Origin: Tianweitania populi
GTDB lineage: Bacteria; Pseudomonadota; Alphaproteobacteria; Rhizobiales; Rhizobiaceae
NCBI RefSeq assembly: GCF_014652875.1
Contig: NZ_BMZQ01000002.1
Span: 1,237,501 to 1,301,500 of the forward strand
Reading direction: 5' to 3'
Length of the DNA: 64,000 nt
The notes under the pieces were generated by a model. It was not told where the DNA came from. It was given only the letters and a program-made list of their open reading frames with translations, and did no database searches. Numbering within the stretch: position 1 is the stretch's first letter; every line of letters starts with the position of its first letter. Made by a program: the position numbers and the translations under genes. Shown in pieces: positions 1 to 64,000 of this stretch.

Positions 1-359
1 CGGATCCGTGGATAGCGCTGTTGCAAAGTTTCCATGATGCCCGGCAGGATGGCCAGTGCCATGGACGGGATCAAACCGATCCGTACGACACCTTCCATGC
101 TTTCAGGCGGCGCGATGTCACTGACAAGACGATTGTACCGGTCGACGATGTCGCGCGCACCGGACACAAAGGAGCGGCCTTCATTGGTGAGGCGCACGTC
201 GCGCGTGTCGCGCTCGAAAAGACGGATGCCGAGTTCCTGCTCCATGGCCGAGATCCGGTTGGAGATTGCCGCGGGCGTGATGTTCATGCGGTCGGCGGTG
301 GCGCGGAAGCTGCGAAGTTCCGCGAGCCAAAGAACAGTTTCCAGAAAGCGAATGTTCAT
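1..359 (-). CDS. LysR-family transcriptional regulator (partial, N-terminal part)
   Basis: The first ~119 residues of a LysR-type regulator are present; the C-terminal effector domain lies beyond the window edge. The reading starts MNIRFLETVLWLAEL and runs through a typical winged helix-turn-helix (RATADRMNITPAAISNRIS, about residues 19-37) and the linker LGIRLFERDTRDVRLT. The fold and DNA-binding role are clear from the family; the target is not. It lies downstream of, and in the same direction as, the RraA/amidase/aldolase/transporter genes, 199 bp after the RraA stop. It may therefore regulate that module, possibly from its own promoter. No effector can be assigned. Confidence 0.9.
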   Translation of the reverse strand, partial: MNIRFLETVLWLAELRSFRATADRMNITPAAISNRISAMEQELGIRLFERDTRDVRLTNEGRSFVSGARDIVDRYNRLVSDIAPPESMEGVVRIGLIPSMALAILPGIMETLQQRYPRI

Positions 360-558
360 TGCATGATCATGTCCCCGCTCCGCCGATCGCTTCGTGCAGG
401 GTTCATCAATTGCCGTTGCCCTTCGGGGCGGATCTCACCCGTGGCTGAGCAATCTACACCCCACCTCTAATATGGCAACGCCGTCATGTCGCCGGTGTCG
501 TTCACCGAACCACCCGAAACCCGGCCGGTGGATCGGATTCCAGGATGGAAAGCGGTGA

Positions 559-1224
559 TCAGGAAAGCTTCGCCAGTACCTTGGCACTAGCGCCTGTCAT
601 GTCGCCCAGCTTCTGGACTTGGTCGCGCACGCTGGCTTCCCGCTTCTTGCCCGTGTCCTGACGCTTGAGCGCTTCTTCGGATACGGCGCGCACCTCTTGG
701 CGAGGAATAACAAGAACGCCGCTTTCATCGGCCAGAATGGCATCGCCCGGCATCACAACCGCTCCGCCGCAGGAAACCGGAATGTTCATGCCGCCGCCAA
801 GGTCGTAAAGACGGGTGGTGATCGGCGCCAAACCGCGCGACCACATCGGGAAATCCGACTCCTGGATTTCCGTCAGGTCGGTGCACGGTCCATCGACGAT
901 GCCAGCGATTGCGCCTGATGCCTTTGCCGCGACCGTCACGCCGCCGCCCCAGCAGGCGTATTTGTCGTCACCAAGACGGTCGACCACGAGGATGTCGCCC
1001 GGTCGCAACAAGCCGGTTGCATGGTGCAACAGGGTCGAGTCGGGACCAGCGATCGCCAGTGTCACGGCCGTTCCGACCACCCGACGGCCCGGCAACAAAG
1101 GCTGGATCGCCCTATCCATGAAGCCGAACAGCCGCCAATGGCCGACGGTTGCCGTTTCCACTCCGCTCAACAGGTCGAGATCAGCTTGCGGGATCTGTTC
1201 CGGCATATCATTAATGACGTACAT
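559..1224 (-). CDS. RraA-family (aldolase-like) protein with altered Arg-Asp motif
   Basis: A 221-residue protein of the RraA/HMG-CHA aldolase fold. Members cleave 4-hydroxy-2-oxo acids or decarboxylate oxaloacetate with a divalent metal. The central glycine-rich segment (WGGGVTVAAKASG, residues 92-104) and the following strand are well kept. The catalytic Arg-Asp pair of true aldolases (DGAVRD-type motif) reads DGPCTD here (residues 111-116): the metal-ligand Asp116 is kept but the Arg position is Thr115. A strong GGAG ribosome site precedes the ATG. The gene lies 18 bp after the Nit2-like amidase stop, so the two are probably co-transcribed. Fold is sure; classical aldolase activity is doubtful. 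Confidence 0.88.
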   Translation of the reverse strand: MYVINDMPEQIPQADLDLLSGVETATVGHWRLFGFMDRAIQPLLPGRRVVGTAVTLAIAGPDSTLLHHATGLLRPGDILVVDRLGDDKYACWGGGVTVAAKASGAIAGIVDGPCTDLTEIQESDFPMWSRGLAPITTRLYDLGGGMNIPVSCGGAVVMPGDAILADESGVLVIPRQEVRAVSEEALKRQDTGKKREASVRDQVQKLGDMTGASAKVLAKLS

Positions 1225-1242
1225 GATGGCTTCTCCAGACTC

Positions 1243-2064
1243 TCAAGCGCAGGCCAAGCGGCGATGCTGCGTCATCGGAATGAGCTTGCGCACTCGGCTG
1301 ATCTCCTTGGGCTCGATGCGGGCGGTGACGAAGCCGACCGGATCGGATGCGCGGGCGATCGTGTGGCCCCACGGGTCGCAAACCAGGGAGTGGCCGTAAC
1401 ACGCGCGCTTTTCACCATTGACGGTGACGCTGCCGGTTTGGCCACAAGCGACGAAATAGGTTTGCGTTTCAATGGCGCGCGCCCGGGCAAGCACTTCCCA
1501 GTGATCCTTGCCGGTTTGCAGCGTGAAGGCTGCGGGCAGCACGATCACGTCGCAGCCGGCTTTTTCCAGTTGCAGGAACAGTTCGAAGAAGCGGATGTCG
1601 TAGCAGATAGCGCATCCGACCTTGATGCCGTCAATGACGTAGGTGACGATGTCCTCGCCCGGCTTGACCGTGGCGGACTCCTTGTAGGCCGTGCCATCCG
1701 GCGCCACGATGTCGAACATGTGGATCTTGCGGTAAGCGGCGACTTCCTTGCCGTCGCGGTCAAATACGAAGCTGGTGTTGTAGATGCGGTTTTCGCCCTC
1801 GACCTTTTCCATGATCGTGCCGGCATGGACGAATACCTTGTTTTCCCGCGCAAAATCCTGCGCCATCTTATAAGCGGTGCCGCCGACCGGCTCCGCCAAA
1901 GCGAGCTTCTCTTCCGTGGTGGTGCCATAGACCTCGAAATATTCCGGCAACACAATGAGGTCGGGCTGATCGACCTTCAAGGCTTCGGTCATGAGATCAC
2001 GAGTGATCTTTAGGTTGGCGTCGCGATCCTGCTGCGGATTGGTCTGGATCAGGCTAATCTTCAT
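1243..2064 (-). CDS. carbon-nitrogen hydrolase, Nit2/omega-amidase-like
   Basis: A 273-residue nitrilase-superfamily enzyme with the full catalytic set: Glu41 (LPEYFEVYG), Lys113 (YRKIHMFD) and Cys154 (VGCAICYDIRF). The KIHMFD stretch, the PAAFTLQTGKDHWEVLARARAIE block and overall length match the Nit1/Nit2 branch, which hydrolyses amides such as 2-oxoglutaramate rather than nitriles. It is cytosolic, with no signal peptide. GGAGA precedes the ATG. It sits 33 bp after an HpcH/HpaI-type aldolase gene and before the RraA-like gene. A plausible job is deamidating a 2-oxo-acid amide before or after carbon-carbon cleavage; the substrate is inferred, not shown. Confidence 0.9.
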   Translation of the reverse strand: MKISLIQTNPQQDRDANLKITRDLMTEALKVDQPDLIVLPEYFEVYGTTTEEKLALAEPVGGTAYKMAQDFARENKVFVHAGTIMEKVEGENRIYNTSFVFDRDGKEVAAYRKIHMFDIVAPDGTAYKESATVKPGEDIVTYVIDGIKVGCAICYDIRFFELFLQLEKAGCDVIVLPAAFTLQTGKDHWEVLARARAIETQTYFVACGQTGSVTVNGEKRACYGHSLVCDPWGHTIARASDPVGFVTARIEPKEISRVRKLIPMTQHRRLACA

Positions 2065-2097
2065 GATCTTTTCTCCAAAAAGCTGTTGTCACCGACA

Positions 2098-2832
2098 TCA
2101 GGCGACGATCTTTTCCTGCTTAAGTGCATTAACGGCCGCCATGATGCCAGCGCGCAGAGTCATGGTTTGGGTTGCGACAATGAGCATCTCGGCGCCTTCT
2201 TCCAGCGCGAAACTCCGTTCGGCCGGAGTCCAGGCCGGCATGATCCAGCTCTTGCCCGCGTCGCGCGCTGCCCCTGCCACCCGGCTGAGATCGGCACGGT
2301 CCTGATCGTTGAAGGCGTAAGCGCCACGGCCACGAGCCAACGCCAGATCGGACGGGCCAGGAAAAAGGCCGTCTACCGTATCGAGCGCGATGATCTTCTC
2401 GACGTCGGCAAGGCTTTCGGCGGTTTCGATCATCGCATAACAGCGGGTCCGCTTGTTTTCAGCTTCAAACGCTTCGCTGCCTGGACGCGCATAACCGAAC
2501 ACCCGGCCGCCGGCGTATGAGCGAGTCCCGAGCAACGGATATTTCGCCGCTTTAGTAACTTCCCGCGCATGCTCAACCCCTAGGATATGTGGCAGGATCA
2601 CGCCGTCAGCGCCGAAATCTAAAGCTTGCTGAATGGCTTCAGTGGTGGGGGCGATGACCTTTGTCAGAGCGGGGATGCCCAGCGACCGGCTGAATGCCAG
2701 AAACTGATCAAGCGTGCCGAGATCAAACGTGCCGTGTTCCAGCTCGATCACGAGCTGCTTCACACCGCATGACTTGGCGATCTCGAGAAAGCCGAAATGC
2801 GGCTGCGACATCCACAGCGCGATGTTATCCAT
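2098..2832 (-). CDS. HpcH/HpaI-family aldolase/citrate-lyase-like protein
   Basis: A 244-residue TIM-barrel protein of the HpcH/HpaI family, which carries out metal-dependent retro-aldol cleavage of 4-hydroxy-2-oxo acids to pyruvate and an aldehyde. Visible active-site residues are His33 (ELEHGTFD) and the metal ligands Glu136 (MIETAES) and Asp162 (GPSDLALA). The position of the catalytic Arg in HpaI (PVVRP) reads ALTKV here, giving Lys58. The ATG follows a GGGAG site, 24 bp after the permease stop. It is encoded with a Pot-type ABC transporter and two further catabolic enzymes, which suggests breakdown of the imported compound. Confidence 0.88.
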   Translation of the reverse strand: MDNIALWMSQPHFGFLEIAKSCGVKQLVIELEHGTFDLGTLDQFLAFSRSLGIPALTKVIAPTTEAIQQALDFGADGVILPHILGVEHAREVTKAAKYPLLGTRSYAGGRVFGYARPGSEAFEAENKRTRCYAMIETAESLADVEKIIALDTVDGLFPGPSDLALARGRGAYAFNDQDRADLSRVAGAARDAGKSWIMPAWTPAERSFALEEGAEMLIVATQTMTLRAGIMAAVNALKQEKIVA

Positions 2833-2856
2833 TCAAGAAGTCTCCCTTGCAGAAAA

Positions 2857-3651
2857 TCAGCTCTTGCCCACGGTTTTGGACAAACCGAGCGTGCGTTCGA
2901 TGAGAAAAATGATGAGCAGCGTGGCCGCTACGAGCACCACGGAAACGGCTGCTGTCATCGGGTCCGTTGTGCTTTCCACATAGTCGAAGATCTCGACCGG
3001 AAGGGTCCGCATTCGTGGTCCGGTGATGAACAAGGAGATGACGACCTCGTCGAATGACAACAGAAACGACAAAGCAGCGCTGGCAATGAAGCCGGGCATC
3101 ATCAGCGGCAGCGTGACGCGTCGGAATACGGTCAGGGGCGGCGCGCCGAGCATCGTCGCGGCTTCCTCGACCGAAGGTGGAAGGGTGGAAAACGCCGTCA
3201 GCATGATGCGGATCACGTAAGGCGTGGTGACAATAAGGTGGGCGATTACCAGACCGGAATAGGTGCCGAGCAGGCGCGCTTGGACAAATACCAGCAAAAT
3301 GGCGAGGCCGAGCACGATCGAAGGTAGCAGCAGCGGCGCCGTGAATAGGTTGAGGATGAAGTCGCGACCCGTGAACTCGTGGCGCCGAATAGCGAAGGCT
3401 GCGGGAACGCCGGCAAGCAGGCCGAGGATCGTCACTGTGGTGGCGATGCCGAGGCTCGTCCACAGCGCGTCGATAAGGCCCCGATGGTTGAACATCGCAG
3501 CGTACCAGCGCAGCCCCCAACTTTGCGGCGGGAAGGTCAGAAAGGTGTCATTGCTGAACGACAGCGGCAGCACGATGAGGATGGGTGCCAGCAGGAAAAG
3601 ATAAAGGCATGCCACCAGGATCCGGAAAGGCAGGGTCATTCGGCCGATCAT
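2857..3651 (-). CDS. ABC transporter permease, PotC-type
   Basis: A 264-residue inner-membrane permease with six predicted hydrophobic segments, starting with FRILVACLYLFLLAPILIV. The EAA loop, which contacts the ATPase, is EEAATMLGAPPLTVFRRVTLP at about residues 177-197. Length and layout match PotC/YdcV, the second permease of spermidine/putrescine-type importers. The first ATG (MIGRM) has AAAGGA about 11 bases upstream; Met5 is an alternative start. It follows the PotB-like gene after 15 bp. Substrate cannot be read from the permease. Confidence 0.92.
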   Translation of the reverse strand: MIGRMTLPFRILVACLYLFLLAPILIVLPLSFSNDTFLTFPPQSWGLRWYAAMFNHRGLIDALWTSLGIATTVTILGLLAGVPAAFAIRRHEFTGRDFILNLFTAPLLLPSIVLGLAILLVFVQARLLGTYSGLVIAHLIVTTPYVIRIMLTAFSTLPPSVEEAATMLGAPPLTVFRRVTLPLMMPGFIASAALSFLLSFDEVVISLFITGPRMRTLPVEIFDYVESTTDPMTAAVSVVLVAATLLIIFLIERTLGLSKTVGKS

Positions 3652-3666
3652 GGGGACGATCCTTTC

Positions 3667-4551
3667 TCAATCGAAGCGCTTGGCGACGCGGGAATAAAGC
3701 GCGAGAGCCAGGCCGAAGATGATGAGCACGATGACAGACGTCGCGGCGGCGGATGGCCATTCCAGCTGGATCACCGCCTGATCGTAGATTTCGGTTGCGA
3801 GAAGAAAGACGCGGCCGCCTCCAAGCAGCTTCGGCGTGATGAAGGAACTGATCGCCAGCACGAAGCAGAGCAGGCAGCCGAGCGCGATGCCGGGCATAGT
3901 CAACGGAAGGATCACGCGCCGGAAACGCGTCCAACCGTTGGCGCCGAGTGAGGCCGCCGCTTCCTCGTAAACGATGTCGAGACGCCCAAACCCGGCGATC
4001 AGCGACAATGCCATGTAGGGAATGAGAACCTCGACCATGCCGATGTAGACGCCGAGGAGATTGTTCACGAGGCGGATCGGCGTTTGGATGATGCCGGTCG
4101 ATGTCAGGATGCCGTTGATCACGCCCTGGTCGCCGAGCAAGACCATCCAGCCGTAGGTGCGCACGACGCTGCTGACGAGGAGCGGCGACACCGTTATCAC
4201 GAACAGAAGGTTGCGCCATTGCGGCGAAACGCGGTGCAGAAAAAGCGCGATGGGGTAAGAGCAAACAAGCGTCACAAGGGTGACACCGAAGCCAAGCACA
4301 AGCGAGTTGGAGATCAGTTCGAAGCTGAACCGGTCGGTGAAAAAGTCGACATAGTTCTCCAGCGTGTAAGTGTCGGTGAGCACACCGCCGCTACGGCTTT
4401 TGATGAAGGAAATCATCGCCAAGCGCACGACGGGCAGAACAAAGGCGATCAAATTGATGGCCGCCATGGGCAGTAGCATCAGGACCACAACCAGCGGGAT
4501 ACCGCGCAGCCACGAGGGTGACGCGGAAGGAGCAGTTGCGACACTGCTCAT
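3667..4551 (-). CDS. ABC transporter permease, PotB-type
   Basis: A permease of 294 residues from the chosen start (MSSVATAPSASPSWLRG). The first membrane helix is VVVLMLLPMAAINLIAFVLPVV, and the EAA-type loop reads EEAAASLGANGWTRFRRVILP. Family and length fit PotB/YdcU of polyamine- or opine-type ABC importers. An upstream in-frame start exists, but the ATG at 4551 overlaps the ATPase stop as ATGA, the usual translational coupling, so I prefer it. It forms a transmembrane pair with the downstream PotC-type permease. Confidence 0.92.
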   Translation of the reverse strand: MSSVATAPSASPSWLRGIPLVVVLMLLPMAAINLIAFVLPVVRLAMISFIKSRSGGVLTDTYTLENYVDFFTDRFSFELISNSLVLGFGVTLVTLVCSYPIALFLHRVSPQWRNLLFVITVSPLLVSSVVRTYGWMVLLGDQGVINGILTSTGIIQTPIRLVNNLLGVYIGMVEVLIPYMALSLIAGFGRLDIVYEEAAASLGANGWTRFRRVILPLTMPGIALGCLLCFVLAISSFITPKLLGGGRVFLLATEIYDQAVIQLEWPSAAATSVIVLIIFGLALALYSRVAKRFD

Positions 4552-5690
4552 GGCTTGTCCCCGAATACTTGCATGTCCTGCGGCTTCCATTCGCAAAGCA
4601 GCTTTTCCCCGGTTCGGAAGCTATGGCCGGCACTGCTGGTGTGAGCCTCGGTCACCAGGATGCTGCCGCCGATATCAATTTCATATTGCACGACATCGCC
4701 GATATAGGTGACGCGCAAGACCTTGCCGTGGGCCGCGTTGGTGGCAATGCTGACCAGTGTGCGGTCGCGGCTCGGGCTCAAATGGATGCGATGGGGCCGT
4801 ATCGCGGCCTTCGCCTTGCCCGATGCCATGCCCTTGGTGTCGCAGGGGTAGGTGGTGCCGCCCAGGCGAACACGGTCAACCGCTTCAATTTCACAGTCCA
4901 GCACATTCGCGCGGCCGACAAACTCGGCCACGAACAGGTTTGCAGGGCGTTCGTAGATTTCTTCCGGCGTTCCGAGTTGAGCCAGCTTGCCGCCATGCAT
5001 CACGCCGACGAGATCACACATGGTCAGCGCTTCGACCTGGTCGTGGGTTACGAACACCGTGGTGATCTGCAGACGCTGCTGGATTTCACGGATTTCCACC
5101 CGCATGTCATCGCGCAGCTTGGCGTCCAGGTTGGAAAGTGGCTCGTCGAGGAGGAGAATACGCGGCCGAATAACCAAGGCCCGGGCAAGTGCCACGCGCT
5201 GTTGCTGGCCGCCTGACATTTCCTTCGGCTTGCGCTCGCCGTAGCCCGGCAACCGCACCATTTCGAGCGCTTCTTCAACCCGGCCGCGGGCGTCGGAACG
5301 CGATACGCCACGCATGTCCAGCCCGAACGCGACATTCTCAGCGACTGTCATGTGCGGAAACAGCGCATAGTTCTGGAACACCAGCCCAATGTCGCGCTTA
5401 TGCGGCGGCTTGTGCGATATGTCGTCGCCTTCAATCGAGATGGTGCCTGACGTGATATCCTGCAAGCCGGCGATCATGCGTAGCGTGGTGGTCTTGCCGC
5501 AGCCGGAAGGACCAAGAAGTCCAAGCAGCTTTCCGCGAGGCAGGTCGATGTCGAGACCGTCAACCGCCAGGTAATCGCCGCCGTAGCGCTTAGTCACGCC
5601 CTTGAGCTTGAGAAAGGCCTCGCTGTCCGCGCGAATGGCTCTGGCGTGGACCGTGGCCGGCACGGCCTCGCGCAGTTCTCCAGTTTGCAT
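4548..5690 (-). CDS. ABC transporter ATP-binding protein, PotA-type
   Basis: A 380-residue ATPase that drives the Pot-type importer. Walker A is GPSGCGKTT (60-68), the Q-loop is VFQNYALFPHMT, the signature is [15 protein letters not shown] (158-172) and Walker B is LLLDEPLSNLDAKL (179-192). The C-terminal ~120 residues form a TOBE/MOP-like regulatory domain, usual for PotA/FbpC ATPases. It is the second gene of the operon, 167 bp after the binding-protein gene, and is coupled by ATGA to the first permease. Substrate class (polyamine, opine or other small organic cation) is not resolved by the ATPase. Confidence 0.95.
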   Translation of the reverse strand: MQTGELREAVPATVHARAIRADSEAFLKLKGVTKRYGGDYLAVDGLDIDLPRGKLLGLLGPSGCGKTTTLRMIAGLQDITSGTISIEGDDISHKPPHKRDIGLVFQNYALFPHMTVAENVAFGLDMRGVSRSDARGRVEEALEMVRLPGYGERKPKEMSGGQQQRVALARALVIRPRILLLDEPLSNLDAKLRDDMRVEIREIQQRLQITTVFVTHDQVEALTMCDLVGVMHGGKLAQLGTPEEIYERPANLFVAEFVGRANVLDCEIEAVDRVRLGGTTYPCDTKGMASGKAKAAIRPHRIHLSPSRDRTLVSIATNAAHGKVLRVTYIGDVVQYEIDIGGSILVTEAHTSSAGHSFRTGEKLLCEWKPQDMQVFGDKP

Positions 5691-5857
5691 GTTTTCACCG
5701 TTGTGGAATGAGACCGTGGGGTAAGAGCGTCATCCGAACGGCCGCCGGCCGCGGCTGACCGCAGTCGCCGCCGCTTTAAGTCTAGGCATTGGCGGCAAAC
5801 GAGACGCGGAGGCCATGAGCGGCTGCGTCGTTCACGCTGATCGGCGACTACTTGATT

Positions 5858-6925
5858 TTAGCGACCGGCCGGAATGATCTGCCGGCGCCAGGGGCGAAGG
5901 ATATCTTCGCGCAGATCACCGATGCTCATCCAGTCGACATCGATCAGCTTGTCGCGCTGCGCAGGATCCATCAAGGGAATGCGCTCGCGGGTGGCTTCGT
6001 CGACTTCGGCCTTTGTGTTAGTCGGCGCATAGAACATGGCGCGGGCAAACGCCGCCTGCGCTTCCGGGCTCAGCGCATAATTCATGAAGGTTTCGGTGGC
6101 TTCTCGCTCGGGCGCATTCTCGATCGCGCTGATGACGTTGATTTGCGATGCCGTTCCTTCAACTGGGCCAACCGACTGCAAGCGTCCTTCCGTATGATCG
6201 GTGTAGAACTGAGACCGCGCATTGTAGCCGATGGAAACGGATGCCGTGCCATTGGCTACCAACGTGTAAGCGTCGGGCTTCGGCTCCCAAGTCTGAACGC
6301 GCGGGGCGAGTTCAACAAGCTTGTCCACGCCCGGATCGATCGTGTCCTTGTAGTTTTCCTCGCCGGCCAGCCGGTTGGCGATGATGGTTAGAAGGATCGC
6401 CTGAATATCGCCGCCACCTTGAGCTGGAAGTGCAACCTTGCCGTCCTGCGCCTTGTCCCACAGGGCTTCCCAGCTGGTCGGGGCTGTTGCGAAAGCGTCG
6501 CGATTATAGATCAACGACAAGGTGTCGTAGGTGATCGGAACGGCGGCGCCGCCGAGATCCTTGCCGATATCGGCCACGTCCGCATAGTTCGGCAGCTTGG
6601 CCGGATCCACATCGGCGATCAGACCTTCTTCCTTCGCGATTTTCGCGACGGAAAGGTCGTAGATCACGGCATTGACCTGTGGTGCGTCGCGTTGCGCCCG
6701 CATGTTGCCAAGCGAGGTGGCTGCATTCTGCACGCCATAGAAGGTTACCTTAATATCGGGATGCGCCTTCATGAAAGGCTCGACAACGCTCTTGACGTAG
6801 TTCTCCTCGAACGGACCGCGATAGCCCATAACGGTGATGTCGGCGGCGTTGGCAATTTGGCTTCCCCACAGAATCGTTGTCGCAACAAACGCTGCCGAAA
6901 GGACTTTCTTCGAGGGTCGGTTCAT
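5858..6925 (-). CDS. periplasmic substrate-binding protein of Pot-type ABC importer
   Basis: A 355-residue extracellular solute-binding protein (PotD/AfuA-like, type II periplasmic fold). The signal peptide is MNRPSKKVLSAAFVATTILWGSQIANA, with cleavage at ANA-AD. The mature start ADITVMGYRGPFEENYVKS and the later VPITYDTLSLIYNRDAF segment are typical of this family. AGGGGA precedes the ATG. It is the first gene of the minus-strand operon; its promoter must lie in 6926-7104, next to the divergent rpiR gene. The ligand is unknown. The downstream amidase and aldolase-fold genes suggest an organic acid, amide or amine. Confidence 0.92.
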   Translation of the reverse strand: MNRPSKKVLSAAFVATTILWGSQIANAADITVMGYRGPFEENYVKSVVEPFMKAHPDIKVTFYGVQNAATSLGNMRAQRDAPQVNAVIYDLSVAKIAKEEGLIADVDPAKLPNYADVADIGKDLGGAAVPITYDTLSLIYNRDAFATAPTSWEALWDKAQDGKVALPAQGGGDIQAILLTIIANRLAGEENYKDTIDPGVDKLVELAPRVQTWEPKPDAYTLVANGTASVSIGYNARSQFYTDHTEGRLQSVGPVEGTASQINVISAIENAPEREATETFMNYALSPEAQAAFARAMFYAPTNTKAEVDEATRERIPLMDPAQRDKLIDVDWMSIGDLREDILRPWRRQIIPAGR

Positions 6926-7104
6926 CAGGATGTTCCCCTTTTTGCCTTGTTGGATTGACGATAGGCAGGGTGGAGAAACGGGTCCAACAACTAAAATCTA
7001 ACTGCTGTAAGGAAACGCTTTTCAACGCTCGCACGGACCCATCCCATCTAAGCTGATGGCTGCAGGATTGGCCTACGGCGTGAAACACCGCTGCGCCAGG
7101 TTTT

Positions 7105-7120
7105 TGCAAGTTTACTTGCA
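7105..7120. promoter_or_regulatory. candidate RpiR operator, copy 1
   Basis: A perfect 6-bp inverted repeat, TGCAAG-TTTA-CTTGCA, about 50-65 bp upstream of the rpiR ATG. The same pattern recurs at 7134 and 8054, which brackets the regulator and its adjacent transporter operon. The assignment to RpiR is inferred from position and repetition. Confidence 0.7.
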
Positions 7121-7133
7121 GTGTTTTTTATAT

Positions 7134-7149
7134 TGCAAAAATACTTGCA
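7134..7149. promoter_or_regulatory. candidate RpiR operator, copy 2
   Basis: TGCAAA-AATA-CTTGCA: the same 16-bp pattern as copy 1 with one arm mismatch. It starts 29 bp after copy 1 and ends 18 bp before the rpiR ATG, so bound protein would block rpiR initiation. This suggests autoregulation. Confidence 0.68.
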
Positions 7150-7167
7150 TTAGCGTAGATTGAGAGC

Positions 7168-8016
7168 ATGGGAGAGTCAGAGTCAGTTTTGGAGAGAGTC
7201 AAGGCGGTTGCTGAGGCGCTGACCCGCGCAGAGCAGTTGCTTGTCAAGCAGATCATTTCAAGCCCGCGTGACGTGGCATTGGGCACCGCCAGCGCATTGG
7301 CGCAGCAAATCGGTGTCCACGAAGCAACCGCGTCGCGGCTTGCGAAGAAGCTTGGTTATGCGAGCTACGCCAAGTTCAGGACTGCGATCCAAGATGAATT
7401 TCTTGTCCGTACCAATCCGGCAACGCGGGTCCGCAACACTCTTGAGAAAACGAGCGAAGCAGGCCTGATCACTGATTTGGTTGCACGCGAGATAGATGCG
7501 CTCGCCGGCCTGCAACGATACTTGGATGATGCGACGCTAATGGCCGCGGCCAGGGCTCTGTTGAACGCAGGACGCATCTATGTGTTTGCGCGCGGCAATG
7601 CGGAAGCGCTTGCTGTTCTGATCGAGCGCCGTTTGCGCCGCATGGGTTGCGCTACGATCGTGCTGGAGGGCGAGGGTCGAGATCTGGCGGAGCAGGTGCT
7701 CGCAATGGATGCAAAGGATGCAATTGTCGCCTTTGCGTTCCGTCGCCAACCTACCCACTACGCAGCTTTGCTCAACCGCGCTCGCGACGTGGGCGCGACG
7801 TCGGTCGTCATCTCGGGAAGCGTCGGCCCATCGCTGGTTCCAACGGCGGATCATCTTCTCTTTGCGCCACGGGCTGGATCGCAGGACGCTTTTCAAACCC
7901 TGACGGTGCCGATGGCAATCAGTAATGCGCTGGTGCTTGCAATGGCAAAAGAAGAACCGCAGGCATCGTTGCTCTACCTGGAAACCTTGGGTCAATTGAT
8001 CGACGCGTTCGAGTAG
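7168..8016 (+). CDS. RpiR/MurR-family transcriptional regulator
   Basis: A 282-residue regulator with an N-terminal RpiR helix-turn-helix (about residues 1-77, with ALAQQIGVHEATASRLAKKLGY) and a C-terminal SIS domain (about 120-265), the fold that senses phosphorylated sugars. Typical SIS stretches are visible (IYVFARGNAEALAVLIERRL and DAIVAFAFRR). It is divergent from the Pot-type operon and upstream of a ferric/hexose-phosphate-type ABC transporter. Three matching inverted repeats lie before it and before that transporter. A phosphorylated ligand is expected from the family, which fits the phosphatase at the end of the operon. Confidence 0.92.
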   Translation: MGESESVLERVKAVAEALTRAEQLLVKQIISSPRDVALGTASALAQQIGVHEATASRLAKKLGYASYAKFRTAIQDEFLVRTNPATRVRNTLEKTSEAGLITDLVAREIDALAGLQRYLDDATLMAAARALLNAGRIYVFARGNAEALAVLIERRLRRMGCATIVLEGEGRDLAEQVLAMDAKDAIVAFAFRRQPTHYAALLNRARDVGATSVVISGSVGPSLVPTADHLLFAPRAGSQDAFQTLTVPMAISNALVLAMAKEEPQASLLYLETLGQLIDAFE

Positions 8017-8053
8017 GAGGAGACTGCAAGGCAAATTTCACGCGTACAAAATC

Positions 8054-8069
8054 TGCAAGTTAATATGCA
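8054..8069. promoter_or_regulatory. candidate RpiR operator, copy 3 (transporter promoter)
   Basis: TGCAAG-TTAA-TATGCA resembles the two repeats upstream of rpiR and lies 74 bp before the binding-protein ATG, within the 127-bp gap between rpiR and the transporter. It suggests that the transporter has its own RpiR-controlled promoter. Confidence 0.62.
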
Positions 8070-8143
8070 TGTCATATCCGCGCTGCAAAGGAGGTTGCAT
8101 CGCGGAAGTCGCATTGGGCGACGTTTCTGAGGAGGGAAATTCA

Positions 8144-9271
8144 ATGAACATGAAGCCTTTGTTGCTTTCCGCAGCCCTGGTGGCCCTGACGCTGCCGGCG
8201 CTTGCACAAAATGCGCCGGAACTCGACGTCATGAGTGCCGAGGAGCTTTTGCCGTTGGCCAAGGCCGAAGGCACGGTGACCGTTTATGCTTTCACCAGCC
8301 GGATCGCAGCCGTGGAAAAAGCGTTCGAGGCCGCTTATCCGGGCATAGACATGGTCAGCCACGACATGTCCTCAACCGAGCAGATCACACGCCTGAAAGC
8401 CGAGGCCAGTGCCGGGATCGCGAGTGCCGACGTGGTTTATATCTCGGACGCGCCGGTCGTCTTTAAGGACCTGCTCGAGCCGGGCCTGATTACGCGGTAT
8501 GTCCCTCCTCGCGTCGCGTCGCTACTGGACGAGAACGAGAAAAGCCCACTTCTGGCGCAGCGCCTGTCGACAAAGGTGCTGATGTATAATGAAGAGGCCA
8601 ACCCCAGCGGCGCGCCGGTCAAGAACCTCTGGGAACTGACCACCGAGCCCTGGAAGGGGCGGGTGATCATGGTCGATCCGCTTCAACGCGGAGACTACCT
8701 GGATCTGATGACGGAACTTGTAGTCCGCTCCGATGATATGGCGCAGGCCTACCAAGCGCAATTCGGCAAGGCGATCACGCTTGACGATGAGATTGAAACG
8801 GCGGGCGAGCAGTTCATCGTTGATTTGTTCAAGAATGATCTGATCCTGGTGTCTTCCACGGACGACGTGAATGCTGCGGTCGGCGCGCGCGGTCAGAAGA
8901 ACCCGCCGGTCGGCTTTACCTCCTATTCCGATCGTCGCGACAATGAAGATGAGGGTTGGGCCTTACAGGTGGTCAACACGGTTGTCCCGGCAAATGGCAT
9001 CATTTTTCCAGCGGTGCTGGCAATCTCTTCCACTGCCAAGAACGCGGCTGCGGCTCGTCTCGCGATCGATTTCTTGATGGGCGATGACAGTTCAACAGGC
9101 GGGGCGGGCTTCAAGCCGTTCTATGTGGCAGGCGACTATGCGACCCGCAGCGATATCGTCAGCCATCCAGACGCAGTGCCCCTGGCTGACTTGAAGGCTT
9201 GGTCGATCGACCCGTCGGCAACGGCGAAGATCCGTCAGGACGTCAGCGACCTCGTCCTTTCCCTGCAATAA
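8144..9271 (+). CDS. periplasmic binding protein, ferric/hexose-phosphate (FbpA/AfuA) type
   Basis: A 375-residue binding protein with signal peptide MNMKPLLLSAALVALTLPALAQ. I place the start at 8144 because GGAGGG lies 8-13 bases upstream; an upstream in-frame start would put 25 charged residues before the signal peptide. The mature protein opens with the family pattern AEGTVTVYAFTSRIAAVEKAFEAAYPG. Such proteins are often annotated as Fe3+-binding, but relatives (AfuA) bind hexose phosphates. With a SIS-domain regulator upstream and a phosphatase downstream, a phosphorylated organic ligand is the better guess. Confidence 0.9.
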   Translation: MNMKPLLLSAALVALTLPALAQNAPELDVMSAEELLPLAKAEGTVTVYAFTSRIAAVEKAFEAAYPGIDMVSHDMSSTEQITRLKAEASAGIASADVVYISDAPVVFKDLLEPGLITRYVPPRVASLLDENEKSPLLAQRLSTKVLMYNEEANPSGAPVKNLWELTTEPWKGRVIMVDPLQRGDYLDLMTELVVRSDDMAQAYQAQFGKAITLDDEIETAGEQFIVDLFKNDLILVSSTDDVNAAVGARGQKNPPVGFTSYSDRRDNEDEGWALQVVNTVVPANGIIFPAVLAISSTAKNAAAARLAIDFLMGDDSSTGGAGFKPFYVAGDYATRSDIVSHPDAVPLADLKAWSIDPSATAKIRQDVSDLVLSLQ

Positions 9272-9322
9272 TCTCCCTTATCCAGCTCACGGCGAGAAGG
9301 CTGGGAGCTCATAGGACTATTC

Positions 9323-11068
9323 ATGTCGCTGTCAGTTAGCCGCTCTTTCGCGCGGCCTTTCCCACTCAACGGGCACTTTGCGCTCAAGCTCCTGGTTCTA
9401 GCGGTTCTCGGCCTGCTGGTTGCCGGTCCGCTTGTGCGCATTCTTCTTGAAACACTTAGCCCCGATGCGATCTCTGCCTGGAGTGACGTAACGACCGGTA
9501 GGCTGTCCCGAAACCTTCTATGGGTCCCGCTAACGAACACGCTCATCCTTGGCGTCGGAGTTGCCTGTGGCTGCGTCTTGATTGGCGGCTTCTTGGCTTG
9601 GCTCGTGGTGATGACGGATGTTCCGTTCCGGCGCACCATCGGCCTCATGGCGACATTGCCCTTCATGATCCCGAGTTTTGCAACCTCGCTCGCCTGGGGA
9701 TCGCTGTTTCGCAATTCGCGCGTCGGTGGACAGAGCGGGTTCCTCGAAGGCCTGGGTCTTACCATTCCAGACTGGCTCGCTTGGGGTATGATCCCCACGC
9801 TGATCGTGCTGATCGCGCACTACTATTCGCTGGCTTTCACCGTTATCGCGGCAGCCCTTGCGACGGTGAATTCCGATCTGGTTGAAGCCGCGCAGATTGC
9901 AGGAGCCAAGCGTCGCCGCATCCTGCTGGGCATCGTGCTGCCGGTCGCGATGCCAGCAGTCGTGGCCGGTGCCTCACTGACTTTTGCCGGTGCCGTTTCG
10001 AACTTTGCCGCACCGGCTTTGCTTGGTCTGCCAGTTCGCATGCAGACCATGGCGACCCGCCTTTACGGGCTGATCGAAGTTGGACAGACATCGCGAGGCT
10101 ATGTCGTGGCTATCCTGCTCATCGCCGTCTCAGCACTGTTTCTGTGGCTCGGCAACAAAGTCCTTTCCGGCCGCCGCTCTTATGCAACCATCACCGGCAA
10201 GGGCGGTCGCGCAAAGCGGTTCGATCTCGGAACCGCGCGGCTGCCGTTGTTCATGGTCGCCTTGTTCATTTGCCTGGTCACCACGGTTGTTCCAGTGATC
10301 ATCCTGATCGCATCGTCGCTGGCGCCATCGTCCTCCGCGCTGTTTTCCAACTGGACGTTGCATTACTGGACCGGACTGTCGAACCCGTCGATCGCGCAAG
10401 GTCAACCCGGTATCTGGGAAAGCCCGTTCATCAAGTCGGCCACGAGCCTGACGGTCGGCTTGGGCGTCGCCGTCGCGATCACCAGCAGCATCATCGGTCT
10501 TATCGTTGCGTATGTGCTGGCCCGAGATGGAAAAGGGCCCCTTGCAGGATTGATCAACCAGATAAGCTTCCTGCCGCTTCTGGTGCCAGGCATTGCATTT
10601 GGCGCCGCCTATATCGCTCTTTTCGGCGCCCCAATTGGACCGTTGCCGGCGCTTTACGGCACGTTCCCGCTGCTTCTCATTGCCGGTACAGCCTATCTGC
10701 TGCCGTTTTCGGTGCAAACGGGACGTGCCGTGATCAGCCAGGTGTCCGGCGATCTCGATGAAAGCGCACGGATGACCGGGGCGGGAATGATGCGGCGGCT
10801 GGTGGCGATCACTGTGCCACTGGCCAGTCGCGGTCTGGCTGCGGGTGGGTTGATCGTCTTCGTCAAGATCATGCGCGACCTGTCTTTGGTGGTTCTTCTC
10901 TTCACGCCAACCACACCGCTGCTTTCGGTGCTTGCTTATCGCTACGCGTCCGAAGGCTTCACCCAATTCGCGAATGCCATCACCGTGGTGATCCTCGTGA
11001 TCTCGATCGCCGCGACATTGATGGCCAATCAGCTCCAGGCCAAGTCGCAGCCCTGGCTGAAATCATAG
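9323..11068 (+). CDS. ABC permease, fused double-domain FbpB/AfuB type
   Basis: A 581-residue permease carrying two copies of the BPD-transp-1 domain (about residues 60-270 and 345-565), each with an EAA loop (VEAAQIAGAKRRRILLGIVLP and DESARMTGAGMMRRLVAITVP). A single such gene supplies both halves of the channel, as in FbpB/SfuB/AfuB systems. It follows the binding-protein gene by 51 bp and precedes the ATPase by 8 bp. Confidence 0.93.
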   Translation: MSLSVSRSFARPFPLNGHFALKLLVLAVLGLLVAGPLVRILLETLSPDAISAWSDVTTGRLSRNLLWVPLTNTLILGVGVACGCVLIGGFLAWLVVMTDVPFRRTIGLMATLPFMIPSFATSLAWGSLFRNSRVGGQSGFLEGLGLTIPDWLAWGMIPTLIVLIAHYYSLAFTVIAAALATVNSDLVEAAQIAGAKRRRILLGIVLPVAMPAVVAGASLTFAGAVSNFAAPALLGLPVRMQTMATRLYGLIEVGQTSRGYVVAILLIAVSALFLWLGNKVLSGRRSYATITGKGGRAKRFDLGTARLPLFMVALFICLVTTVVPVIILIASSLAPSSSALFSNWTLHYWTGLSNPSIAQGQPGIWESPFIKSATSLTVGLGVAVAITSSIIGLIVAYVLARDGKGPLAGLINQISFLPLLVPGIAFGAAYIALFGAPIGPLPALYGTFPLLLIAGTAYLLPFSVQTGRAVISQVSGDLDESARMTGAGMMRRLVAITVPLASRGLAAGGLIVFVKIMRDLSLVVLLFTPTTPLLSVLAYRYASEGFTQFANAITVVILVISIAATLMANQLQAKSQPWLKS

Positions 11069-11076
11069 GTCCTGTC

Positions 11077-12111
11077 ATGATCCGGATACACAATCTCACC
11101 AAATCCTTCGGCGTGTTCAAGGCCGTGGACCACATTTCCCTTGAGGTTCCGCAAGGCTCGTTCCTCGTTCTTGTCGGGCCTTCAGGCTGCGGGAAATCGA
11201 CCATGCTGCGCATGCTTGCGGGCCTTGAGCGTCCGACCAGCGGCACAGTGCAGTTCGGCTCCAACATCGTGTCGGATGGCGACCGCGGCTGGGTCATCGA
11301 CCCATCCAGGCGCGATACGGGGCTCGTGTTTCAGTCTTATGCGTTGTGGCCGCATATGACGGTAGCGGGCAATGTCGATTGGCCTCTCAAGGTCGCCAAG
11401 ATGGGCAAGGCCGAGCGGCAGTCTCGTGTGGCCGAAGTGCTGCGCATGCTTGGTATCGAGGCTCTTTCAGCACGGTATCCCAATGAGATTTCCGGCGGGC
11501 AGCAACAGCGCGTCGCCATCGCGCGTATGATTGCGCCGCGTCCGGCTATTCTCCTGTTCGATGAGCCGCTTTCCAACCTTGATGCCAAGCTGCGGGTCGA
11601 GATGCGGACGGAACTTCTGCGTGTCCATCGCGCGACCGGAGCGACGTCGGTCTACGTGACCCATGATCAGGTCGAGGCGATGACCATGGCAACTCATGTC
11701 GCTGTCTTAAATAATGGCAGGGTCGAGCAGTTCGGATCACCAGAGGAACTGGTGGCCAACCCATCCACGGCCTTCGTTGCGACCTTTGTTGGAACGCCGC
11801 CCGCCAATCTTGTGCCCGTCAATACCTTGCCCTCGACGCGCATGGACGGACTGCCGAAGGAAGCCTTAGCAATGTACCGACCCGAGGATCTCCTCGCCGC
11901 TGGAGAGGGGTCGGACGACAGTCTCGCTTTCGACTTTGCAGAAGCCAGCCCGGTTGCTGGCCGCACCATGCTGACGGGAACGCGAGGCACGCTGCGCATG
12001 ACCGCAGTAGTTGACGGCGCGCCGCGCCTGCAGGTGGGGGACAAGGTGCATTTCCGGTTGCCCAACATGCCTGCCGCGCTCTTTGCACAAAGCGGGGAGC
12101 GGCTGTCATGA
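11077..12111 (+). CDS. ABC transporter ATP-binding protein, FbpC/AfuC type
   Basis: A 344-residue ATPase: Walker A GPSGCGKST (34-42), Q-loop VFQSYALWPHMT, signature [13 protein letters not shown] (138-150), Walker B LLFDEPLSNLDAKL (159-172), and a C-terminal TOBE-like domain (about 240-344) with MYRPEDLL. It energises the adjacent double permease. Its end overlaps the phosphatase start as ATGA at 12108, so uptake and phosphatase are translationally coupled. Confidence 0.95.
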   Translation: MIRIHNLTKSFGVFKAVDHISLEVPQGSFLVLVGPSGCGKSTMLRMLAGLERPTSGTVQFGSNIVSDGDRGWVIDPSRRDTGLVFQSYALWPHMTVAGNVDWPLKVAKMGKAERQSRVAEVLRMLGIEALSARYPNEISGGQQQRVAIARMIAPRPAILLFDEPLSNLDAKLRVEMRTELLRVHRATGATSVYVTHDQVEAMTMATHVAVLNNGRVEQFGSPEELVANPSTAFVATFVGTPPANLVPVNTLPSTRMDGLPKEALAMYRPEDLLAAGEGSDDSLAFDFAEASPVAGRTMLTGTRGTLRMTAVVDGAPRLQVGDKVHFRLPNMPAALFAQSGERLS

Positions 12112-12710
12112 AGCGCCTTCTCCTTGTCCGCCATGGTGAATCCGAGTGGAACGCCGTGCGCCGCTTACAGGGCCAGGCGGATATTCGCCTTTCATCTAAA
12201 GGCGAGACACAGGCTGCCGGCCTGGCTTCAACCATTGCTCAGCTTGCGCCGGATCAGGTAATTACGTCAGACCTTTGCCGAGCAAAAAGAACCGCCGAAC
12301 TGCTAGGTTTCCCAAACGCCGTTTGCGACGCGCGGTTGCGTGAGATCGACGTGGGTGACTGGACCGGGAAGTCTATCGCCGACATCATCGCGGCCGATCC
12401 CGACGGTTACCGTGGATGGCGAGCCGGCACCTTTGCACCGCCGGGAGGAGAGGTTTGGCAGACCTTCACCGACCGTACCGCCTTGGCTGTGCGATCCTCC
12501 ATGAAGACCGCGGATCGGCTTCTCGTGGTATGCCACGGCGGCGTCATTCGAGCGCTCCTGCAAACGCTGCTGCAACTCGAACCGCGCCGGATCATACCGG
12601 TCGGACCCGCGAGCCTCACAATCTTGGCGATGAAGCCGAACGAACAGGATATGCGGCTGGAAGTGTTCAACTTCGCTCCGGGCGGTCCTGTCGTGAACGC
12701 ACCTGACTAG
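12108..12710 (+). CDS. histidine phosphatase family protein (phosphoglycerate-mutase-like)
   Basis: A 200-residue cytosolic histidine phosphatase. The phospho-accepting RHG motif is at residues 8-10 (LLLVRHGESEW), the second catalytic His is in VCHGGVIRALL (about residue 144), and the acid/base Glu is in LREIDVGDW. The size is that of small cobalamin-phosphatase/PhoE-like enzymes rather than glycolytic mutases. It starts within the ATPase stop codon, so it belongs to the transporter operon. The likely role is dephosphorylating the imported phospho-compound; this is inference. Confidence 0.9.
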   Translation: MKRLLLVRHGESEWNAVRRLQGQADIRLSSKGETQAAGLASTIAQLAPDQVITSDLCRAKRTAELLGFPNAVCDARLREIDVGDWTGKSIADIIAADPDGYRGWRAGTFAPPGGEVWQTFTDRTALAVRSSMKTADRLLVVCHGGVIRALLQTLLQLEPRRIIPVGPASLTILAMKPNEQDMRLEVFNFAPGGPVVNAPD

Positions 12711-12750
12711 CTGTATGGTTACAGATTGAAGGGAATGCTGTCACAACCAT

Positions 12751-13530
12751 CTAGCTCAGGACTGACTGCAGGAACTCGCGCGTTCGCTCCTCTTTGGGTG
12801 CTCCGAAGATCGCGTTAGGCTCGCCTTGCTCACAGATGCGGCCTTTATCGAAGAAGCAGACACGGTCGGACACTTCGCGGGCAAACCGCATCTCATGCGT
12901 GACGAGCAGCATGGTGAGGTCGTGTTCGTGGGCGAGGCCGCGGATAACAGAAAGCACCTCGCCGACGAGTTGAGGATCGAGCGCTGAAGTCGGTTCGTCG
13001 AACAAGAGCACGCGCGGGCGCATGGCGAGCGCACGGGCGATCGCGACGCGTTGCTGCTGACCGCCGGACAGCTGGGAAGGATAGTGATCCTTCTTATCGG
13101 CCAAACCGACCATGGCCAGCAGATCGACGGCGCGGCATTCGGCTTCGCCGCGCGGCAGGCCGAGGACGCGAACGGGTGCTTCCACCACATTACGCAGCAC
13201 CGTCATATGCGGAAACAGGTTGAAGCTCTGGAACACCATTCCGATATGGCTTCGAATTTGATGTAGGTGCTTCTCCGACGCCTTGAACGGCCCTTTCCCA
13301 TTCGGCTCGTGGTACGACATGCCGGCAAGTGCCAACCTGCCCTCCTGGAACGGCTCGAGCGTCATCAGGATGCGCAACACGGTCGACTTGCCCGAGCCGG
13401 ACGGGCCGATCAACGTGACCTTTTCGCCCTTTGCGACCTTGAAGTTGAAGTCGTCGAGAACGGTCAGCGTCCCGAAGCGCTTAGTGACGTTTGAAAATTC
13501 GATGATCGGCTGGGAGGGTTTATCGGTCAT
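12751..13530 (-). CDS. ehuA: ectoine/hydroxyectoine ABC transporter ATP-binding protein EhuA
   Basis: A 259-residue polar-amino-acid-type ATPase: Walker [10 protein letters not shown] (42-50), signature [15 protein letters not shown] (154-168), Walker [13 protein letters not shown] (175-186), H-loop LVTHEMRFA. It powers the osmoprotectant importer EhuABCD, which in rhizobia supplies ectoines as carbon and nitrogen source. The start MTDKPSQPI at 13530 overlaps the EhuD stop as ATGA; a longer open frame upstream is only the antisense-free extension through ehuD and is rejected. It is the last gene of the minus-strand eut/doe/ehu run. EhuA identity rests on context. Confidence 0.9.
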
Positions 13531-14219
13531 TTGAGGGGTATCCCTGCCTTGGGAAGTGCGAGTTGCAGACGGTGGAGGGCAGCCGAGCAAACGAGCGTGA
13601 GAAGAAGAAAGATAAGGCCGACCATCGTGAGCGGAACCAGATATTCGAAGGTGCGCTCGCTGATCATGTTGGCCAAGCCCATCATCTCGAGCACGGTCAC
13701 CACCGACAGCACCGGAGTTTCCTTGATCATGGCGACGAGGTAGTTGCCCATGGCGGGCAGGATGCGCGGCACGGCCTGCGGCACGACGATATCGCGGTAA
13801 GTCTGCATTCGCGTCATGTTGAGGGCCGTCGCGGCTTCCCATTGCCCGCGCGGAACGGCCTCGATGCCGCCGCGATAGACTTCGGATGTATAGGCCGCAT
13901 ATTGCAGGCCCAGCGCCAATGCGCCGGTCAGAAAAGCGGGAAGGACGATCCCGAAATCCGGCAGCACGTAGTAAAGGAAGAAGAGTTGGACGAGGAGCGG
14001 TGTGTCGCGCAGGAACTCGACGACGACAGCGGTTGTCCAGGATATCGCCTTGATCCGGCTGCGGCGCAGCAGCGCGAAAACAAGGCCGAGGACCAATGCG
14101 ATGGCAAAGCCAGCCGCCGCTGCTTTCAAAGTCACCGTCAGGCCGATCAGGATGATGGGCAGGATCGAGGTGGCATAGGTCAGCCACGTCGTCGTATCCC
14201 ACTCGTAGCCGTACATCAT
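13527..14219 (-). CDS. ehuD: ectoine ABC transporter permease EhuD
   Basis: A 230-residue HisMQ-type permease with about five membrane segments ([23 protein letters not shown] and onward) and the conserved loop [22 protein letters not shown] that docks the ATPase. The motif [14 protein letters not shown] is typical of polar amino acid importers. It pairs with EhuC, 13 bp upstream, and is coupled by ATGA to ehuA. The specific name follows from the surrounding ectoine catabolic genes. Confidence 0.88.
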
Positions 14220-14232
14220 GGCAGGAGCCTTT

Positions 14233-14898
14233 TCACGAATGTGCCGCGCGCGGAAAGGCGTTGCCGCGCCTGACCATGCGCTCGATCACGCGCACCACGA
14301 CCATCAGCATCAGCGACATCGCGAAATAGCAAACCAGCGTCACCGAATAGATGCTTGTGCTATCGAGTGTGATGTTGCGGATCGATTGGGCCGAGAAGGT
14401 GAGGTCGGCGATCGAGATCAGCGACACGAGCGACGACAGTTTCAGTGTCTCGATCGTCAGATTGCCGAAGGCCGGCATCATCTCCACCACAGCCTGCGGC
14501 AGCGAGATACGGAACAGGGTCTGTAAGCGGTTGAAGTTGAGCGCGCGTGCAGCCTCCATCTGCTGGACCGAGACCGAAGACAGCGCCCCGCGTACGATTT
14601 CGGCACCGTAGCCGCCCGCATGGGCTGCCAGCACGAGGATGCCGGTCGTAATCGGATCAAAGCTCAGGCCGACCAGTGGTAGTGCATAATAGAACCAGAA
14701 CAGCTGCACGAAAAGCGAAGTGCCCCGGAACACTTCGGTATAGCAAAGAGCGACTTTCGAGAGGATCGGCCCGCCTTCGACGCGCAGAATGCCGAATACG
14801 AAGGCGAGGATGACGCCAAAGAGAATGGCAGACAGCGTGATCGTCATCGTCACGACCGCGCCTTGCCAAAGCATCGGCAGGTAGGCAGTCCAGTTCAT
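14233..14898 (-). CDS. ehuC: ectoine ABC transporter permease EhuC
   Basis: A 221-residue HisMQ-type permease starting MNWTAYLPMLWQGAVVTMTITL, with the family motif RGTSLFVQLFWFYYALP and EAA loop EAARALNFNRLQTLFRISLPQA. It is the first permease gene after the binding protein, separated by 64 bp that hold a hairpin. It should form the heterodimeric channel with EhuD. Assignment to ectoine transport is by context. Confidence 0.88.
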   Translation of the reverse strand: MNWTAYLPMLWQGAVVTMTITLSAILFGVILAFVFGILRVEGGPILSKVALCYTEVFRGTSLFVQLFWFYYALPLVGLSFDPITTGILVLAAHAGGYGAEIVRGALSSVSVQQMEAARALNFNRLQTLFRISLPQAVVEMMPAFGNLTIETLKLSSLVSLISIADLTFSAQSIRNITLDSTSIYSVTLVCYFAMSLMLMVVVRVIERMVRRGNAFPRAAHS

Positions 14899-14930
14899 CT
14901 GGAGCGCTCCCGTTCATGAGGTCGCAGGAA

Positions 14931-14951
14931 CGCCCGGCCAGAAACCGGGCG
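14931..14951 (-). terminator. stem-loop between ehuB and ehuC
   Basis: A perfect 7-bp GC stem (CGCCCGG / CCGGGCG) with a 7-base loop, 11 bases after the ehuB stop, with no clear U-run. Such hairpins behind binding-protein genes commonly protect the upstream mRNA or partly terminate, giving more binding protein than permease. Confidence 0.55.
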
Positions 14952-14962
14952 CTCAACCGTGC

Positions 14963-15814
14963 TTACTTGCCTGCGCAGAGGTCGGCGACGGTCTTCTCGG
15001 CCGCAGCGGCAATGCTCTGCTCCGACAGGCCGTATTTGCCCAGGATGGTCTTGTACTCGTCCGTCTTGCGGAACGCGACCAGCGCGGCGTTGAACGCGTC
15101 GCGCAACTCCTTGTCTTCGGGGCGGAAGGCAAAGCCGCCATAGTTGCGCACCGGCGCATCCTTCACGATGGGATCGCTGAAGGGCGCAACCTGTTCGACA
15201 GCGGCCTGATCCTTGGCCAGCGACGAAACGGTCAATTCGGTGGCTGCATAAGCGTCGACGCGGCTTTGGACCGTCGGGATCGCATCGGCATTGGCAGGAA
15301 TGAAGACGATCTGGTCATCCTTCACGCCAACGGCGCGCAGGAAGTCGACATTGTTCGCACCCGAAACAACTGCGACCTTCAGAGACGGGTCTTTGGCGAT
15401 ATCAGCATATGTCGTCAGCTTCTTCGGGTTGCCCTTCTTTACGAGCAGCCCCTCGCCATAGGACGAGTTCGGCTCGGAGAAGGCGACCTGCTTGCAACGT
15501 TCGGCCGAGATGTTCTGCTCGGCGGCAGCGAAGTCGAAGCGCTTGGCCTTGAGACCAGGAATGAGCGTACCGAATGGGGTGACCGTCCAGTTGATCTCTT
15601 CAACGCCGATCGACTTGAAGACAGCGGTCGCGACGTCAGGACCGATGCCGGCCGAAGTGCCGTCGGGCTGCATAAAGGAATAAGGGACTTCGTTGGCGGT
15701 CGCGGCGCGAATATAGCCTTGTTCCTTTACCTCATCGAGGGTCAAGGCGCTGGCGGAGGTGAGGCCGATGGCCAGTGCCAGGGCGGACAGTCCGGTTATC
15801 TTCGAGATTTGCAT
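14963..15814 (-). CDS. ehuB: ectoine/hydroxyectoine-binding periplasmic protein EhuB
   Basis: A 283-residue type-3 (polar amino acid) solute-binding protein with signal peptide MQISKITGLSALALAIGLTSASA. The mature part shows the family layout: IRAATANEVPYSF, GIGPDVATAVFKSIG, and DFAAAEQNISAERCKQVAFSEP. Length and context fit EhuB, which binds ectoine and hydroxyectoine. I chose the ATG that begins the signal peptide; the longer frame opens with a TTG and adds 17 polar residues. It lies 69 bp after doeB. Confidence 0.9.
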   Translation of the reverse strand: MQISKITGLSALALAIGLTSASALTLDEVKEQGYIRAATANEVPYSFMQPDGTSAGIGPDVATAVFKSIGVEEINWTVTPFGTLIPGLKAKRFDFAAAEQNISAERCKQVAFSEPNSSYGEGLLVKKGNPKKLTTYADIAKDPSLKVAVVSGANNVDFLRAVGVKDDQIVFIPANADAIPTVQSRVDAYAATELTVSSLAKDQAAVEQVAPFSDPIVKDAPVRNYGGFAFRPEDKELRDAFNAALVAFRKTDEYKTILGKYGLSEQSIAAAAEKTVADLCAGK

Positions 15815-15883
15815 GTCATTCTCCTCTGGTTGATTGTTGTCGCGGTCCGTTTTCGGATCTCGCAAGGTCAGGCATCTGGGTTG

Positions 15884-16897
15884 TCAGGGATGCTCCGTGA
15901 TCGTGGCGATGACGGATAAGCAGTCGCCGGCCTTGATAAGGCCGGGTACGTGGCGGGCTGCGAGAACACCGTCCATGGCGGCCCGGTATTCGGTTGGCGC
16001 CAGGCCCGTTCTACCGATCGGATAGACCCGCGCGATAATCTCGCCTGTTTTCACCGGCTGCCCAAGATCAAGGGCGAAGGCGATCAGTCCGTCATCTTCC
16101 GCAAAGGTGAAACATTCGCTGGACGGCATATCCAGCCAGCGCGTGTCTTGATGGTCCGGGGTGCCGGCAAGGATGCCGGCATGGCGCAGCACATTCAGTG
16201 TTCCCCGCCGGGCAATGTCGATGGAGTTGGCTGTTGCCGTTCCCGCGCCGCCAAGTTCCGTCGTCACGAAGACCTTGCCCATCTCCTCGACAGTGGTGTC
16301 GAGCATGCCGACGGCATCGATTTCCAGCATCTTCATCGAAAAGGGCGCGGCGAAGGCTTCAACCGCTGCAAAGCAGCGGGTTTCCTGATCCTTGTCCGGC
16401 AAGGCATGGGCTGCCGCATAGGGCAGGAAATCGAGCGTCCTGCCGCCGGAATGGAAGTCGAGAACAATATCGGCCAGCGGGATCAGATGGCGGGTGACAT
16501 AGTCCGCGATTTTTTCAGTCACCGTGCCGTCGGGCCTGCCCGGAAAGCTGCGATTGAGATTGCCGCGATCGATCGGCGAAGTGCGCGTGCCGGCACGAAA
16601 GGCCGGATAGTTGAGCGCTGGAACGATAATGATCCGGCCGCTGACTTGGGCGAGATCGAGCGTGCGGGCCAGTTCGAACAGGGCAGCCGGCCCCTCATAC
16701 TCGTCGCCGTGATTGCCGCCGGTCAAAAGGGCAGTGGGTCCGCTGCCGTTGGCGACGACGCAGATCGGGATCATGATCGAGCCCCAGGCGCTGTCGTCGC
16801 GGCTATGGGGCAGGCGCAGATGTCCATGATGCACGCCCTGCGCATCGAGATCGACGGTGGCGGTCATGGGGGAGGGACGAGGGGCGCTGGTCAGCAT
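15884..16897 (-). CDS. doeB: N-alpha-acetyl-diaminobutyrate deacetylase DoeB (EutE)
   Basis: A 337-residue zinc deacylase of the succinylglutamate desuccinylase/aspartoacylase family. Zinc-site residues are visible in GGNHGDEYEGP (about 60-70) and VLDFHSGG (about 145-152). In ectoine degradation it removes the acetyl group from N-alpha-acetyl-L-2,4-diaminobutyrate made by the ectoine hydrolase, giving diaminobutyrate and acetate. DoeA, with which it is known to work as a hydrolase-deacetylase pair, is encoded 3 bp upstream. Met11 is an alternative start. Confidence 0.92.
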   Translation of the reverse strand: MLTSAPRPSPMTATVDLDAQGVHHGHLRLPHSRDDSAWGSIMIPICVVANGSGPTALLTGGNHGDEYEGPAALFELARTLDLAQVSGRIIIVPALNYPAFRAGTRTSPIDRGNLNRSFPGRPDGTVTEKIADYVTRHLIPLADIVLDFHSGGRTLDFLPYAAAHALPDKDQETRCFAAVEAFAAPFSMKMLEIDAVGMLDTTVEEMGKVFVTTELGGAGTATANSIDIARRGTLNVLRHAGILAGTPDHQDTRWLDMPSSECFTFAEDDGLIAFALDLGQPVKTGEIIARVYPIGRTGLAPTEYRAAMDGVLAARHVPGLIKAGDCLSVIATITEHP

Positions 16898-16900
16898 GAC

Positions 16901-18079
16901 CTATCCTTTGACGAAGAGCTGGCGCGGGACGTTGGACAGGCATTCCACGCCCGCTTCGGTGATCGCGATGCTTTCCGTGATTTCCAGCCCCATGTCGTCC
17001 AGCCAAAGCCCCGTCATGAAATGGAAGGTCATGCCGGGCTTCAGTTCGGTGCGATCACCTGGCCGCAGGCTCATCGTGCGCTCGCCCCAATCCGGGGGAT
17101 AGGAAAGGCCGATCGGATAACCCGTGCGGTTGTCCTTGATGATCCCGTAGGTCTTCAACACCGCAAAGAAGGCGTTTGCGATATCTTCGCAGGTGTTGCC
17201 GGGCTTGGCGGCTGCGAGGCCGGCTTCCATGCCTTCAAGCGTGGCCTTTTCGGCATCGAGAAAGGCCTGCGTCGGCTTGCCCAGGAAGACGGTGCGCGAC
17301 AGCGGGCAGTGGTAGCGCTTATAGGCCCCGGCGATCTCGAAGAAGGTGCCTTCGCCGCTCCGCATCGGCTTGTCGTCCCAGGTCAAATGCGGGGCGGACG
17401 CATCGGCGCCTGAGGGCAGCAGCGGCACGATGGCAGGATAATCACCGCCGAACTCCGCTGTTCCGCGAATACCTGCATCGTAGATTTCGGCCACGAGATC
17501 GCATTTGCGCATGCCGGGCTCGATCACGTCGACGATCCGCTTGTGCATCAGCTCGACGATGCGTCCGGCCTTGCGCATATAGTCGAGCTCGGTTGCGCTC
17601 TTTACCGCGCGCTGCCAGTTCACCAGGCCTGCCGCATCCTTGAAACGCGCATTGGGAAGATGCGCTTGGAGCGAAGCATAAGCGGCTGCCGAGAAGTAGT
17701 AATTGTCCAATTCGACGCCGATGACGAGCTTGTCCCAGCCGCGCTCGCCGATGATCTGCGACAGGTAGTCCATCGGGTGACGCTCGGTGGACTGGACGTA
17801 ATGGTCGGCATAGCCGACGATGTTGTCATGCGCGAGATAGGCCGTTCGCTTCGCGCCGTTGGCATCCTGCTTGCGTCCGAACCAGACCGGCTCTCCGGTC
17901 GGCGGCACCAGAACGCATTGGTGCACGTAAAAGGACCAGCCGTCATAGCCGGTCAGCCAGTGCATGTTCGAGGGGTCGGTGACGATCAAAAGCTCGATCC
18001 CCGCCTTATCCATGGCGGTCCGCGTCTTTGAAAGACGCGTCGCATATTCGTCGCGCGTAAAGTTCAGCGTAACACTCAC
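16901..18079 (-). CDS. doeA: ectoine hydrolase DoeA (EutD), M24 peptidase fold
   Basis: A 392-residue protein of the M24 (Xaa-Pro aminopeptidase/creatinase) fold. It opens the ectoine ring to N-acetyl-diaminobutyrate. Characteristic segments are DPSNMHWLTGYDGWSFYVHQ (N-terminal domain) and EIAGAYKRYHCPLSRTVFLG plus GLWLDDMGLEITES (C-terminal pita-bread domain). The start is a GTG that overlaps the eutC stop (GTGA). The flanking doeB and ehu genes make this assignment stronger than a generic aminopeptidase call. Confidence 0.93.
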   Translation of the reverse strand: MSVTLNFTRDEYATRLSKTRTAMDKAGIELLIVTDPSNMHWLTGYDGWSFYVHQCVLVPPTGEPVWFGRKQDANGAKRTAYLAHDNIVGYADHYVQSTERHPMDYLSQIIGERGWDKLVIGVELDNYYFSAAAYASLQAHLPNARFKDAAGLVNWQRAVKSATELDYMRKAGRIVELMHKRIVDVIEPGMRKCDLVAEIYDAGIRGTAEFGGDYPAIVPLLPSGADASAPHLTWDDKPMRSGEGTFFEIAGAYKRYHCPLSRTVFLGKPTQAFLDAEKATLEGMEAGLAAAKPGNTCEDIANAFFAVLKTYGIIKDNRTGYPIGLSYPPDWGERTMSLRPGDRTELKPGMTFHFMTGLWLDDMGLEITESIAITEAGVECLSNVPRQLFVKG

Positions 18080-19089
18080 GCTGCATCTCCCATTGTGGTG
18101 TCGTTGTCGATCATCTGTCCGCTTCCGGCGTTCTGTGCGCGGGTAAGGGCCAGATTGGCGATGGCGGTGTCCTGAACGCCGGTTCCGGTCAGGTCGGCGA
18201 AAGTGATATCGTCTGCGCGACGACGGCCCGTCGCCGTTCCGGCGATGATGGCGCCGAGTTCATCAAAGCTCCGGTCGGGCCTGACGATGCCTGCTTCGAT
18301 CGCGTGATGCAGTTCGCCTAGCTTGCATGTTTGCGTCAGGCGATCGGCGACATAGATCGCGCGTTCGAAGACGGCCGGGTCGATCTCGTTCTTGTGCTCG
18401 GCATCCGACCCCATCGCGGTCAGGTGCTGGCCAGGCTCTAGCCATTCTGCCAACAAGATGGGTTTCTCGGCAGGCGTCGTGGTGACGACGATGTCGGCGC
18501 CAGCGACGGCGTCCTTCGCATCGGCCACGGCAGTGACTTCGATCCCGTGTTCCCGCGAAAACGCGTCGGCAAGCCTTTGCGCGTTTTCCGGATCGCGCGC
18601 CCAGATACGCGCTTCCTTGATCGGACGCACGAGGGTGAGTGCCTCAAGCTGCAACCGCGCCTGCATGCCGGCACCCAAGATCGCAGCACAGCGAGCGTCA
18701 GCGCGTGCGAGATGTCTGGCTGCGACCCCACCGGCGGCCGCAGTGCGCACATCGGTGAGATAACCATTGTCGAGCAGCAGCGCGTCAACAAGGCCGGTGC
18801 GGGAGTTAAACAGGATCATCAAGCCGTTCAAGCTTGGAAGGCCGAGTTTGGGATTGTCGAAGAAGCCGGGGCTGACCTTGATGGCAAAACCGTCAAATCC
18901 AGGCACATAAGCTGTTTTTACGTCCACTTCGCCACGGAATTCCGGTATGTCGAGACGCAGAACCGGCGGCATCGCGACGGGTTTGGTTGCAAGAGCTGCG
19001 AACGCCTGCTCCACGCAATCGACGGCCGAGAGATCGAGCTTGACCACGGCTCGCAGGTCTTTTTCCAGGAGGATGCGGACGCGGCTCAT
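18076..19089 (-). CDS. eutC: ornithine-cyclodeaminase-like dehydrogenase EutC
   Basis: A 337-residue protein of the ornithine cyclodeaminase/mu-crystallin family, with Rossmann motif AILGAGMQARLQLEAL (about 130-145) and dinucleotide-site follow-up VVTTTPAEKPIL. In ectoine clusters EutC accompanies EutB and is thought to complete conversion of hydroxyectoine to ectoine. A longer in-frame extension lies upstream, but the ATG at 19089 overlaps the eutB stop (ATGA) and begins a normal-length protein (MSRVRILLEKDL). Its end couples to doeA. Confidence 0.9.
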   Translation of the reverse strand: MSRVRILLEKDLRAVVKLDLSAVDCVEQAFAALATKPVAMPPVLRLDIPEFRGEVDVKTAYVPGFDGFAIKVSPGFFDNPKLGLPSLNGLMILFNSRTGLVDALLLDNGYLTDVRTAAAGGVAARHLARADARCAAILGAGMQARLQLEALTLVRPIKEARIWARDPENAQRLADAFSREHGIEVTAVADAKDAVAGADIVVTTTPAEKPILLAEWLEPGQHLTAMGSDAEHKNEIDPAVFERAIYVADRLTQTCKLGELHHAIEAGIVRPDRSFDELGAIIAGTATGRRRADDITFADLTGTGVQDTAIANLALTRAQNAGSGQMIDNDTTMGDAA

Positions 19090-20105
19090 GCGCTGGCACC
19101 TTCCATGATCGCCTTGTGGCGAGCAGGGTCGATGTTGCGGCCCGAGACGATGATGGCGGTGGCGCCTTTGAGGCTCACTTTCTCCGAAAGGATGGCGGCG
19201 ATGCCGACAGCGCCAGCTCCCTCGACAACTTCGTTCTCGGCGCGCTCGGCATGGCGGACACCAGTCGCAATCTCGTCTTCGGTCAGAAGGACGATCTCGT
19301 CGAGGAGGTCGCGGCAAAGCGCGAACGTAACGCTATTGGCAAGGCCGATCCCGCCGCCAAGCGAGTCTGCGAGCGTTTCCTCTTCGCGGACGAAAATAGG
19401 TTGCCCGGCCGCGAGGGACGCATGCATCGCGGCACCGCGCTCCATGGAAATGCCGACGATGCGGGCTCGCGGCTTGCGCGCCTTCACTGCAACTGCGACA
19501 CCGCCTGCGAGACCGCCTCCGGAGAGCGGAACGAGCACCGTGTCGAGATCAGGCAGATCCTCGACAAGTTCGAGACCGATCGTGCCTTGCCCGGCTACGA
19601 CATCGACTGCATCGAAGGGCGGGATCGGCACCAAACCGCGCGTTGCAACAAGTCGTTCAACTTCGTCCTGTGCGTCGTCCTGCGATGTGCCGATTATACA
19701 GACTTCAGCACCAAGTGCCTTGATCGCTTCGACCTTGTTGGCGGGAACGAGCGCCGACATGCAGATGGTGGCAGGCACGCCAAGCTCTTTCGCGGCGTAA
19801 GCAACAGCCCGCCCATGATTTCCAGTCGATGCAGTGACGAGACCGCGCTGGCGCGAGGCTTGATCGAGAGCCAGGAGCGCATTCATCGCGCCCCGGAGCT
19901 TGAAAGCACCGATCGGCTGACGAGTTTCGAGTTTCAGGTAAACTGGCTGTCCGCTCTCCTTCGAAAGGGAGGGCGATTGCACCAGCAGAGTGCGGACCAC
20001 ATGGCTTCTGATCATATCCGCGGCATGTTCGATCGCTGCCAAAGTAACAGGCAGGTTTGTGTTTTCAGCTATGCGGGACAGATTTTCTTGTCTCATGATT
20101 GTCAT
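19086..20105 (-). CDS. eutB: hydroxyectoine utilization dehydratase EutB
   Basis: A 339-residue fold-type II PLP enzyme of the threonine/serine dehydratase family. The PLP lysine lies in GAFKLRGA (about residue 69), the phosphate-binding loop is SGGGLAGG, and TGNHGRAVAYAAKELG is the family block. EutB is proposed to dehydrate hydroxyectoine or its hydrolysis product. The start has no strong Shine-Dalgarno; Met4 is an alternative. Upstream is a 64-bp AT-rich spacer, a probable promoter. No eutA-type gene lies next to it. Confidence 0.9.
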   Translation of the reverse strand: MTIMRQENLSRIAENTNLPVTLAAIEHAADMIRSHVVRTLLVQSPSLSKESGQPVYLKLETRQPIGAFKLRGAMNALLALDQASRQRGLVTASTGNHGRAVAYAAKELGVPATICMSALVPANKVEAIKALGAEVCIIGTSQDDAQDEVERLVATRGLVPIPPFDAVDVVAGQGTIGLELVEDLPDLDTVLVPLSGGGLAGGVAVAVKARKPRARIVGISMERGAAMHASLAAGQPIFVREEETLADSLGGGIGLANSVTFALCRDLLDEIVLLTEDEIATGVRHAERAENEVVEGAGAVGIAAILSEKVSLKGATAIIVSGRNIDPARHKAIMEGASA

Positions 20106-20129
20106 GTTGAGAGCGAAGTAAAATCATGT

Positions 20130-20144
20130 CAATTGATATAATTG
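20130..20144. promoter_or_regulatory. candidate operator upstream of eutB
   Basis: The spacer between eutB and enuR is sharply AT-rich and holds CAATT-GATAT-AATTG, a 5-bp inverted repeat, 25 bp upstream of the eutB start. It is a possible binding site for EnuR or the AsnC-type regulator. It does not clearly match the repeat upstream of enuR. Confidence 0.35.
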
Positions 20145-20169
20145 TAATGATTCAATAAAACGTGGTTGC

Positions 20170-21618
20170 CTATCCTATTGAACCGATGTCGTAGATCGGA
20201 GGCAGTTGCTCAAAGGCTTGCTTCACAGTCACAAGCGCCTTCCTCAAGCTGTCCCGGCTAAGCCGGCCGCCGAGGCAGATGCGGATGCCGCCGCCGTGGT
20301 TTGGTCCCGCGATGAAGGGTTCGGATGGTGTCACGGCGATGTTTTGATTGGCGAGCGAGCGGACCAATCCGTCTTCTGTCCAGCGTGGCGGTACCTTGAG
20401 CCAGGCACAGAGTGCGAGCGGATGGGTTGACGCAATGTGGTCGCCGAGAATCTCGGTGGCGATTGTTTGGCGCGCGGACGCTTCTTCGCGCTGGATTGCA
20501 AGCAGCTGACGCGCTGTTCCGTTTTCGACCCAGCGGCTTGCGATCTCGCCCGCCAGATAGGTTCCGCTCCAGCTGGAAACGCGCAGGATGGAAGCGGCCC
20601 GTATGGAATAGGCCGGCGGCACGACGAGATAGCCAACACGCAAACCGGTCAGCACCGTTTTCGTGAAACTGGTGATAAAGAAGCCGAGCTCCGGCAGCAT
20701 TTCCGTTATCGAGGGCAGGGCGTCTTCGATCAGTGCGCGGTAGACTTCGTCCTCGATAACAAAGACGCCATGGCGCTCCGCAATCGCGGCGATGGCCTGC
20801 CGCCGCGCCGCGCCCGCAACGTGGCCGGTCGGATTGTTGAGGGTGGGGATGAGCACAAGCGCGCGCACACCGCCAGCGGCACAGGCAGCTTCCAGAGCAT
20901 CCGGCAACACGCCTTCCGCATCGGTAGGAAGACCCTTCAAACTAAAACCCAGAACGTTGGACAGACCGATGATGCCGTGATCGGTGAGGTTTTCGCACAG
21001 CACGACATCGCCGGAGCGGACGACACAACTAAGGGCCAGAAAAATACCGTGCGCGGCGCCATTCGTGACGAGAATACGCTCTGGGCCGGGGGTCACCCCA
21101 AGCGGATGCAGCCACGCCTGCGCGGTTTCGCGGTGGCGCATGAGACCGGCGATGGGGCGACAGGGGCGCATAAACGCCGCGACATCGCCTTCGGCCAATT
21201 CGCGGAAGATCTCGCGCGAAGCGTTTTCATGCGCGTCGAGATAGGCGGCGCGGATAATGGAAAGATCGAGCACTTCGTTGGGGCTGTGATCGAGCATCAT
21301 GCGCCCGGCGCGGTCCGTCACCCGCGCCTTGACGAACGTGCCGCGCCCGATCTCGCCACTCAGATAGCCGAGACGTTCGGCTTCCTTATAGGCCAGGCTC
21401 ACCGTCTGCACGGAAAGGCCAAGCGTGCGGGCAAGATCGCGATGCGTCGGCATGCGGTCCATCGGCTTGAGCACACCGGAGTCGATGTCCGCCATGATCA
21501 GTTCGGTCAAGGCCGCATGCTTCGTCCCGCCCTTCTGCTTGACGAAAGCGGGTTGCCACCTCTCCGCCTTGATGGGCGGGGTCGGCCTGGCACCCGATCG
21601 GTTAGCGGATTGACTCAT
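20170..21618 (-). CDS. enuR: EnuR, MocR/GabR-type regulator of ectoine utilization
   Basis: A 482-residue MocR regulator: an N-terminal GntR winged helix (about 35-105, with DLARTLGLSVQTVSLAYKEAERLGY) joined to an aminotransferase-like domain (about 130-470). The PLP-binding lysine is in SFTKTVLTGLRVGYLV (about residue 314). EnuR is known as the repressor of ectoine catabolism and responds to the pathway intermediate N-alpha-acetyl-diaminobutyrate bound through PLP. Its place inside the eut/doe cluster supports this name. A period-20 direct repeat sits 47-72 bp before the start. Confidence 0.92.
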   Translation of the reverse strand: MSQSANRSGARPTPPIKAERWQPAFVKQKGGTKHAALTELIMADIDSGVLKPMDRMPTHRDLARTLGLSVQTVSLAYKEAERLGYLSGEIGRGTFVKARVTDRAGRMMLDHSPNEVLDLSIIRAAYLDAHENASREIFRELAEGDVAAFMRPCRPIAGLMRHRETAQAWLHPLGVTPGPERILVTNGAAHGIFLALSCVVRSGDVVLCENLTDHGIIGLSNVLGFSLKGLPTDAEGVLPDALEAACAAGGVRALVLIPTLNNPTGHVAGAARRQAIAAIAERHGVFVIEDEVYRALIEDALPSITEMLPELGFFITSFTKTVLTGLRVGYLVVPPAYSIRAASILRVSSWSGTYLAGEIASRWVENGTARQLLAIQREEASARQTIATEILGDHIASTHPLALCAWLKVPPRWTEDGLVRSLANQNIAVTPSEPFIAGPNHGGGIRICLGGRLSRDSLRKALVTVKQAFEQLPPIYDIGSIG

Positions 21619-21664
21619 GAAATTGTCTCGTTTCTCACAGACGATTTCATGACATTATCCACGC

Positions 21665-21690
21665 TCAAACGCCAGTTTGAAGCGTCAAAT
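21665..21690. promoter_or_regulatory. candidate EnuR operator (MocR-type direct repeat)
   Basis: TCAAA occurs at 21665 and 21685, a spacing of 20 bp, and overlaps a perfect inverted repeat TCAAAC-GCCA-GTTTGA (21665-21680). MocR regulators such as GabR and PdxR bind direct repeats on one face of the helix. The element lies just upstream of enuR, in a place suited to autorepression. Confidence 0.5.
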
Positions 21691-21785
21691 GGGCGGGATA
21701 ACCGGAATTTACTGCCGGAAAACACCGGTTTGGCGCCCCGGATTCGGCATTTTAGCCGGTATTTCGACCGCTTTTTCCGAAATTT

Positions 21786-21801
21786 CGGGTCCGTAGACCC
21801 G
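21786..21801 (-). terminator. hairpin downstream of doeD
   Basis: Perfect 6-bp stem CGGGTC / GACCCG with a 4-base loop, 54 bases past the doeD stop. No convincing U-run follows, so termination is possible but weak. It could separate doeD transcription from the enuR promoter. Confidence 0.35.
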
Positions 21802-21855
21802 CATTTTCGCCGTCGTGCCGGGCAGGCCGACCAGGTCCGCCCAGCCTCCGAGGGA

Positions 21856-23259
21856 TCAGACTTTCTGACCTTCCTGGACCAGTTCATCCATGACCGACCG
21901 CACGGCGCTTTCCGCGATTGCGACGATTTCGTCGATCTCGGCCTTGGTCGTCACCAGCGGTGGCGCAAATCCGAGGATGTCCCCATGCGGCATGGCGCGC
22001 GCGATGAGGCCGCGATTGCGCGCGGCTTTCGACACTCGGGCGCCAACCGTCAGGCCGGGCTCAAAGCGCGTCTTCTTCTCGCGATCCGCCACGAACTCGA
22101 TGGCGCCCATCAGGCCGACGCCGCGCACCTCACCGACGATCGGGAACTGTGCGAATTTGGCTCGAAGCTGCTCCTGGAAATAGCCGCCCACTACGCGAGC
22201 ATTGCCCGGCAGGTCTTCCTTTTCGACAATGTCGAGGACAGCGTTGGCGGCAGCCGCACCAATTGGATGGCCGGAATAGGTATAGCCGTGTGAGAAGGAT
22301 CCAACGCGATCGGCACCGTCTTCCATGACCTTGAACACCTTCTCGCCGACAATGGCGCCCGACAGCGGGAAGTAGGCGGAGGTCAGGCCTTTGGCGACCG
22401 TGATGAGGTCCGGCTCAATACCGTAATGCTGTGACCCGAACATCGAACCGGTGCGCCCAAAACCGGTAATGACCTCGTCGGCGATGAGTAGGATGTCGTA
22501 CTTCTTCAGAACGGCCTGGATCTCCTCCCAATAGTTCTCAGGCGGCGGGGTGATGCCACCGGTTCCAAGCACCGGCTCGGCGATAAAGGCGCCGATCGTG
22601 TCGGGATCTTCGCGCAGGATCAACGCTTCCAGTTCCGCTGCACGACGCTTGGAAAATTCCACCTCGGTTTCGCCGGCTTCCGCGCCCCAGTAATGATGCG
22701 GTGCGCCAGTGTGCAAGATGCCGGCGCGTGGCAGGTCCATATGGTCATGATAGAAGCTCATGCCGGTCATGGAACCGGAAACGACGCTGCAGCCGTGATA
22801 GCCGCGTTCGCGCGAGATGATCTTCTTCTTGTTCGGCTTGCCGCGAAGGTTGCTGTAGTACCAGACTAGCTTGGCCTGGGTCTCGTTAGCGTCCGAACCG
22901 GACATGCCGTAGAAGACTTTGCTCATGTTGCCAGGCGCCATCTTCACAAGGCGGTCGGAAAGAATGGCAAGCTCATCCGTCGTGTGGGCGGCGTAGGAAT
23001 GGTAGTAGGCGAGACGATAGGCTTGCTTGGCAATCGCTTCGGCCACTTCGGTGCGGCCATAGCCGACATTGACGCAATAGAGACCGGCGAAACCGTCGAT
23101 CAGCTCTTTGCCATGCGCGTCCTGGATGCGGATGCCCTTGGCCGTTTCGACAATGGTGGGGTCGCCCATCTTGCCGGACGCGAAATCCTTGAGCTGTGTA
23201 AACGGATGCAGGACCGAGTTGCGGTCCATCTCTGCGATCCGGGTGAGGTTGATGGTCAT
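21856..23259 (-). CDS. doeD: class III aminotransferase DoeD (diaminobutyrate transaminase)
   Basis: A 467-residue class III PLP aminotransferase. Family blocks include GSDANETQAKLVWYY, LIADEVITGFGRTG (Asp that binds the PLP pyridine) and TVAKGLTSAYFPLSG (PLP lysine, about residue 285). In the ectoine pathway DoeD transfers the amino group of 2,4-diaminobutyrate, giving aspartate semialdehyde. Start set to the ATG at 23259, with AAAGGA about 10 bases upstream; an earlier TTG in frame is less likely. It lies 14 bp after doeC, so the two are co-transcribed. Confidence 0.9.
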   Translation of the reverse strand: MTINLTRIAEMDRNSVLHPFTQLKDFASGKMGDPTIVETAKGIRIQDAHGKELIDGFAGLYCVNVGYGRTEVAEAIAKQAYRLAYYHSYAAHTTDELAILSDRLVKMAPGNMSKVFYGMSGSDANETQAKLVWYYSNLRGKPNKKKIISRERGYHGCSVVSGSMTGMSFYHDHMDLPRAGILHTGAPHHYWGAEAGETEVEFSKRRAAELEALILREDPDTIGAFIAEPVLGTGGITPPPENYWEEIQAVLKKYDILLIADEVITGFGRTGSMFGSQHYGIEPDLITVAKGLTSAYFPLSGAIVGEKVFKVMEDGADRVGSFSHGYTYSGHPIGAAAANAVLDIVEKEDLPGNARVVGGYFQEQLRAKFAQFPIVGEVRGVGLMGAIEFVADREKKTRFEPGLTVGARVSKAARNRGLIARAMPHGDILGFAPPLVTTKAEIDEIVAIAESAVRSVMDELVQEGQKV

Positions 23260-23273
23260 GATCAAGGGTCCTT

Positions 23274-24752
23274 TCAGGCAGCGAGATTGCCGAAGCAGAT
23301 GTATTTCGCTTCGAGATATTCGGAGAGGCCGTGGCGCGATCCTTCGCGGCCGAGGCCGGATTGTTTCCAGCCTCCAAAGGGGATCGGTGCGCCGGTGAAT
23401 TTAGGCGTGTTGACGGCGACCATGCCGTATTCGAGCCGGTCGGTGAGGCGCATCGCGCGGCTGAGATCGTTGGTGTAGACATAGGCTGCAAGGCCCATCT
23501 CGGTGGCATTGGCGCGGGCAATGACTTCGCTTTCGTCATCGAAGGCAAGGATTGCGGCGACCGGTCCGAAGGTCTCTTCACGCGCAATCAGCATGTCTTC
23601 TGTTACGTCGGCCAGAACGGTCGGGGGAACGAAGTTGCCGCCAAGCGGGCTGTCCTGACCGCCGCAAACGACGCGCGCGCCTGCGGTTAGCGCCTGCGCA
23701 ATCTGCTGCCGGCACTTTTCCGCCACCGATGGGCGTGTCATCGGGCCAATGTCGACGCCCGGTTCCAACCCGTGGCCGACGCTCAGCTGTCTAGAAGCTG
23801 CGGCGAAGGCTTCAACAAAGCCATCATAGATAGCGCGGTGCACGTAAATTCGGTTTGCTGCGAGGCAGTCCTGGCCTGAAGTCGCGAATTTAGCGCCCAT
23901 GCAGCCCTTTACAGCGGCGGCGAGATCGGTGTCGTCGAAGACGATGAAAGGAGCATGGCCGCCGAGTTCCAGTGACGCTTTCTTGATGGTGGCGGCCGAT
24001 TGCGTGAGCAGGATGCGGCCGACTTCCGTAGAGCCGGTAAAGGAAAAGGCGCGCACCTGTGTATGCTCAAGCAGGCGCTTGGCCAGCGGTGCGGCTTCCC
24101 CGGTCAGGACTTGAAACACGCCAGCTGGCATGCCGGCTTCCTGGCCAAGCTTGGCAAGCGCGAGCGCGGACAGCGGCGTTTCAGGCGCCGGTTTGACGAT
24201 CATGGTGCAGCCGGCAGCCAATGCCGCGCCCGCCTTGCGAGTGATCATCGCGGTTGGAAAATTCCAAGGCGTGATCGCCACAGCGACCCCGAGCGGCTGC
24301 ATTTGGACCGACAGACGGCTGCCGGGCAGGTGGCTAGGAATGGTTTCGCCGTAAGCGCGTTCGCCTTCGGCCGCGAACCAATCCAGGAAGTTTGCGGCAT
24401 AAGAAATTTCGCCAAGCGCTTCCGACAGAGGCTTGCCTTGCTCGGCGGTCATGATGACGGCCAGGTCCTGCGCATGCTGACGCATCAGGTTCGCCCAGCC
24501 ACGCAGGATCAGGCCGCGTTCGACAGGTAGCCGGTCGCGCCATTCCATGAAGGCATCTTGCGCAACCTCAACGGCTGCATCGGCATCCTCCAGCGTGCAG
24601 GCTGCCACGTCCGAAAGATGTTCGCCGTTCGCAGGATCGATCACCGCCAGGGTCTTTTCGCGCGCGACCCATGCTCCGTCCAGAAAGGCGCGGTGCTCGA
24701 GCAAATCCGGGCGGGCAAGATTTCGGAAGGCTTGGACAGCAATGCCTTGCAT
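23274..24752 (-). CDS. doeC: NAD(P)-dependent aldehyde dehydrogenase DoeC (aspartate-semialdehyde oxidation)
   Basis: A 492-residue aldehyde dehydrogenase of the succinate-semialdehyde branch. Catalytic Glu is in ELGGHAPF and the nucleophilic Cys in SGQDCLAANR (about residue 300); TPWNFPTAM and FTGSTEVGR are cofactor-site blocks. In the ectoine pathway this enzyme oxidises aspartate semialdehyde to aspartate, which enters central metabolism. It is the first gene of the minus doeC-doeD unit, divergent from the AsnC-type regulator across about 119 bp. Confidence 0.9.
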   Translation of the reverse strand: MQGIAVQAFRNLARPDLLEHRAFLDGAWVAREKTLAVIDPANGEHLSDVAACTLEDADAAVEVAQDAFMEWRDRLPVERGLILRGWANLMRQHAQDLAVIMTAEQGKPLSEALGEISYAANFLDWFAAEGERAYGETIPSHLPGSRLSVQMQPLGVAVAITPWNFPTAMITRKAGAALAAGCTMIVKPAPETPLSALALAKLGQEAGMPAGVFQVLTGEAAPLAKRLLEHTQVRAFSFTGSTEVGRILLTQSAATIKKASLELGGHAPFIVFDDTDLAAAVKGCMGAKFATSGQDCLAANRIYVHRAIYDGFVEAFAAASRQLSVGHGLEPGVDIGPMTRPSVAEKCRQQIAQALTAGARVVCGGQDSPLGGNFVPPTVLADVTEDMLIAREETFGPVAAILAFDDESEVIARANATEMGLAAYVYTNDLSRAMRLTDRLEYGMVAVNTPKFTGAPIPFGGWKQSGLGREGSRHGLSEYLEAKYICFGNLAA

Positions 24753-24847
24753 TGAAGGGGCTCCGTGGGTTTACAAGGAGAGTAACTGCAAGCAATCATC
24801 GATAGGCTGCGCCAATCTGCCAGTGTACGCAGGAAAACAGCTTCTTC

Positions 24848-24873
24848 ATGCAAAATACGCAGGATATCTGCAT
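24848..24873. promoter_or_regulatory. candidate AsnC/Lrp operator overlapping regulator start
   Basis: An outer inverted repeat ATGCA-N16-TGCAT covers the first possible ATG and reaches the second ATG of the AsnC-type gene. The position suggests autorepression and control of the divergent doeCD promoter. The internal match is poor. Confidence 0.4.
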
Positions 24874-25345
24874 GACCAACCTTGATCGCGCCGACCGCGC
24901 CTTGCTGGAAGCAGTTCAGAAAAACAATCGGCTAACGTCGGATGAGCTGGCCGAAGTCGCCAACCTGTCTCCGACAGCCTGCCAGAGGCGTTTGAAGCGC
25001 TTACGCGAAGAAGGCGTGATCGAAGCCGATGTCGCCATCATCTCGCCGAAGGCAGTCGGTCGCAGCGTTACGATGATCGTCCTCGTTTCACTTGAACGAG
25101 AGCGGGCAGACATCGTCGATCGTTTCAAAGCAGCGATACGATCCACAAAGGAGGTGATGGTCGGCTACTACGTGACGGGGGATGCCGACTTCATGCTCGT
25201 GGTCACGGCGAGGGACATGGAAGATTATGAAGCGTTCACCCGACGCTTTTTCTATGAGAACCACGATATCAAAGGCTTCAAGACGATGGTGGTGATGGAC
25301 CGGGTCAAGGCAGGTTTCGTTTTGCCGATCGAAGAGAAATCTTGA
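24872..25345 (+). CDS. doeX: AsnC/Lrp-family regulator (DoeX-like)
   Basis: A 157-residue feast/famine regulator: N-terminal helix-turn-helix (LTSDELAEVANLSPTACQRRLKRL) and C-terminal RAM effector domain (about 60-150, with GYYVTGDADFMLVVTARDMEDYEAF). AsnC-type genes accompany doe genes in several ectoine degraders (DoeX). I chose the ATG at 24872 because AGGA lies 8 bases upstream and the earlier ATG has no ribosome site. It is divergent from doeC, its likely target. Confidence 0.87.
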   Translation: MTNLDRADRALLEAVQKNNRLTSDELAEVANLSPTACQRRLKRLREEGVIEADVAIISPKAVGRSVTMIVLVSLERERADIVDRFKAAIRSTKEVMVGYYVTGDADFMLVVTARDMEDYEAFTRRFFYENHDIKGFKTMVVMDRVKAGFVLPIEEKS

Positions 25346-25472
25346 AGTGTCGCGCCGCTTATTCGATCCGGCTTGCGGGTTCCGACTGTTTGAAGAAGGC
25401 TGCGGCCGCACTTGCTTACGATCTCAAGACATCTCTGCTATCCGTTCATGAACTCGTCCACGCACCAACGGG

Positions 25473-26534
25473 TTAGCCTGCCATAAATCCAGTTCGGCCG
25501 CGCTGCCAGTAACCGGCGGCAAGCGTGGAGTCGCGACCAAGGCCGCGTGCGCTACGCCAGTTTTCGCGGACGGTTCGTGCCAGCGATGTTTCCGCTGCAA
25601 ACCATCCAAAGGTATCCACATCGTCTGTCCAAGGCTCTGCCTGGATAACCTCGGCCAAGCACTCCGGTTTGGAATGATCGCGCACCAGCCACTCCACCTG
25701 GAAGCTCGGTGCGTGGAGATCCTGGATCTCGTCCTTGTTCTCGACTTCCACATAGATCTTGCCCTGCGTGCTCGGCTCCATGGTTTCAAGCATGCGACCA
25801 ACAGCCGGAAGACCGGTTTCATCGGCGCCGATGATAAAGCGGGATGCAGAACGCAGTGGCCGACCGACCGGACCCAAAACGCCGATCACATCACCGGGCT
25901 GACAGTTCTGCGCCCATGACGAGGCGATCCCATGATCGGCATGCATGAGGAAATCGACCTCCATCCATCCGGTGGCAACATGGAGGCGGCGGATCGTATA
26001 GGCGCGGGAAATCGGCCGCTGCCCCTCGGTCGGATAAGTCGGTAGCCCGTTGTCGCCGAGCACGGGCCAAGCCGGTGCAGGATTGTCGGCCGTCGCGAAC
26101 AGCATGCGGATATGCATGCCCCCGAACATGGTGAAGCGATGGAGGTCTTCACCTTCCAGGCGAACGCGCAGCATGCGCGGTGTCACGAAATTTTTGCCGG
26201 CCACATGCATCAGGCGAAACTGCTCGACCTTGTTGTCACCGGCCAGATCGCCAGTCCATACGATGCGCGGCTGCTCCGCTTTGGCATAAAGCTCAACGGC
26301 AACCGCCATGAGATCCTTGATCCGGGCAAGGCCAGTCCGATCAGGCGCCTGACCGGTCATCACAAGTCTGGTGGAGCTGTGTTCCAGGATCGCGCGGCCA
26401 AACGGATAGATGAAGGCGACCGAACCCGGTTCGCGCTCGACCTTCGGCTGATAGCTCGCCAGCCTGTCGATGATGTTATCGAGATAGTCCGGCAGCGCGT
26501 GGAGGCTGAGCTCGGCTCGGCTGGTGAGGGTCAT
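25473..26534 (-). CDS. siderophore-interacting protein with N-terminal DUF2218
   Basis: A 353-residue fusion. An N-terminal DUF2218 domain (about 10-95, with YPFGRAILEHSSTRLVMTG) is followed by an FAD-binding siderophore-interacting reductase domain (about 110-350, with AYTIRRLH flavin site, VLGPVGRPL, IIGADETGLPAVGRMLE, and the terminal YWQRGRTG). The family reduces ferric siderophore or heme-related iron in the cytosol. Start at 26534, with AAAGGATC just upstream. It lies 26 bp after the TonB receptor gene, forming one iron-acquisition operon. Confidence 0.93.
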   Translation of the reverse strand: MTLTSRAELSLHALPDYLDNIIDRLASYQPKVEREPGSVAFIYPFGRAILEHSSTRLVMTGQAPDRTGLARIKDLMAVAVELYAKAEQPRIVWTGDLAGDNKVEQFRLMHVAGKNFVTPRMLRVRLEGEDLHRFTMFGGMHIRMLFATADNPAPAWPVLGDNGLPTYPTEGQRPISRAYTIRRLHVATGWMEVDFLMHADHGIASSWAQNCQPGDVIGVLGPVGRPLRSASRFIIGADETGLPAVGRMLETMEPSTQGKIYVEVENKDEIQDLHAPSFQVEWLVRDHSKPECLAEVIQAEPWTDDVDTFGWFAAETSLARTVRENWRSARGLGRDSTLAAGYWQRGRTGFMAG

Positions 26535-26560
26535 TGGAGATCCTTTCACGACGTTGGTTA

Positions 26561-28675
26561 TCAACCGCCGATCCGGCCAGTCAGGGCGAATTTGAAAGAT
26601 CGGCCCTTGCCCTGCTCGACATCCGATGTCGTGGACCAGGCGCTTTGCGGATCAGTGTAGGCCTTGTCGAAGATGTTATCGACGGCCACATCGAACTTCA
26701 GGTTGTCGTTGATCTCCCAGTTGGCAAAGAGATTGACGAGGTCGGCGCGGGGATAGACCGTGGTGCTGGTGCTCAGCGTCCGTGTTACCTCTCCGAGGCT
26801 GACATATTGCGCGCCGAAGGTAAGCCGGTCTTCCATTGCCCGGAAGCCGAGCGTGGCAGACACATTGTCGAGCGGCGTGTCGCTGAGTGTCTGGCCCTTA
26901 TAGATGCCGTCGCGCATCTCGGCATCGACAAAGCTCGCTGCCAGGTTCAGGAAGCCCCAGCCGTAGTCATACACGCCCTCGATTTCGATGCCCTGCAGAC
27001 GGGCCGAACCGACATTCTCGGATCGCGTGACGCGGCCAGTCGCCACCGTGTTGATGTAATCGTCTACATCGGTATGGAAGACGTTCGCTTTGACGCGCAG
27101 GAGATCGCCTGCCGTCACCACGTCGTCATATTGCAGGTTGACGCCCGCTTCCCAGGTTTGTGCCACTTCAGGCTTCAGCAGGAGATTGGGCTCATAGCCG
27201 GTACCATGCGCGCCGTTCTGGCGGAACACGTCCTGCATATGGGGCATCCGGTAGCCTTCCGCATAGGTGCCATAAAGCTGGAAACCTTCGATGGGTGTCA
27301 CTCCGATCGTGACACGCGGCGACCAGCGATCGCCGTCCACGGTCACATCCTGCGATGGCGTCGTGTTTGTCGCCTTTGACGTACCATCGAGGCTGTAGCC
27401 ATCGTAGCGAAGCGCTGCCGTAACATCGAGCCACTCGGCATAACCTGCTTCCCACTGCAGGAAACCGCCATACACATCCTGCGATCCCTTGCCGAAGTGG
27501 TCGGCATCCGAGTCGCCTTCGAGATCATAGTAGTCGAGGCCGTAAGTCAGCGCATGATCCATGCTGAGCGCCTGGAAACGCGAGGTGTTGCGAGCGGCGA
27601 AACCGGTGGTCTCGACCTCATAAAAGCGGCTATTGCCGTAGGCGGAGCGTGGCCAGACTTGGAACTGATCGGCTTCCGTGCTGGCATGATAGACATTGGC
27701 GCTGAAATCCCAGAAGTCGTTGTTTTCGGGGTTGAAGGTGTAGCTGCCGGTATAGGTGCGCACCTTCGTGTCGGCATCGTAGCGGCTGAGCGTCGCCGAT
27801 GTGGAGCCGGACGAACCGGTGATGAAGTCGGAATAGTCCTGAACGGTGACGCCAAGCTTCACTTCATGGCCATCGGCCGGCCGCATCGTCACCTTGCCGA
27901 AGCCGCTGACGGCTTCTTCACCTGTCCAGCGGACCGTGTCGCCGTTGCCGTCCTTGTAGGCGTCGCTGTCGCGCCAAACGAAGTTGCCGATGACGTCGAT
28001 ATTGTCGTTGAACTTATAGGCACCGGTGGTGCTGGAAAGCTTGCCCTCACCATTGGTCTCGTAGCGGATCTTTTCGCTCAACGCCCAAGTCTCGCCCGAA
28101 CGCAGGAAGTCGCGAGCGTCCTTGGTCTCGAAGGAGACGACGCCGCCGATCGCGCCCGATCCATAGGCGTTCGAAACCGGTCCGCGGATCACCGTGACCT
28201 GCTTTAGCAGTTCAGGCTCGATGTAAAAGGAGCCGGAACCGTGGCCGACGCGCCAATAATCCTGGCGCGCACCATCCAGCGTGACCGCGACGCGTCCATA
28301 TTGCTGCAGGCCGCGAATGTTGATGGCAGTCGCCGGGTCATCGCCGTTCTGGGTGGCACCGACGCCGGGAACGTTGCGAAAAAGATCAGCCGCCGTGGTC
28401 GCTTGGGTCCGGTCGATCTCCTCGCTGGTAACAACGCTGCTGCCTGACGTGGCATCGATCACCGGCTCAAGCTTCATGTTTGCCGTCACGACAACCTGAT
28501 CGAGGACGGTAACGCCGGCTTTGGGTTGCTGATCCTGCTGTTCGGCTGTTGCCGAAGCTGCAGACAGACCTGCCTGCGACGACTGCGCGAGGGCCTGCGG
28601 AGTATGGATAGCGAGCGTGATGACGGAGGCACTGAGAGCCAGACGAATGTGCAACGATGATGGCTTTCTAGCCAT
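26561..28675 (-). CDS. TonB-dependent outer-membrane heme/hemoprotein receptor
   Basis: A 704-residue outer-membrane receptor with signal peptide MARKPSSLHIRLALSASVITLA... ending LAQ. A TonB box-like stretch (VLDQVVVTANMK) is followed by the plug domain (SEEIDRTQATTAADLFRNVPGV) and the beta-barrel. Heme-receptor hallmarks are present: a FRAP-like box (YAEGYRMPHMQDVF), an NPNL-like box (EPNLLLKPE), and a His between them (NGAHGTGYE). Start set at the ATG after GGAGG; the longer open frame adds 76 unlikely residues. The closing Phe (KFALTGRIGG) is not at the last position, which is usual for barrels. Confidence 0.93.
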   Translation of the reverse strand: MARKPSSLHIRLALSASVITLAIHTPQALAQSSQAGLSAASATAEQQDQQPKAGVTVLDQVVVTANMKLEPVIDATSGSSVVTSEEIDRTQATTAADLFRNVPGVGATQNGDDPATAINIRGLQQYGRVAVTLDGARQDYWRVGHGSGSFYIEPELLKQVTVIRGPVSNAYGSGAIGGVVSFETKDARDFLRSGETWALSEKIRYETNGEGKLSSTTGAYKFNDNIDVIGNFVWRDSDAYKDGNGDTVRWTGEEAVSGFGKVTMRPADGHEVKLGVTVQDYSDFITGSSGSTSATLSRYDADTKVRTYTGSYTFNPENNDFWDFSANVYHASTEADQFQVWPRSAYGNSRFYEVETTGFAARNTSRFQALSMDHALTYGLDYYDLEGDSDADHFGKGSQDVYGGFLQWEAGYAEWLDVTAALRYDGYSLDGTSKATNTTPSQDVTVDGDRWSPRVTIGVTPIEGFQLYGTYAEGYRMPHMQDVFRQNGAHGTGYEPNLLLKPEVAQTWEAGVNLQYDDVVTAGDLLRVKANVFHTDVDDYINTVATGRVTRSENVGSARLQGIEIEGVYDYGWGFLNLAASFVDAEMRDGIYKGQTLSDTPLDNVSATLGFRAMEDRLTFGAQYVSLGEVTRTLSTSTTVYPRADLVNLFANWEINDNLKFDVAVDNIFDKAYTDPQSAWSTTSDVEQGKGRSFKFALTGRIGG

Positions 28676-28745
28676 TTGGAGCCTCCAACAGCAGGGAAAG
28701 ATGGCTAGCGGAAGGCTTGCCGGAACGATGCTACGCCCGATAGTA

Positions 28746-28768
28746 AACTTGACAATATGAGTCAAGTT
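28746..28768. promoter_or_regulatory. iron-responsive operator (IRO box, RirA-type)
   Basis: A perfect 8-bp inverted repeat AACTTGAC-N7-GTCAAGTT lies in the 131-bp divergent spacer between the TonB receptor and the heme-binding-protein gene. It contains TGA-N9-TCA (28750-28764), the core of the IRO box bound by the rhizobial iron regulator RirA. It can serve both promoters. Confidence 0.72.
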
Positions 28769-28806
28769 AAGCGATGAGAATGTTTCTACACGAGGAGTTG
28801 AGGCAG

Positions 28807-29697
28807 ATGGTTCGAAGACGAAATGGAATGATTGCGCTTGTTGAGCGGCGCGTTCGATGCGCGCTGGCGGGGGCTGCCGTCGCTGCGATGACCTTTGCCG
28901 CACAAGCGCAGGAAGCGGTTGATTATCGCCGTATCGTTTCGCTAGGGCCAGACGTCACGGAGATCGCCATGGCTCTGGAAGCAGCGGATCGGATCATCGC
29001 AGTCGATCGTTCCAGCCGTTTTCCCGACGCCGCCAACACCAAGCCCAATCTGGGTTATCGACGCACGCTATCGGCCGAAGGCGTCCTGGCCTTGTCGCCC
29101 GACCTCATCCTGGCTGCCGAAGATATTGGCCCGCCGGAAGCGGTCGACGTGCTCAAAGCCACCAACGTGCCTATCGTCTTTGTGCCCGAAGGCAATTCGG
29201 AAGCTGGCATCGCGAAGAAGATCGAAGTGATCGCAGTCACACTCGGCCAGGCAGAAGCGGGCCAAGCACTGTCGGAGCGTGTGCGGAATGAATTCAGGCA
29301 GGCAGCCGCGCTCGGTGCCGCAATCCCAACAGCCGAGCGGAAGCGCGTCGTATTCTTCCACGGCCTTGTTCGCTTGACAGGCGCCGGATCAGAAACGGCG
29401 GCAGATGCGATCATCCAGCTGTCGGGCGGCATCAATCCGCTTGCGGACTACAAGGGCTACAAAGCGGTTTCAGAAGAAAGCCTCCTGCAGGCGCGACCGG
29501 AAGTCGTCTTGATGCTGTCGGATGGTAAAGGCGGTCCGACGCCTGAAGAAGTCTTCTCCAATCCATCTCTCGCCGCAACGCCGGCGGGCAAGTCCAAAGC
29601 ACTGATTACGCTTGACGGACCATACATGCTTGGCTTCGGCCCACGAACGGCGAACGCCATTCGCGGTCTTGCGCATGCGCTTTATGGAGAACGTTGA
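28807..29697 (+). CDS. hmuT: heme ABC transporter periplasmic binding protein, HmuT-like
   Basis: A type III (BtuF/HmuT) binding protein of 296 residues from the chosen start, with a signal region ALAGAAVAAMTFAAQAQ. It opens with the class pattern RIVSLGPDVTEIAMALEAADRIIAVDRSSRFP. The segment NLGYRRTLSAEGVLALSPDLILAAEDIGPP has the Tyr typical of heme-binding HmuT/ShuT. I took the ATG behind GAGG at 28807; two earlier ATGs are in frame. The usual hmuU and hmuV genes do not follow, so the protein would need a permease encoded elsewhere. Confidence 0.88.
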   Translation: MVRRRNGMIALVERRVRCALAGAAVAAMTFAAQAQEAVDYRRIVSLGPDVTEIAMALEAADRIIAVDRSSRFPDAANTKPNLGYRRTLSAEGVLALSPDLILAAEDIGPPEAVDVLKATNVPIVFVPEGNSEAGIAKKIEVIAVTLGQAEAGQALSERVRNEFRQAAALGAAIPTAERKRVVFFHGLVRLTGAGSETAADAIIQLSGGINPLADYKGYKAVSEESLLQARPEVVLMLSDGKGGPTPEEVFSNPSLAATPAGKSKALITLDGPYMLGFGPRTANAIRGLAHALYGER

Positions 29698-30248
29698 GGA
29701 CTTCACTCCCCCGGTGGTGCTCGACTTCGTCAAGCGGACGAAAGAAACATCTGCCTCCGCACGCATTGTGCTGCCCGAGGGCCCGATAGCGTCGGACTGC
29801 ATTTCTCCGACTTCGGCTACGTCTCTCCAATACGCTCGACGATCCGGCGCATTCGAAACACAATGCTCCGAAGCCAATCTTCGTAATGGCCTTTCACAGG
29901 CATGACCCGGATGGGTCGCGGGTGATCAACAGAGCGAGGATACAAGCGCGCTTACTTAACCCAGCCCAGGTAGCAGCTGGATTTCATTCGTTAAGGCGCC
30001 GGTTCGCTAGACCCGCCTTTAGCCTGCTGGCGCGAAACGCGAGCGATGCTTTGTGCGAGCATCATCCCCATCCTGAAAATCATGGCGAGCCATACCACGG
30101 CATTTGAGCGCGGTTGGTAGCTCCGCTGATCGTCGCGAAGACCTTAGTTTCGAAGGTCAACGGCAACCTTGACGAGGTTGCCAAATTCGAATAGCCTACA
30201 AATATCAAAACATCATTTCATTATTTGAAACACTTGGGAGGGTGGTTG
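29698..30248. other. intergenic region without a recognisable gene
   Basis: About 550 bp between hmuT and the iclR-type regulator. Open frames here are short, lack ribosome sites and show no family motif. I looked for remnants of hmuU/hmuV and saw none. The last 40 bp are AT-rich and hold a likely promoter/operator for the next operon. Confidence 0.6.
30216..30230. promoter_or_regulatory. candidate IclR operator
   Basis: TTTCA-TTATT-TGAAA, a 15-bp palindromic element in an AT-rich tract 19 bp before the regulator ATG. Length and AT-rich palindromic form resemble IclR-family sites. It would control the whole 30249-42327 operon by autoregulation. Confidence 0.5.
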
Positions 30249-31046
30249 ATGGGGGGAGCATCGTCGAGCGAGGGCGGCAAATTGCCTGCTGGCACAGGCA
30301 CGCTCGACATGGCGTTGAAGCTCGTCGAATTTCTTGCCATTCAAAGCGCACCCCAGTCTCTTGCCCAGATCGCCAAGGCGTTCGATGCCTCGAAGGCAAC
30401 AGTTTATCGTCACCTTGTCACGCTCCAGCGCCACGGCTTTGTGCGGCAGGATGCAGAAACCAGTCGCTATGAGCCTGGGGTCAAGCTCCTGGTATTGGGT
30501 GAAGCCGTTCGCGGACGCTTCGACGTCGCGACGGTCGCAAGCGATGATGTCGCCGAACTCGGCAGTCTGACCGGCCAAGCCGTTACCATCTGCCGAATGA
30601 TCGACGGGAAGCTCGTCGTGCTCGACCTTGTCCATGGGCGCACTGTGATCGAGTTTGGTACGCGGCCTGGAACCGAACTCTCGATTCATTCAACGGCGCA
30701 CGGCAAGGTCTGGCTGTCGTTCGGCCCGGAGGATTTGCTTGAGCGGGTGGCGAGCCAGTCGATGCATCCCTGGACGCCAACGACGATTACGGATGCTCAA
30801 GCGCTTCGGAAAGAAATCGAAATCGTCAGGAAGCGCGGCTGGGCTGTTGCGCCCGACGAGTTGATCACTGCGGTTAACGCTCTGGCGGTGCCGATCTTCA
30901 ATCACAAAAATCAAATTGCAGGCTCGCTGGCGATCGTGGGGGCAACCCAGTTCATCCCGATTACGCCGAAGCCCGAGCAGATCGAGGCGGTCCTTGCCGC
31001 TGGGCGCAGGATCTCCGAACGACTTGGCTGGAGGAATGATCGATGA
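30249..31046 (+). CDS. IclR-family transcriptional regulator
   Basis: A 265-residue IclR regulator: N-terminal winged helix (about 15-75, with LAQIAKAFDASKATVYRHLVTLQRHGFV) and C-terminal effector domain (about 85-260, with HSTAHGKVWLS and ALAVPIFNHKNQIAGSLAIVG). Start at 30249, after GGGAGG at 30237-30242; an upstream in-frame start has no ribosome site. Its stop overlaps the HyuA-like start (ATGA), so the regulator is the first gene of its own catabolic operon. The effector is probably an organic acid. Confidence 0.92.
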   Translation: MGGASSSEGGKLPAGTGTLDMALKLVEFLAIQSAPQSLAQIAKAFDASKATVYRHLVTLQRHGFVRQDAETSRYEPGVKLLVLGEAVRGRFDVATVASDDVAELGSLTGQAVTICRMIDGKLVVLDLVHGRTVIEFGTRPGTELSIHSTAHGKVWLSFGPEDLLERVASQSMHPWTPTTITDAQALRKEIEIVRKRGWAVAPDELITAVNALAVPIFNHKNQIAGSLAIVGATQFIPITPKPEQIEAVLAAGRRISERLGWRNDR

Positions 31047-33118
31047 CCTATTCGCTAGCGGTCGATATCGGTGGCACCTTTACGGATATCGTTCTGCGCA
31101 ATTCCGACGGAAGGCTGATCGTCGACAAGACTTTGACCACCCATGAAGACCTGCTGACCGGTTTCTTCGGCGGCGTGAACTCTGTTCTCGGCCATGCGGG
31201 AATTTCATCGCATGCCGTCGATGGCGTTGTTGTGCATGCCACCACGGTGGTGACGAACGCGCTCATCGAACGCAAGGGACCGGCAACCGCTCTCGTGGTC
31301 ACGGATGGATTTCGCGATGTGCTCTCCATTCGCAACGAGCACCGCTATGATATGTACGATCCACAGATCGAGTTCCCCGAGCCGCTGGTTCCGGAACACC
31401 TGACCTTCGGTGTCATCGAGCGGACGCTGGCGGACGGCACCGTGCTTGTCTCGCCATCGAAGGAGGACATCAGCGCGCTGGCGGTACAAATTCGCGAAAG
31501 CGGCGCGAAATCAGTCGCCGTATGCTTCCTGAACAGCTTCATCAACGCGCAGAACGAAACTTTGGTCGCCAGCGAACTAGCGCGTCTGCTCAATGACATC
31601 TTCATCTGCACATCGTCGGACGTTGCGCCGCAGATCCGCGAATATCCCCGTGCGTCTACCGCAACGGTGAACGCCTACACGATGCCGATTTCGCAGCCTT
31701 ACCTGCGCCGGCTTAGCGACCGTCTGCGGTCGGAAGGGTTTGCCAACACGCCGCTCATCATGCTGAGTTCAGGCGGTGTCGTCGGCGCGGAAACGGCCGG
31801 TCGCAATCCCGTGCGGATGATCGAGAGCGGTCCGGCCGCGGGCGCCTTGGCCGCCTGTCATTATGCCGAAGTGCTCGGGATCGACCGGCTGATGTCGTTT
31901 GACATGGGGGGCACCACGGCCAAGGCGTGCTTGATCGAAAACCGCACGCCGCTGATTACCGGCCTGTTCGAGGTCGATCGCCGGTATCGCTTCAAGGACG
32001 GCAGCGGATTGCCTGTGACCGTGCCGTCGATCGATCTGATCGAAATCGGTGCCGGCGGCGGCTCGATCGCGCATGTCGATGCGCTTGGGCTGCTGAAGGT
32101 GGGGCCGGAAAGCGCAGGCTCCAATCCTGGTCCGGCCTGTTACGGTCGTGGTGGCAGAGAAGCGACCGTAACGGATGCCGATCTCGTGCTTGGCCTTATC
32201 GATGCCGGCAATTTCCTCGGCGGCGACATGCAACTCGACAAGGCTGCGACCGAGCAAGCGATGTCGAAGCTCGGTGACAACCTCGGAACCTCGGGCGTGC
32301 AGGCCGCGCGTGGCATCTACCGCGTTGTGACCGAAGCGATGGCCTCGGCCGCGCGTTCGCATGCCACCGATCGCGGCGTGGATTATCGCGGCCTGCCGCT
32401 CTTTGCTTTTGGTGGCGCAGGCCCGCTGCATGCCTGCGGCGTTGCCGAGCTTCTGCAAAGCTCGTCCGTGATCGTGCCGCCGCGATCGAGCGTGCTGTCC
32501 GCCTTCGGCACGTTGGTAACGCCGCTTCGCCTCGATCTCGTTCGCAGCGATCTCGTCCGGCTCGATGATATCGACTGGGAGCGGGTGGAGACGGTAATCG
32601 GCGAGCTGGAGATGGAAGGTCGCGCCGCGCTGCTTGAAGCCGGCTGCGCCGCATCCGACATCGAAATCCACGTCGGTGCCGATATGCGCTATTTTGGCCA
32701 GCAGCACGAAGTCCCCGTCACGTTTGACGCGGACCCCCGCCAGGCACGTGACACGGCAGCTCTTTCACACCTGTTCGCCGAGGCCTACCGCACGCTCTAT
32801 GGCGTCAATCCCAACCACGTCCCCGTCGAAATCGTATCCTGGCGCATCACGGTGAACGGGCCGGCGATCCGCTTTCATGCGGCTGGGCAGCCTGGCAGCG
32901 CGCCCGGCACACCGAAGACGCATCGCCCGGTCCATGCATGGCAGGACAACGAGATGGTGCCTGTGTTCGACCGCCGGGACCTTGCCGTCGGCCAAGAGGT
33001 TCAAGGCCCGCTGATTATCGAGGAACGCGAAACCACCACCGCCATCCCGCCCAACTGGGTTGCGACCATCGATCACATCGGCTGCATCGTGGCCACCCGC
33101 TTTTCGCGCGCGAACTGA
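31043..33118 (+). CDS. HyuA/oxoprolinase-A-like ATP-dependent subunit
   Basis: A 691-residue protein of the hydantoinase/oxoprolinase/acetone-carboxylase A family. The phosphate-binding motif VDIGGTFTDIVL is at residues 7-18, and MSFDMGGTTAKACLI marks the second actin-like lobe; ALFAFGGAGPLHACG is a strong family block. Such subunits hydrolyse ATP to activate a substrate for ring opening (hydantoin, oxoproline) or carboxylation (acetone, acetophenone). The partner HyuB-like subunit follows after 12 bp. The operon's acyl-CoA ligase and thiolase favour a carboxylase-type role, but hydantoinase activity is not excluded. Confidence 0.92.
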   Translation: MTYSLAVDIGGTFTDIVLRNSDGRLIVDKTLTTHEDLLTGFFGGVNSVLGHAGISSHAVDGVVVHATTVVTNALIERKGPATALVVTDGFRDVLSIRNEHRYDMYDPQIEFPEPLVPEHLTFGVIERTLADGTVLVSPSKEDISALAVQIRESGAKSVAVCFLNSFINAQNETLVASELARLLNDIFICTSSDVAPQIREYPRASTATVNAYTMPISQPYLRRLSDRLRSEGFANTPLIMLSSGGVVGAETAGRNPVRMIESGPAAGALAACHYAEVLGIDRLMSFDMGGTTAKACLIENRTPLITGLFEVDRRYRFKDGSGLPVTVPSIDLIEIGAGGGSIAHVDALGLLKVGPESAGSNPGPACYGRGGREATVTDADLVLGLIDAGNFLGGDMQLDKAATEQAMSKLGDNLGTSGVQAARGIYRVVTEAMASAARSHATDRGVDYRGLPLFAFGGAGPLHACGVAELLQSSSVIVPPRSSVLSAFGTLVTPLRLDLVRSDLVRLDDIDWERVETVIGELEMEGRAALLEAGCAASDIEIHVGADMRYFGQQHEVPVTFDADPRQARDTAALSHLFAEAYRTLYGVNPNHVPVEIVSWRITVNGPAIRFHAAGQPGSAPGTPKTHRPVHAWQDNEMVPVFDRRDLAVGQEVQGPLIIEERETTTAIPPNWVATIDHIGCIVATRFSRAN

Positions 33119-33130
33119 GGAGGATCGGCC

Positions 33131-34678
33131 ATGGACGGCGTTGAACTCGAAATTCTCTGGTCGAACCTGATCGGCATCGTGACCGAGCGCGCCAAGGCGC
33201 TGCAGCGCATCGCCTTTTCGCCGATCGTGCGCGAAGCAGGCGATCTGGCCTGCGCGCTATTTGACCAACGTGGGCGCATGGTGGCGCAAGCCAATACCGG
33301 CACTCCCGGTCACATCAACTCGCTCGCCTTCGCTGGCGGTCATCTTGTGAAGGAGTTTGCCGGGCGGTGCGAGCCGGGCGACGTCCTCATCACCAACGAC
33401 CCCTGGCTCTCGGCCGGCCACTTCTTCGACATCACGATCCTAACGCCGATCTTCAACGGCGACCGATTGATCGCCTATATTGGCTCGACCATTCACCACA
33501 CGGATATCGGCGGCTATGGCATCGGCGCCGGTGCGCGGGACGTGCATGAAGAAGGGCTGTGGATCCCGCCGCTGAAGCTCTACGAGCGCGGTGTGGCCAA
33601 CCCCGTTCTTTCAGCCATGATCCGCCGCAACGTGCGCACGCCCGATGCTGTGTTCGGTGATCTCTCGGCACAGGTATCGAGCGGTCGCGCGGCGGCCGAA
33701 CACCTCATCGCGTTGTGCGAACGGCAGGGTGTCGAAGACATCGAGGGTTTGTCGGACGAGATCATTGCTCGTTCCGAGGAAGCGACGCGCGCTGCCATCC
33801 GCAAGCTGAAGCCTGGCACCTATCACGGCGAGTCGAACTTCGATGTGCCCGGTGGCGAAATCATCACGTTGAAGACGGCTGTCACCGTGGATGCGGAAGC
33901 GGGCGGCATCCTTGTTGATTTCGAGGGATCGTCGAAGCAGACGTCAACCGGCATCAACGTCGTTCTCAACTACACGCACGCTTATTCGACCTTCGCGATC
34001 CGCTCGTGCCTGAATCCTGATCTGCCCAACAACTACGGCAGCCTGGCTCCGATCGAGATCAGAGCTCCAAAGGGCTCCATCATCAACTGCGAATATCCGG
34101 CGCCGGTAAATGCGCGCCATGTGGTCGGCATGTATGTGCCCATGCCGATCCTGAAGGCGCTCCACCAGGTGATCCCGAACCAGGTTCTGGCGGAAGGCTC
34201 AGGCGCGGTGTGGACGATCCAGATCCAGGGCAAGAACGAGGCTGGCCAGCCTTTCACCTCGTCCATGTTCAACTATTCCGGCGGCATGGGCGCGCGGGCC
34301 GAGAAGCCGGGCCCGAGTGCAACCTGTTACCCCACAGGTGTTGCCGCCGTTCCCATCGAGATCCTCGAAGCCTCCATGCCGATCGTCTTCGACAAGAAGG
34401 AATTGCGGCGCGGTTCGGGAGGCGACGGGCGTGTGCGCGGTGGCGATGGTCAGTCTATCGGCTTCCACATGCGCACCCAGGAGCCTTGGCTGCTGAACGC
34501 CGTGCCAAGCCGCCTTCAAGAAGGACCTGACGGCATTGGCGGCGGTAGCGCGGGTGCCGCCGGCAAATTCCTCGTTAATGGCCAGTCAGTCAGCGAGGCA
34601 CGCAAACTCACGATGCAGCCGGAGGACCGAGTGCTTTTGGAAACACCGGGCGGCGGAGGCTTCGGCCCGCCCGGCTGA
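33131..34678 (+). CDS. HyuB/oxoprolinase-B-like subunit
   Basis: A 515-residue partner of the HyuA-like protein. Family blocks are visible: EILWSNLIGIVTERAKALQRIAFSPIVREAGD, the ITNDPWLSAGHFFDI metal-site region (His of GHFFD), STIHHTDIGGYG, and RGGDGQSIGF near the end, closing with ETPGGGGFGPPG. B subunits carry the metal-dependent half of the reaction on the phosphorylated substrate. GAGG precedes the ATG. Size is in the normal hydantoinase-B range (about 500-600). Confidence 0.92.
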   Translation: MDGVELEILWSNLIGIVTERAKALQRIAFSPIVREAGDLACALFDQRGRMVAQANTGTPGHINSLAFAGGHLVKEFAGRCEPGDVLITNDPWLSAGHFFDITILTPIFNGDRLIAYIGSTIHHTDIGGYGIGAGARDVHEEGLWIPPLKLYERGVANPVLSAMIRRNVRTPDAVFGDLSAQVSSGRAAAEHLIALCERQGVEDIEGLSDEIIARSEEATRAAIRKLKPGTYHGESNFDVPGGEIITLKTAVTVDAEAGGILVDFEGSSKQTSTGINVVLNYTHAYSTFAIRSCLNPDLPNNYGSLAPIEIRAPKGSIINCEYPAPVNARHVVGMYVPMPILKALHQVIPNQVLAEGSGAVWTIQIQGKNEAGQPFTSSMFNYSGGMGARAEKPGPSATCYPTGVAAVPIEILEASMPIVFDKKELRRGSGGDGRVRGGDGQSIGFHMRTQEPWLLNAVPSRLQEGPDGIGGGSAGAAGKFLVNGQSVSEARKLTMQPEDRVLLETPGGGGFGPPG

Positions 34679-34721
34679 AGGGAAACATCGTCAATCGTCA
34701 ACTGAACGTGGGAGGAGAATC

Positions 34722-35858
34722 ATGTTCAAGACAGCATTTGGAAGGCAGTTTTTCGCATCTGTCGTTTCAGTGGTTGCGCTTTCAAGCGCAGCTCAGGCCG
34801 ACGATGTCTTCAAGGTTGGCATTTCAGCCGGCCTGACCGGTTATGCCGCAACAGTCGATCGCGCCTGGAGCGATGGCGTACAGACCGCTGTCGATACCTT
34901 GAACGCCAAGGGCGGCATCATGGGTCGAAAGCTCGAAGTCGTTGTCGAAGACAACCGATCAAATCCGCAGGAAGCCGTCACCGTATACCGGAAGATGGTG
35001 AGTTCGGACGAGGTGAACCTCTTTGCCAGCGGCTGCGTGTCGGCAGGAAATGCGGCGGCCGCGCCGATGGTGGCCAAGGCTGAAATCCCGATGATCCTCT
35101 GCTCGATCCTGCCGAAGGACGCCGCATGGGCGTTTACGACCTTGCCGCCGGCAGGCTTCGAGATCGAAAAGCGGTTCGAATATCTTCGCGACAAGACGGA
35201 TATCCGCAAGGTCGGCGTGCTGCATGATCCCACGCCCTACGCGCTTCTGCAGAAGGACGTCGCGCAGAAGGTTGCTGCAACATACGGCATCGAGGTCGTA
35301 TCGGTAGAAGCCTATAAGCAGGACGATGCCGATCTCAGCGTTCAGCTGAGCAAGATGCAGGCGGCGGGTGCCGGCGCGGTTATGAAGATCGGGCTGGGCG
35401 GCACGACGCTCACGGCTGCCAAGAACCTGAAGCAGCTCGGCTCCCCCATGCTTCTGTTGACCAGCCTCGAAGACCTCGCCGTCTTCAAGCCGGTTGCCGA
35501 GGTTTTGGGCGACAAATTCTTCTTCGTCGCCTCGCCATCACAAGTGTACGAGGTTTATCCAGACGGCGGCCTGAAAACCGCGATCGGAGAATTTCTCGAA
35601 CCATGGCGTGCCAAGTTCGGCGATCGCGATCCCAACTGGGCGTCGCGCGGCTGGGACAGCATCATGCTTGCGGCAAAGGCGATCGAGGCGGGCCAGTCGT
35701 TCGAGGGTTCAGCCATTCGCGACAACCTGGAAAAAATTACCGGTTTCCAGGGCACGACGGGCAGCTACGACATGTCTGCGGAAAAGCATCAGGGGATTTC
35801 GACCAATCCATTCGTGGTTGCGCAGATCATCGAAGGCAAAGTCAGGATTGCACAATGA
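34722..35858 (+). CDS. Liv-type ABC transporter substrate-binding protein
   Basis: A 378-residue type I periplasmic binding protein of the branched-chain amino acid/aromatic-acid family. The signal peptide ends SSAAQA-DD; the mature start is VFKVGISAGLTGYAATVDRAWSDG. LEVVVEDNRSNPQEAVTVYRKMV is the usual second block. The ATG follows GGAGGAG; a longer frame through hyuB is rejected. This family often binds aromatic or short-chain acids rather than leucine when placed in catabolic operons. It overlaps the LivF-type ATPase start (ATGA). Confidence 0.92.
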   Translation: MFKTAFGRQFFASVVSVVALSSAAQADDVFKVGISAGLTGYAATVDRAWSDGVQTAVDTLNAKGGIMGRKLEVVVEDNRSNPQEAVTVYRKMVSSDEVNLFASGCVSAGNAAAAPMVAKAEIPMILCSILPKDAAWAFTTLPPAGFEIEKRFEYLRDKTDIRKVGVLHDPTPYALLQKDVAQKVAATYGIEVVSVEAYKQDDADLSVQLSKMQAAGAGAVMKIGLGGTTLTAAKNLKQLGSPMLLLTSLEDLAVFKPVAEVLGDKFFFVASPSQVYEVYPDGGLKTAIGEFLEPWRAKFGDRDPNWASRGWDSIMLAAKAIEAGQSFEGSAIRDNLEKITGFQGTTGSYDMSAEKHQGISTNPFVVAQIIEGKVRIAQ

Positions 35859-36604
35859 ACCCTGCCGCGACCTCTTCCAGCCTGCCGGAAGTGGCTCAGC
35901 CTGTTCTCGATGTGCGGAGCTTGAGCGCCTCTTACGGTCATGTGGAGGCGCTCAGGAGTGTGGATATTTCGGTTGGGCGCGGCGAACTCGTCGCCGTGCT
36001 CGGTCCAAACGGCGCGGGAAAGTCGACGCTGCTTCGTGCCATCATGGGGCTCATCCCCAATCACGGCGAGGTCCTTTTCCAGGGAAACGCCCTGACCCGC
36101 CGCAAACCCGGCGCGGCGGCGACAAAGGGCGTGGTTCTGGTTCCAGAGGGTCGGGGCATCTTCGGCCCGATGACGGTTCTCGAAAACCTCGAACTCGGCG
36201 CCTACAGCGTTGGGCGAGACAAGAAGGAAGTGGAGCGCAGGCTAACGAGCGTTTTCGGCTTGTTTCCGCGCTTGAAGGAGCGCTTCAAACAGACTGCGGG
36301 CTCGATGTCCGGCGGCGAACAGCAAATGGTGGCGGTGGGTCGCGCCATGATGGCCGATCCCAAGGTGCTGCTTCTCGACGAGCCCTCGCTCGGCCTTGCG
36401 CCCCGCGTCACGGGGGAAATCCTCGATACGCTCGGCGCGCTCAGCCAAAGCGGTCTGCCGGTGATCCTGGTTGAGCAGAAAGCGCCGCTCGCCCTTCAAC
36501 TGGCCTGTCGCGCTTACCTTCTTTCCCTCGGGCGCATCGTCGCCACGATCAATCCCCGCGAGGTGAAATCCCATGACGAGCTCGCCCAGTACTACTTTGC
36601 CTGA
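35855..36604 (+). CDS. Liv-type ABC ATP-binding protein (LivF-like)
   Basis: A 249-residue LivF-class ATPase: Walker A GPNGAGKST (about 43-51), signature MSGGEQQMVAVGRAMM, Walker B LLLDEPSLGLAP. The compact length without a C-terminal extension is typical. Start at 35855 overlaps the binding-protein stop. It teams with the LivG-like ATPase encoded at 37562. Confidence 0.93.
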   Translation: MNPAATSSSLPEVAQPVLDVRSLSASYGHVEALRSVDISVGRGELVAVLGPNGAGKSTLLRAIMGLIPNHGEVLFQGNALTRRKPGAAATKGVVLVPEGRGIFGPMTVLENLELGAYSVGRDKKEVERRLTSVFGLFPRLKERFKQTAGSMSGGEQQMVAVGRAMMADPKVLLLDEPSLGLAPRVTGEILDTLGALSQSGLPVILVEQKAPLALQLACRAYLLSLGRIVATINPREVKSHDELAQYYFA

Positions 36605-37565
36605 AGCAAGGAGCGCTGTGCAAACAACGCGACTTCCGCTCGCAACTGCGGCTGTTTGGGCAGTGTCGGCTGCCATAGTCGGCTACGCGCTCATCTTTGG
36701 CGGCTATGCGGCGACGATCATTTCCTTTGCCTTGATCTACGCCGTCTTCGTGTCCGGCTTGAATGTCTTCATGGGGCTGACGGCGCAGGTCTCCTTCGGC
36801 CAGAGCGCCTTCGCGGCAATCGGCGGTTATAGTTCTGCCGTGCTGACAACGACCTATGCCTGGCCGCCCCTTGCCGGAATGAGCGCCGGGCTGGTCTTTT
36901 CGCTGCTGGCCGCCTGGGCCATCGGGTTTCCGACGCTACGGCTCAAGGGCCATTATCTTGCGATGGCGACGCTGGCGATCGGGCTCATCACCTATGAAAT
37001 CGCTGTTGAATGGGAATCCGTGACGCAGGGCTATCTTGGCATCTCGGGTATCCCCCCGTTGGGGATCGGGCCATTCGAGGCGGTATCCGACCGGCAGATA
37101 CTCGTCGTCCTGTCCGTTGTCGTGCTGGTGATTGCATTTGCCGTGAAGCGCATTCAGCACTCGCGCTTGGGTCGCTCTTTCGCGGCTGTGGCAGGCAGCG
37201 AGGAAGCTGCTGCCACGCTCGGCATCAACGTGGCGCGTACCAAGCTCGTGTCCTTTCTTTTGGCGGCAGGTCTGGCCTCGATTTCCGGATCGCTGTTCGT
37301 GCATGTCGTCGGCTATGTCTCACCCGAGGTTTTCGGGCTGCATATGGTCATCCTCGCCTTCTCCATGGTGTATATCGGCGGGCTCGGAACGGTAGCCGGG
37401 CCGCTGATCGGAGCCCTGATCGTCAGCATTCTGCCCGAAGTCTTTCGCGGCATGAAGGACAGCCAGGATCTCGCTTACGGCATCGCCTTGATCCTGATCC
37501 TGATCTACGCGCCAAAGGGTATTGCCGGTGTGGCCGGGGCCTTCGATGCAAGGAGAGCGGCGTGA
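36573..37565 (+). CDS. Liv-type ABC permease (LivM-like)
   Basis: A permease of up to 330 residues with about nine hydrophobic segments and the LivM motif LRLKGHYLAMATLAIGL. The frame opens at an ATG that overlaps the LivF end by 32 bp. A GTG at 36618, with AAGGAG four bases upstream, gives a 315-residue protein and may be the true start. Its stop overlaps the GTG start of the LivG-like gene. Confidence 0.9.
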   Translation: MTSSPSTTLPEARSAVQTTRLPLATAAVWAVSAAIVGYALIFGGYAATIISFALIYAVFVSGLNVFMGLTAQVSFGQSAFAAIGGYSSAVLTTTYAWPPLAGMSAGLVFSLLAAWAIGFPTLRLKGHYLAMATLAIGLITYEIAVEWESVTQGYLGISGIPPLGIGPFEAVSDRQILVVLSVVVLVIAFAVKRIQHSRLGRSFAAVAGSEEAAATLGINVARTKLVSFLLAAGLASISGSLFVHVVGYVSPEVFGLHMVILAFSMVYIGGLGTVAGPLIGALIVSILPEVFRGMKDSQDLAYGIALILILIYAPKGIAGVAGAFDARRAA

Positions 37566-38317
37566 GCGCGATCCTTGAAGTGAAGAATGCGACTCGCAGC
37601 TTCGGCGGTCTGGTTGCCGTGAACGACGTGTCGTTTTCGGTCCCATCCCGAGGCGTCACGGCAGTGATCGGGCCGAACGGCGCGGGAAAAACGACGCTGT
37701 TCAACGTCATTGCCGGTACGATTTCGGCAAATGGTGGCACGATCCTGCTGAATGGCGAGGACGTTACGGACTTCAAGCCCGAAGCCAAGGCGGCCAAAGG
37801 GCTTGTGCGGACCTTCCAGCTGGTGAAGCTGTTTCAAGACCTGACAGCCGCCGAGAACGTGAAGGTCGGTTTCCACTTAAAGACCCATGGCGGCCTGTTT
37901 GCGGCTCTGTTCCAGCCAGCTTGGGCGCGCGCGGCGGAGCGCAATTCGGAAAAGACGGCTGCTGATCTTCTTGACCTCGTCGGTCTTTCAAAGGTTGCCC
38001 AGACCTCCGCTTCCATCCTGCCTTACGGGCAACAGCGTTTGTTGGAGATCGCGCGGGCTTTGGCATGCCAGCCGAGCATCCTGTTGCTCGACGAACCGGC
38101 CGCCGGCTTGAATGCGGAGGAAAGCGAGCGGCTTGCCAGAGCCATCCGACGCATTGCCGCTGATGGGACGGCGGTCCTTTTGATCGAACACGACATGAAG
38201 CTCGTCATGGATATCGCCGATGACGTCGTCGTTCTCGATTATGGCCGGAAAATCGCCCACGGAACGCCGGATGCGGTCAGAAATGATCCTGCCGTGCTTG
38301 CTGCTTATCTCGGCTAG
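37562..38317 (+). CDS. Liv-type ABC ATP-binding protein (LivG-like)
   Basis: A 251-residue LivG-class ATPase beginning at a GTG coupled to the LivM stop (GTGA). Walker A GPNGAGKTT, the LivG-specific KGLVRTFQLVKLFQDLT Q-loop, PYGQQRLLEIARAL signature, Walker B LLLDEPAAGLN, and the C-terminal YGRKIAHGTPDAVRNDPAVLAAYLG are all visible. A longer upstream frame within LivM is ruled out by the family length. Confidence 0.93.
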   Translation: MSAILEVKNATRSFGGLVAVNDVSFSVPSRGVTAVIGPNGAGKTTLFNVIAGTISANGGTILLNGEDVTDFKPEAKAAKGLVRTFQLVKLFQDLTAAENVKVGFHLKTHGGLFAALFQPAWARAAERNSEKTAADLLDLVGLSKVAQTSASILPYGQQRLLEIARALACQPSILLLDEPAAGLNAEESERLARAIRRIAADGTAVLLIEHDMKLVMDIADDVVVLDYGRKIAHGTPDAVRNDPAVLAAYLG

Positions 38318-38328
38318 GAGGAACGGGA

Positions 38329-39207
38329 ATGGACAACATCAGCCTCGTCCTGCAGAGCCTGATCAGCGGCATCAGCATCGGCTGCGTTTACGGCCTGATC
38401 GGCATAGGCTTTTGCGTCATCTACAATGCCAGCGGCATCGTGAACTTCGCGCAAGGCGCCTTCGTGATGATCGGCGGCATGGCGACCTCTGTGCTGATGA
38501 CCGATTTTCAGCTGCCTTATGCGGCAGCGGCCATAGGCGCGATCATCATCGCCGGCATCGTTGGCGCGGCGGTGGAGCGTTTGGTCGTGCGGCCGCTATG
38601 GAACCGCAACGTTGCGATATTTGTGATGATCCTGGCCACGCTCGCGGCCCAGATCGTCATCGAGCGAATGGCTTACATCCTCGTCGGAGACCAGCCCAAG
38701 ACTTTGCCGCCCGTCAGCGATCTGCCGCCGATGATGCTTGGCGGCGTTGCTGTGAACATTCAGTCTCTCTGGATCCTGGCAAGTTCGCTGATCATCATCG
38801 CAGCGCTGAACGTGTTCTTCAAGACGAGCCGGACGGGCAAGGCGATGCGCGCCGTATCGATCAATGCTGAAGCGGCTGTTCTTCAAGGCATCCCGGTCTC
38901 GCGCATGCTGACGCTGGCCTTTGTGATCAGCGCCATGCTGGGTGCGATAGCCGGTATTCTGCTGACGCCGACCCAGTACACCGCCTTCAACGTGGGCGTG
39001 CCCTTCGCCATATCCGGCTTCATTGCCGCGATCATCGGCGGCTTCGGCCGCCCGCTCGGTGCGTTCATCGGCGGCATCGCGCTCGGCGTGATCCAGTCCA
39101 TGGCGATCCTGGAACTGGGTGCTGGCTTCAAGAACGTCGCCGCGTTGTCGCTGCTGCTCCTTTTCCTATTCTTCAGGCCGTCCGGCCTGCTTGGAAGTAC
39201 GCGCTAA
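38329..39207 (+). CDS. Liv-type ABC permease (LivH-like)
   Basis: A 292-residue permease with eight or nine membrane segments. The LivH patterns SGISIGCVYGLIGIGFCVIYNASGIVNFAQG near the N-terminus and the conserved GFGRPLGAFIGG loop are plain. GGAGG precedes the ATG. It completes the five-part importer (binding protein, LivF, LivM, LivG, LivH) nested between the HyuAB pair and the CoA enzymes. Confidence 0.92.
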   Translation: MDNISLVLQSLISGISIGCVYGLIGIGFCVIYNASGIVNFAQGAFVMIGGMATSVLMTDFQLPYAAAAIGAIIIAGIVGAAVERLVVRPLWNRNVAIFVMILATLAAQIVIERMAYILVGDQPKTLPPVSDLPPMMLGGVAVNIQSLWILASSLIIIAALNVFFKTSRTGKAMRAVSINAEAAVLQGIPVSRMLTLAFVISAMLGAIAGILLTPTQYTAFNVGVPFAISGFIAAIIGGFGRPLGAFIGGIALGVIQSMAILELGAGFKNVAALSLLLLFLFFRPSGLLGSTR

Positions 39208-39222
39208 TTTTGGGAGGATGTC

Positions 39223-39555
39223 ATGACCATCAAGACGATCGACTGGAACAGCATTCCCTGGACGCCGGTCCGCGAAGGCGTGGATCGCAAGGCATTCGCA
39301 GGCGAGGGCGCCACTGTCACGCTGCATCGTCTCAAGCCCGGCCACGAGCCGAAGCCCCATGCGCATGAGAACGAACAGATCGCCTATATCCTGCAAGGCA
39401 CGATCCGCTTCTTCGTCGGAGACGAGGAGCATCTGCTCGGCCCGGGCGGCCTGTTGGTGGTGCCCCCGAACGTCAGGCATTGGGGCGAGGTCGTCGGTGA
39501 CGAGGATGTCTTGAACCTCGACGTCTTCACGCCGCGACGGCCGGAATATGCCTAA
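39223..39555 (+). CDS. cupin-domain protein
   Basis: A 110-residue single-domain cupin. Motif 1 is HEPKPHAHENEQIAYILQG (His, His and Glu metal ligands, about 44-62) and motif 2 is GGLLVVPPNVRHWGEVVG. GGAGG precedes the ATG, 15 bp after the permease. Small cupins in catabolic operons can be dioxygenases, isomerases, ring-cleaving enzymes or chaperone-like metal binders; the sequence does not decide. Its place between transporter and CoA enzymes suggests a step in the same pathway. Confidence 0.85.
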   Translation: MTIKTIDWNSIPWTPVREGVDRKAFAGEGATVTLHRLKPGHEPKPHAHENEQIAYILQGTIRFFVGDEEHLLGPGGLLVVPPNVRHWGEVVGDEDVLNLDVFTPRRPEYA

Positions 39556-39640
39556 GGCATAGGTCTGCTTGGCCATTCTGCCTTCTCGTGCGGAAGGCTC
39601 GGCATCACCAAACACCGTTATCAAGGTCGGAGATACACTG

Positions 39641-40804
39641 ATGGTATCGATAGTTGGCTGGGGTCATACTGCTTTCGGAAAACATCCGGACAAGTCGCTG
39701 GAAGAGCTTATCCGCCTCGTTGGCACAGAGGCTCTGACGCATGCCGCAATCGATCCCGCGGATGTTGACGGCATCTGGATCGGGCACTTCAACGCCGGTA
39801 TGGTAGCGGATGGCTTTCCGTCATCGCTTGCTCTCGCGATCGATCCTGCGCTGCGGTTTTGCCCGGCGACGCGTGTTGAAAACGCGTGCGCCTCTGGCTC
39901 GGCCGCGGTGTTTGCGGCACGCAATGCGATCGAAGCAGGGCAAGCCAAGATCGCACTGGTAATCGGCGTTGAGAAGATGACCCATCTGCCGACGGCGGAA
40001 GTTGCGGCAGCACTCGGCCACGCGTCCTATCAGCCGGAAGAAAGCGGCTTCACCTTTCCCCAGGTCTTCGCCCGTTTTGCCCAAGCCTATAATCAACAAT
40101 ATGGCGACCAGACCGGGGTGCTGGCGAAGATCGCTGCAAAGAACCACCAGAACGCCATGGCCAATCCCCTGGCGCAGCTTCACAAACCGCTGACGGTGGA
40201 GTTCTGCGCTACGGTCAGCGACAGGAACCCGATCGTCGCCGCTCCCTTGAAAGTCACCGACTGCTCGCTGGTGTCCGACGGCGCAGCGGCGATCGTGCTC
40301 GTTTCGGATGACATTGCGCAAAGCATGGCGCGCTCCGTTCGCTTTCGTGCAGCAGCCCAGGTCAGCGATTACCTTCCCATGTCGCAGCGTGACCTGACGG
40401 CGTTCGAAGGCCCGCGTGAAGCCATCCGCCGCGCCAAGCTGCAGGCTGGTGTCTCCAACGTCGATCTGCATGTGGCGGAGGTCCACGACTGCTTCACGAT
40501 CGCCGAGTTGATGATCTACGAGGCCATGGAACTTGCGCCGCGCGGCAGGGGCGAACAGGCGATCAAGGATGGGGTCGTTTACAAAGGTGGGGCACTGCCG
40601 GTGAACTTGTCTGGAGGGTTGAAGGCCAAGGGCCATCCGGTAGGCGCGACCGGCGTTTCCATGCATGTGATGGTGGCGCGACAGGTTCTCGGCGAGGCCG
40701 ATGACATGCAGGTGCCGGATGCCTCCGTCGGGATGGTCTTCAACATGGGCGGCTCGGGCGTCGCCAACTACTGCTCTATCCTGGAAGCAGAGCGGCTCGC
40801 ATGA
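39641..40804 (+). CDS. SCP2-type thiolase (acyl-CoA C-acyltransferase)
   Basis: A 387-residue thiolase of the SCP2/SCPx branch. The nucleophile is Cys83 in ENACASGSAAV; EVHDCFTIAELM (about 280-291) is the SCP2-type second-cysteine motif; KGHPVGATG (about 329-337) holds the catalytic His. Start at MVSIVGWG, behind GGAG; the upstream extension is unlikely. It would cleave a 3-oxoacyl-CoA with CoA. Its stop overlaps the acyl-CoA ligase start, so ligase and thiolase are made together. Confidence 0.9.
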   Translation: MVSIVGWGHTAFGKHPDKSLEELIRLVGTEALTHAAIDPADVDGIWIGHFNAGMVADGFPSSLALAIDPALRFCPATRVENACASGSAAVFAARNAIEAGQAKIALVIGVEKMTHLPTAEVAAALGHASYQPEESGFTFPQVFARFAQAYNQQYGDQTGVLAKIAAKNHQNAMANPLAQLHKPLTVEFCATVSDRNPIVAAPLKVTDCSLVSDGAAAIVLVSDDIAQSMARSVRFRAAAQVSDYLPMSQRDLTAFEGPREAIRRAKLQAGVSNVDLHVAEVHDCFTIAELMIYEAMELAPRGRGEQAIKDGVVYKGGALPVNLSGGLKAKGHPVGATGVSMHVMVARQVLGEADDMQVPDASVGMVFNMGGSGVANYCSILEAERLA

Positions 40805-42327
40805 ACATCGCATCCTGGCTTCAAAGGACCGCGCGGCTGTCAGGCGATCGGCCGGCGATCCTCCTTGGAGAAACGGTGCTTGCCGATTACCGCGCCTTCT
40901 TCGACCGCGTCTCGTCTCTGGCGGCATCGCTGCGCGCCGACAACATTGAGCCGGGCGACAGGGTAGCGATCGCGGCAAAGAACTGTCCCGATTATCTGAT
41001 CGCCATGTTCGCAGCGTGGATCGCCGGCGCCGTCATAGTTCCCGTCAATGCCAAGCTTCATGCCAAGGAGGTAGCCTGGATCCTCGACAATAGCGGGGCA
41101 AAGCTGGTTTTCGCCGATCCGGACATGGCAGGCGCACTGCATGGCCATTTCACGGGACCGATCCGGATCCTCGGCAGCGAGTTGGCGGAACGTCCCGGCA
41201 CGGAAGCCCCGCTGCCGCTTCATTCCTGCCGCGCCGACGCCAATGCCTGGCTGTTCTACACGTCCGGTACGACAGGCCGGCCGAAAGGCGTCCAGATCAC
41301 CCATGGAATGTTGGCTGCGATGTCGCTCGCTTATCTCAGCGACGTTGATGACATCAGGCCGGAAATGGCTGCTTACTATGCCGCCCCGATGTCGCACGGC
41401 GCTGGCCTCTACGCGCCTGTTCATGTGCTGCGAGGTACGCGTCATCTGCTGCCGCACGCCGGACATTTCGATCCTGATAATCTCCTAGACCTTTCGGAGC
41501 GTTGCGGACCGACCTCGCTGTTCCTGGCGCCGACCATGGTGCAGCGCCTTAAGGAACAAGCGAAGGCGACAGGGAGGCGTGGTGAGGGCATCGGTACCAT
41601 CGTTTACGGCGGCGGGCCGATGTACCGAGCCGACATCGAAGACGCCCTATCCTGGTTCGGCCCGAAGTTCGTGCAGATCTTTGGCCAAGGTGAGTGCCCA
41701 ATGGCTATCACAGCGTTGTCGCGCAAGGATGTTGCCGATCGCTCGCATCCACGATGGCGCGAGCGGCTTGCCAGCGTAGGTCGCGCACAATCGTTCGTGG
41801 AAGTCGCCATCGGCACGCATGATGGTGCTTTGCTGCCGACCGGCGAACTCGGTGAAATCATGGTGCGCGGCCTGCCTGTGATGCCGGGCTATTGGCGCAA
41901 CCCAGAAGCCAATGCGGCTACCCTGCGCGACGGCTGGCTGATGACCGGTGATGTTGGCTATCTCGACGAAGATGGCTACCTCACGCTTCAGGACCGTTCG
42001 AAGGATGTGATCATTTCTGGCGGCACCAACATCTATCCGCGCGAAGTCGAGGAAGTCCTGCTGATGCATCCTTCTGTGAAGGAGGTATCGGTCGTAGGCC
42101 GCCCGTCGGCGGAGTGGGGCGAGGACGTCGTGGCTTTTATCGTGCTAGCAAACGGTGCCGAGTTCGACCGAGCGGCTCTGGAGCAGCAGTGCTTGGCGGA
42201 GATTGCACGCTTCAAGAAGCCGAAGGACTATGTCGTCGTTCAAGAATTGCCGAAAAACAATTATGGGAAGATTCTAAAGACAGCAATACGTGCTTCGCTG
42301 GCGAAAATGGACAAATATAGTTTTTAG
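40801..42327 (+). CDS. AMP-dependent acyl-CoA synthetase/ligase
   Basis: A 508-residue member of the ANL adenylating family. The P-loop is FYTSGTTGRPKGVQ (about 152-165), motif A5 is FGQGECPM, and the C-terminal hinge/lysine region is LTLQDRSKDVIISGGTNIYPREVEEVL with catalytic Lys in NYGKILKTAIR. It forms an acyl-AMP and then an acyl-CoA from a carboxylic acid. The ATG overlaps the thiolase stop. Substrate is unknown; a beta-keto acid made by the HyuAB-like enzyme is my favoured inference. It is the last gene of the operon. Confidence 0.92.
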   Translation: MNIASWLQRTARLSGDRPAILLGETVLADYRAFFDRVSSLAASLRADNIEPGDRVAIAAKNCPDYLIAMFAAWIAGAVIVPVNAKLHAKEVAWILDNSGAKLVFADPDMAGALHGHFTGPIRILGSELAERPGTEAPLPLHSCRADANAWLFYTSGTTGRPKGVQITHGMLAAMSLAYLSDVDDIRPEMAAYYAAPMSHGAGLYAPVHVLRGTRHLLPHAGHFDPDNLLDLSERCGPTSLFLAPTMVQRLKEQAKATGRRGEGIGTIVYGGGPMYRADIEDALSWFGPKFVQIFGQGECPMAITALSRKDVADRSHPRWRERLASVGRAQSFVEVAIGTHDGALLPTGELGEIMVRGLPVMPGYWRNPEANAATLRDGWLMTGDVGYLDEDGYLTLQDRSKDVIISGGTNIYPREVEEVLLMHPSVKEVSVVGRPSAEWGEDVVAFIVLANGAEFDRAALEQQCLAEIARFKKPKDYVVVQELPKNNYGKILKTAIRASLAKMDKYSF

Positions 42328-42453
42328 TGAGCAGATCTAAAAACTCTTTCGGTATCGGTATGACTCGAAAAAATAGCACTTTGAGTAAATCTGATAGCCT
42401 GACAATCTTGCGGCATACAGTGCCTCGCTAAACCAGTCGTTGTGCTTCAGTCA

Positions 42454-43791
42454 TCAGCCGCCTGTTGCTGCGAGGGCAATTGCCGCGGCCACGTCGTGGT
42501 ATCGGTGGGAAAGCATACTTGTACCAACGCGAAGATGATTTCCTGGCAGTACCGTAAACTTCTTGCCGGGTTCAACGGCTAAACCGTGTGCCGCGAGCGT
42601 GACGATCGCGAATGGTTCGTTTTCTACCGCCACCCAAGTGCAAAGGCCGCTGCCAGCTGTGCAGACGATGCCGCGAGCTTCCAAGCGTTCACACAAAGCG
42701 TCGCGGCGTTTTTGGTAGATCGTCCGCGCCTGTTGGAGAAAAATCGCCGTGGAGGCCTCGCGCAACAGGAAAGCCGCAGCGCCTTGCAGGATGCGGCTCG
42801 TCCACGCCGCGCTGAAGCTGCGATAAGACTGGATCTGTTCAACAGTGGACTTCGGTCCTGACAGAACCGCCAATCGCAGATCAGGTCCAAGCGTCTTGGA
42901 AAAGGACAGGATGTGGATGACCCGGTCCGGCAAGTCCTTGCCCAGCGATTGCTGCGGAGCCTCCGAAATATCTGCGACACCATCGTCTTCGATGATCAGA
43001 ATGTCGCTGTTTCGAACCACTTCTACCAGTTGGCCCAGCCGCTCCTTCGTAACCGTGCGACCGGTGACGGAATGCAGGCGCGGCTGGAAGATGAAGGCCA
43101 CCGGCTTCTGGCGCATCGCGTCTTCGAGCGAAGCAGGAAGCGGGCCGTGTTCGTCGCATCGCACCGGGATGATCCGCGCACCTTGATGCTCGAGAATGTC
43201 GAGAAGGCGCATGGCGGTGGGGTCCTCGATCGCAACCGCCGCGCTGGGCGGCACCAGCGCGTGGATTGCCGTGTAGACTGCGTTGTAGCCACCGTTGGTC
43301 GCAAGAAAGGCTTGCGCATCATAGGGCCAACTGCGGCGGATCTCCGTTTCCAGTTCCGGCAGGATCAGGATGCGTTCATAGCTGTTGAGGTTGGTTGCCG
43401 TTGCACCATGAGCCAGAGCCCGCTCCATCGGCGGCAGCAGGGCCGGGTCGGGGACGGCTAGCCTGAGGTCGAGGACGTCCGCCCCATAGTGGCCCGAATT
43501 CGCCAGCCGTTCAGGCTTGGCGACGAAGCGCTCTTCGCTCACCCAGGTTCCGTTGCGACCGCGGCCGGTGATGATCTTCTGGCGTCGAAGCTCGCTCCAT
43601 GCCTCCGAAATCGTTGCCGGACTGACACCAAGGGAAAAGGCAAGATCCCGGATCGGCGGCAGCTTGGCTCCGACCGGGAGAGCTCCCGTGCGGATCAGCG
43701 CGCTGGTTTCGAGCGCGATCCCTCGGGTTGTTCGATCGGTCAGCTTTTCAGCCAGCCATCCCGCCTCGACAGACACGATCCGACTCCCCAA
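42454..43791 (-). CDS. MocR/GntR-type regulator with aminotransferase domain
   Basis: A 445-residue MocR regulator: a GntR winged helix (about 22-90, with IRDLAFSLGVSPATISEAWSELRRQ) and a fold-type I aminotransferase domain with PLP lysine in LSFSKTLGPDLRLAVLSG. It differs from EnuR in sequence and serves a different module. It is divergent from the dihydroxyphthalate-decarboxylase-like gene; the spacer contains a period-20 direct repeat, as expected of MocR operators. The effector is likely an amino compound or derivative that reacts with PLP. Confidence 0.9.
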   Translation of the reverse strand: MGSRIVSVEAGWLAEKLTDRTTRGIALETSALIRTGALPVGAKLPPIRDLAFSLGVSPATISEAWSELRRQKIITGRGRNGTWVSEERFVAKPERLANSGHYGADVLDLRLAVPDPALLPPMERALAHGATATNLNSYERILILPELETEIRRSWPYDAQAFLATNGGYNAVYTAIHALVPPSAAVAIEDPTAMRLLDILEHQGARIIPVRCDEHGPLPASLEDAMRQKPVAFIFQPRLHSVTGRTVTKERLGQLVEVVRNSDILIIEDDGVADISEAPQQSLGKDLPDRVIHILSFSKTLGPDLRLAVLSGPKSTVEQIQSYRSFSAAWTSRILQGAAAFLLREASTAIFLQQARTIYQKRRDALCERLEARGIVCTAGSGLCTWVAVENEPFAIVTLAAHGLAVEPGKKFTVLPGNHLRVGTSMLSHRYHDVAAAIALAATGG

Positions 43792-43811
43792 TGATTCTAT
43801 TGTTCAGTAAC

Positions 43812-43846
43812 GTAAATGCGTTTGATCAGTTGTAAATGAACATTTA
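43812..43846. promoter_or_regulatory. candidate MocR operator (period-20 direct repeat)
   Basis: GTAAATG occurs at 43812 and 43832, exactly 20 bp apart, and the second copy forms TAAATG-AA-CATTTA (43833-43846). The element lies in the 93-bp divergent spacer and can control both genes. Direct repeats two helical turns apart are the usual MocR binding architecture. Confidence 0.58.
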
Positions 43847-43884
43847 GGTTTCGCCTCTCGAACCCTGTGACGAGAGTACCCAAT

Positions 43885-44862
43885 ATGACACTGCGCATCC
43901 GCATCGCACTGCGTGACTGGGATTACATGACGCCGATGATCCTCGGCGATGTCTCGTCCTCGAAGCTCGATATTCAGGTCGATCGCGTCGGTACGCTCGT
44001 GTCGCATCTCGGCAAGAGCCCAGAGCATGAAGCCGCCGAGATGTCGTTCAGCCGCTATACCCAGCTGCGCCACGATGGCGACGAGACTGTTGTTGGCATT
44101 CCCAACTTCATCATGCGCGGCTTCCGGCACCGCTGCGTCATCACAACCAAGAACAGCGGCCTCACCAGGCTTGGCGATTTGGCCGGCAAGCGCATTGGCG
44201 TTACCGGTTGGCGCGACTCTGGCAATACCTGGACCCGTGCAGCGCTGCGCCGCGAGGGCGTCGGGGTTGAAGATGCGATGTGGTATGCTGGCCGTCTCAC
44301 CGAGGCCCATCCGATTGTCGACCGCCTCGATGGCTTCGGTCGTCCTGGCTTGATCGAGGCCTGCCCTGGCGAGCGCCCGATGGTCGAGCTTCTGCGGGAA
44401 GGCGAGCTCGATGCCATTTTCACGCCCTTCATGCCGGAGGGCTATTTCGAGCCGGACTCACCCTTCCGCCAGCTGTTGCCGAATTTCCGCGAGGATGAGC
44501 GCCGTTACTTCGATGAGGTCGGCTATGTTCCGGGCATGCACCTTATCGGCGTAAAGGCTGCGATCATTGCCGAACATCCCTGGGCGGTCGCCGAATTGAG
44601 TTCTGTGATCGACCAATCGCAACGGGTTTGGGCTGCCAAGCGGCGCAAATATGCCGAAACTACACCCTGGATGTTCGAAGAAATCCTGAATTGCGCAAGG
44701 GACTTACCCGAAGGGTGGGATGCCAGTGGCTTTGCGTTCAACCGCCCCATGATCGATGACTTTGCGCATGAACTGCATGTGCAAGGCATCATGAAACGCA
44801 GGATGACACCGGAAGAACTCTTTGCCTTCGATGTTGACGGTCAGCCTATCCAGTCGGCCTGA
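43885..44862 (+). CDS. 4,5-dihydroxyphthalate-decarboxylase-like / substrate-binding-fold protein
   Basis: A 325-residue protein resembling the 4,5-dihydroxyphthalate decarboxylase (Pht5) group, built on a type II periplasmic-binding fold. Characteristic segments are EAAEMSFSRYTQLRHDGD, VGIPNFIMRGFRHRC, LAGKRIGVTGW and the C-terminal GFAFNRPMIDDFAHELHVQGI. It has no signal peptide, which fits an enzyme rather than a transport protein. I use the ATG at 43885; an in-frame GTG lies 18 bases upstream. Neighbours are an amino-acid ABC transporter and an amidohydrolase, so a carboxylated or amide-linked substrate is possible. Actual reaction unknown. Confidence 0.78.
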   Translation: MTLRIRIALRDWDYMTPMILGDVSSSKLDIQVDRVGTLVSHLGKSPEHEAAEMSFSRYTQLRHDGDETVVGIPNFIMRGFRHRCVITTKNSGLTRLGDLAGKRIGVTGWRDSGNTWTRAALRREGVGVEDAMWYAGRLTEAHPIVDRLDGFGRPGLIEACPGERPMVELLREGELDAIFTPFMPEGYFEPDSPFRQLLPNFREDERRYFDEVGYVPGMHLIGVKAAIIAEHPWAVAELSSVIDQSQRVWAAKRRKYAETTPWMFEEILNCARDLPEGWDASGFAFNRPMIDDFAHELHVQGIMKRRMTPEELFAFDVDGQPIQSA

Positions 44863-44920
44863 CGGCAAGCTGGAAACTTCAATGTCGCAATCGCCAGTTG
44901 ATAATAAAAGGGGAATAAAG

Positions 44921-45808
44921 ATGTTGCACAAGACACTGATCGCTCTGGCACTGGCCGGCGCCACTTACTCCGGCGCAGCTTGGTCGCAAGACCAGGCTGC
45001 CAAGCTCGAAGTCAATCAGGCACTGCATGATAAGCTGCCGGACGAGATCAAGGCAGCAGGCAAGATGACCTCGGTCAACAACGGGTCGTTTCCGCCCTAT
45101 GAAATCGTAACTGGCACCGAAATGACCGGTGCAAGTGCCGACCTGACCGATGCGCTCGGACAGATCCTCGGCGTGAAGATCGAGCATGCAACGGTGGGCG
45201 GGCTTCCCGCCTTGCTGGCAGGCGTAAACTCGGGCCGATACCAGTTCGCATTCGGTCCTGTCGGTGACTTCAAGAGCCGCGAAGAGTCCAACGACTTCGT
45301 TGATTGGGTTCAGGAGTTCGTCGTCTTCGCGGTACAGAAGGGCAATCCCAAGGGCATCGTTTCGCTCGATACAGCCTGCGGCCAGCGTGTCGCCGTGATG
45401 GCCGGCGGCTCAGCAGAACGCGTTATCCAGACGCAAACTGAAAAGTGTAAGACCGACGGCAAGGAAGCCATCGCAATCCAGTCTTACACCGACCAGCCGA
45501 GCTCGATCCTGGCTGTTCGCTCCAAGCGCGCCGATGCCTTCTTTTCCTCGCAAGCGCCGCTAACTTATTTCGTATCGCAGGCGAACGGGCAGATGGAGCT
45601 GACGGGCGTCGGCGAAAAAAACGGCTTTGAGGAGCTGTATCAGGGTGCCGTGGTGCCAAAAGGCTCGCCGTTGGGGCCTGTCCTCTTGGAGGCGATGAAG
45701 GCTTTGATCGATAACGGCACTTACGGCACCATCATGAAGAAGTGGGGCCTCGAAAACAACATGATCAGGGAGCCGGGCATCAATCTGGGCGGTCAGCTGC
45801 CAAAATGA
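44921..45808 (+). CDS. polar amino-acid-type ABC substrate-binding protein
   Basis: A 295-residue type-3 solute-binding protein with signal peptide MLHKTLIALALAGATYSGAAWS. The mature region includes AGKMTSVNNGSFPPYEI and GASADLTDALGQILGVKIEH, normal for this family. AAAAGGGG precedes the ATG; an upstream frame that runs into the previous gene is rejected. It overlaps the permease start (ATGA). Confidence 0.9.
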   Translation: MLHKTLIALALAGATYSGAAWSQDQAAKLEVNQALHDKLPDEIKAAGKMTSVNNGSFPPYEIVTGTEMTGASADLTDALGQILGVKIEHATVGGLPALLAGVNSGRYQFAFGPVGDFKSREESNDFVDWVQEFVVFAVQKGNPKGIVSLDTACGQRVAVMAGGSAERVIQTQTEKCKTDGKEAIAIQSYTDQPSSILAVRSKRADAFFSSQAPLTYFVSQANGQMELTGVGEKNGFEELYQGAVVPKGSPLGPVLLEAMKALIDNGTYGTIMKKWGLENNMIREPGINLGGQLPK

Positions 45809-46734
45809 GCGGCTCAACCATCCACAACGCATCGCCTTCGGGCGATGCGGAATTTCGCGATGTGGCACAGGCCCACGCTCCATTTCGAACAGGGCGCCTC
45901 GTTCTGTGGCTGATTATCGCGCTGATCGTCGTGAACTTCGGATGGATCGTTGCAAACAACGAAAATTTCGGCTGGCCGGTTGTCGCCCAATATTTCTTCG
46001 ATCCAACGGTCATCAGCGGCCTTTACGTCAGTCTCGGCCTCACCGTCATCGCCATGGTGCTTGGTGTGATCCTCGGCCTGCTGATCGCTATCGCTCGCTT
46101 GTCCAGCGACCGGCTGGCGAGTTCGGCTGCCTCCTTGTTTATCTGGTTCTTCCGGGGCACGCCGCTGCTGGTGCAGCTCATTTTCTGGTACAACATGTCG
46201 ACGCTGTTTCCGCAGCTGTCGCTTTCCATCCCGTTCGGTCCAACCCTGGCGAGCTGGGACACGAACTCCGTCATCACGCCGATGACGGCGGCCATTATCG
46301 GATTGGCGCTGAACGAAGCAGCCTATATGGCCGAGATCATTCGTGGCGGGCTGTTGTCGGTTGATCGCGGCCAGTCTGAAACGGCTGAAGCCTTCGGGAT
46401 GACGCGGGCACGGGCCTTGCGCCGGATCATCATTCCCCAGGCGATGCGGTCCATCGTGCCGCCGACCGGCAACCAACTGATCAGCATGATCAAGGCAACC
46501 TCGCTTGTCAGCGTGATCGCCATGGCTGACCTGCTTTATTCCGTACAGTCGATCTACAACCGCACCTTCGAGATCATCCCGATGCTGTTGGTTGCAGTGC
46601 TATGGTACTTGCTGATCACCTCGATCCTCAATGTCGGCCAGAGCTATATCGAAGCCTATTACGGCCGGAGCGACCGGCGCAACGGTGCGGCTGCAAAGCC
46701 CATCGCCGCGGCCACAGAGGAGGCAAGCCATTGA
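45805..46734 (+). CDS. polar amino-acid-type ABC permease
   Basis: A 309-residue HisMQ-type permease from the coupled ATG at 45805. An unusual ~30-residue polar N-terminus precedes the first helix ([18 protein letters not shown]); the core follows with [14 protein letters not shown] and [19 protein letters not shown]. Only one permease gene is present, so the channel is probably a homodimer. Its stop overlaps the TTG start of the ATPase gene. Confidence 0.9.
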
Positions 46735-47510
46735 CGGCCCCTGTCATCCAGAAGCCCTTAGTCCGGGCACGCAAGGTTCATAAGGCCTTCGACAAGCTCG
46801 AAGTGCTGAAGGGCATCGATCTCGACATCATGCCGGGTGAAGTCGTGGTTGTGCTTGGGCCTTCCGGATCGGGCAAATCGACCTTCCTTCGCTGTATCAA
46901 TCACCTCGAAGCCATCAACGGCGGATATATTGAGGTCGATGGCGAGCAGATCGGTTATCGCCTGCGCAACGATCGGCTGGAAAAACTCTCTGACAACGCG
47001 ATTGCCCGCCAGCGGCGAAAGATCGGCATGGTGTTCCAGCAGTTCAATCTCTACCCGCACATGACCGTGCTGCAGAACATCATCGAGGCACCCGTCGGTG
47101 TTCACGGCGAAAGCCGTTCCGACGCAGTGGCGAATGCCAAGCGGCTGCTGGAGCGGGTTGGTTTGTCGGAAAAGGCAGATGCCTATCCTCGCCAACTGTC
47201 GGGCGGACAGCAACAGCGGGTGGCGATTGCGCGCGCTTTGGCGATCAAGCCGAAGCTGATGCTGTTCGACGAGCCGACTTCCGCGCTGGATCCTGAACTG
47301 GTGGGTGAAGTGCTGGCGACCATGCGCGATTTGTCCAAGCAGGGGCTCACCATGATCGTTGTCACGCACGAGATCAGCTTTGCCCGCGAAGCAGCGGACA
47401 GGGTGGTGTTCATGGATGGCGGAAAGATCGTGGAAATGGGTAAGCCGGAGGATGTCATCGGCAATCCCCAGCATCCGCGGACCCAGGCCTTCCTGTCGCG
47501 CTTCCTGTAA
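46731..47510 (+). CDS. polar amino-acid-type ABC ATP-binding protein
   Basis: A 259-residue ATPase beginning at a TTG that overlaps the permease stop (TTGA) and follows GAGGAGG. Walker [10 protein letters not shown], signature [15 protein letters not shown], Walker [15 protein letters not shown]-loop VVTHEISFA. The rare start codon may tune its level relative to the permease. It precedes the amidohydrolase gene by 56 bp. Confidence 0.92.
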
Positions 47511-47566
47511 GCCTCGTTTGCCCGGCTGATACAGCGGGGCTCAATTGCTCCTAGTCTGGATATTCG

Positions 47567-48751
47567 ATGCAATCGCAAGACAATCTTTATGCCCGCTTGT
47601 CCGATTTTCACGATGTGGAAGCCGACCTCGCGGAAACGCGACACTATCTGCATGCTCATCCGGAGCTTTCCTTCGAGGAAGCGGAAACTGCGCGTTACGT
47701 CGCCGACAAGCTGGAAGGCTGGGGCTATGAGGTCACCCGCAATGTCGGTGGTCATGGCGTGGTCGCCCGGCTGAGCGCCGGCACGGGCACGAAAAGCGTT
47801 GCCATTCGCGCGGACATGGATGCGCTACCGATCCAGGAAGATACCGGCGCGGCTTACGCCAGCGCGGTCCCGGGCAAGATGCATGCCTGCGGTCATGACG
47901 GCCACACGACCATGCTACTTGGCGCTGCCGAATATCTAGCTCGAACCAAGCGGTTCAACGGCACCATCACGCTGATCTTCCAGCCTGCCGAAGAAGCCGG
48001 TCATTTCAGCGGCGCACAGCGCATGATAGCCGACGGGCTGTTCGAGCGCTTCCCGATCGATGCGATCTTTGGCCTGCATAACCATCCCGGCGCGCCTGCG
48101 GGCGCCATCCTGACGCGCTCGGGGCCGATGATGGCAGCCGGAGATACGGTAACGATCACCATTACGGGCAAGGGCGGTCATGCGTCGCGCCCACATTTGA
48201 CGGTGGATCCGGTTCTCGTCGCCTGCAATCTGGTCGTGACGCTGCAGTCGATCGTGTCGCGCAACATCGATCCGACCCAGACCGCCGTTGTGACGGTCAG
48301 CACGATTCACGCCGGCGAGGCCTCCAACGTGATCGCGAATACGGCGACAATTTCGATGAGCGTCCGCTCGTTCGACCCCGCCATACGGGCGTTTCTCGAA
48401 CAGCGCATCCGCAAGCTCACGCAAAGCGTGGCGGATGGCCACGGCGCTACAGCGACGGTCGATTACGAAAACGGCTATCCCGTTGTCGTCAACGCTGAAA
48501 AAGAAACCGCCTTCGCCCGCCAGGTAGCCGAAGAATTGATCGGAACCGAAGGTGTCTCGACCTGCCACCTTATCCCCGGCAGCGAGGATTTTGCCTACTT
48601 CCTTGAGCACAAACCCGGCAGCTTCCTGCGCTTGGGCAACGGCGAAACTTCCCAGATCCTGCACAGCTCCAAATACGACTTCAACGACGCAAGCTTAACC
48701 ACAGGTGCTGCTCTTTGGGCGCGTTTGGTAGAGCGTTACCTCGACGCGTAG
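47567..48751 (+). CDS. M20-family amidohydrolase (N-acyl amino acid hydrolase-like)
   Basis: A 394-residue M20D metallo-amidohydrolase. Metal/catalytic residues are visible in [12 protein letters not shown] (Asp85), [11 protein letters not shown] (Cys108, His110), [20 protein letters not shown] and [11 protein letters not shown]. The family hydrolyses N-acyl amino acids, hippurate, or auxin-amino acid conjugates. Placed directly after an amino-acid-type importer it probably releases the amino acid from an imported amide conjugate. Specificity cannot be read. Confidence 0.9.
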
Positions 48752-48917
48752 CATCAGCGACATGCGTTGATCCAAGCAAAGGATGGGCGCCGGATCCGAC
48801 AAAATTCGAGCATGAACAAAGAAGAGGTTTATGCCGGCATTGATTTGGTTACGGTCCAAAGGCATTAACTGATTGCTTTGAACTGGGGGGCTCCAGCCAA
48901 TCATAGCGGCCATCTGC

Positions 48918-48947
48918 AAGCCCGAGTTTTTGAACATCCTCGGGCTT
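48918..48947. terminator. hairpin in convergent gap, likely bidirectional terminator
   Basis: A perfect 9-bp stem AAGCCCGAG / CTCGGGCTT with a 12-base loop between the convergent amidohydrolase and TRAP genes. It lacks a clear U-run in either direction beyond the arm ends, so strength is uncertain. The rest of 48752-48983 shows nothing else. Confidence 0.5.
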
Positions 48948-48983
48948 CATTCCTTGAAGTGTCTTGTTCTTGACTGCGCGGCC

Positions 48984-49964
48984 TTACATGGCGCGATAAG
49001 CGTCCACCACCGCCTTGCCATCATCGCCAGCCTTAGAAAGCCAATCCGCTAGCAACCGGTCGCCGACCTTCGTCAGACCTTCTTGAAGGGTAGGCGAGGG
49101 CTTCTCAACCTTCATCCCATTTTGCGTCATTTGATCGAGATAGGACTTCGTTTTTTCGGCGGCGAGTTCCCAGCCACGCGTTTCGGCGGCTTGTGCAGCC
49201 GTTTTCACGGCCTCCTGCACAGCAGGGTCGAGGGCCTCAAAGGAGGCGGTGTTCACGAAAACGACGTTGCGCGGGATCCACGCCTGCGTGTCGTAATAAC
49301 GGTCCAACGACTCCCAGATCTTGGAATCGACGCCGGTCGCGCTCGAGGTCATCAGCGCATCGATTGTGCCCGTGGCCAAAGCTTGCGGCAGATCTGCCGA
49401 CTGAACCGTGACGGGCTGCGCGCCGACAAGCTGGGCGATGCGCGAGGTGCCGGCATTATACGCGCGCCACTTTGTACCCCGCAGGTCCTCGACGCTGGCC
49501 AACTCCTTCTTCACGAAGATCCCCTGGGCAGGCCATGGCGTGCTGTAAAGCAGTGTAACGCCTTGTTTGGCTAGCGCTTGACCGATCTTGTCGCGGGATG
49601 CCGTCCAGAGTTTCTTCGACTGATCGAGGCTCGTTGCCAGGAATGGTACGACATCGATGCCGAACAAGGGGTTTTCGTTCTCGTGCAGCGACAGGAGCAC
49701 TTCTCCGGCCTGCGCCTGGCCTGTTTGCACGGCACGCTTGATATCGGGCGCCTTGAACAGGGAGGCGTTGGGGTGGACCGTGATGGTCAGCTCTCCGCCC
49801 GACGCCTTGTTCACCTCTTCGGCGAATTGCGACAGGTTCTCGACATGGTAGTTGGACGGCGGATAGGCGGAAGGAAGCACCCACTGGTCAGCTGCGGAAG
49901 CGGCTGTGACGGCAAGGCTGAAGGCTGCCGTTGCGAAGCTCAGCTTAGACAACAAGCGATGCAT
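48984..49964 (-). CDS. TRAP transporter substrate-binding protein (DctP-type)
   Basis: A 326-residue DctP-family protein with signal peptide MHRLLSKLSFATAAFSLAVTAASA. Family features include LSQFAEEVNKASGGELTITVHPNASLFKAPDIKRAVQTGQAQ and the ligand-contact region KWRAYNAGTSRIAQLVGAQPV, with an Arg at the usual carboxylate-binding place. Start at 49964 after AAAGGA. TRAP systems import organic acids with the sodium or proton gradient. It is the last gene of the minus-strand TRAP operon, 25 bp after the large permease. Confidence 0.92.
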   Translation of the reverse strand: MHRLLSKLSFATAAFSLAVTAASAADQWVLPSAYPPSNYHVENLSQFAEEVNKASGGELTITVHPNASLFKAPDIKRAVQTGQAQAGEVLLSLHENENPLFGIDVVPFLATSLDQSKKLWTASRDKIGQALAKQGVTLLYSTPWPAQGIFVKKELASVEDLRGTKWRAYNAGTSRIAQLVGAQPVTVQSADLPQALATGTIDALMTSSATGVDSKIWESLDRYYDTQAWIPRNVVFVNTASFEALDPAVQEAVKTAAQAAETRGWELAAEKTKSYLDQMTQNGMKVEKPSPTLQEGLTKVGDRLLADWLSKAGDDGKAVVDAYRAM

Positions 49965-49989
49965 ATCTGCGATCCTTTCGAGTTGAGGG

Positions 49990-51306
49990 TCAGTTGGGGA
50001 ATGCAAGGCGTGGCAGCAGCATCACGATGTCTGGAAAGACCGTGATGATCGCAACCGTCACAACAAGAAGAAAGAAGAACGGCAGCGATGCTTTCGCCAC
50101 CGTCAGGCTGTCGCGCCCGCTCATTGTTTGCAGCACGAAGAGGTTAAAACCGACGGGGGGCGAAACCTCGGCCATTTCAACCACGAGAACGAGGAAGATG
50201 CCAAACCAAACGAGGTCGAAACCCGCCTGCTGAACCATGGGAAGCACGACCACCGTGGTCAGCACGATCATCGAAAGACCATCCAGGGCGGTGCCTAGCA
50301 GGATGTACATCACAAGGAGCACGGCAATCAGCGCGTAGGGCGACAGGTTCAGCCCGTCGACCCAGGTCGCCAGCGCGTTTGGAATGCCGGTATATCCCAT
50401 GGCGATGGACATGAAGCCGGCGCCCGTCAGGATCAGCATGATCATCGTGGTCAACCGCATGGCACCCATGATGCTGTCATAGAAGGCGCGAGCCGTGAGA
50501 TTGCGCGACCAGGCAGCGATGGCGAGCGAACCAGCCACGCCCCATGCCGCGCATTCCGTTGCCGACGCCACGCCGGAAAGAAGTGTCGCGAAGACGAGGA
50601 TGATGAGGAGCGTTACGGGAATGAGGTTCGCCGACTCCTTGAGCTTTTCACGAAAGCTCATCTTCGGCGGTTTGGGCGGCATTTTCTCCGGGTGCAGAAG
50701 CGACCATACGGCAATGTAGCCGGAATAAAGCCCCATCACGATCAGGCTGGGCAAGAAGCCGGCGAGAAAGATCTGGATGATCGAGACATTCGCCGCCACC
50801 GCATACACGACCATGGTGATCGAGGGCGGGATCAGGATGCCGAGGGTTCCGGCCCCTGCCAGCGAACCGAGGCTCACCATCTCGTCGTAACCGCGCTTCT
50901 TCAGTTCGGGCAGCGCGATCTTGGCAACCATGGCGGTAGTGGCCGCCGACGAGCCGGAAATCGAGCCGAACACGCCGCAGCCGATGACATTGACATGCAT
51001 GAGGCGACCGGGAAGCCAGCCAAGCCACGGGGCGAGCCCGCGAAACAGCTCCTCGGACAGCTTGGTGCGAAACAGGATTTCGCCCATCCAGACGAAGAGC
51101 GGCAGGGCTGCCAAGGTCCAGGACGCGCTGTTGCTCCATGCATTCGTGGCAAGCACCGAACCAATCGGTATGCCGCCGGACACGAACTGCATAGTGAGCC
51201 AGCCGCAGGCCAGCAGTGCCAAGCCGATCCAAAGGCCGCCGGCCAGAAGGAGAAGCATCGCAACGAGGATGAGGCCGGCGATTTCGACGAGTTGAAGCGC
51301 ATCCAT
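49990..51306 (-). CDS. TRAP transporter large permease (DctM-type)
   Basis: A 438-residue membrane protein with about twelve hydrophobic segments; typical DctM stretches are GCGVFGSISGSSAATTAMVAKIALPELKKRGYD and LGTLGILIPPSITMVVYAV. It forms the transport channel with the small subunit, whose gene ends 6 bp upstream. No regulator or catabolic gene is attached to this operon in the window. Confidence 0.94.
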   Translation of the reverse strand: MDALQLVEIAGLILVAMLLLLAGGLWIGLALLACGWLTMQFVSGGIPIGSVLATNAWSNSASWTLAALPLFVWMGEILFRTKLSEELFRGLAPWLGWLPGRLMHVNVIGCGVFGSISGSSAATTAMVAKIALPELKKRGYDEMVSLGSLAGAGTLGILIPPSITMVVYAVAANVSIIQIFLAGFLPSLIVMGLYSGYIAVWSLLHPEKMPPKPPKMSFREKLKESANLIPVTLLIILVFATLLSGVASATECAAWGVAGSLAIAAWSRNLTARAFYDSIMGAMRLTTMIMLILTGAGFMSIAMGYTGIPNALATWVDGLNLSPYALIAVLLVMYILLGTALDGLSMIVLTTVVVLPMVQQAGFDLVWFGIFLVLVVEMAEVSPPVGFNLFVLQTMSGRDSLTVAKASLPFFFLLVVTVAIITVFPDIVMLLPRLAFPN

Positions 51307-51312
51307 TCCGAT

Positions 51313-51921
51313 TTACGCTCCGCTCTGGATCGCGCGCTCGATCGCTTCTTCTGCCGTCGCCGGTGGCGGTTTGTCGTAATGGGGAATGCCGCCGCGTGCG
51401 ACATGGAGCGTTTCATCCAGAAGCGCGATGGCAAACAGGATCAGCCCGCCGCAAAAGCCGAGCTGGGGGATCCAAAGCGGCAGCGCCACGACGCCCTGCG
51501 CGAGATCGTTGAACCGCCAGGAAAAGATCGTCATTTCCGTAGCGTACCAGGCGAAATAGAATGCGATCAGCGTACCGAAGATAAGGCAGCCGAGTTCCAC
51601 GATACGGCGAACGCGTCCCGTCAGCCTGTCGACGAGCAGCCCGACACGAATGATTTCGCCGGACCGGAATGTGTGGGCAATCCCAAGGAACGAGGCCGCG
51701 GCCATGCTCCAGGAGGCGAAATCATCGCCGGCCGGGATGTCCAGGCCGACCACGCGGCCAAGCGACAAGCCCATCATCAAAGCAAAGATAGCAAAGATGA
51801 ACAAAGCCGCGAGCCAGCCCGCACCGAGGTAAAGACCATCAAGGACCTGTCGGACCACGCCGCGTTGGCTCGCGCGGCCATCATGCGACGAGCGCTGCCC
51901 TCGCAAGGAAGAGTCCGCCAT
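51313..51921 (-). CDS. TRAP transporter small permease (DctQ-type)
   Basis: A 202-residue DctQ-family protein with four predicted helices (AGWLAALFIFAIFALMMG, then three more) and the motif WSMAAASFLGIAHTFRSGEIIRVGLLVD. I start at MADSSLRG; the longer frame would begin at a TTG. It is the first gene of the TRAP operon, so the promoter lies in the 398-bp gap to the Tau/Ssu-type genes. Confidence 0.88.
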   Translation of the reverse strand: MADSSLRGQRSSHDGRASQRGVVRQVLDGLYLGAGWLAALFIFAIFALMMGLSLGRVVGLDIPAGDDFASWSMAAASFLGIAHTFRSGEIIRVGLLVDRLTGRVRRIVELGCLIFGTLIAFYFAWYATEMTIFSWRFNDLAQGVVALPLWIPQLGFCGGLILFAIALLDETLHVARGGIPHYDKPPPATAEEAIERAIQSGA

Positions 51922-52319
51922 TTTCGGTGCCCCATCGTTGATCCGCCCACCCAATGAGCAAGATGAGACTATGTCTAAAAACAAGTCAACGTCGCCCGGT
52001 GCGACTTTCCCAGCCTGTGTGTAAAGCTGATCGGCGAAGGGTCATGTAATCTGGCTGAGACGCTGTCCGCCTTGAGCATCTCCGTTGGCCCCGGAGCGCA
52101 GATCGTGTGGAGATTTTCGCGATTGGGCGGCAGCCGAGCAATTATGCTCTCAATCCGGCCGGCAGATTAGAACTTGGCTGTGTTGATGCATTTAGCTGCG
52201 AAATCTAGCTTTGTATCCAGTCGGACCGCCTTTGGGGACGATGCAGATTATCCGGGACTTCCTCAGGAGGCACCGGCTTCATCCGATTGACTTATTCCAT
52301 TTAGCCGCTGGAGACTTTC
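51922..52319. other. divergent intergenic region, no gene seen
   Basis: About 400 bp between the TRAP operon (minus) and the Tau/Ssu-type operon (plus). No open frame with a ribosome site or family motif is visible, and no strong inverted repeat stood out. It must hold the promoters for both operons. Confidence 0.55.
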
Positions 52320-53354
52320 ATGAAGGCACTTGGCCTTTGGACATTGGGTGTGAGCTTCGCGCGTCACAAAGGGCTTGGCGCGGCGATAGGCATCGCAGCG
52401 GCTTTGCTGGCGGGACCGGCGGCTGCGGAGGGCAAGATCAGGATCGCCCAGCAGTTCGGCATTGGCTACCTGATCCTTGACGTCGTGCGCGATCAGAAGC
52501 TGATTGAAAAGCACGGCAAGGAAGCTGGCGTCGACATCGCGGTCGAATGGGCCAGCATTTCCGGCGCCACCGCGATGAACGAGGCGCTGTTGGCAGGTAA
52601 TCTCGACATCGTTTCGGCAGGTGTGCCGCCTGCATTGACCATGTGGGACCGCACCAAGGGCGACGTCAAAATGGTGGCGGCGCTCGGTTCTCTGCCGAAC
52701 TATGTGCTGACCACCAATCCGGACGTCCATACGCTCAAGGATTTCAGTGACAAGGACCGGATCGCGGTGCCGGCGGCCGGTGTCGGCTTCCAGTCACGGA
52801 CGCTGCAAATCGAGGCGGCCAAGCTTTTCGGAGCAGAGAATTTTCAGAAGCTCGACGAAATTTCGATCAGCCTGCCGCATCCGGATGCGACCGCAGCGCT
52901 GATTTCCGGCGGCACGGAAGTGAACTCGCATTTTTCCTCTGCGCCGTTTTATTATCAGGCGCTGCAAGGCAACAAAGCCGTGCACAAAGTCATCAGCTCC
53001 TACGATATCCTGGGCGGTCCGGCGACCTTCAACGTCCTTTATTCCAGCACGGCGTTCCACGACGACAATCCCAAGACCTATGCCGCGTTCTACAGAGCCT
53101 TGGGTGAGGCGGCAAAATGGATCAACGCGAACAAGAAAGAGGCTGCGGATACTTTTATTCGCCAGCAACAATCCAAGCTTTCGCCGGAACTGGTTCTCGA
53201 AATCATCAACGATCCCGAGAACGATTTTACCATAGTCCCGCAAAACACCTTCATCTATGCGTCGGAGCTTTACAAACTCGGCGTGCTGAAAAGCCAAGCC
53301 GCTTCCTGGAAGGACTATTTCTTCTCCGAGGCGCATGGCGAGAACGGCGGCTGA
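52320..53354 (+). CDS. ABC substrate-binding protein, Ssu/Tau/NMT1 type
   Basis: A 344-residue binding protein with a long signal region ending AALLAGPAAA-EG. The mature protein begins KIRIAQQFGIGYLILDVVRDQKLIEKHGKEAG, the usual opening of sulfonate/taurine/nitrate binding proteins. Further on are SGATAMNEALLAGNLDIVSAGVPP and VPAAGVGFQSRTLQIEAAKLFG. GGAG precedes the ATG. The adjacent SsuD-like monooxygenase suggests an organosulfonate ligand. Confidence 0.92.
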   Translation: MKALGLWTLGVSFARHKGLGAAIGIAAALLAGPAAAEGKIRIAQQFGIGYLILDVVRDQKLIEKHGKEAGVDIAVEWASISGATAMNEALLAGNLDIVSAGVPPALTMWDRTKGDVKMVAALGSLPNYVLTTNPDVHTLKDFSDKDRIAVPAAGVGFQSRTLQIEAAKLFGAENFQKLDEISISLPHPDATAALISGGTEVNSHFSSAPFYYQALQGNKAVHKVISSYDILGGPATFNVLYSSTAFHDDNPKTYAAFYRALGEAAKWINANKKEAADTFIRQQQSKLSPELVLEIINDPENDFTIVPQNTFIYASELYKLGVLKSQAASWKDYFFSEAHGENGG

Positions 53355-53443
53355 CACGATCCAAGTTCAAGCTTCATGATCCAGGCGACTGCTGAGGGCA
53401 GGGCGCCTGGATCGTCATATTCGACGATCTCGAAAAGGACGCT

Positions 53444-54274
53444 ATGACTGCACCATCCCGGCACGTCGGCGGAACAAATGGCTTTCCGCTTTCCGCACCC
53501 CTTCTATCCGTCGAAAACGTCACGCTGGAATACCAGGTGCCAGGCCGCGTGGTGCGTGCCACACAAAATGTCAGCTTCGATGTCTGGGAGGCTGACCGCT
53601 TTATCCTGCTCGGCGCGTCGGGTTGCGGCAAATCCACCCTGTTGAAGGCCGTGGGTGGCTTCATCGCACCGCGTGAAGGGCGCATTCTGCTGGATGGCCA
53701 TCCGGTTCATGGACCGGGACCGGATCGGGTCGTTGTTTTTCAGGAATTTGACCAACTGCCGCCGTGGAAGACCGTTCGCGAGAACGTCGCCTTTCCCGCG
53801 CGAGTGTCTGGCCACCTCGGCCGCAAGGAGGCTGCCGAGCGTGCGGAGCATTTTATCGAAAAAGTCGGCCTGACCCGTTTTGCCGATGCCTATCCCAACA
53901 CGCTTTCCGGCGGCATGAAGCAGCGTGTGGCGATTGCCCGCGCGCTGGCAATGGAACCGCGTGTGCTGCTGATGGACGAACCCTTTGCGGCCCTGGACGC
54001 GCTGACCCGGCGCAAGATGCAGGAAGAGCTTCTGGCGCTCTGGGAAGAGGTGCGCTTCACCCTGCTGTTCGTGACCCATTCCATCGAGGAAGCACTGGTC
54101 GTTGGCAATCGGATCGCTCTCCTGTCGCCCCATCCGGGTCGGATGCGGGCCGAGATCAACAGCCATGAATGGGATTTGACCAGCGGCGGAAGCCCTGCGT
54201 TCCAGGCGGCCGCGAACCGCATCCACGGCCTTTTGTTTGAAGAAGCCGGAGCTGATGGAGCGAGCCATGAGTGA
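53444..54274 (+). CDS. ABC ATP-binding protein, SsuB/TauB type
   Basis: A 276-residue ATPase: Walker A GASGCGKST (about 56-64), Q-loop VFQEFDQLPPWKTV, signature [16 protein letters not shown], Walker B LLMDEPFAALDALTR, H-loop FVTHSIEEAL. The GGMKQR signature is characteristic of nitrate/sulfonate/taurine systems. It overlaps the permease gene by 8 bp. Confidence 0.94.
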   Translation: MTAPSRHVGGTNGFPLSAPLLSVENVTLEYQVPGRVVRATQNVSFDVWEADRFILLGASGCGKSTLLKAVGGFIAPREGRILLDGHPVHGPGPDRVVVFQEFDQLPPWKTVRENVAFPARVSGHLGRKEAAERAEHFIEKVGLTRFADAYPNTLSGGMKQRVAIARALAMEPRVLLMDEPFAALDALTRRKMQEELLALWEEVRFTLLFVTHSIEEALVVGNRIALLSPHPGRMRAEINSHEWDLTSGGSPAFQAAANRIHGLLFEEAGADGASHE

Positions 54275-55169
54275 TACTGTGAGCGTCGCTCGAGCAAGCG
54301 ATACGCGCCTCTCTCCCCCGGTTCGACCCGAATATGAGCGGCCACTCGAGCCGATCGCCGAAGCCACGATAATTAAGGTTTTGCCGCTGCATCAGCGTCT
54401 TTGGCAGCACGCTTGGCTGCGCAAGGGCGTGATCCTGATTTGTCTTGCGTTGATCTGGGAGATCGGGGCGCGGATTCAGGGAAATACGCTGCTGTTGCCA
54501 CCCTTCAGTGCGGCCATGAAGGCTCTCTGGGAGGATGTCTTGAACGGCGTCATTCCGGGCCGGGCAATGAATTCCTTGGAAGTTTTGATCAAGGGCTATG
54601 CGGCCGGCGTCGTTCTGGCGTTCGTTTTCACCTCGCTGGCCGTGTCCACCCAGATCGGTCGCGACCTCCTGTCGACGCTCACCTCCATGCTCAATCCGCT
54701 GCCCCCGATCGCGCTTCTGCCGCTCGCCTTGCTGTGGTTCGGTCTCGGGCAGGGAAGCCTGGTCTTCGTGCTGGTTCATTCGGTGCTGTGGCCGCTCGCA
54801 CTGAACATGTATACAGGCTTCACCGGCGTGCCGGAACCATTGCGGATGGCTGGTCGCAACTATGGCCTGCGCGGACTACGTTACGTCTTCCTGATCCTGG
54901 TACCGGCCGCCTTGCCATCCATCATTGCGGGACTGAAGATCGGCTGGGCGTTCGCGTGGCGCACCCTGATTGCGGCTGAGCTCGTGTTTGGTGCCTCGTC
55001 CGGCAAGGGCGGCCTTGGCTGGTACATCTTCCAGAACCGCAACGAGCTTTACACCGACCGCGTGTTTGCAGGGCTGATCATGGTCATCCTGTTCGGCCTG
55101 CTGGTCGAAAACGTTTTGTTCCGCCAGCTGGAAAAGCGAACCGTCACGAAATGGGGCGTGACGCGCTAG
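54267..55169 (+). CDS. ABC permease, SsuC/TauC type
   Basis: A 300-residue permease with a charged 50-residue N-terminal region followed by about six helices. The conserved loop is PLRMAGRNYGLRGLRYVFLILVPAALP, and LNPLPPIALLPLALLWFGLG is a family hallmark. I start at MSDTVSVAR, overlapping the ATPase stop and preceded by GGAG; an earlier in-frame ATG adds ten residues. Confidence 0.92.
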   Translation: MSDTVSVARASDTRLSPPVRPEYERPLEPIAEATIIKVLPLHQRLWQHAWLRKGVILICLALIWEIGARIQGNTLLLPPFSAAMKALWEDVLNGVIPGRAMNSLEVLIKGYAAGVVLAFVFTSLAVSTQIGRDLLSTLTSMLNPLPPIALLPLALLWFGLGQGSLVFVLVHSVLWPLALNMYTGFTGVPEPLRMAGRNYGLRGLRYVFLILVPAALPSIIAGLKIGWAFAWRTLIAAELVFGASSGKGGLGWYIFQNRNELYTDRVFAGLIMVILFGLLVENVLFRQLEKRTVTKWGVTR

Positions 55170-55189
55170 CGCTGCGAGAAACGACGATC

Positions 55190-56200
55190 ATGACACAAAC
55201 AACCAAATATGTGGTCGGTATCACCGATCACATGATCGGGGTTCCCGACATCGAAGCCGACGTGCTGGGCCCTGACGTGGCGATCGACTTCTTTGCCACC
55301 ACAAACGAAGCCGAGTTCGACCCGGAGCGCCTTGCACGGCTGGATGCCTTGATGGTGTGGGGCGCGAAGATCGGACCACGAAGCGTTGCCCACCTTTCGC
55401 GCTGCCGAGGCGTCGTGCGCTACGGCGTCGGCTATGAGAAGATCGATCTGGCGGCGCTGGAAAAGGCCGGCATCCCTTTTGCCAACAATCCGGACTACGG
55501 CGTCGAAGAAGTTGCCGATCATGCCATGGCGATGATCCTGTCGCTGCATCGCCGACTTTGGGAACACGATGCGCGCGCCCGCAACTATCGCACGGGATGG
55601 CAGGTTCACAGCCTCAAGCCGCTGTCGCGCTCCAATAAGGCCACGGTCGGTGTCGTCGGCGTTGGCCGCATCGGCACGGCGGTCGTCAACCGGCTGAAGC
55701 CCTTTGGCTTTCATATTCTGGGCTATGATCCCGGCCAGCCGCCGGGTCACGAAAAGGCGATCGGCTATGAGCGGACGGAAAGCCTGGAGGCTTTGCTTGC
55801 CCGGTCGGATATCGTCACGCTTCATTGCCCGGCGAACGCTAAAACCTTCGGCCTGCTGGATGCCGATGGTCTTGCGCGGCTGAAGCCGGGCGCCATTGTC
55901 GTCAACACTGCGCGCGGCGAATTGCTGGACGATTTCGATGCGCTGGAGGCGGCACTGCGCAGCGGACATCTGGCTGCCGCTGCGATCGACACGCTGGCCA
56001 AGGAACCGCCCGACGACCATCCACTTCTCACCGCATGGCGCGATCGCGAGGACTGGCTGGCCGGGCGCCTAGTTATCACGCCGCACAACGCCTTTTATTC
56101 CGATCAGGCCGCCGTGGAGATGCGCCGCAACGCTGCAAACACGGTCAGGATCCTGCTTGATGAAGGTAGGTTGCGAAATCAGGTGAGGGACGGATCATGA
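55190..56200 (+). CDS. D-isomer 2-hydroxyacid dehydrogenase
   Basis: A 336-residue NAD-dependent 2-hydroxyacid dehydrogenase. Rossmann motif VGVVGVGRIGTAVVNRL (about 157-173); catalytic residues Arg in NTARGELLDD, Glu in TLAKEPPDD and His in VITPHNAFYS are all in place. It is C-terminal-binding-protein-like in layout. Start at MTQTTKYVV; the longer frame runs back into the permease. It is coupled by ATGA to the monooxygenase gene. With that partner it may process a hydroxy- or oxo-acid made on desulfonation; this is inference. Confidence 0.9.
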   Translation: MTQTTKYVVGITDHMIGVPDIEADVLGPDVAIDFFATTNEAEFDPERLARLDALMVWGAKIGPRSVAHLSRCRGVVRYGVGYEKIDLAALEKAGIPFANNPDYGVEEVADHAMAMILSLHRRLWEHDARARNYRTGWQVHSLKPLSRSNKATVGVVGVGRIGTAVVNRLKPFGFHILGYDPGQPPGHEKAIGYERTESLEALLARSDIVTLHCPANAKTFGLLDADGLARLKPGAIVVNTARGELLDDFDALEAALRSGHLAAAAIDTLAKEPPDDHPLLTAWRDREDWLAGRLVITPHNAFYSDQAAVEMRRNAANTVRILLDEGRLRNQVRDGS

Positions 56201-57264
56201 GCAAGCCTTCGGAATTCCTCTGGTACATTCCCAACGATACAAAAGCCGGCCATCGCGGCGATGCGTCCGATCCGGATCACAACAGCCTGGACACCTTGAC
56301 CACTCAGGCGAAGGCGCTGGAAGAGCATGGCTGGAAAGGCGCCTTGATCGGCACCGGTTGGGGACGTCCCGATACGTTCACCCTGGCGACCGCGCTTGTC
56401 GCCCGCACCACCAGCTTCGAGCCATTGATTGCGGTTCGGCCCGGCTACTGGAAGCCGGCGAATTTCGCGTCATCCGCCGCAACGCTCGATCATCTGAGCG
56501 GCGGGCGCGTGCGCGTCAATGTCGTGTCGGGACCGGATGAACTTGCCGCCTATGGCGACCAGGAAGGCGATCAGGCGCAACGCTATGCGCGTACCAAGGA
56601 GTTTATGAGGCTCGTTCGCAGGCTGTGGACAGAAGAAAACGTGACCTTCAACGGCGAGCATTTTCAGGTGGCCAACTCGACCGTCGCGCCGCGGCTTGTC
56701 CCGCTGGGCGACCGTCGTCATCCCAAACTGTATTTCGGTGGTGCATCGGAGGCCGCCGAGCGAGTTTCTGCAACCGAAGCCGACGTGCAGTTGTTCTGGG
56801 GTGAGCCGCTGGATGGCGTGCGTGAACGCATCGAGCGGCTGAGAACGCTCGGCAGAGCGCTCGATCGTGACCTGCCTCCCCTGGAATTCGGGCTGCGGAT
56901 CACCACCCTCGTTCGTGACACCACTGAACAGGCCTGGGCCGATGCCGAAGCCAAGGTGGTCAAGATGGCCGAGGGTGCGGCGGGGAGTTGGCAGGATCAT
57001 CGTCACGGGATTGCGGTGGGACAGCAACGTCTTCTGGATCTCGCTGCCCAAGGCGACGTTCTCGACGACAATCTTTATACGGCTCCCGGCAAATTCGGCG
57101 GAGGCGGCGCCGGAACCACCTGGCTTGTTGGTTCCGCCGAAGACGTGGCGCGGTCGCTGCGCAAGTACGAAGATCTCGGCATCTCATACTTTGTGCTCTC
57201 GGACACCCCATATCTCGCCGAAATTAAACGCCAGGGGACCCAGTTGTTGCCCCTGCTGACGTAA
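56197..57264 (+). CDS. FMNH2-dependent monooxygenase, SsuD-like
   Basis: A 355-residue bacterial luciferase-like (LLM) monooxygenase. It matches SsuD along its length: FLWYIPNDTKAGH, ALIGTGWGRPDTFTLATALVARTT, ATLDHLSGGRVRVNVVSG, KLYFGGASEAAE, WGEPLDGVRERIERLR and GIAVGQQRLLDL. SsuD desulfonates alkanesulfonates with reduced FMN and oxygen. No flavin reductase gene (SsuE-like) is nearby, so FMNH2 must come from elsewhere. It is the last gene of the Tau/Ssu-type operon. Confidence 0.9.
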   Translation: MSKPSEFLWYIPNDTKAGHRGDASDPDHNSLDTLTTQAKALEEHGWKGALIGTGWGRPDTFTLATALVARTTSFEPLIAVRPGYWKPANFASSAATLDHLSGGRVRVNVVSGPDELAAYGDQEGDQAQRYARTKEFMRLVRRLWTEENVTFNGEHFQVANSTVAPRLVPLGDRRHPKLYFGGASEAAERVSATEADVQLFWGEPLDGVRERIERLRTLGRALDRDLPPLEFGLRITTLVRDTTEQAWADAEAKVVKMAEGAAGSWQDHRHGIAVGQQRLLDLAAQGDVLDDNLYTAPGKFGGGGAGTTWLVGSAEDVARSLRKYEDLGISYFVLSDTPYLAEIKRQGTQLLPLLT

Positions 57265-57438
57265 TCGTTTCAGCACATGGTGGGAACGACGCGCCCCGTG
57301 GCCTGCATAAGAATCCTTATAACCGCTCGCCCGGGAGGGATAGTCGGCAAGTAGCTTGTGGCCGACCGTCCGCTTTCGGAGATGGAGGGATGGAGTAGCC
57401 GCTCCAGACCGAATTTCTGCGTCGCTAAATGGCTTATC

Positions 57439-58179
57439 CTAGGTGCGCTCAGGCTCTGAGCCCGATTGCTGCGAGAGATGCCGAAGCCCGTAGTTCATTT
57501 GACGGCTGACCAGGTAGGTGTAGGCGATGCGGTCTCGCTGCCGCAATGAATCGACCAATTCGGCATGGGTTGCATGCACATCAGTTTTAACCGTCCTTAC
57601 CGACTTGCCGATCCTCATTATGTCTTCGATGACCGGTCGCAGCATCCTATAGGTGGCAAGCACGGTTCGATTGCCTCCGAGTTCAACGAGAGCATCGTGG
57701 AACTCGTAATCGGCGCGCACGAGGTCATCTGGTTCACGCAGTCCAAGAATGCGGTCGTTCACCGCGTCCAGGGCAGCGAGGTCTGCGTCGGAAGCATGCA
57801 TGATGATGTGCTCGCCGACGCCGGTCTCCACGATGCGTCGAAAGCCCTGTACGTCTCGGAACCCTTCCGCTGACACAAGACCCCGATGGAAAGACAGCAA
57901 TCTTCGGACGGCTTCGGCGTGACCGTCCGCTACGATGGCACCGCTCTTTGGCCGTGTCTCCACCAGTCCGAACGCTCGAAGCACCACTAAGGCTTCCCGA
58001 ACTGTATTTCGTGAAGCTCCCAGTGAAGCACAAAGCTCTCGTTCGGTTGGAAAGGGATCACCGACCTGCAGTCCCCGGGTTTCTACCAAGTCTCGGATAT
58101 CGTCCACGAGGCGGTTAACGACCGAGCGACCATGGGGGAATTCGGGTGTCTTATGGGTAGGTTCTGCCGCATTGCTCAT
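57439..58179 (-). CDS. GntR/FadR-subfamily transcriptional regulator
   Basis: A 246-residue FadR-type regulator: N-terminal winged helix (about 15-85, with FPTERELCASLGASRNTVREALVVLRAFGLVETRPKSG split across the HTH and wing) and an all-helical FCD effector domain (about 100-230) with metal-site residues in DYEFHDALVELGGN and HATHAELVDSL. It is divergent from an amino-acid-type ABC operon. The 265-bp spacer carries four sites that fit or nearly fit the FadR consensus, so it very likely controls that operon and itself. FCD domains usually bind an organic acid. Confidence 0.93.
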   Translation of the reverse strand: MSNAAEPTHKTPEFPHGRSVVNRLVDDIRDLVETRGLQVGDPFPTERELCASLGASRNTVREALVVLRAFGLVETRPKSGAIVADGHAEAVRRLLSFHRGLVSAEGFRDVQGFRRIVETGVGEHIIMHASDADLAALDAVNDRILGLREPDDLVRADYEFHDALVELGGNRTVLATYRMLRPVIEDIMRIGKSVRTVKTDVHATHAELVDSLRQRDRIAYTYLVSRQMNYGLRHLSQQSGSEPERT

Positions 58180-58192
58180 TGTTCAAACTCAT

Positions 58193-58209
58193 ATCTGGTT
58201 GGGCCAGAT
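58193..58209. promoter_or_regulatory. candidate FadR-type operator, site 1
   Basis: ATCTGG-TTGGG-CCAGAT, a perfect 6-bp inverted repeat. Its core TGGTTGGGCCA fits TNGTNNNACNA with one mismatch. It ends 14 bp upstream of the regulator's ATG (minus strand), suited to autoregulation. Confidence 0.6.
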
Positions 58210-58219
58210 CAACGTCGCG

Positions 58220-58230
58220 TGGTTGGACCA
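58220..58230. promoter_or_regulatory. candidate FadR-type operator, site 2
   Basis: TGGTTGGACCA, an exact match to the FadR-subfamily consensus TNGTNNNACNA, 24 bp (centre to centre) from site 1. Confidence 0.65.
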
Positions 58231-58294
58231 ACTTCAACAAGATGCGACCAAAGGCCTTGCAGAAACTCAGACATCAAGATATCTGGTTCGCATC

Positions 58295-58305
58295 TGGTCC
58301 AACCA
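58295..58305. promoter_or_regulatory. candidate FadR-type operator, site 3
   Basis: TGGTCCAACCA, an exact match to TNGTNNNACNA and the reverse-complement form of sites 2 and 4; flanked by C and G to give CTGGT-CCA-ACCAG. Confidence 0.65.
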
Positions 58306-58378
58306 GACGCGGCTGCAGACACTGGGAGGTTGTCGAGTTGTACCAAAGTTACGCAAAAACTGCTAGAACTTCGAGCCC

Positions 58379-58389
58379 TTGTTGGACCA
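58379..58389. promoter_or_regulatory. candidate FadR-type operator, site 4
   Basis: TTGTTGGACCA, an exact match to TNGTNNNACNA, close to the transporter operon. It coincides with a possible TTG start of the first permease, which argues that translation begins further downstream. Confidence 0.62.
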
Positions 58390-58444
58390 AGGTATCACGG
58401 TGCTTTGTCGGTCCGTCATTCCTACGCGTCGGGCGGTAGGCGTT

Positions 58445-59113
58445 TTGTACACATTCAACTTCGCGCCCGTCTTCGAAAACTTCGACCAGCTGCTCATTGG
58501 CGCCGTGTTGACCATGCAGCTTACGGTTGGCGGCATCGTCTTTGGCAGCCTGATCGCAGTTCCGGTTGCTGCTGCGAAGATCTATGGCGCCGCACCCCTC
58601 CGCTGGCTGGCGAGCGCCTATATCGAAGCGATCCGCAACACGCCGTTCCTTATCCAGATTTTCTTTGTGTATTTCGCCCTGCCGTCCGTGGGCCTGAGGT
58701 TCGATCCGAACTCTGCTGCCCTTGTCGCGCTGTCGGTCAATGTCGGAGCTTACTCCGCCGAAATCGTTCGCGCCGGGCTCCTGGCCATCAACCTGGGTCA
58801 AATTGAAGCCGGGAAGGCGCTAGGCTTAGGGGGATTCCAGGTATTCCGGTATGTGATCTTCAAGCCCGCAATCCGGGCTATCTATCCGGCACTCACAAGC
58901 CAGTTCGTCTATCTGATGCTCACGTCCAGCGTCGTCTCGGTGATCTCGGCCACAGACCTCGCTGCAGCTGGAAACAACATCCAGCTTAACACCTTTGCGG
59001 CTTTCGAAGTCTATCTGGTGGTGACGGCGATCTACTTCGCGCTTTCGCTCTTTCTTTCCTTCATCTTCAGCGTGTTCGGTCGCTGGGCTTTTAACTACCC
59101 GATGGCGAGGTAG
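58445..59113 (+). CDS. amino-acid-type ABC permease (first of pair)
   Basis: A HisMQ-type permease, 222 residues from the TTG at 58445 (YTFNFAPVFENFDQLLIGAVLTMQL), which matches where family members begin. The open frame extends 66 bases upstream, also from a TTG, but that part contains an operator-like site. Motifs RNTPFLIQIFFVYFALPS and EAGKALGLGGFQVFRYVIFKPA are the substrate-channel and ATPase-docking regions. No ATG start is available, so the exact start is uncertain. Confidence 0.85.
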   Translation: MYTFNFAPVFENFDQLLIGAVLTMQLTVGGIVFGSLIAVPVAAAKIYGAAPLRWLASAYIEAIRNTPFLIQIFFVYFALPSVGLRFDPNSAALVALSVNVGAYSAEIVRAGLLAINLGQIEAGKALGLGGFQVFRYVIFKPAIRAIYPALTSQFVYLMLTSSVVSVISATDLAAAGNNIQLNTFAAFEVYLVVTAIYFALSLFLSFIFSVFGRWAFNYPMAR

Positions 59114-59117
59114 GTCG

Positions 59118-59774
59118 ATGTTCCGCACGTTTGGTTTCGAAGAGTTCTGGTTCATCCTCTTGGCTCTCCGCTGGACGATTGCCCTGACCGCCATTGCATT
59201 TGCAGGCGGCATGGTCGGCGGCCTTGTGGTGGCATTGGCCAGAACATCCGCGTTGCCTATGCTTCGTTACCCGGCAGTCGCACTTATCCGTGTGTTCCAA
59301 GGCACGCCGCTGTTGATGCAGCTTTTTTTGGTCTTCTTCGGGCTGAACCTGTTCGGCTTCAAGATCGATCCGTGGTTTGCCGCCGCCGCAGCTTTCACGC
59401 TGCATGCCAGTGCGTTCCTCGGCGAGATCTGGCGAGGATGCATCGAGGCAGTTCCGCGCGGCCAGTTCGAGGCGAGCTGGGCCTTGGGCCTGGGTTACAA
59501 GGATCGCAATGTATCCGTCATCCTGCCCCAGGCAGCGCGCATTGCAGTGGCCCCGACCGTTGGCTTTCTGGTCCAGCTGCTGAAGGGGACCTCCCTGGCG
59601 TCGATCATAGGCTTCATCGAGATTACCCGCGCCGGCCAAGTCGTCAACAACATGACATTCCAGCCGATGGTGGTCTTTTCCGTCGTCGCCGCGATGTATT
59701 TCGCCCTTTGCTGGCCACTGTCCCTCTTCGCCAAGCGGATGGAGCGGCAGTTTTCCAAAGCATTGGCGAGGTAA
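59118..59774 (+). CDS. amino-acid-type ABC permease (second of pair)
   Basis: A 218-residue HisMQ permease, 4 bp after the first. Motifs FQGTPLLMQLFLVFFGLN and FEASWALGLGYKDRNVSVILPQA, then four to five helices. It should pair with the preceding permease as a heterodimer. Confidence 0.92.
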   Translation: MFRTFGFEEFWFILLALRWTIALTAIAFAGGMVGGLVVALARTSALPMLRYPAVALIRVFQGTPLLMQLFLVFFGLNLFGFKIDPWFAAAAAFTLHASAFLGEIWRGCIEAVPRGQFEASWALGLGYKDRNVSVILPQAARIAVAPTVGFLVQLLKGTSLASIIGFIEITRAGQVVNNMTFQPMVVFSVVAAMYFALCWPLSLFAKRMERQFSKALAR

Positions 59775-59803
59775 ACATGGATCTCAAGAGGAGGAGAGAG
59801 ACT

Positions 59804-60604
59804 ATGAACTTCAAGAAGACCTTTGCGGCCGCCGCGGCGTGCCTTGCCCTGATGATAGGTGTGCAATCCGCGGAAGCCCAAACCGTCGAGGAGCTGAAGC
59901 AGCGTGGTGTGGTCAAGATCGGCACTCCGCTGGACTTCCCGCCATTCGGCTCGATCGATCTCAATGGCGAACCTGTGGGATACGACGTCGATGTTGCCAA
60001 GGCTTTGGCCGCCAAGCTCGGCGTCAAGATCGAGATCGTCCCGGTCAGTGGTCCCAATCGCATCCCCTACCTGCAGTCCAATCAGATCGACGTCATCGTC
60101 TCCTCGATGGGCGTGACGCCGGAGCGCGCCAAGCAGGTTTCATTTACCCAGGCCTATGCCGGCATCGAGCAGGTCGTCTTCGGCGACAAGAACGTCTCAG
60201 TTAATGCCCCGGAAGACATGAGCGGAAAGTCCGTCGCGCTTGTTCGCGCCTCGACACAGGACGGCGTGCTCGTGTCCGTTGCGCCATCGGATGTGAACAT
60301 CCGGCGCTTCGACGATGACGCGACCGTCGTTCAGGCTTTGCTCTCGGGGCAGACGCAGTTGGTCGCTACCTCGTCGATCCAGACCATGCAGATCGACAAA
60401 CGCGACCCTGGCCGTTTCGACGTCAAGTTCAAGCTGCCGTTCGAGCAGCGTCAGGCCATCGCAATCCGGCCAGGCAACGACCAACTCCTCACCTTCATCA
60501 ACGACTTGATTACGGAGATGAAAAGCAACGGGGAACTAGAAGCACTTTCCCAGAAGTGGGTCGGATCGCCACTTCCCGCCTTTGTGCTGAACGATCGCCC
60601 GTGA
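59804..60604 (+). CDS. amino-acid-type ABC substrate-binding protein
   Basis: A 266-residue type-3 solute-binding protein with signal peptide [25 protein letters not shown]. The mature start is [20 protein letters not shown], followed by [19 protein letters not shown] and the ligand-site [25 protein letters not shown] lies just upstream of the ATG; an ATG 27 bases earlier is in frame. The FadR-type regulator and the aldolase/dehydrogenase genes suggest the ligand may be an organic or sugar acid rather than an amino acid. Confidence 0.9.
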
Positions 60605-60623
60605 CAGCGGTGGGAGGAAAGGA

Positions 60624-61364
60624 ATGACTGCTGATCCCATCGTTCGGATGGTCAATGTCGAGAAGTGGTTTGGAGAGTTTCAAGCCCTCCGAAACATCAG
60701 CCTCGACGTCCACAAAGGTGAGAAGATCGTCCTTTGCGGACCTTCGGGTTCGGGAAAGTCAACGCTGATCCGGTGCATCAACCAGCTCGAGAAGATCGAA
60801 CAGGGCAAGATCCGCGTCAACGGCATCGAGCTCACCGAGGGCAAGCAGAACGTAGAGACGATCCGGCAGGAAGTTGGCATGGTGTTTCAGCAGTTCAATC
60901 TTTTCCCGCATCTGACGGTACTCGAGAACTGCATGCTCGCCCCCACCAAGGTGCGCAAGGCAAGCAAAGCGGATGCCGCTGCCACCGCAATGCGCTTCTT
61001 GGAGCGTGTGAAGATACCTGAGCAGGCCGAAAAATATCCTGCGCAGTTGTCTGGCGGGCAGCAGCAGCGTGTGGCGATCGCCAGGGCGCTCTGCATGTCG
61101 CCGAAGATCATGCTGTTCGACGAGCCGACATCGGCGCTGGATCCCGAGATGGTCAACGAGGTTCTCGACACCATGACCGACTTGGCACAGGAGGGCATGA
61201 CGATGGTTGTCGTCACGCACGAGATGGGCTTCGCCCGCAAGGTCGCTGACCGTGTCATCTTCATGGACCGCGGCGAAATCGTCGAAACCGCGGATCCCGA
61301 AACTTTCTTCACTAGCCCGCAGCAGGAGCGGACCAAGACATTCCTGGGTCAGGTCATGCACTAG
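60624..61364 (+). CDS. amino-acid-type ABC ATP-binding protein
   Basis: A 246-residue ATPase: Walker [10 protein letters not shown], signature [15 protein letters not shown], Walker [16 protein letters not shown]-loop [14 protein letters not shown]. It follows the binding protein by 19 bp and ends the transport part of the operon; a 192-bp gap separates it from the aldolase-like gene. Confidence 0.94.
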
Positions 61365-61556
61365 CGTCGCCTGCACGACCACTTCGCGACTGCTTCAAGG
61401 AAACCGCTGGCTCGAGCCTCTGAGCCCGCGGACAGAACCACCACGCCTGGATTTGGATCATCATGGTCCCGGCCTCGTGATCGTAGTTGGACAGCCACCT
61501 CACCAGGCTCGCTCTTCGATCGTTCGTCATCGTCAATAAACAGGGGTCTTTGACCA

Positions 61557-62408
61557 ATGCGCAGAAACATCCTTCGAGAAAAGCTTTCGGCAGGTTTGCC
61601 CACGGTCGGCACGCATATTCTCTCGACATGGGCGACCGTGGTCGAACTCGCCGGCCAATCCGGCCAGTACGACTACGTCGAATTTACCGGGGAATATGCC
61701 CCCTTCACCATGCATGACCTCGACAATCTCGGTCGCGCTTTCGAGCTCGCCAACATGGGCGGCATGCTGAAGATAGAGCAAACCCAATATACCCATCAGG
61801 CTATGCGTGCGATTGGCTCGGGTTTCCAAAGCGTCCTGTTCGCTGACATTCGCTCGGTTGAAGATGCCACGGCTGCCGTCGATGCCGTTCGGGCAGAGAC
61901 TACGATGGCAAGCGGAGCGCGTGGCCGGGGACGTATGGGCGTTGGGATGCGGCGTGATGTCGGTACAATTCTGGAGGGCGGCAAGCCGAGCTACGTGGAA
62001 GCGCTCAACGACGTCGTCATCGCGATCATGATTGAGAAAAAGTCCTGTGTGGACGACTTGGACGCCATCTTGTCCGTGCCTGGCATCGACATGGTGCAAT
62101 TCGGTCCCTCGGACTATTCCATGAGCATTGGCAAGACAGGTCAAACGACGGATCCCGAAGTTGTTGCAGCCGAACGCAAGACCATCGAGACGGCACTCGC
62201 AAAGGGGCTACATCCTCGCGTTGAGATCGGCGATGCCAGCCAGGCTGCCCGGTACATCGAGATGGGCGTCAAGCACTTCTGCGTGGGTTGGGACGTTTCC
62301 ATCCTGGCCAACTACTGGACAGCACAGGGCGCAATCATGCGCGACATGCTGTCTACGGATGCGCCTGTCACGACAGCGACCGCCGCATCGTCCGCCCGGC
62401 CGTATTGA
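61557..62408 (+). CDS. HpcH/HpaI-fold protein with altered active site
   Basis: A 283-residue TIM-barrel protein of the HpcH/HpaI family. The metal ligands are kept: Glu160 (IMIEKKS) and Asp186 (FGPSDYSMS). The catalytic His of the family motif GEHAP is Tyr46 here (GEYAP), and the catalytic Arg position reads Lys72 (GMLKIEQT). A helical insert GARGRGRMGVGMRR (about 120-133) is intact and resembles that of hexameric relatives. It lies between a transporter and a 2-hydroxyacid dehydrogenase. The fold is sure; aldolase activity by the known mechanism is doubtful. Confidence 0.85.
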   Translation: MRRNILREKLSAGLPTVGTHILSTWATVVELAGQSGQYDYVEFTGEYAPFTMHDLDNLGRAFELANMGGMLKIEQTQYTHQAMRAIGSGFQSVLFADIRSVEDATAAVDAVRAETTMASGARGRGRMGVGMRRDVGTILEGGKPSYVEALNDVVIAIMIEKKSCVDDLDAILSVPGIDMVQFGPSDYSMSIGKTGQTTDPEVVAAERKTIETALAKGLHPRVEIGDASQAARYIEMGVKHFCVGWDVSILANYWTAQGAIMRDMLSTDAPVTTATAASSARPY

Positions 62409-62501
62409 GAAACTGCCGACGACACCCCGTATCGCGCGTCCAAGCCCCGGTTTGCTGCGCGCGATCGCCCAGTCCGCACTTCGCTTGAGAGAGGCTGCAC
62501 G

Positions 62502-63875
62502 ATGAGCGCTACCAAGACGCCCGACGTCCGTCAGGGTACATTCAAGGTCATTATCATCGATCTTGTCGGCCTCAAACTGACCGATGGTTCGAGGCCGGAT
62601 CATTCTGAGGTGGCCCAATTTGTCGAGCAACACGGTGGGATCTTCCACGAGGGCGGCGTTGCCGAACGCGACTTGCCGAACGATGGCAACATTCACTTTT
62701 TCTACCTTCCGCATCTGAGTGAGGCAGACGAAATCTTGGCAGAAACGGGGGCAGGACAGTATGACGCCGTAATCGCCGCCGCGACAGCAATTCCCGCAGC
62801 CTCGAAGTTCGCGCTCGGAGGCGTGCGCATCGGCACTGGGACCGGCAACATGGGGTCCGCCTCCTGGGGCGGATCGAACGGCGAAGGTGGTGAGGCGCCG
62901 TTGATGAACACGCCCGGCATCAATGCCCGTGCGACTGCCCAGATGGCGTTTAAAGCGCTGTTGCGGGTCTTGCCAGACCTTCCCGTGGAAGCCCTTCACA
63001 AACTTGTTGTCGACGGAGCTTTTGACACCGGTAAAGACCTGGTCCGATTTCCGACGGAGAAGCTCGAGGGGAAGCGGTTCGCCATTCTCGGCTTCGGGAA
63101 TATCGGTCAGGAAGTAGCAGCTCTCGCCAAAGCGTTTGGCATGGATGTCGTGGTCTATGCTCGGCCTCACCACCAGGACAGGATAGGTCGTTCAGGATAT
63201 CGCTATGCGGCGACACCTTCTGCGGCCGCGAGCGGCGCCGATGTTATCTCGGTGCACTTGGGACTGGGGCGCCTCGATCCGGCCACCAACACCTTCGCCA
63301 ATGCTGGGCTGATAGACCGTGAGGTGTTGTCGGCGCTCAATGACGGCGCCGTCCTCATCAACTACGACCGCGGCGAGCTCGTGGACGTGCCTGCTCTCGG
63401 AAAAGCGTTCTCGGGCGGAAAACTCCGTCACGCCGCGATAGACGCCGACATATTCAAGGGTCCAGACGGCCCGAATGGGCCCATGGTGCCTTATCTGTCT
63501 CTCTTGCCGGAGCACGGCGAAAAACTGGCGCTGCTGCCGCATGCCGCCGCAGATACCGATCATCCCACTCGCGTTGCCGGTGCCGAGCAGGCCATCAACC
63601 AGATCATGGATGCCATCAGGAACCGAAAGGTTGCCAATCTCAAGGGGGATCTTCCAAACGGCTACGTGGAACAGGGTGCTCCCTCCGGCTCTGGAGATGC
63701 GCCGTTGGTTGCTCGACTGCAAGACATCAGCGCCGCGCTCGCCGGCCTTGTCCATGCACTGGCCACGCAATCAGATCCCGAACATCAATCGCGCATCGTC
63801 GAAGAGCACCGCGCTCTCATCGAATGCCTCGACTTGGAACGGTACGCAGCAGTCTCCGCGCATCCGGCCGCCTGA
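62502..63875 (+). CDS. long 2-hydroxyacid dehydrogenase-like protein
   Basis: A 457-residue protein, longer than the usual 310-340, with the NAD-binding Rossmann core ILGFGNIGQEVAALAKAFG (about 195-213) and catalytic Arg290 (NYDRGELVDVPAL) and His347 (LPHAAAD). The loop that normally carries the catalytic Glu (DVF-x-x-EP) reads DIFKGPDGPNG (316-326), with no Glu. An ~85-residue helical C-terminal extension follows the core, and a long loop GNMGSASWGGSNGEGGEAP (115-133) precedes it. GAGAGAGG precedes the ATG. Function is open; it may be a CtBP-like or phosphoglycerate-dehydrogenase-like enzyme. Confidence 0.82.
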   Translation: MSATKTPDVRQGTFKVIIIDLVGLKLTDGSRPDHSEVAQFVEQHGGIFHEGGVAERDLPNDGNIHFFYLPHLSEADEILAETGAGQYDAVIAAATAIPAASKFALGGVRIGTGTGNMGSASWGGSNGEGGEAPLMNTPGINARATAQMAFKALLRVLPDLPVEALHKLVVDGAFDTGKDLVRFPTEKLEGKRFAILGFGNIGQEVAALAKAFGMDVVVYARPHHQDRIGRSGYRYAATPSAAASGADVISVHLGLGRLDPATNTFANAGLIDREVLSALNDGAVLINYDRGELVDVPALGKAFSGGKLRHAAIDADIFKGPDGPNGPMVPYLSLLPEHGEKLALLPHAAADTDHPTRVAGAEQAINQIMDAIRNRKVANLKGDLPNGYVEQGAPSGSGDAPLVARLQDISAALAGLVHALATQSDPEHQSRIVEEHRALIECLDLERYAAVSAHPAA

Positions 63876-63889
63876 ATCTTGCACGCCGC

Positions 63890-63905
63890 CCGGCAAACAT
63901 GCCGG
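63890..63905 (+). other. small hairpin before the last gene
   Basis: CCGGCA-AACA-TGCCGG, a perfect 6-bp stem, directly upstream of the AGGAGG ribosome site of the last gene. It is not followed by a U-run, so it looks like an mRNA processing or translation-modulating structure rather than a terminator. Confidence 0.35.
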
Positions 63906-63918
63906 ACAGGAGGAATCT

Positions 63919-64000
63919 ATGAAGCGTTCGACTATCAACTCCGTCATCTCCGACACCGCCGCGTTTGCTGCGGCACATAAGCGCTCGCTCCCATCGTGGG
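63919..64000 (+). CDS. D-lyxose-isomerase-like protein (partial, N-terminus)
   Basis: Only 27 residues are inside the window (MKRSTINSVISDTAAFAAAHK, then RSLPSW). This opening, MKRS-I-N followed by a helix and L-P, recalls D-lyxose ketol-isomerase (DUF1498 cupin) proteins. AGGAGG lies 6 bases upstream. If right, it adds a sugar isomerase to the aldolase/dehydrogenase operon. The call rests on a short match. Confidence 0.5.
   Translation, partial: MKRSTINSVISDTAAFAAAHKRSLPSW

Follow-up and report, generated by a model that had tools for sequence, protein, structure and literature searches.

The window, a stretch of 64,000 nucleotides from Tianweitania populi, contains a single tight operon at positions 30249-42327, in which genes for an IclR-type regulator, HyuA and HyuB, a Liv importer, a cupin, an SCP2-type thiolase and an AMP-forming CoA ligase follow one another, with all genes (11/11) on the + strand. 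The first encodes the IclR-family regulator (30249..31046; Pfam IclR_C and HTH_IclR), whose start was taken as the ATG at 30249, the open reading frame itself opening with a TTG at 30225. It is followed by HyuA, the ATP-binding (alpha) subunit of 691 aa (31043..33118; Hydant_A_N, Hydantoinase_A and Hydant_A_C), and HyuB, the metal-site (beta) subunit of 515 aa (33131..34678; full-length Hydantoinase_B). The importer comprises a Liv-type periplasmic binding protein (34722..35858; Peripla_BP_6), a LivF-type ABC ATPase (35855..36604; Pfam ABC ATPase, NCBIfam), a LivM-type permease (36573..37565; BPD_transp_2, NCBIfam), a LivG-type ABC ATPase (37562..38317; Pfam ABC ATPase) and a LivH-type permease (38329..39207; BPD_transp_2, NCBIfam). 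A small cupin (39223..39555; Cupin_2) separates it from the 3' end of the operon, where the thiolase (39641..40804; NCBIfam PRK07516, 608 bits versus a cut-off of 412) comes first and the acyl-CoA ligase (40801..42327; Pfam AMP-binding) second. In gene order, the intergenic gaps are -4, 12, 43, -4, -32, -4, 11, 15, 85 and -4 bases, assuming starts at 35855 for LivF and 37562 for LivG; the widest (85 bases) lies between the cupin and thiolase, while the IclR/HyuA and thiolase/ligase gene pairs each share 4 bases. Pfam matches, gaps and strand thus agree with the IclR-led operon described in an earlier, sequence-only reading of this DNA, and the 4-base overlap fits its description of the thiolase and ligase as translationally coupled. 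Terminator-like sites in 29600-42600 were fewer than in shuffled sequence (5 on both strands versus a shuffle mean of 10.8), and no RNA family reached its gathering score in the same interval. Upstream lie genes for a siderophore-type reductase, a TonB receptor and a binding protein, the nearest ending at 29697, and downstream is a convergent GntR/aminotransferase (MocR-like) regulator.

Several of the operon's proteins could be compared with solved structures or known motifs. The cupin is distantly like KdgF, its best PDB match being 4e2g (48.5 bits) and KdgF itself (5fq0) reaching 41 bits; a KdgF-like role would be a guess from that 41-bit match. The closest solved relatives of the Liv binding protein are Liv-type proteins (best 88 bits), which give no hint of its ligand. 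SCP2-type thiolases are marked by a nucleophilic Cys and the motifs HDCF and GHPxGATG; C83, H282/C284 and H332 of the window thiolase, which we take to be these catalytic Cys/His motif positions, are invariant in 41/41 aligned rows. Neither an enoyl-CoA hydratase nor a hydroxyacyl-CoA dehydrogenase was identified among the eleven genes by Pfam or NCBIfam, and the operon contains no DUF35 thiolase partner, the single PF01796 match in the genome lying elsewhere. Similarly, there is no HpcH/HpaI aldolase in the operon, the nearest genomic copy being 39% identical and located elsewhere, and no aldolase remnant was seen between the cupin and thiolase (alignment score 36 in both comparisons versus shuffled means of 38 and 37). 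Titles and abstract openings, mainly of freely accessible papers, yielded no description of this operon, and hydantoinase, thiolase and IclR occurred together only in one caprolactam paper.

The family position of HyuA and HyuB was assessed by profile scores, structural matches and phylogeny. All NCBIfam scores were below cut-off, both for HyuA (caprolactamase alpha 477 bits against a cut-off of 1000, ApcC 272, ApcA 201) and for HyuB (CapB 167, ApcD 85). Against PDB chains, HyuA scored 368 bits with caprolactamase, 334 with N-methylhydantoinase, 255 with ApcC and 207 with AcxA, and HyuB scored 177 with N-methylhydantoinase, 126 with CapB, 84 with ApcD and 51 with AcxB. FastTree phylogenies (136 HyuA rows, 129 HyuB rows) placed both subunits in a two-gene hydrolase branch apart from Acx/Apc. 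In an IQ-TREE analysis of 45 HyuA rows, which held two flagged long-branch rows (L149 and L152), the window clade was likewise apart from Acx/Apc, yet CapA was placed with the carboxylases; when these two rows were left out and Apc alpha' was added (44 rows), CapA moved to the hydrolase side and grouped with the window HyuA and N-methylhydantoinase (support 97/97). The deep order of the HyuA tree, as recovered from these alignments, is therefore not fully stable. A common clade of the window HyuA with the carboxylases cost 34 log units (p-AU 0.0017). Acx enzymes have a gamma subunit in addition to alpha and beta, and Apc has both gamma and alpha'. The sequence-only reading had counted only two Hyu-type subunits, and hyuA and hyuB are indeed alone in the operon, with no match to the gamma subunit (PF08882) anywhere in the genome, nor in 14 control genomes (0/14), while 24/385 same-class genomes were positive. 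HyuB is also short, at 515 aa versus 684-776 aa for carboxylase beta subunits in PDB chains. In the accessible part of PMC5214803, Hyd enzymes are distinguished by having two genes only, in the order hydA-hydB, and subunits shorter than those of carboxylases; here there are hyuA and hyuB only, encoding 691 and 515 aa and 12 bases apart. Membership in the ketone carboxylases (Apc/Acx) is rejected by the trees, the AU test and the absent gamma subunit. The phylogeny proposed as a check in the sequence-only reading thus went against the carboxylase branches, and by sequence comparison HyuAB is assigned to the two-gene cyclic-amide hydrolase branch as a separate subfamily. Firm clustering with 5-oxoprolinase or N-methylhydantoinase, which the same reading had named as evidence against itself, was not observed, the window HyuA clade being distinct from both in the trees and carrying a Glu/Lys pair at the substrate site.

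Residues required for ATP and metal binding are intact in both subunits. Mapped on CapA, with CapA and CapB residue numbers as given in the available text of PMC8453981, all of the HyuA ATP residues checked are kept (D8, T12, D15, K29, D287, T291 and GxxPGP at 359-364), and the HyuB metal ligands D38, H97, D100 and H122 correspond to D41, H99, D102 and H124 of CapB, the first metal His being replaced by Gln in 7/92 HyuB rows of the clade. The ATP motifs and the Asp-His-Asp-His set are largely kept in carboxylases too and do not discriminate these from hydrolases. At the substrate site, HyuA does not carry the residues of the characterised lactamase CapA: Asn269 and Asp302 of CapA are replaced by Glu261 and Lys294 in 95/95 clade rows, suggesting that the acceptor chemistry may differ from that of known lactamases. 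The vicinal disulphide Cys410-Cys411 of CapA is not conserved either (Cys399-Tyr400). N-methylhydantoinase has Met/Asp at the Glu261/Lys294 positions. The pair does align with Glu248/Lys281 of Apc alpha' (5l9w_b), which the accessible part of PMC5214803 presumes to be the bicarbonate-phosphorylating subunit and whose Lys281 is named in the text available of PMC8453981. On the 44-row HyuA tree, the Glu/Lys pair required three changes, suggesting that it was probably gained or lost more than once. In that tree, neither Apc alpha nor Acx carries the pair, nor do the five alpha' sequences taken from other genomes. It also occurs in HyuA copies whose surroundings give no indication of a carboxylase, for example in a further copy from the same genome (L151), which has genes for a class I/II aminotransferase and an SBP_bac_3 protein as neighbours. 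Missing from five alpha' rows and present outside carboxylase contexts, the pair is therefore a hint of carboxylase chemistry, not proof.

Parallels with known systems extend to both the hydrolases and the carboxylases. Caprolactamase CapAB from Pseudomonas jessenii likewise has two subunits, with ATP residues in alpha and Asp-His-Asp-His in beta, and falls in the same branch, but identity is limited to 34% (alpha) and 27% (beta). N-methylhydantoinase (7hk5) is of the same branch (32% alpha and 30% beta identity) but is a fused single chain, 1288 aa in the PDB entry, rather than two subunits, and has Gln for one metal His. The anaerobic indoleacetate pathway includes a ligase and a thiolase. 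Its lactamase IaaCE is of the HyuAB type and works in a CoA-linked route (PMC5214803, PMC8453981), a likeness by description. Acetophenone carboxylase (ApcABCDE) with benzoylacetate-CoA ligase, in the part of PMC5214803 that is accessible, shares the logic of a HyuAB-type enzyme coupled to a CoA ligase, and its alpha' carries the Glu/Lys pair of HyuA; in contrast, the operon here is without a second alpha, gamma or epsilon, and its subunits lie in another branch.

Conservation of the locus was examined by a contig scan for HyuA relatives, which confirmed 179 stretches; the best 80 of 179 were kept, and their record titles name Alpha-, Beta- and Gammaproteobacteria and Actinomycetota. Full loci, with at least 9.9 kb on each side, numbered 48 of these best 80, and presence was called by identity floors. 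HyuB was found in 48/48, IclR and the cupin in 43/48 each, and the Liv binding protein plus permease in 34/48, a recurrence indicating that the operon association is more than chance. Among the 34 full Liv loci, 11 encoded the ligase, 7 the thiolase and 12 the HpcH/HpaI aldolase, with at least one of the three in 16 and none in 18, while across all 48 full loci at least one was present in 22 and none in 26. The corresponding counts for the best 80 of 179 loci (ligase 19, thiolase 11, aldolase 26) include many loci cut by contig ends. Among 297 genomes sampled evenly from the same family, with up to three HyuA candidates scored per genome, 263/297 matched HyuA at 1e-30 or better, and HyuA of at least 56% identity was present in 17/297, including the window's genome, among the matches listed. 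Within approximately 10 kb of HyuA in these 17 genomes, again among the matches listed, the cupin was found in 17/17, the ligase in 15/17, the aldolase in 11/17, the thiolase in 7/17 and BKACE in 3/17, one neighbourhood (G010) being covered only up to inside HyuB and another (G243) cut by a contig end. The locus set overlaps the family sample, as the contigs of G028, G127, G178, G054 and G189 are equal in length to those of L006, L007, L008, L009 and L011, and the two sets of counts are not independent.

The recurrence of CoA-linked enzymes beside HyuAB probably does not reflect a single inheritance. In the thiolase tree (41 rows, with L157 left out as the window itself), HyuAB-linked thiolases occupied four places, which implies that the label was gained or lost four times, each time required by branches with good support, and a single clade of the window-type and Metarhizobium/Rhizobium-type HyuAB-linked thiolases was rejected (p 1.6e-5). 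Similarly, the ligase tree (52 rows) needed 6-7 label changes, with 17 rows left out, namely duplicates of the window or of included loci, distant paralogues, and L031, whose ligase is 46% identical and on the minus strand. Rows labelled as other in both trees are those with no HyuA of at least 56% identity seen nearby, mostly within about 1.5 kb of flank. Separate recruitment of thiolases and ligases to HyuAB loci is the simplest reading of these trees. Ligases of at least 45% identity occurred at 22 places in 61 genomes of about 4 Mb, giving a chance expectation of about 0.002 per 22 kb locus, versus 15/17 found among the matches listed. As such enzymes recur at the locus in separate lineages, the link between HyuAB and the CoA ligase and thiolase is considered real. 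Because the thiolase-ligase pair is present in different contexts as well, in G008, G030 and G031, it is a portable module; the G008 pair, for example (73%/72% identity), has no HyuAB with it, but an acyl-CoA dehydrogenase and a family III CoA-transferase lie nearby.

The relatives also provide clues to the compound that HyuAB delivers. BKACE (PF05853), an enzyme that transfers an acetyl group from beta-keto acids onto acetyl-CoA (PMC6365646), lies between the aldolase and ligase in 3/17 genomes among the matches listed, that is, by the ligase where the window operon has the thiolase. Unlike these BKACE pathways, the window operon has no BKACE, the two copies in the genome lying elsewhere. One further locus (L066) encodes a more distant BKACE, with another ligase-thiolase-DUF35 set upstream. 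In relative G014, a thiolase (61% identity) and ligase (53%) come after apcA-, gamma-, apcC- and apcD-like genes, the gamma-like gene matching PF08882 at 142 bits, and a BKACE (263 bits) adjoins the pair. The ApcE position there is taken by a 265 aa open reading frame with no family match, and a CobW protein is also in the set; as the NCBIfam scores fall short of those required for Apc, the operon is Apc-like rather than proven Apc. BKACE at the relatives' loci and a thiolase-ligase pair after Apc-like genes both point to a beta-keto acid, which the HyuAB route probably delivers.

Taken together, the genes may form a catabolic operon for ATP-dependent opening of a cyclic amide followed by CoA activation and thiolysis, a reading to which we give roughly even chances. 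The Liv importer would take up a small N-heterocyclic compound, HyuA would activate it with ATP, and its ring would be opened at the HyuB metal site. This would yield a beta-keto acid, either directly, as expected for a ring bearing an oxo group in the beta position to its amide carbonyl, or after a further step aided by the cupin. The ligase would then form the CoA ester of this acid and the thiolase would cleave it to acetyl-CoA and a shortened acyl-CoA, with expression presumably induced via IclR. The CoA activation and thiolysis steps follow from the enzyme families and their recurrence, and the cyclic-amide step from the branch membership of HyuAB. Of the ketone carboxylation and CoA thiolysis suggested by the sequence-only reading, CoA-dependent cleavage is thus retained on the basis of recurrence and the G014 parallel, while carboxylase membership is not supported, on the basis of the trees, the AU test, the lack of gamma and the short HyuB. 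Counting against the cyclic-amide route are the 26/48 full loci and 18/34 Liv loci without ligase, thiolase or aldolase, the Glu261/Lys294 pair unlike known lactamases, the missing aldolase and the shift of CapA in the 45-row tree. The literature, in the parts accessible, stresses how few hydantoinase/oxoprolinase members have a tested reaction, and the locus supplies a chemical context for one HyuAB subfamily, namely CoA-dependent cleavage of a probable beta-keto acid, recurring in separate lineages.

Alternatively, HyuAB could be a minimal two-subunit carboxylase, in which HyuA would form carboxyphosphate (or also phosphorylate an enol) and HyuB would carboxylate a ketone to a beta-keto acid. 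The match of Glu261/Lys294 to the presumed bicarbonate kinase site of Apc alpha' and the G014 thiolase-ligase pair and BKACE behind Apc-like genes, despite their sub-cut-off scores, are consistent with this, but the tree position, the AU test and the missing gamma argue against it, as does the absence of the pair from Apc alpha, Acx and five alpha' rows and yet its presence in copies like L151, and it is considered rather unlikely. A related and slightly less probable possibility is that the HyuAB subfamily marked by IESGP...DMGGTTAK reached the Apc alpha' bicarbonate-kinase site separately, and would here act as a gamma-less ketone or enol carboxylase feeding a thiolase or BKACE. The two-residue signature makes the question of hydrolase or carboxylase testable on one enzyme. 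However, a bicarbonate-dependent ATPase assay, as put forward in the sequence-only reading, cannot discriminate between them, because caprolactamase, a hydrolase, already shows this activity (PMC8453981, in the text available).

It is similarly doubtful that the ring opened by HyuAB is a cyclic ureide or hydantoin-like, with the ligase and thiolase coming in only later, to process the carbon skeleton in a step of their own. Some related loci, of Caulobacter type or from Gammaproteobacteria, encode a TRZ/ATZ-type amidohydrolase by HyuAB, and part of them add a Rieske oxygenase and an amidase resembling allophanate hydrolase, which fits a nitrogen-rich ring; in contrast, the enoyl-CoA hydratase and hydroxyacyl-CoA dehydrogenase are missing from the eleven genes, and it is BKACE, acting on free beta-keto acids, that recurs. 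Finally, it is very unlikely that the thiolase and ligase, at the operon end, are functionally unconnected with the other genes, as although the same pair exists without HyuAB (for example, in G008) and 18/34 full Liv loci have no thiolase, ligase or aldolase, HyuAB-linked thiolases fall in four separate places in the tree and the ligase accompanies HyuA in 15/17 orthologue-bearing genomes among the matches listed, far above the 0.002 or so expected per locus.

The histidine that serves as a metal ligand in the caprolactamase beta subunit CapB (H124, corresponding to H122 of the window HyuB) was kept in all 92 HyuB rows of the clade to which the window's own pair belongs, and in 36 of the 37 HyuB-type rows outside it. 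The remaining row, the solved N-methylhydantoinase 7hk5, has Gln at this site (chain position 820) in the alignment.

HyuAB genes were also found in other layouts. In eight related loci (L044, L045, L046, L054, L055, L058, L069 and L071) they stand with a gene for an amidohydrolase of the TRZ/ATZ type and genes for two VOC proteins. Some of these loci further encode an MFS carrier, an allophanate-hydrolase-like amidase, a Rieske oxygenase and a protein resembling 4,5-DOPA dioxygenase. A third layout occurred at L147 4874-10443 and L148 4995-9946, where HyuB is accompanied by a HyuA carrying the Glu/Lys pair (Glu261/Lys294 in the window). Both loci also encode a small relative of the carboxylase gamma subunit, 93-94 aa long (its PF08882 score in L148 is 39 bits), and a member of the isochorismatase family (PF00857 in L148; the L147 counterpart appears alike by eye).

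Elsewhere in the organism's own genome, a gene group around a beta-keto acid cleavage enzyme (BKACE) lies at 8521-14306 of stretch L262 (C5:16000-35000). The BKACE scored 565 bits for 3,5-dioxohexanoate cleavage, above the cut-off of 430, and the group includes a DUF6282 protein, an aldolase of the HpcH/HpaI family that is 39% identical to the L006 aldolase, and TRAP-like genes named by eye. An IclR gene is close, and HyuAB is absent there. Several relatives of the ligase gene adjoin a small PAS and LuxR-type (GerE) regulator (for example, L225 9725-10279 and L229 9206-9754), with the domains tested in L229 only and assigned by eye in L225 and similar cases.

Upstream of the window HyuAB operon, ectoine utilisation genes occupy 15884-24752 on the minus strand, encoding DoeB (621 bits versus a cut-off of 403), EutC (571 versus 472) and the regulator EhuR (588 versus 480), followed by an aminotransferase and an aldehyde dehydrogenase. 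A siderophore-interacting reductase, a TonB-dependent receptor and a periplasmic binding protein are encoded at 25473-29697. Downstream, at 42454-51306, a MocR-like regulator lies with an ABC importer and an amidohydrolase of the M20 type, and TRAP transporter genes follow on the minus strand.
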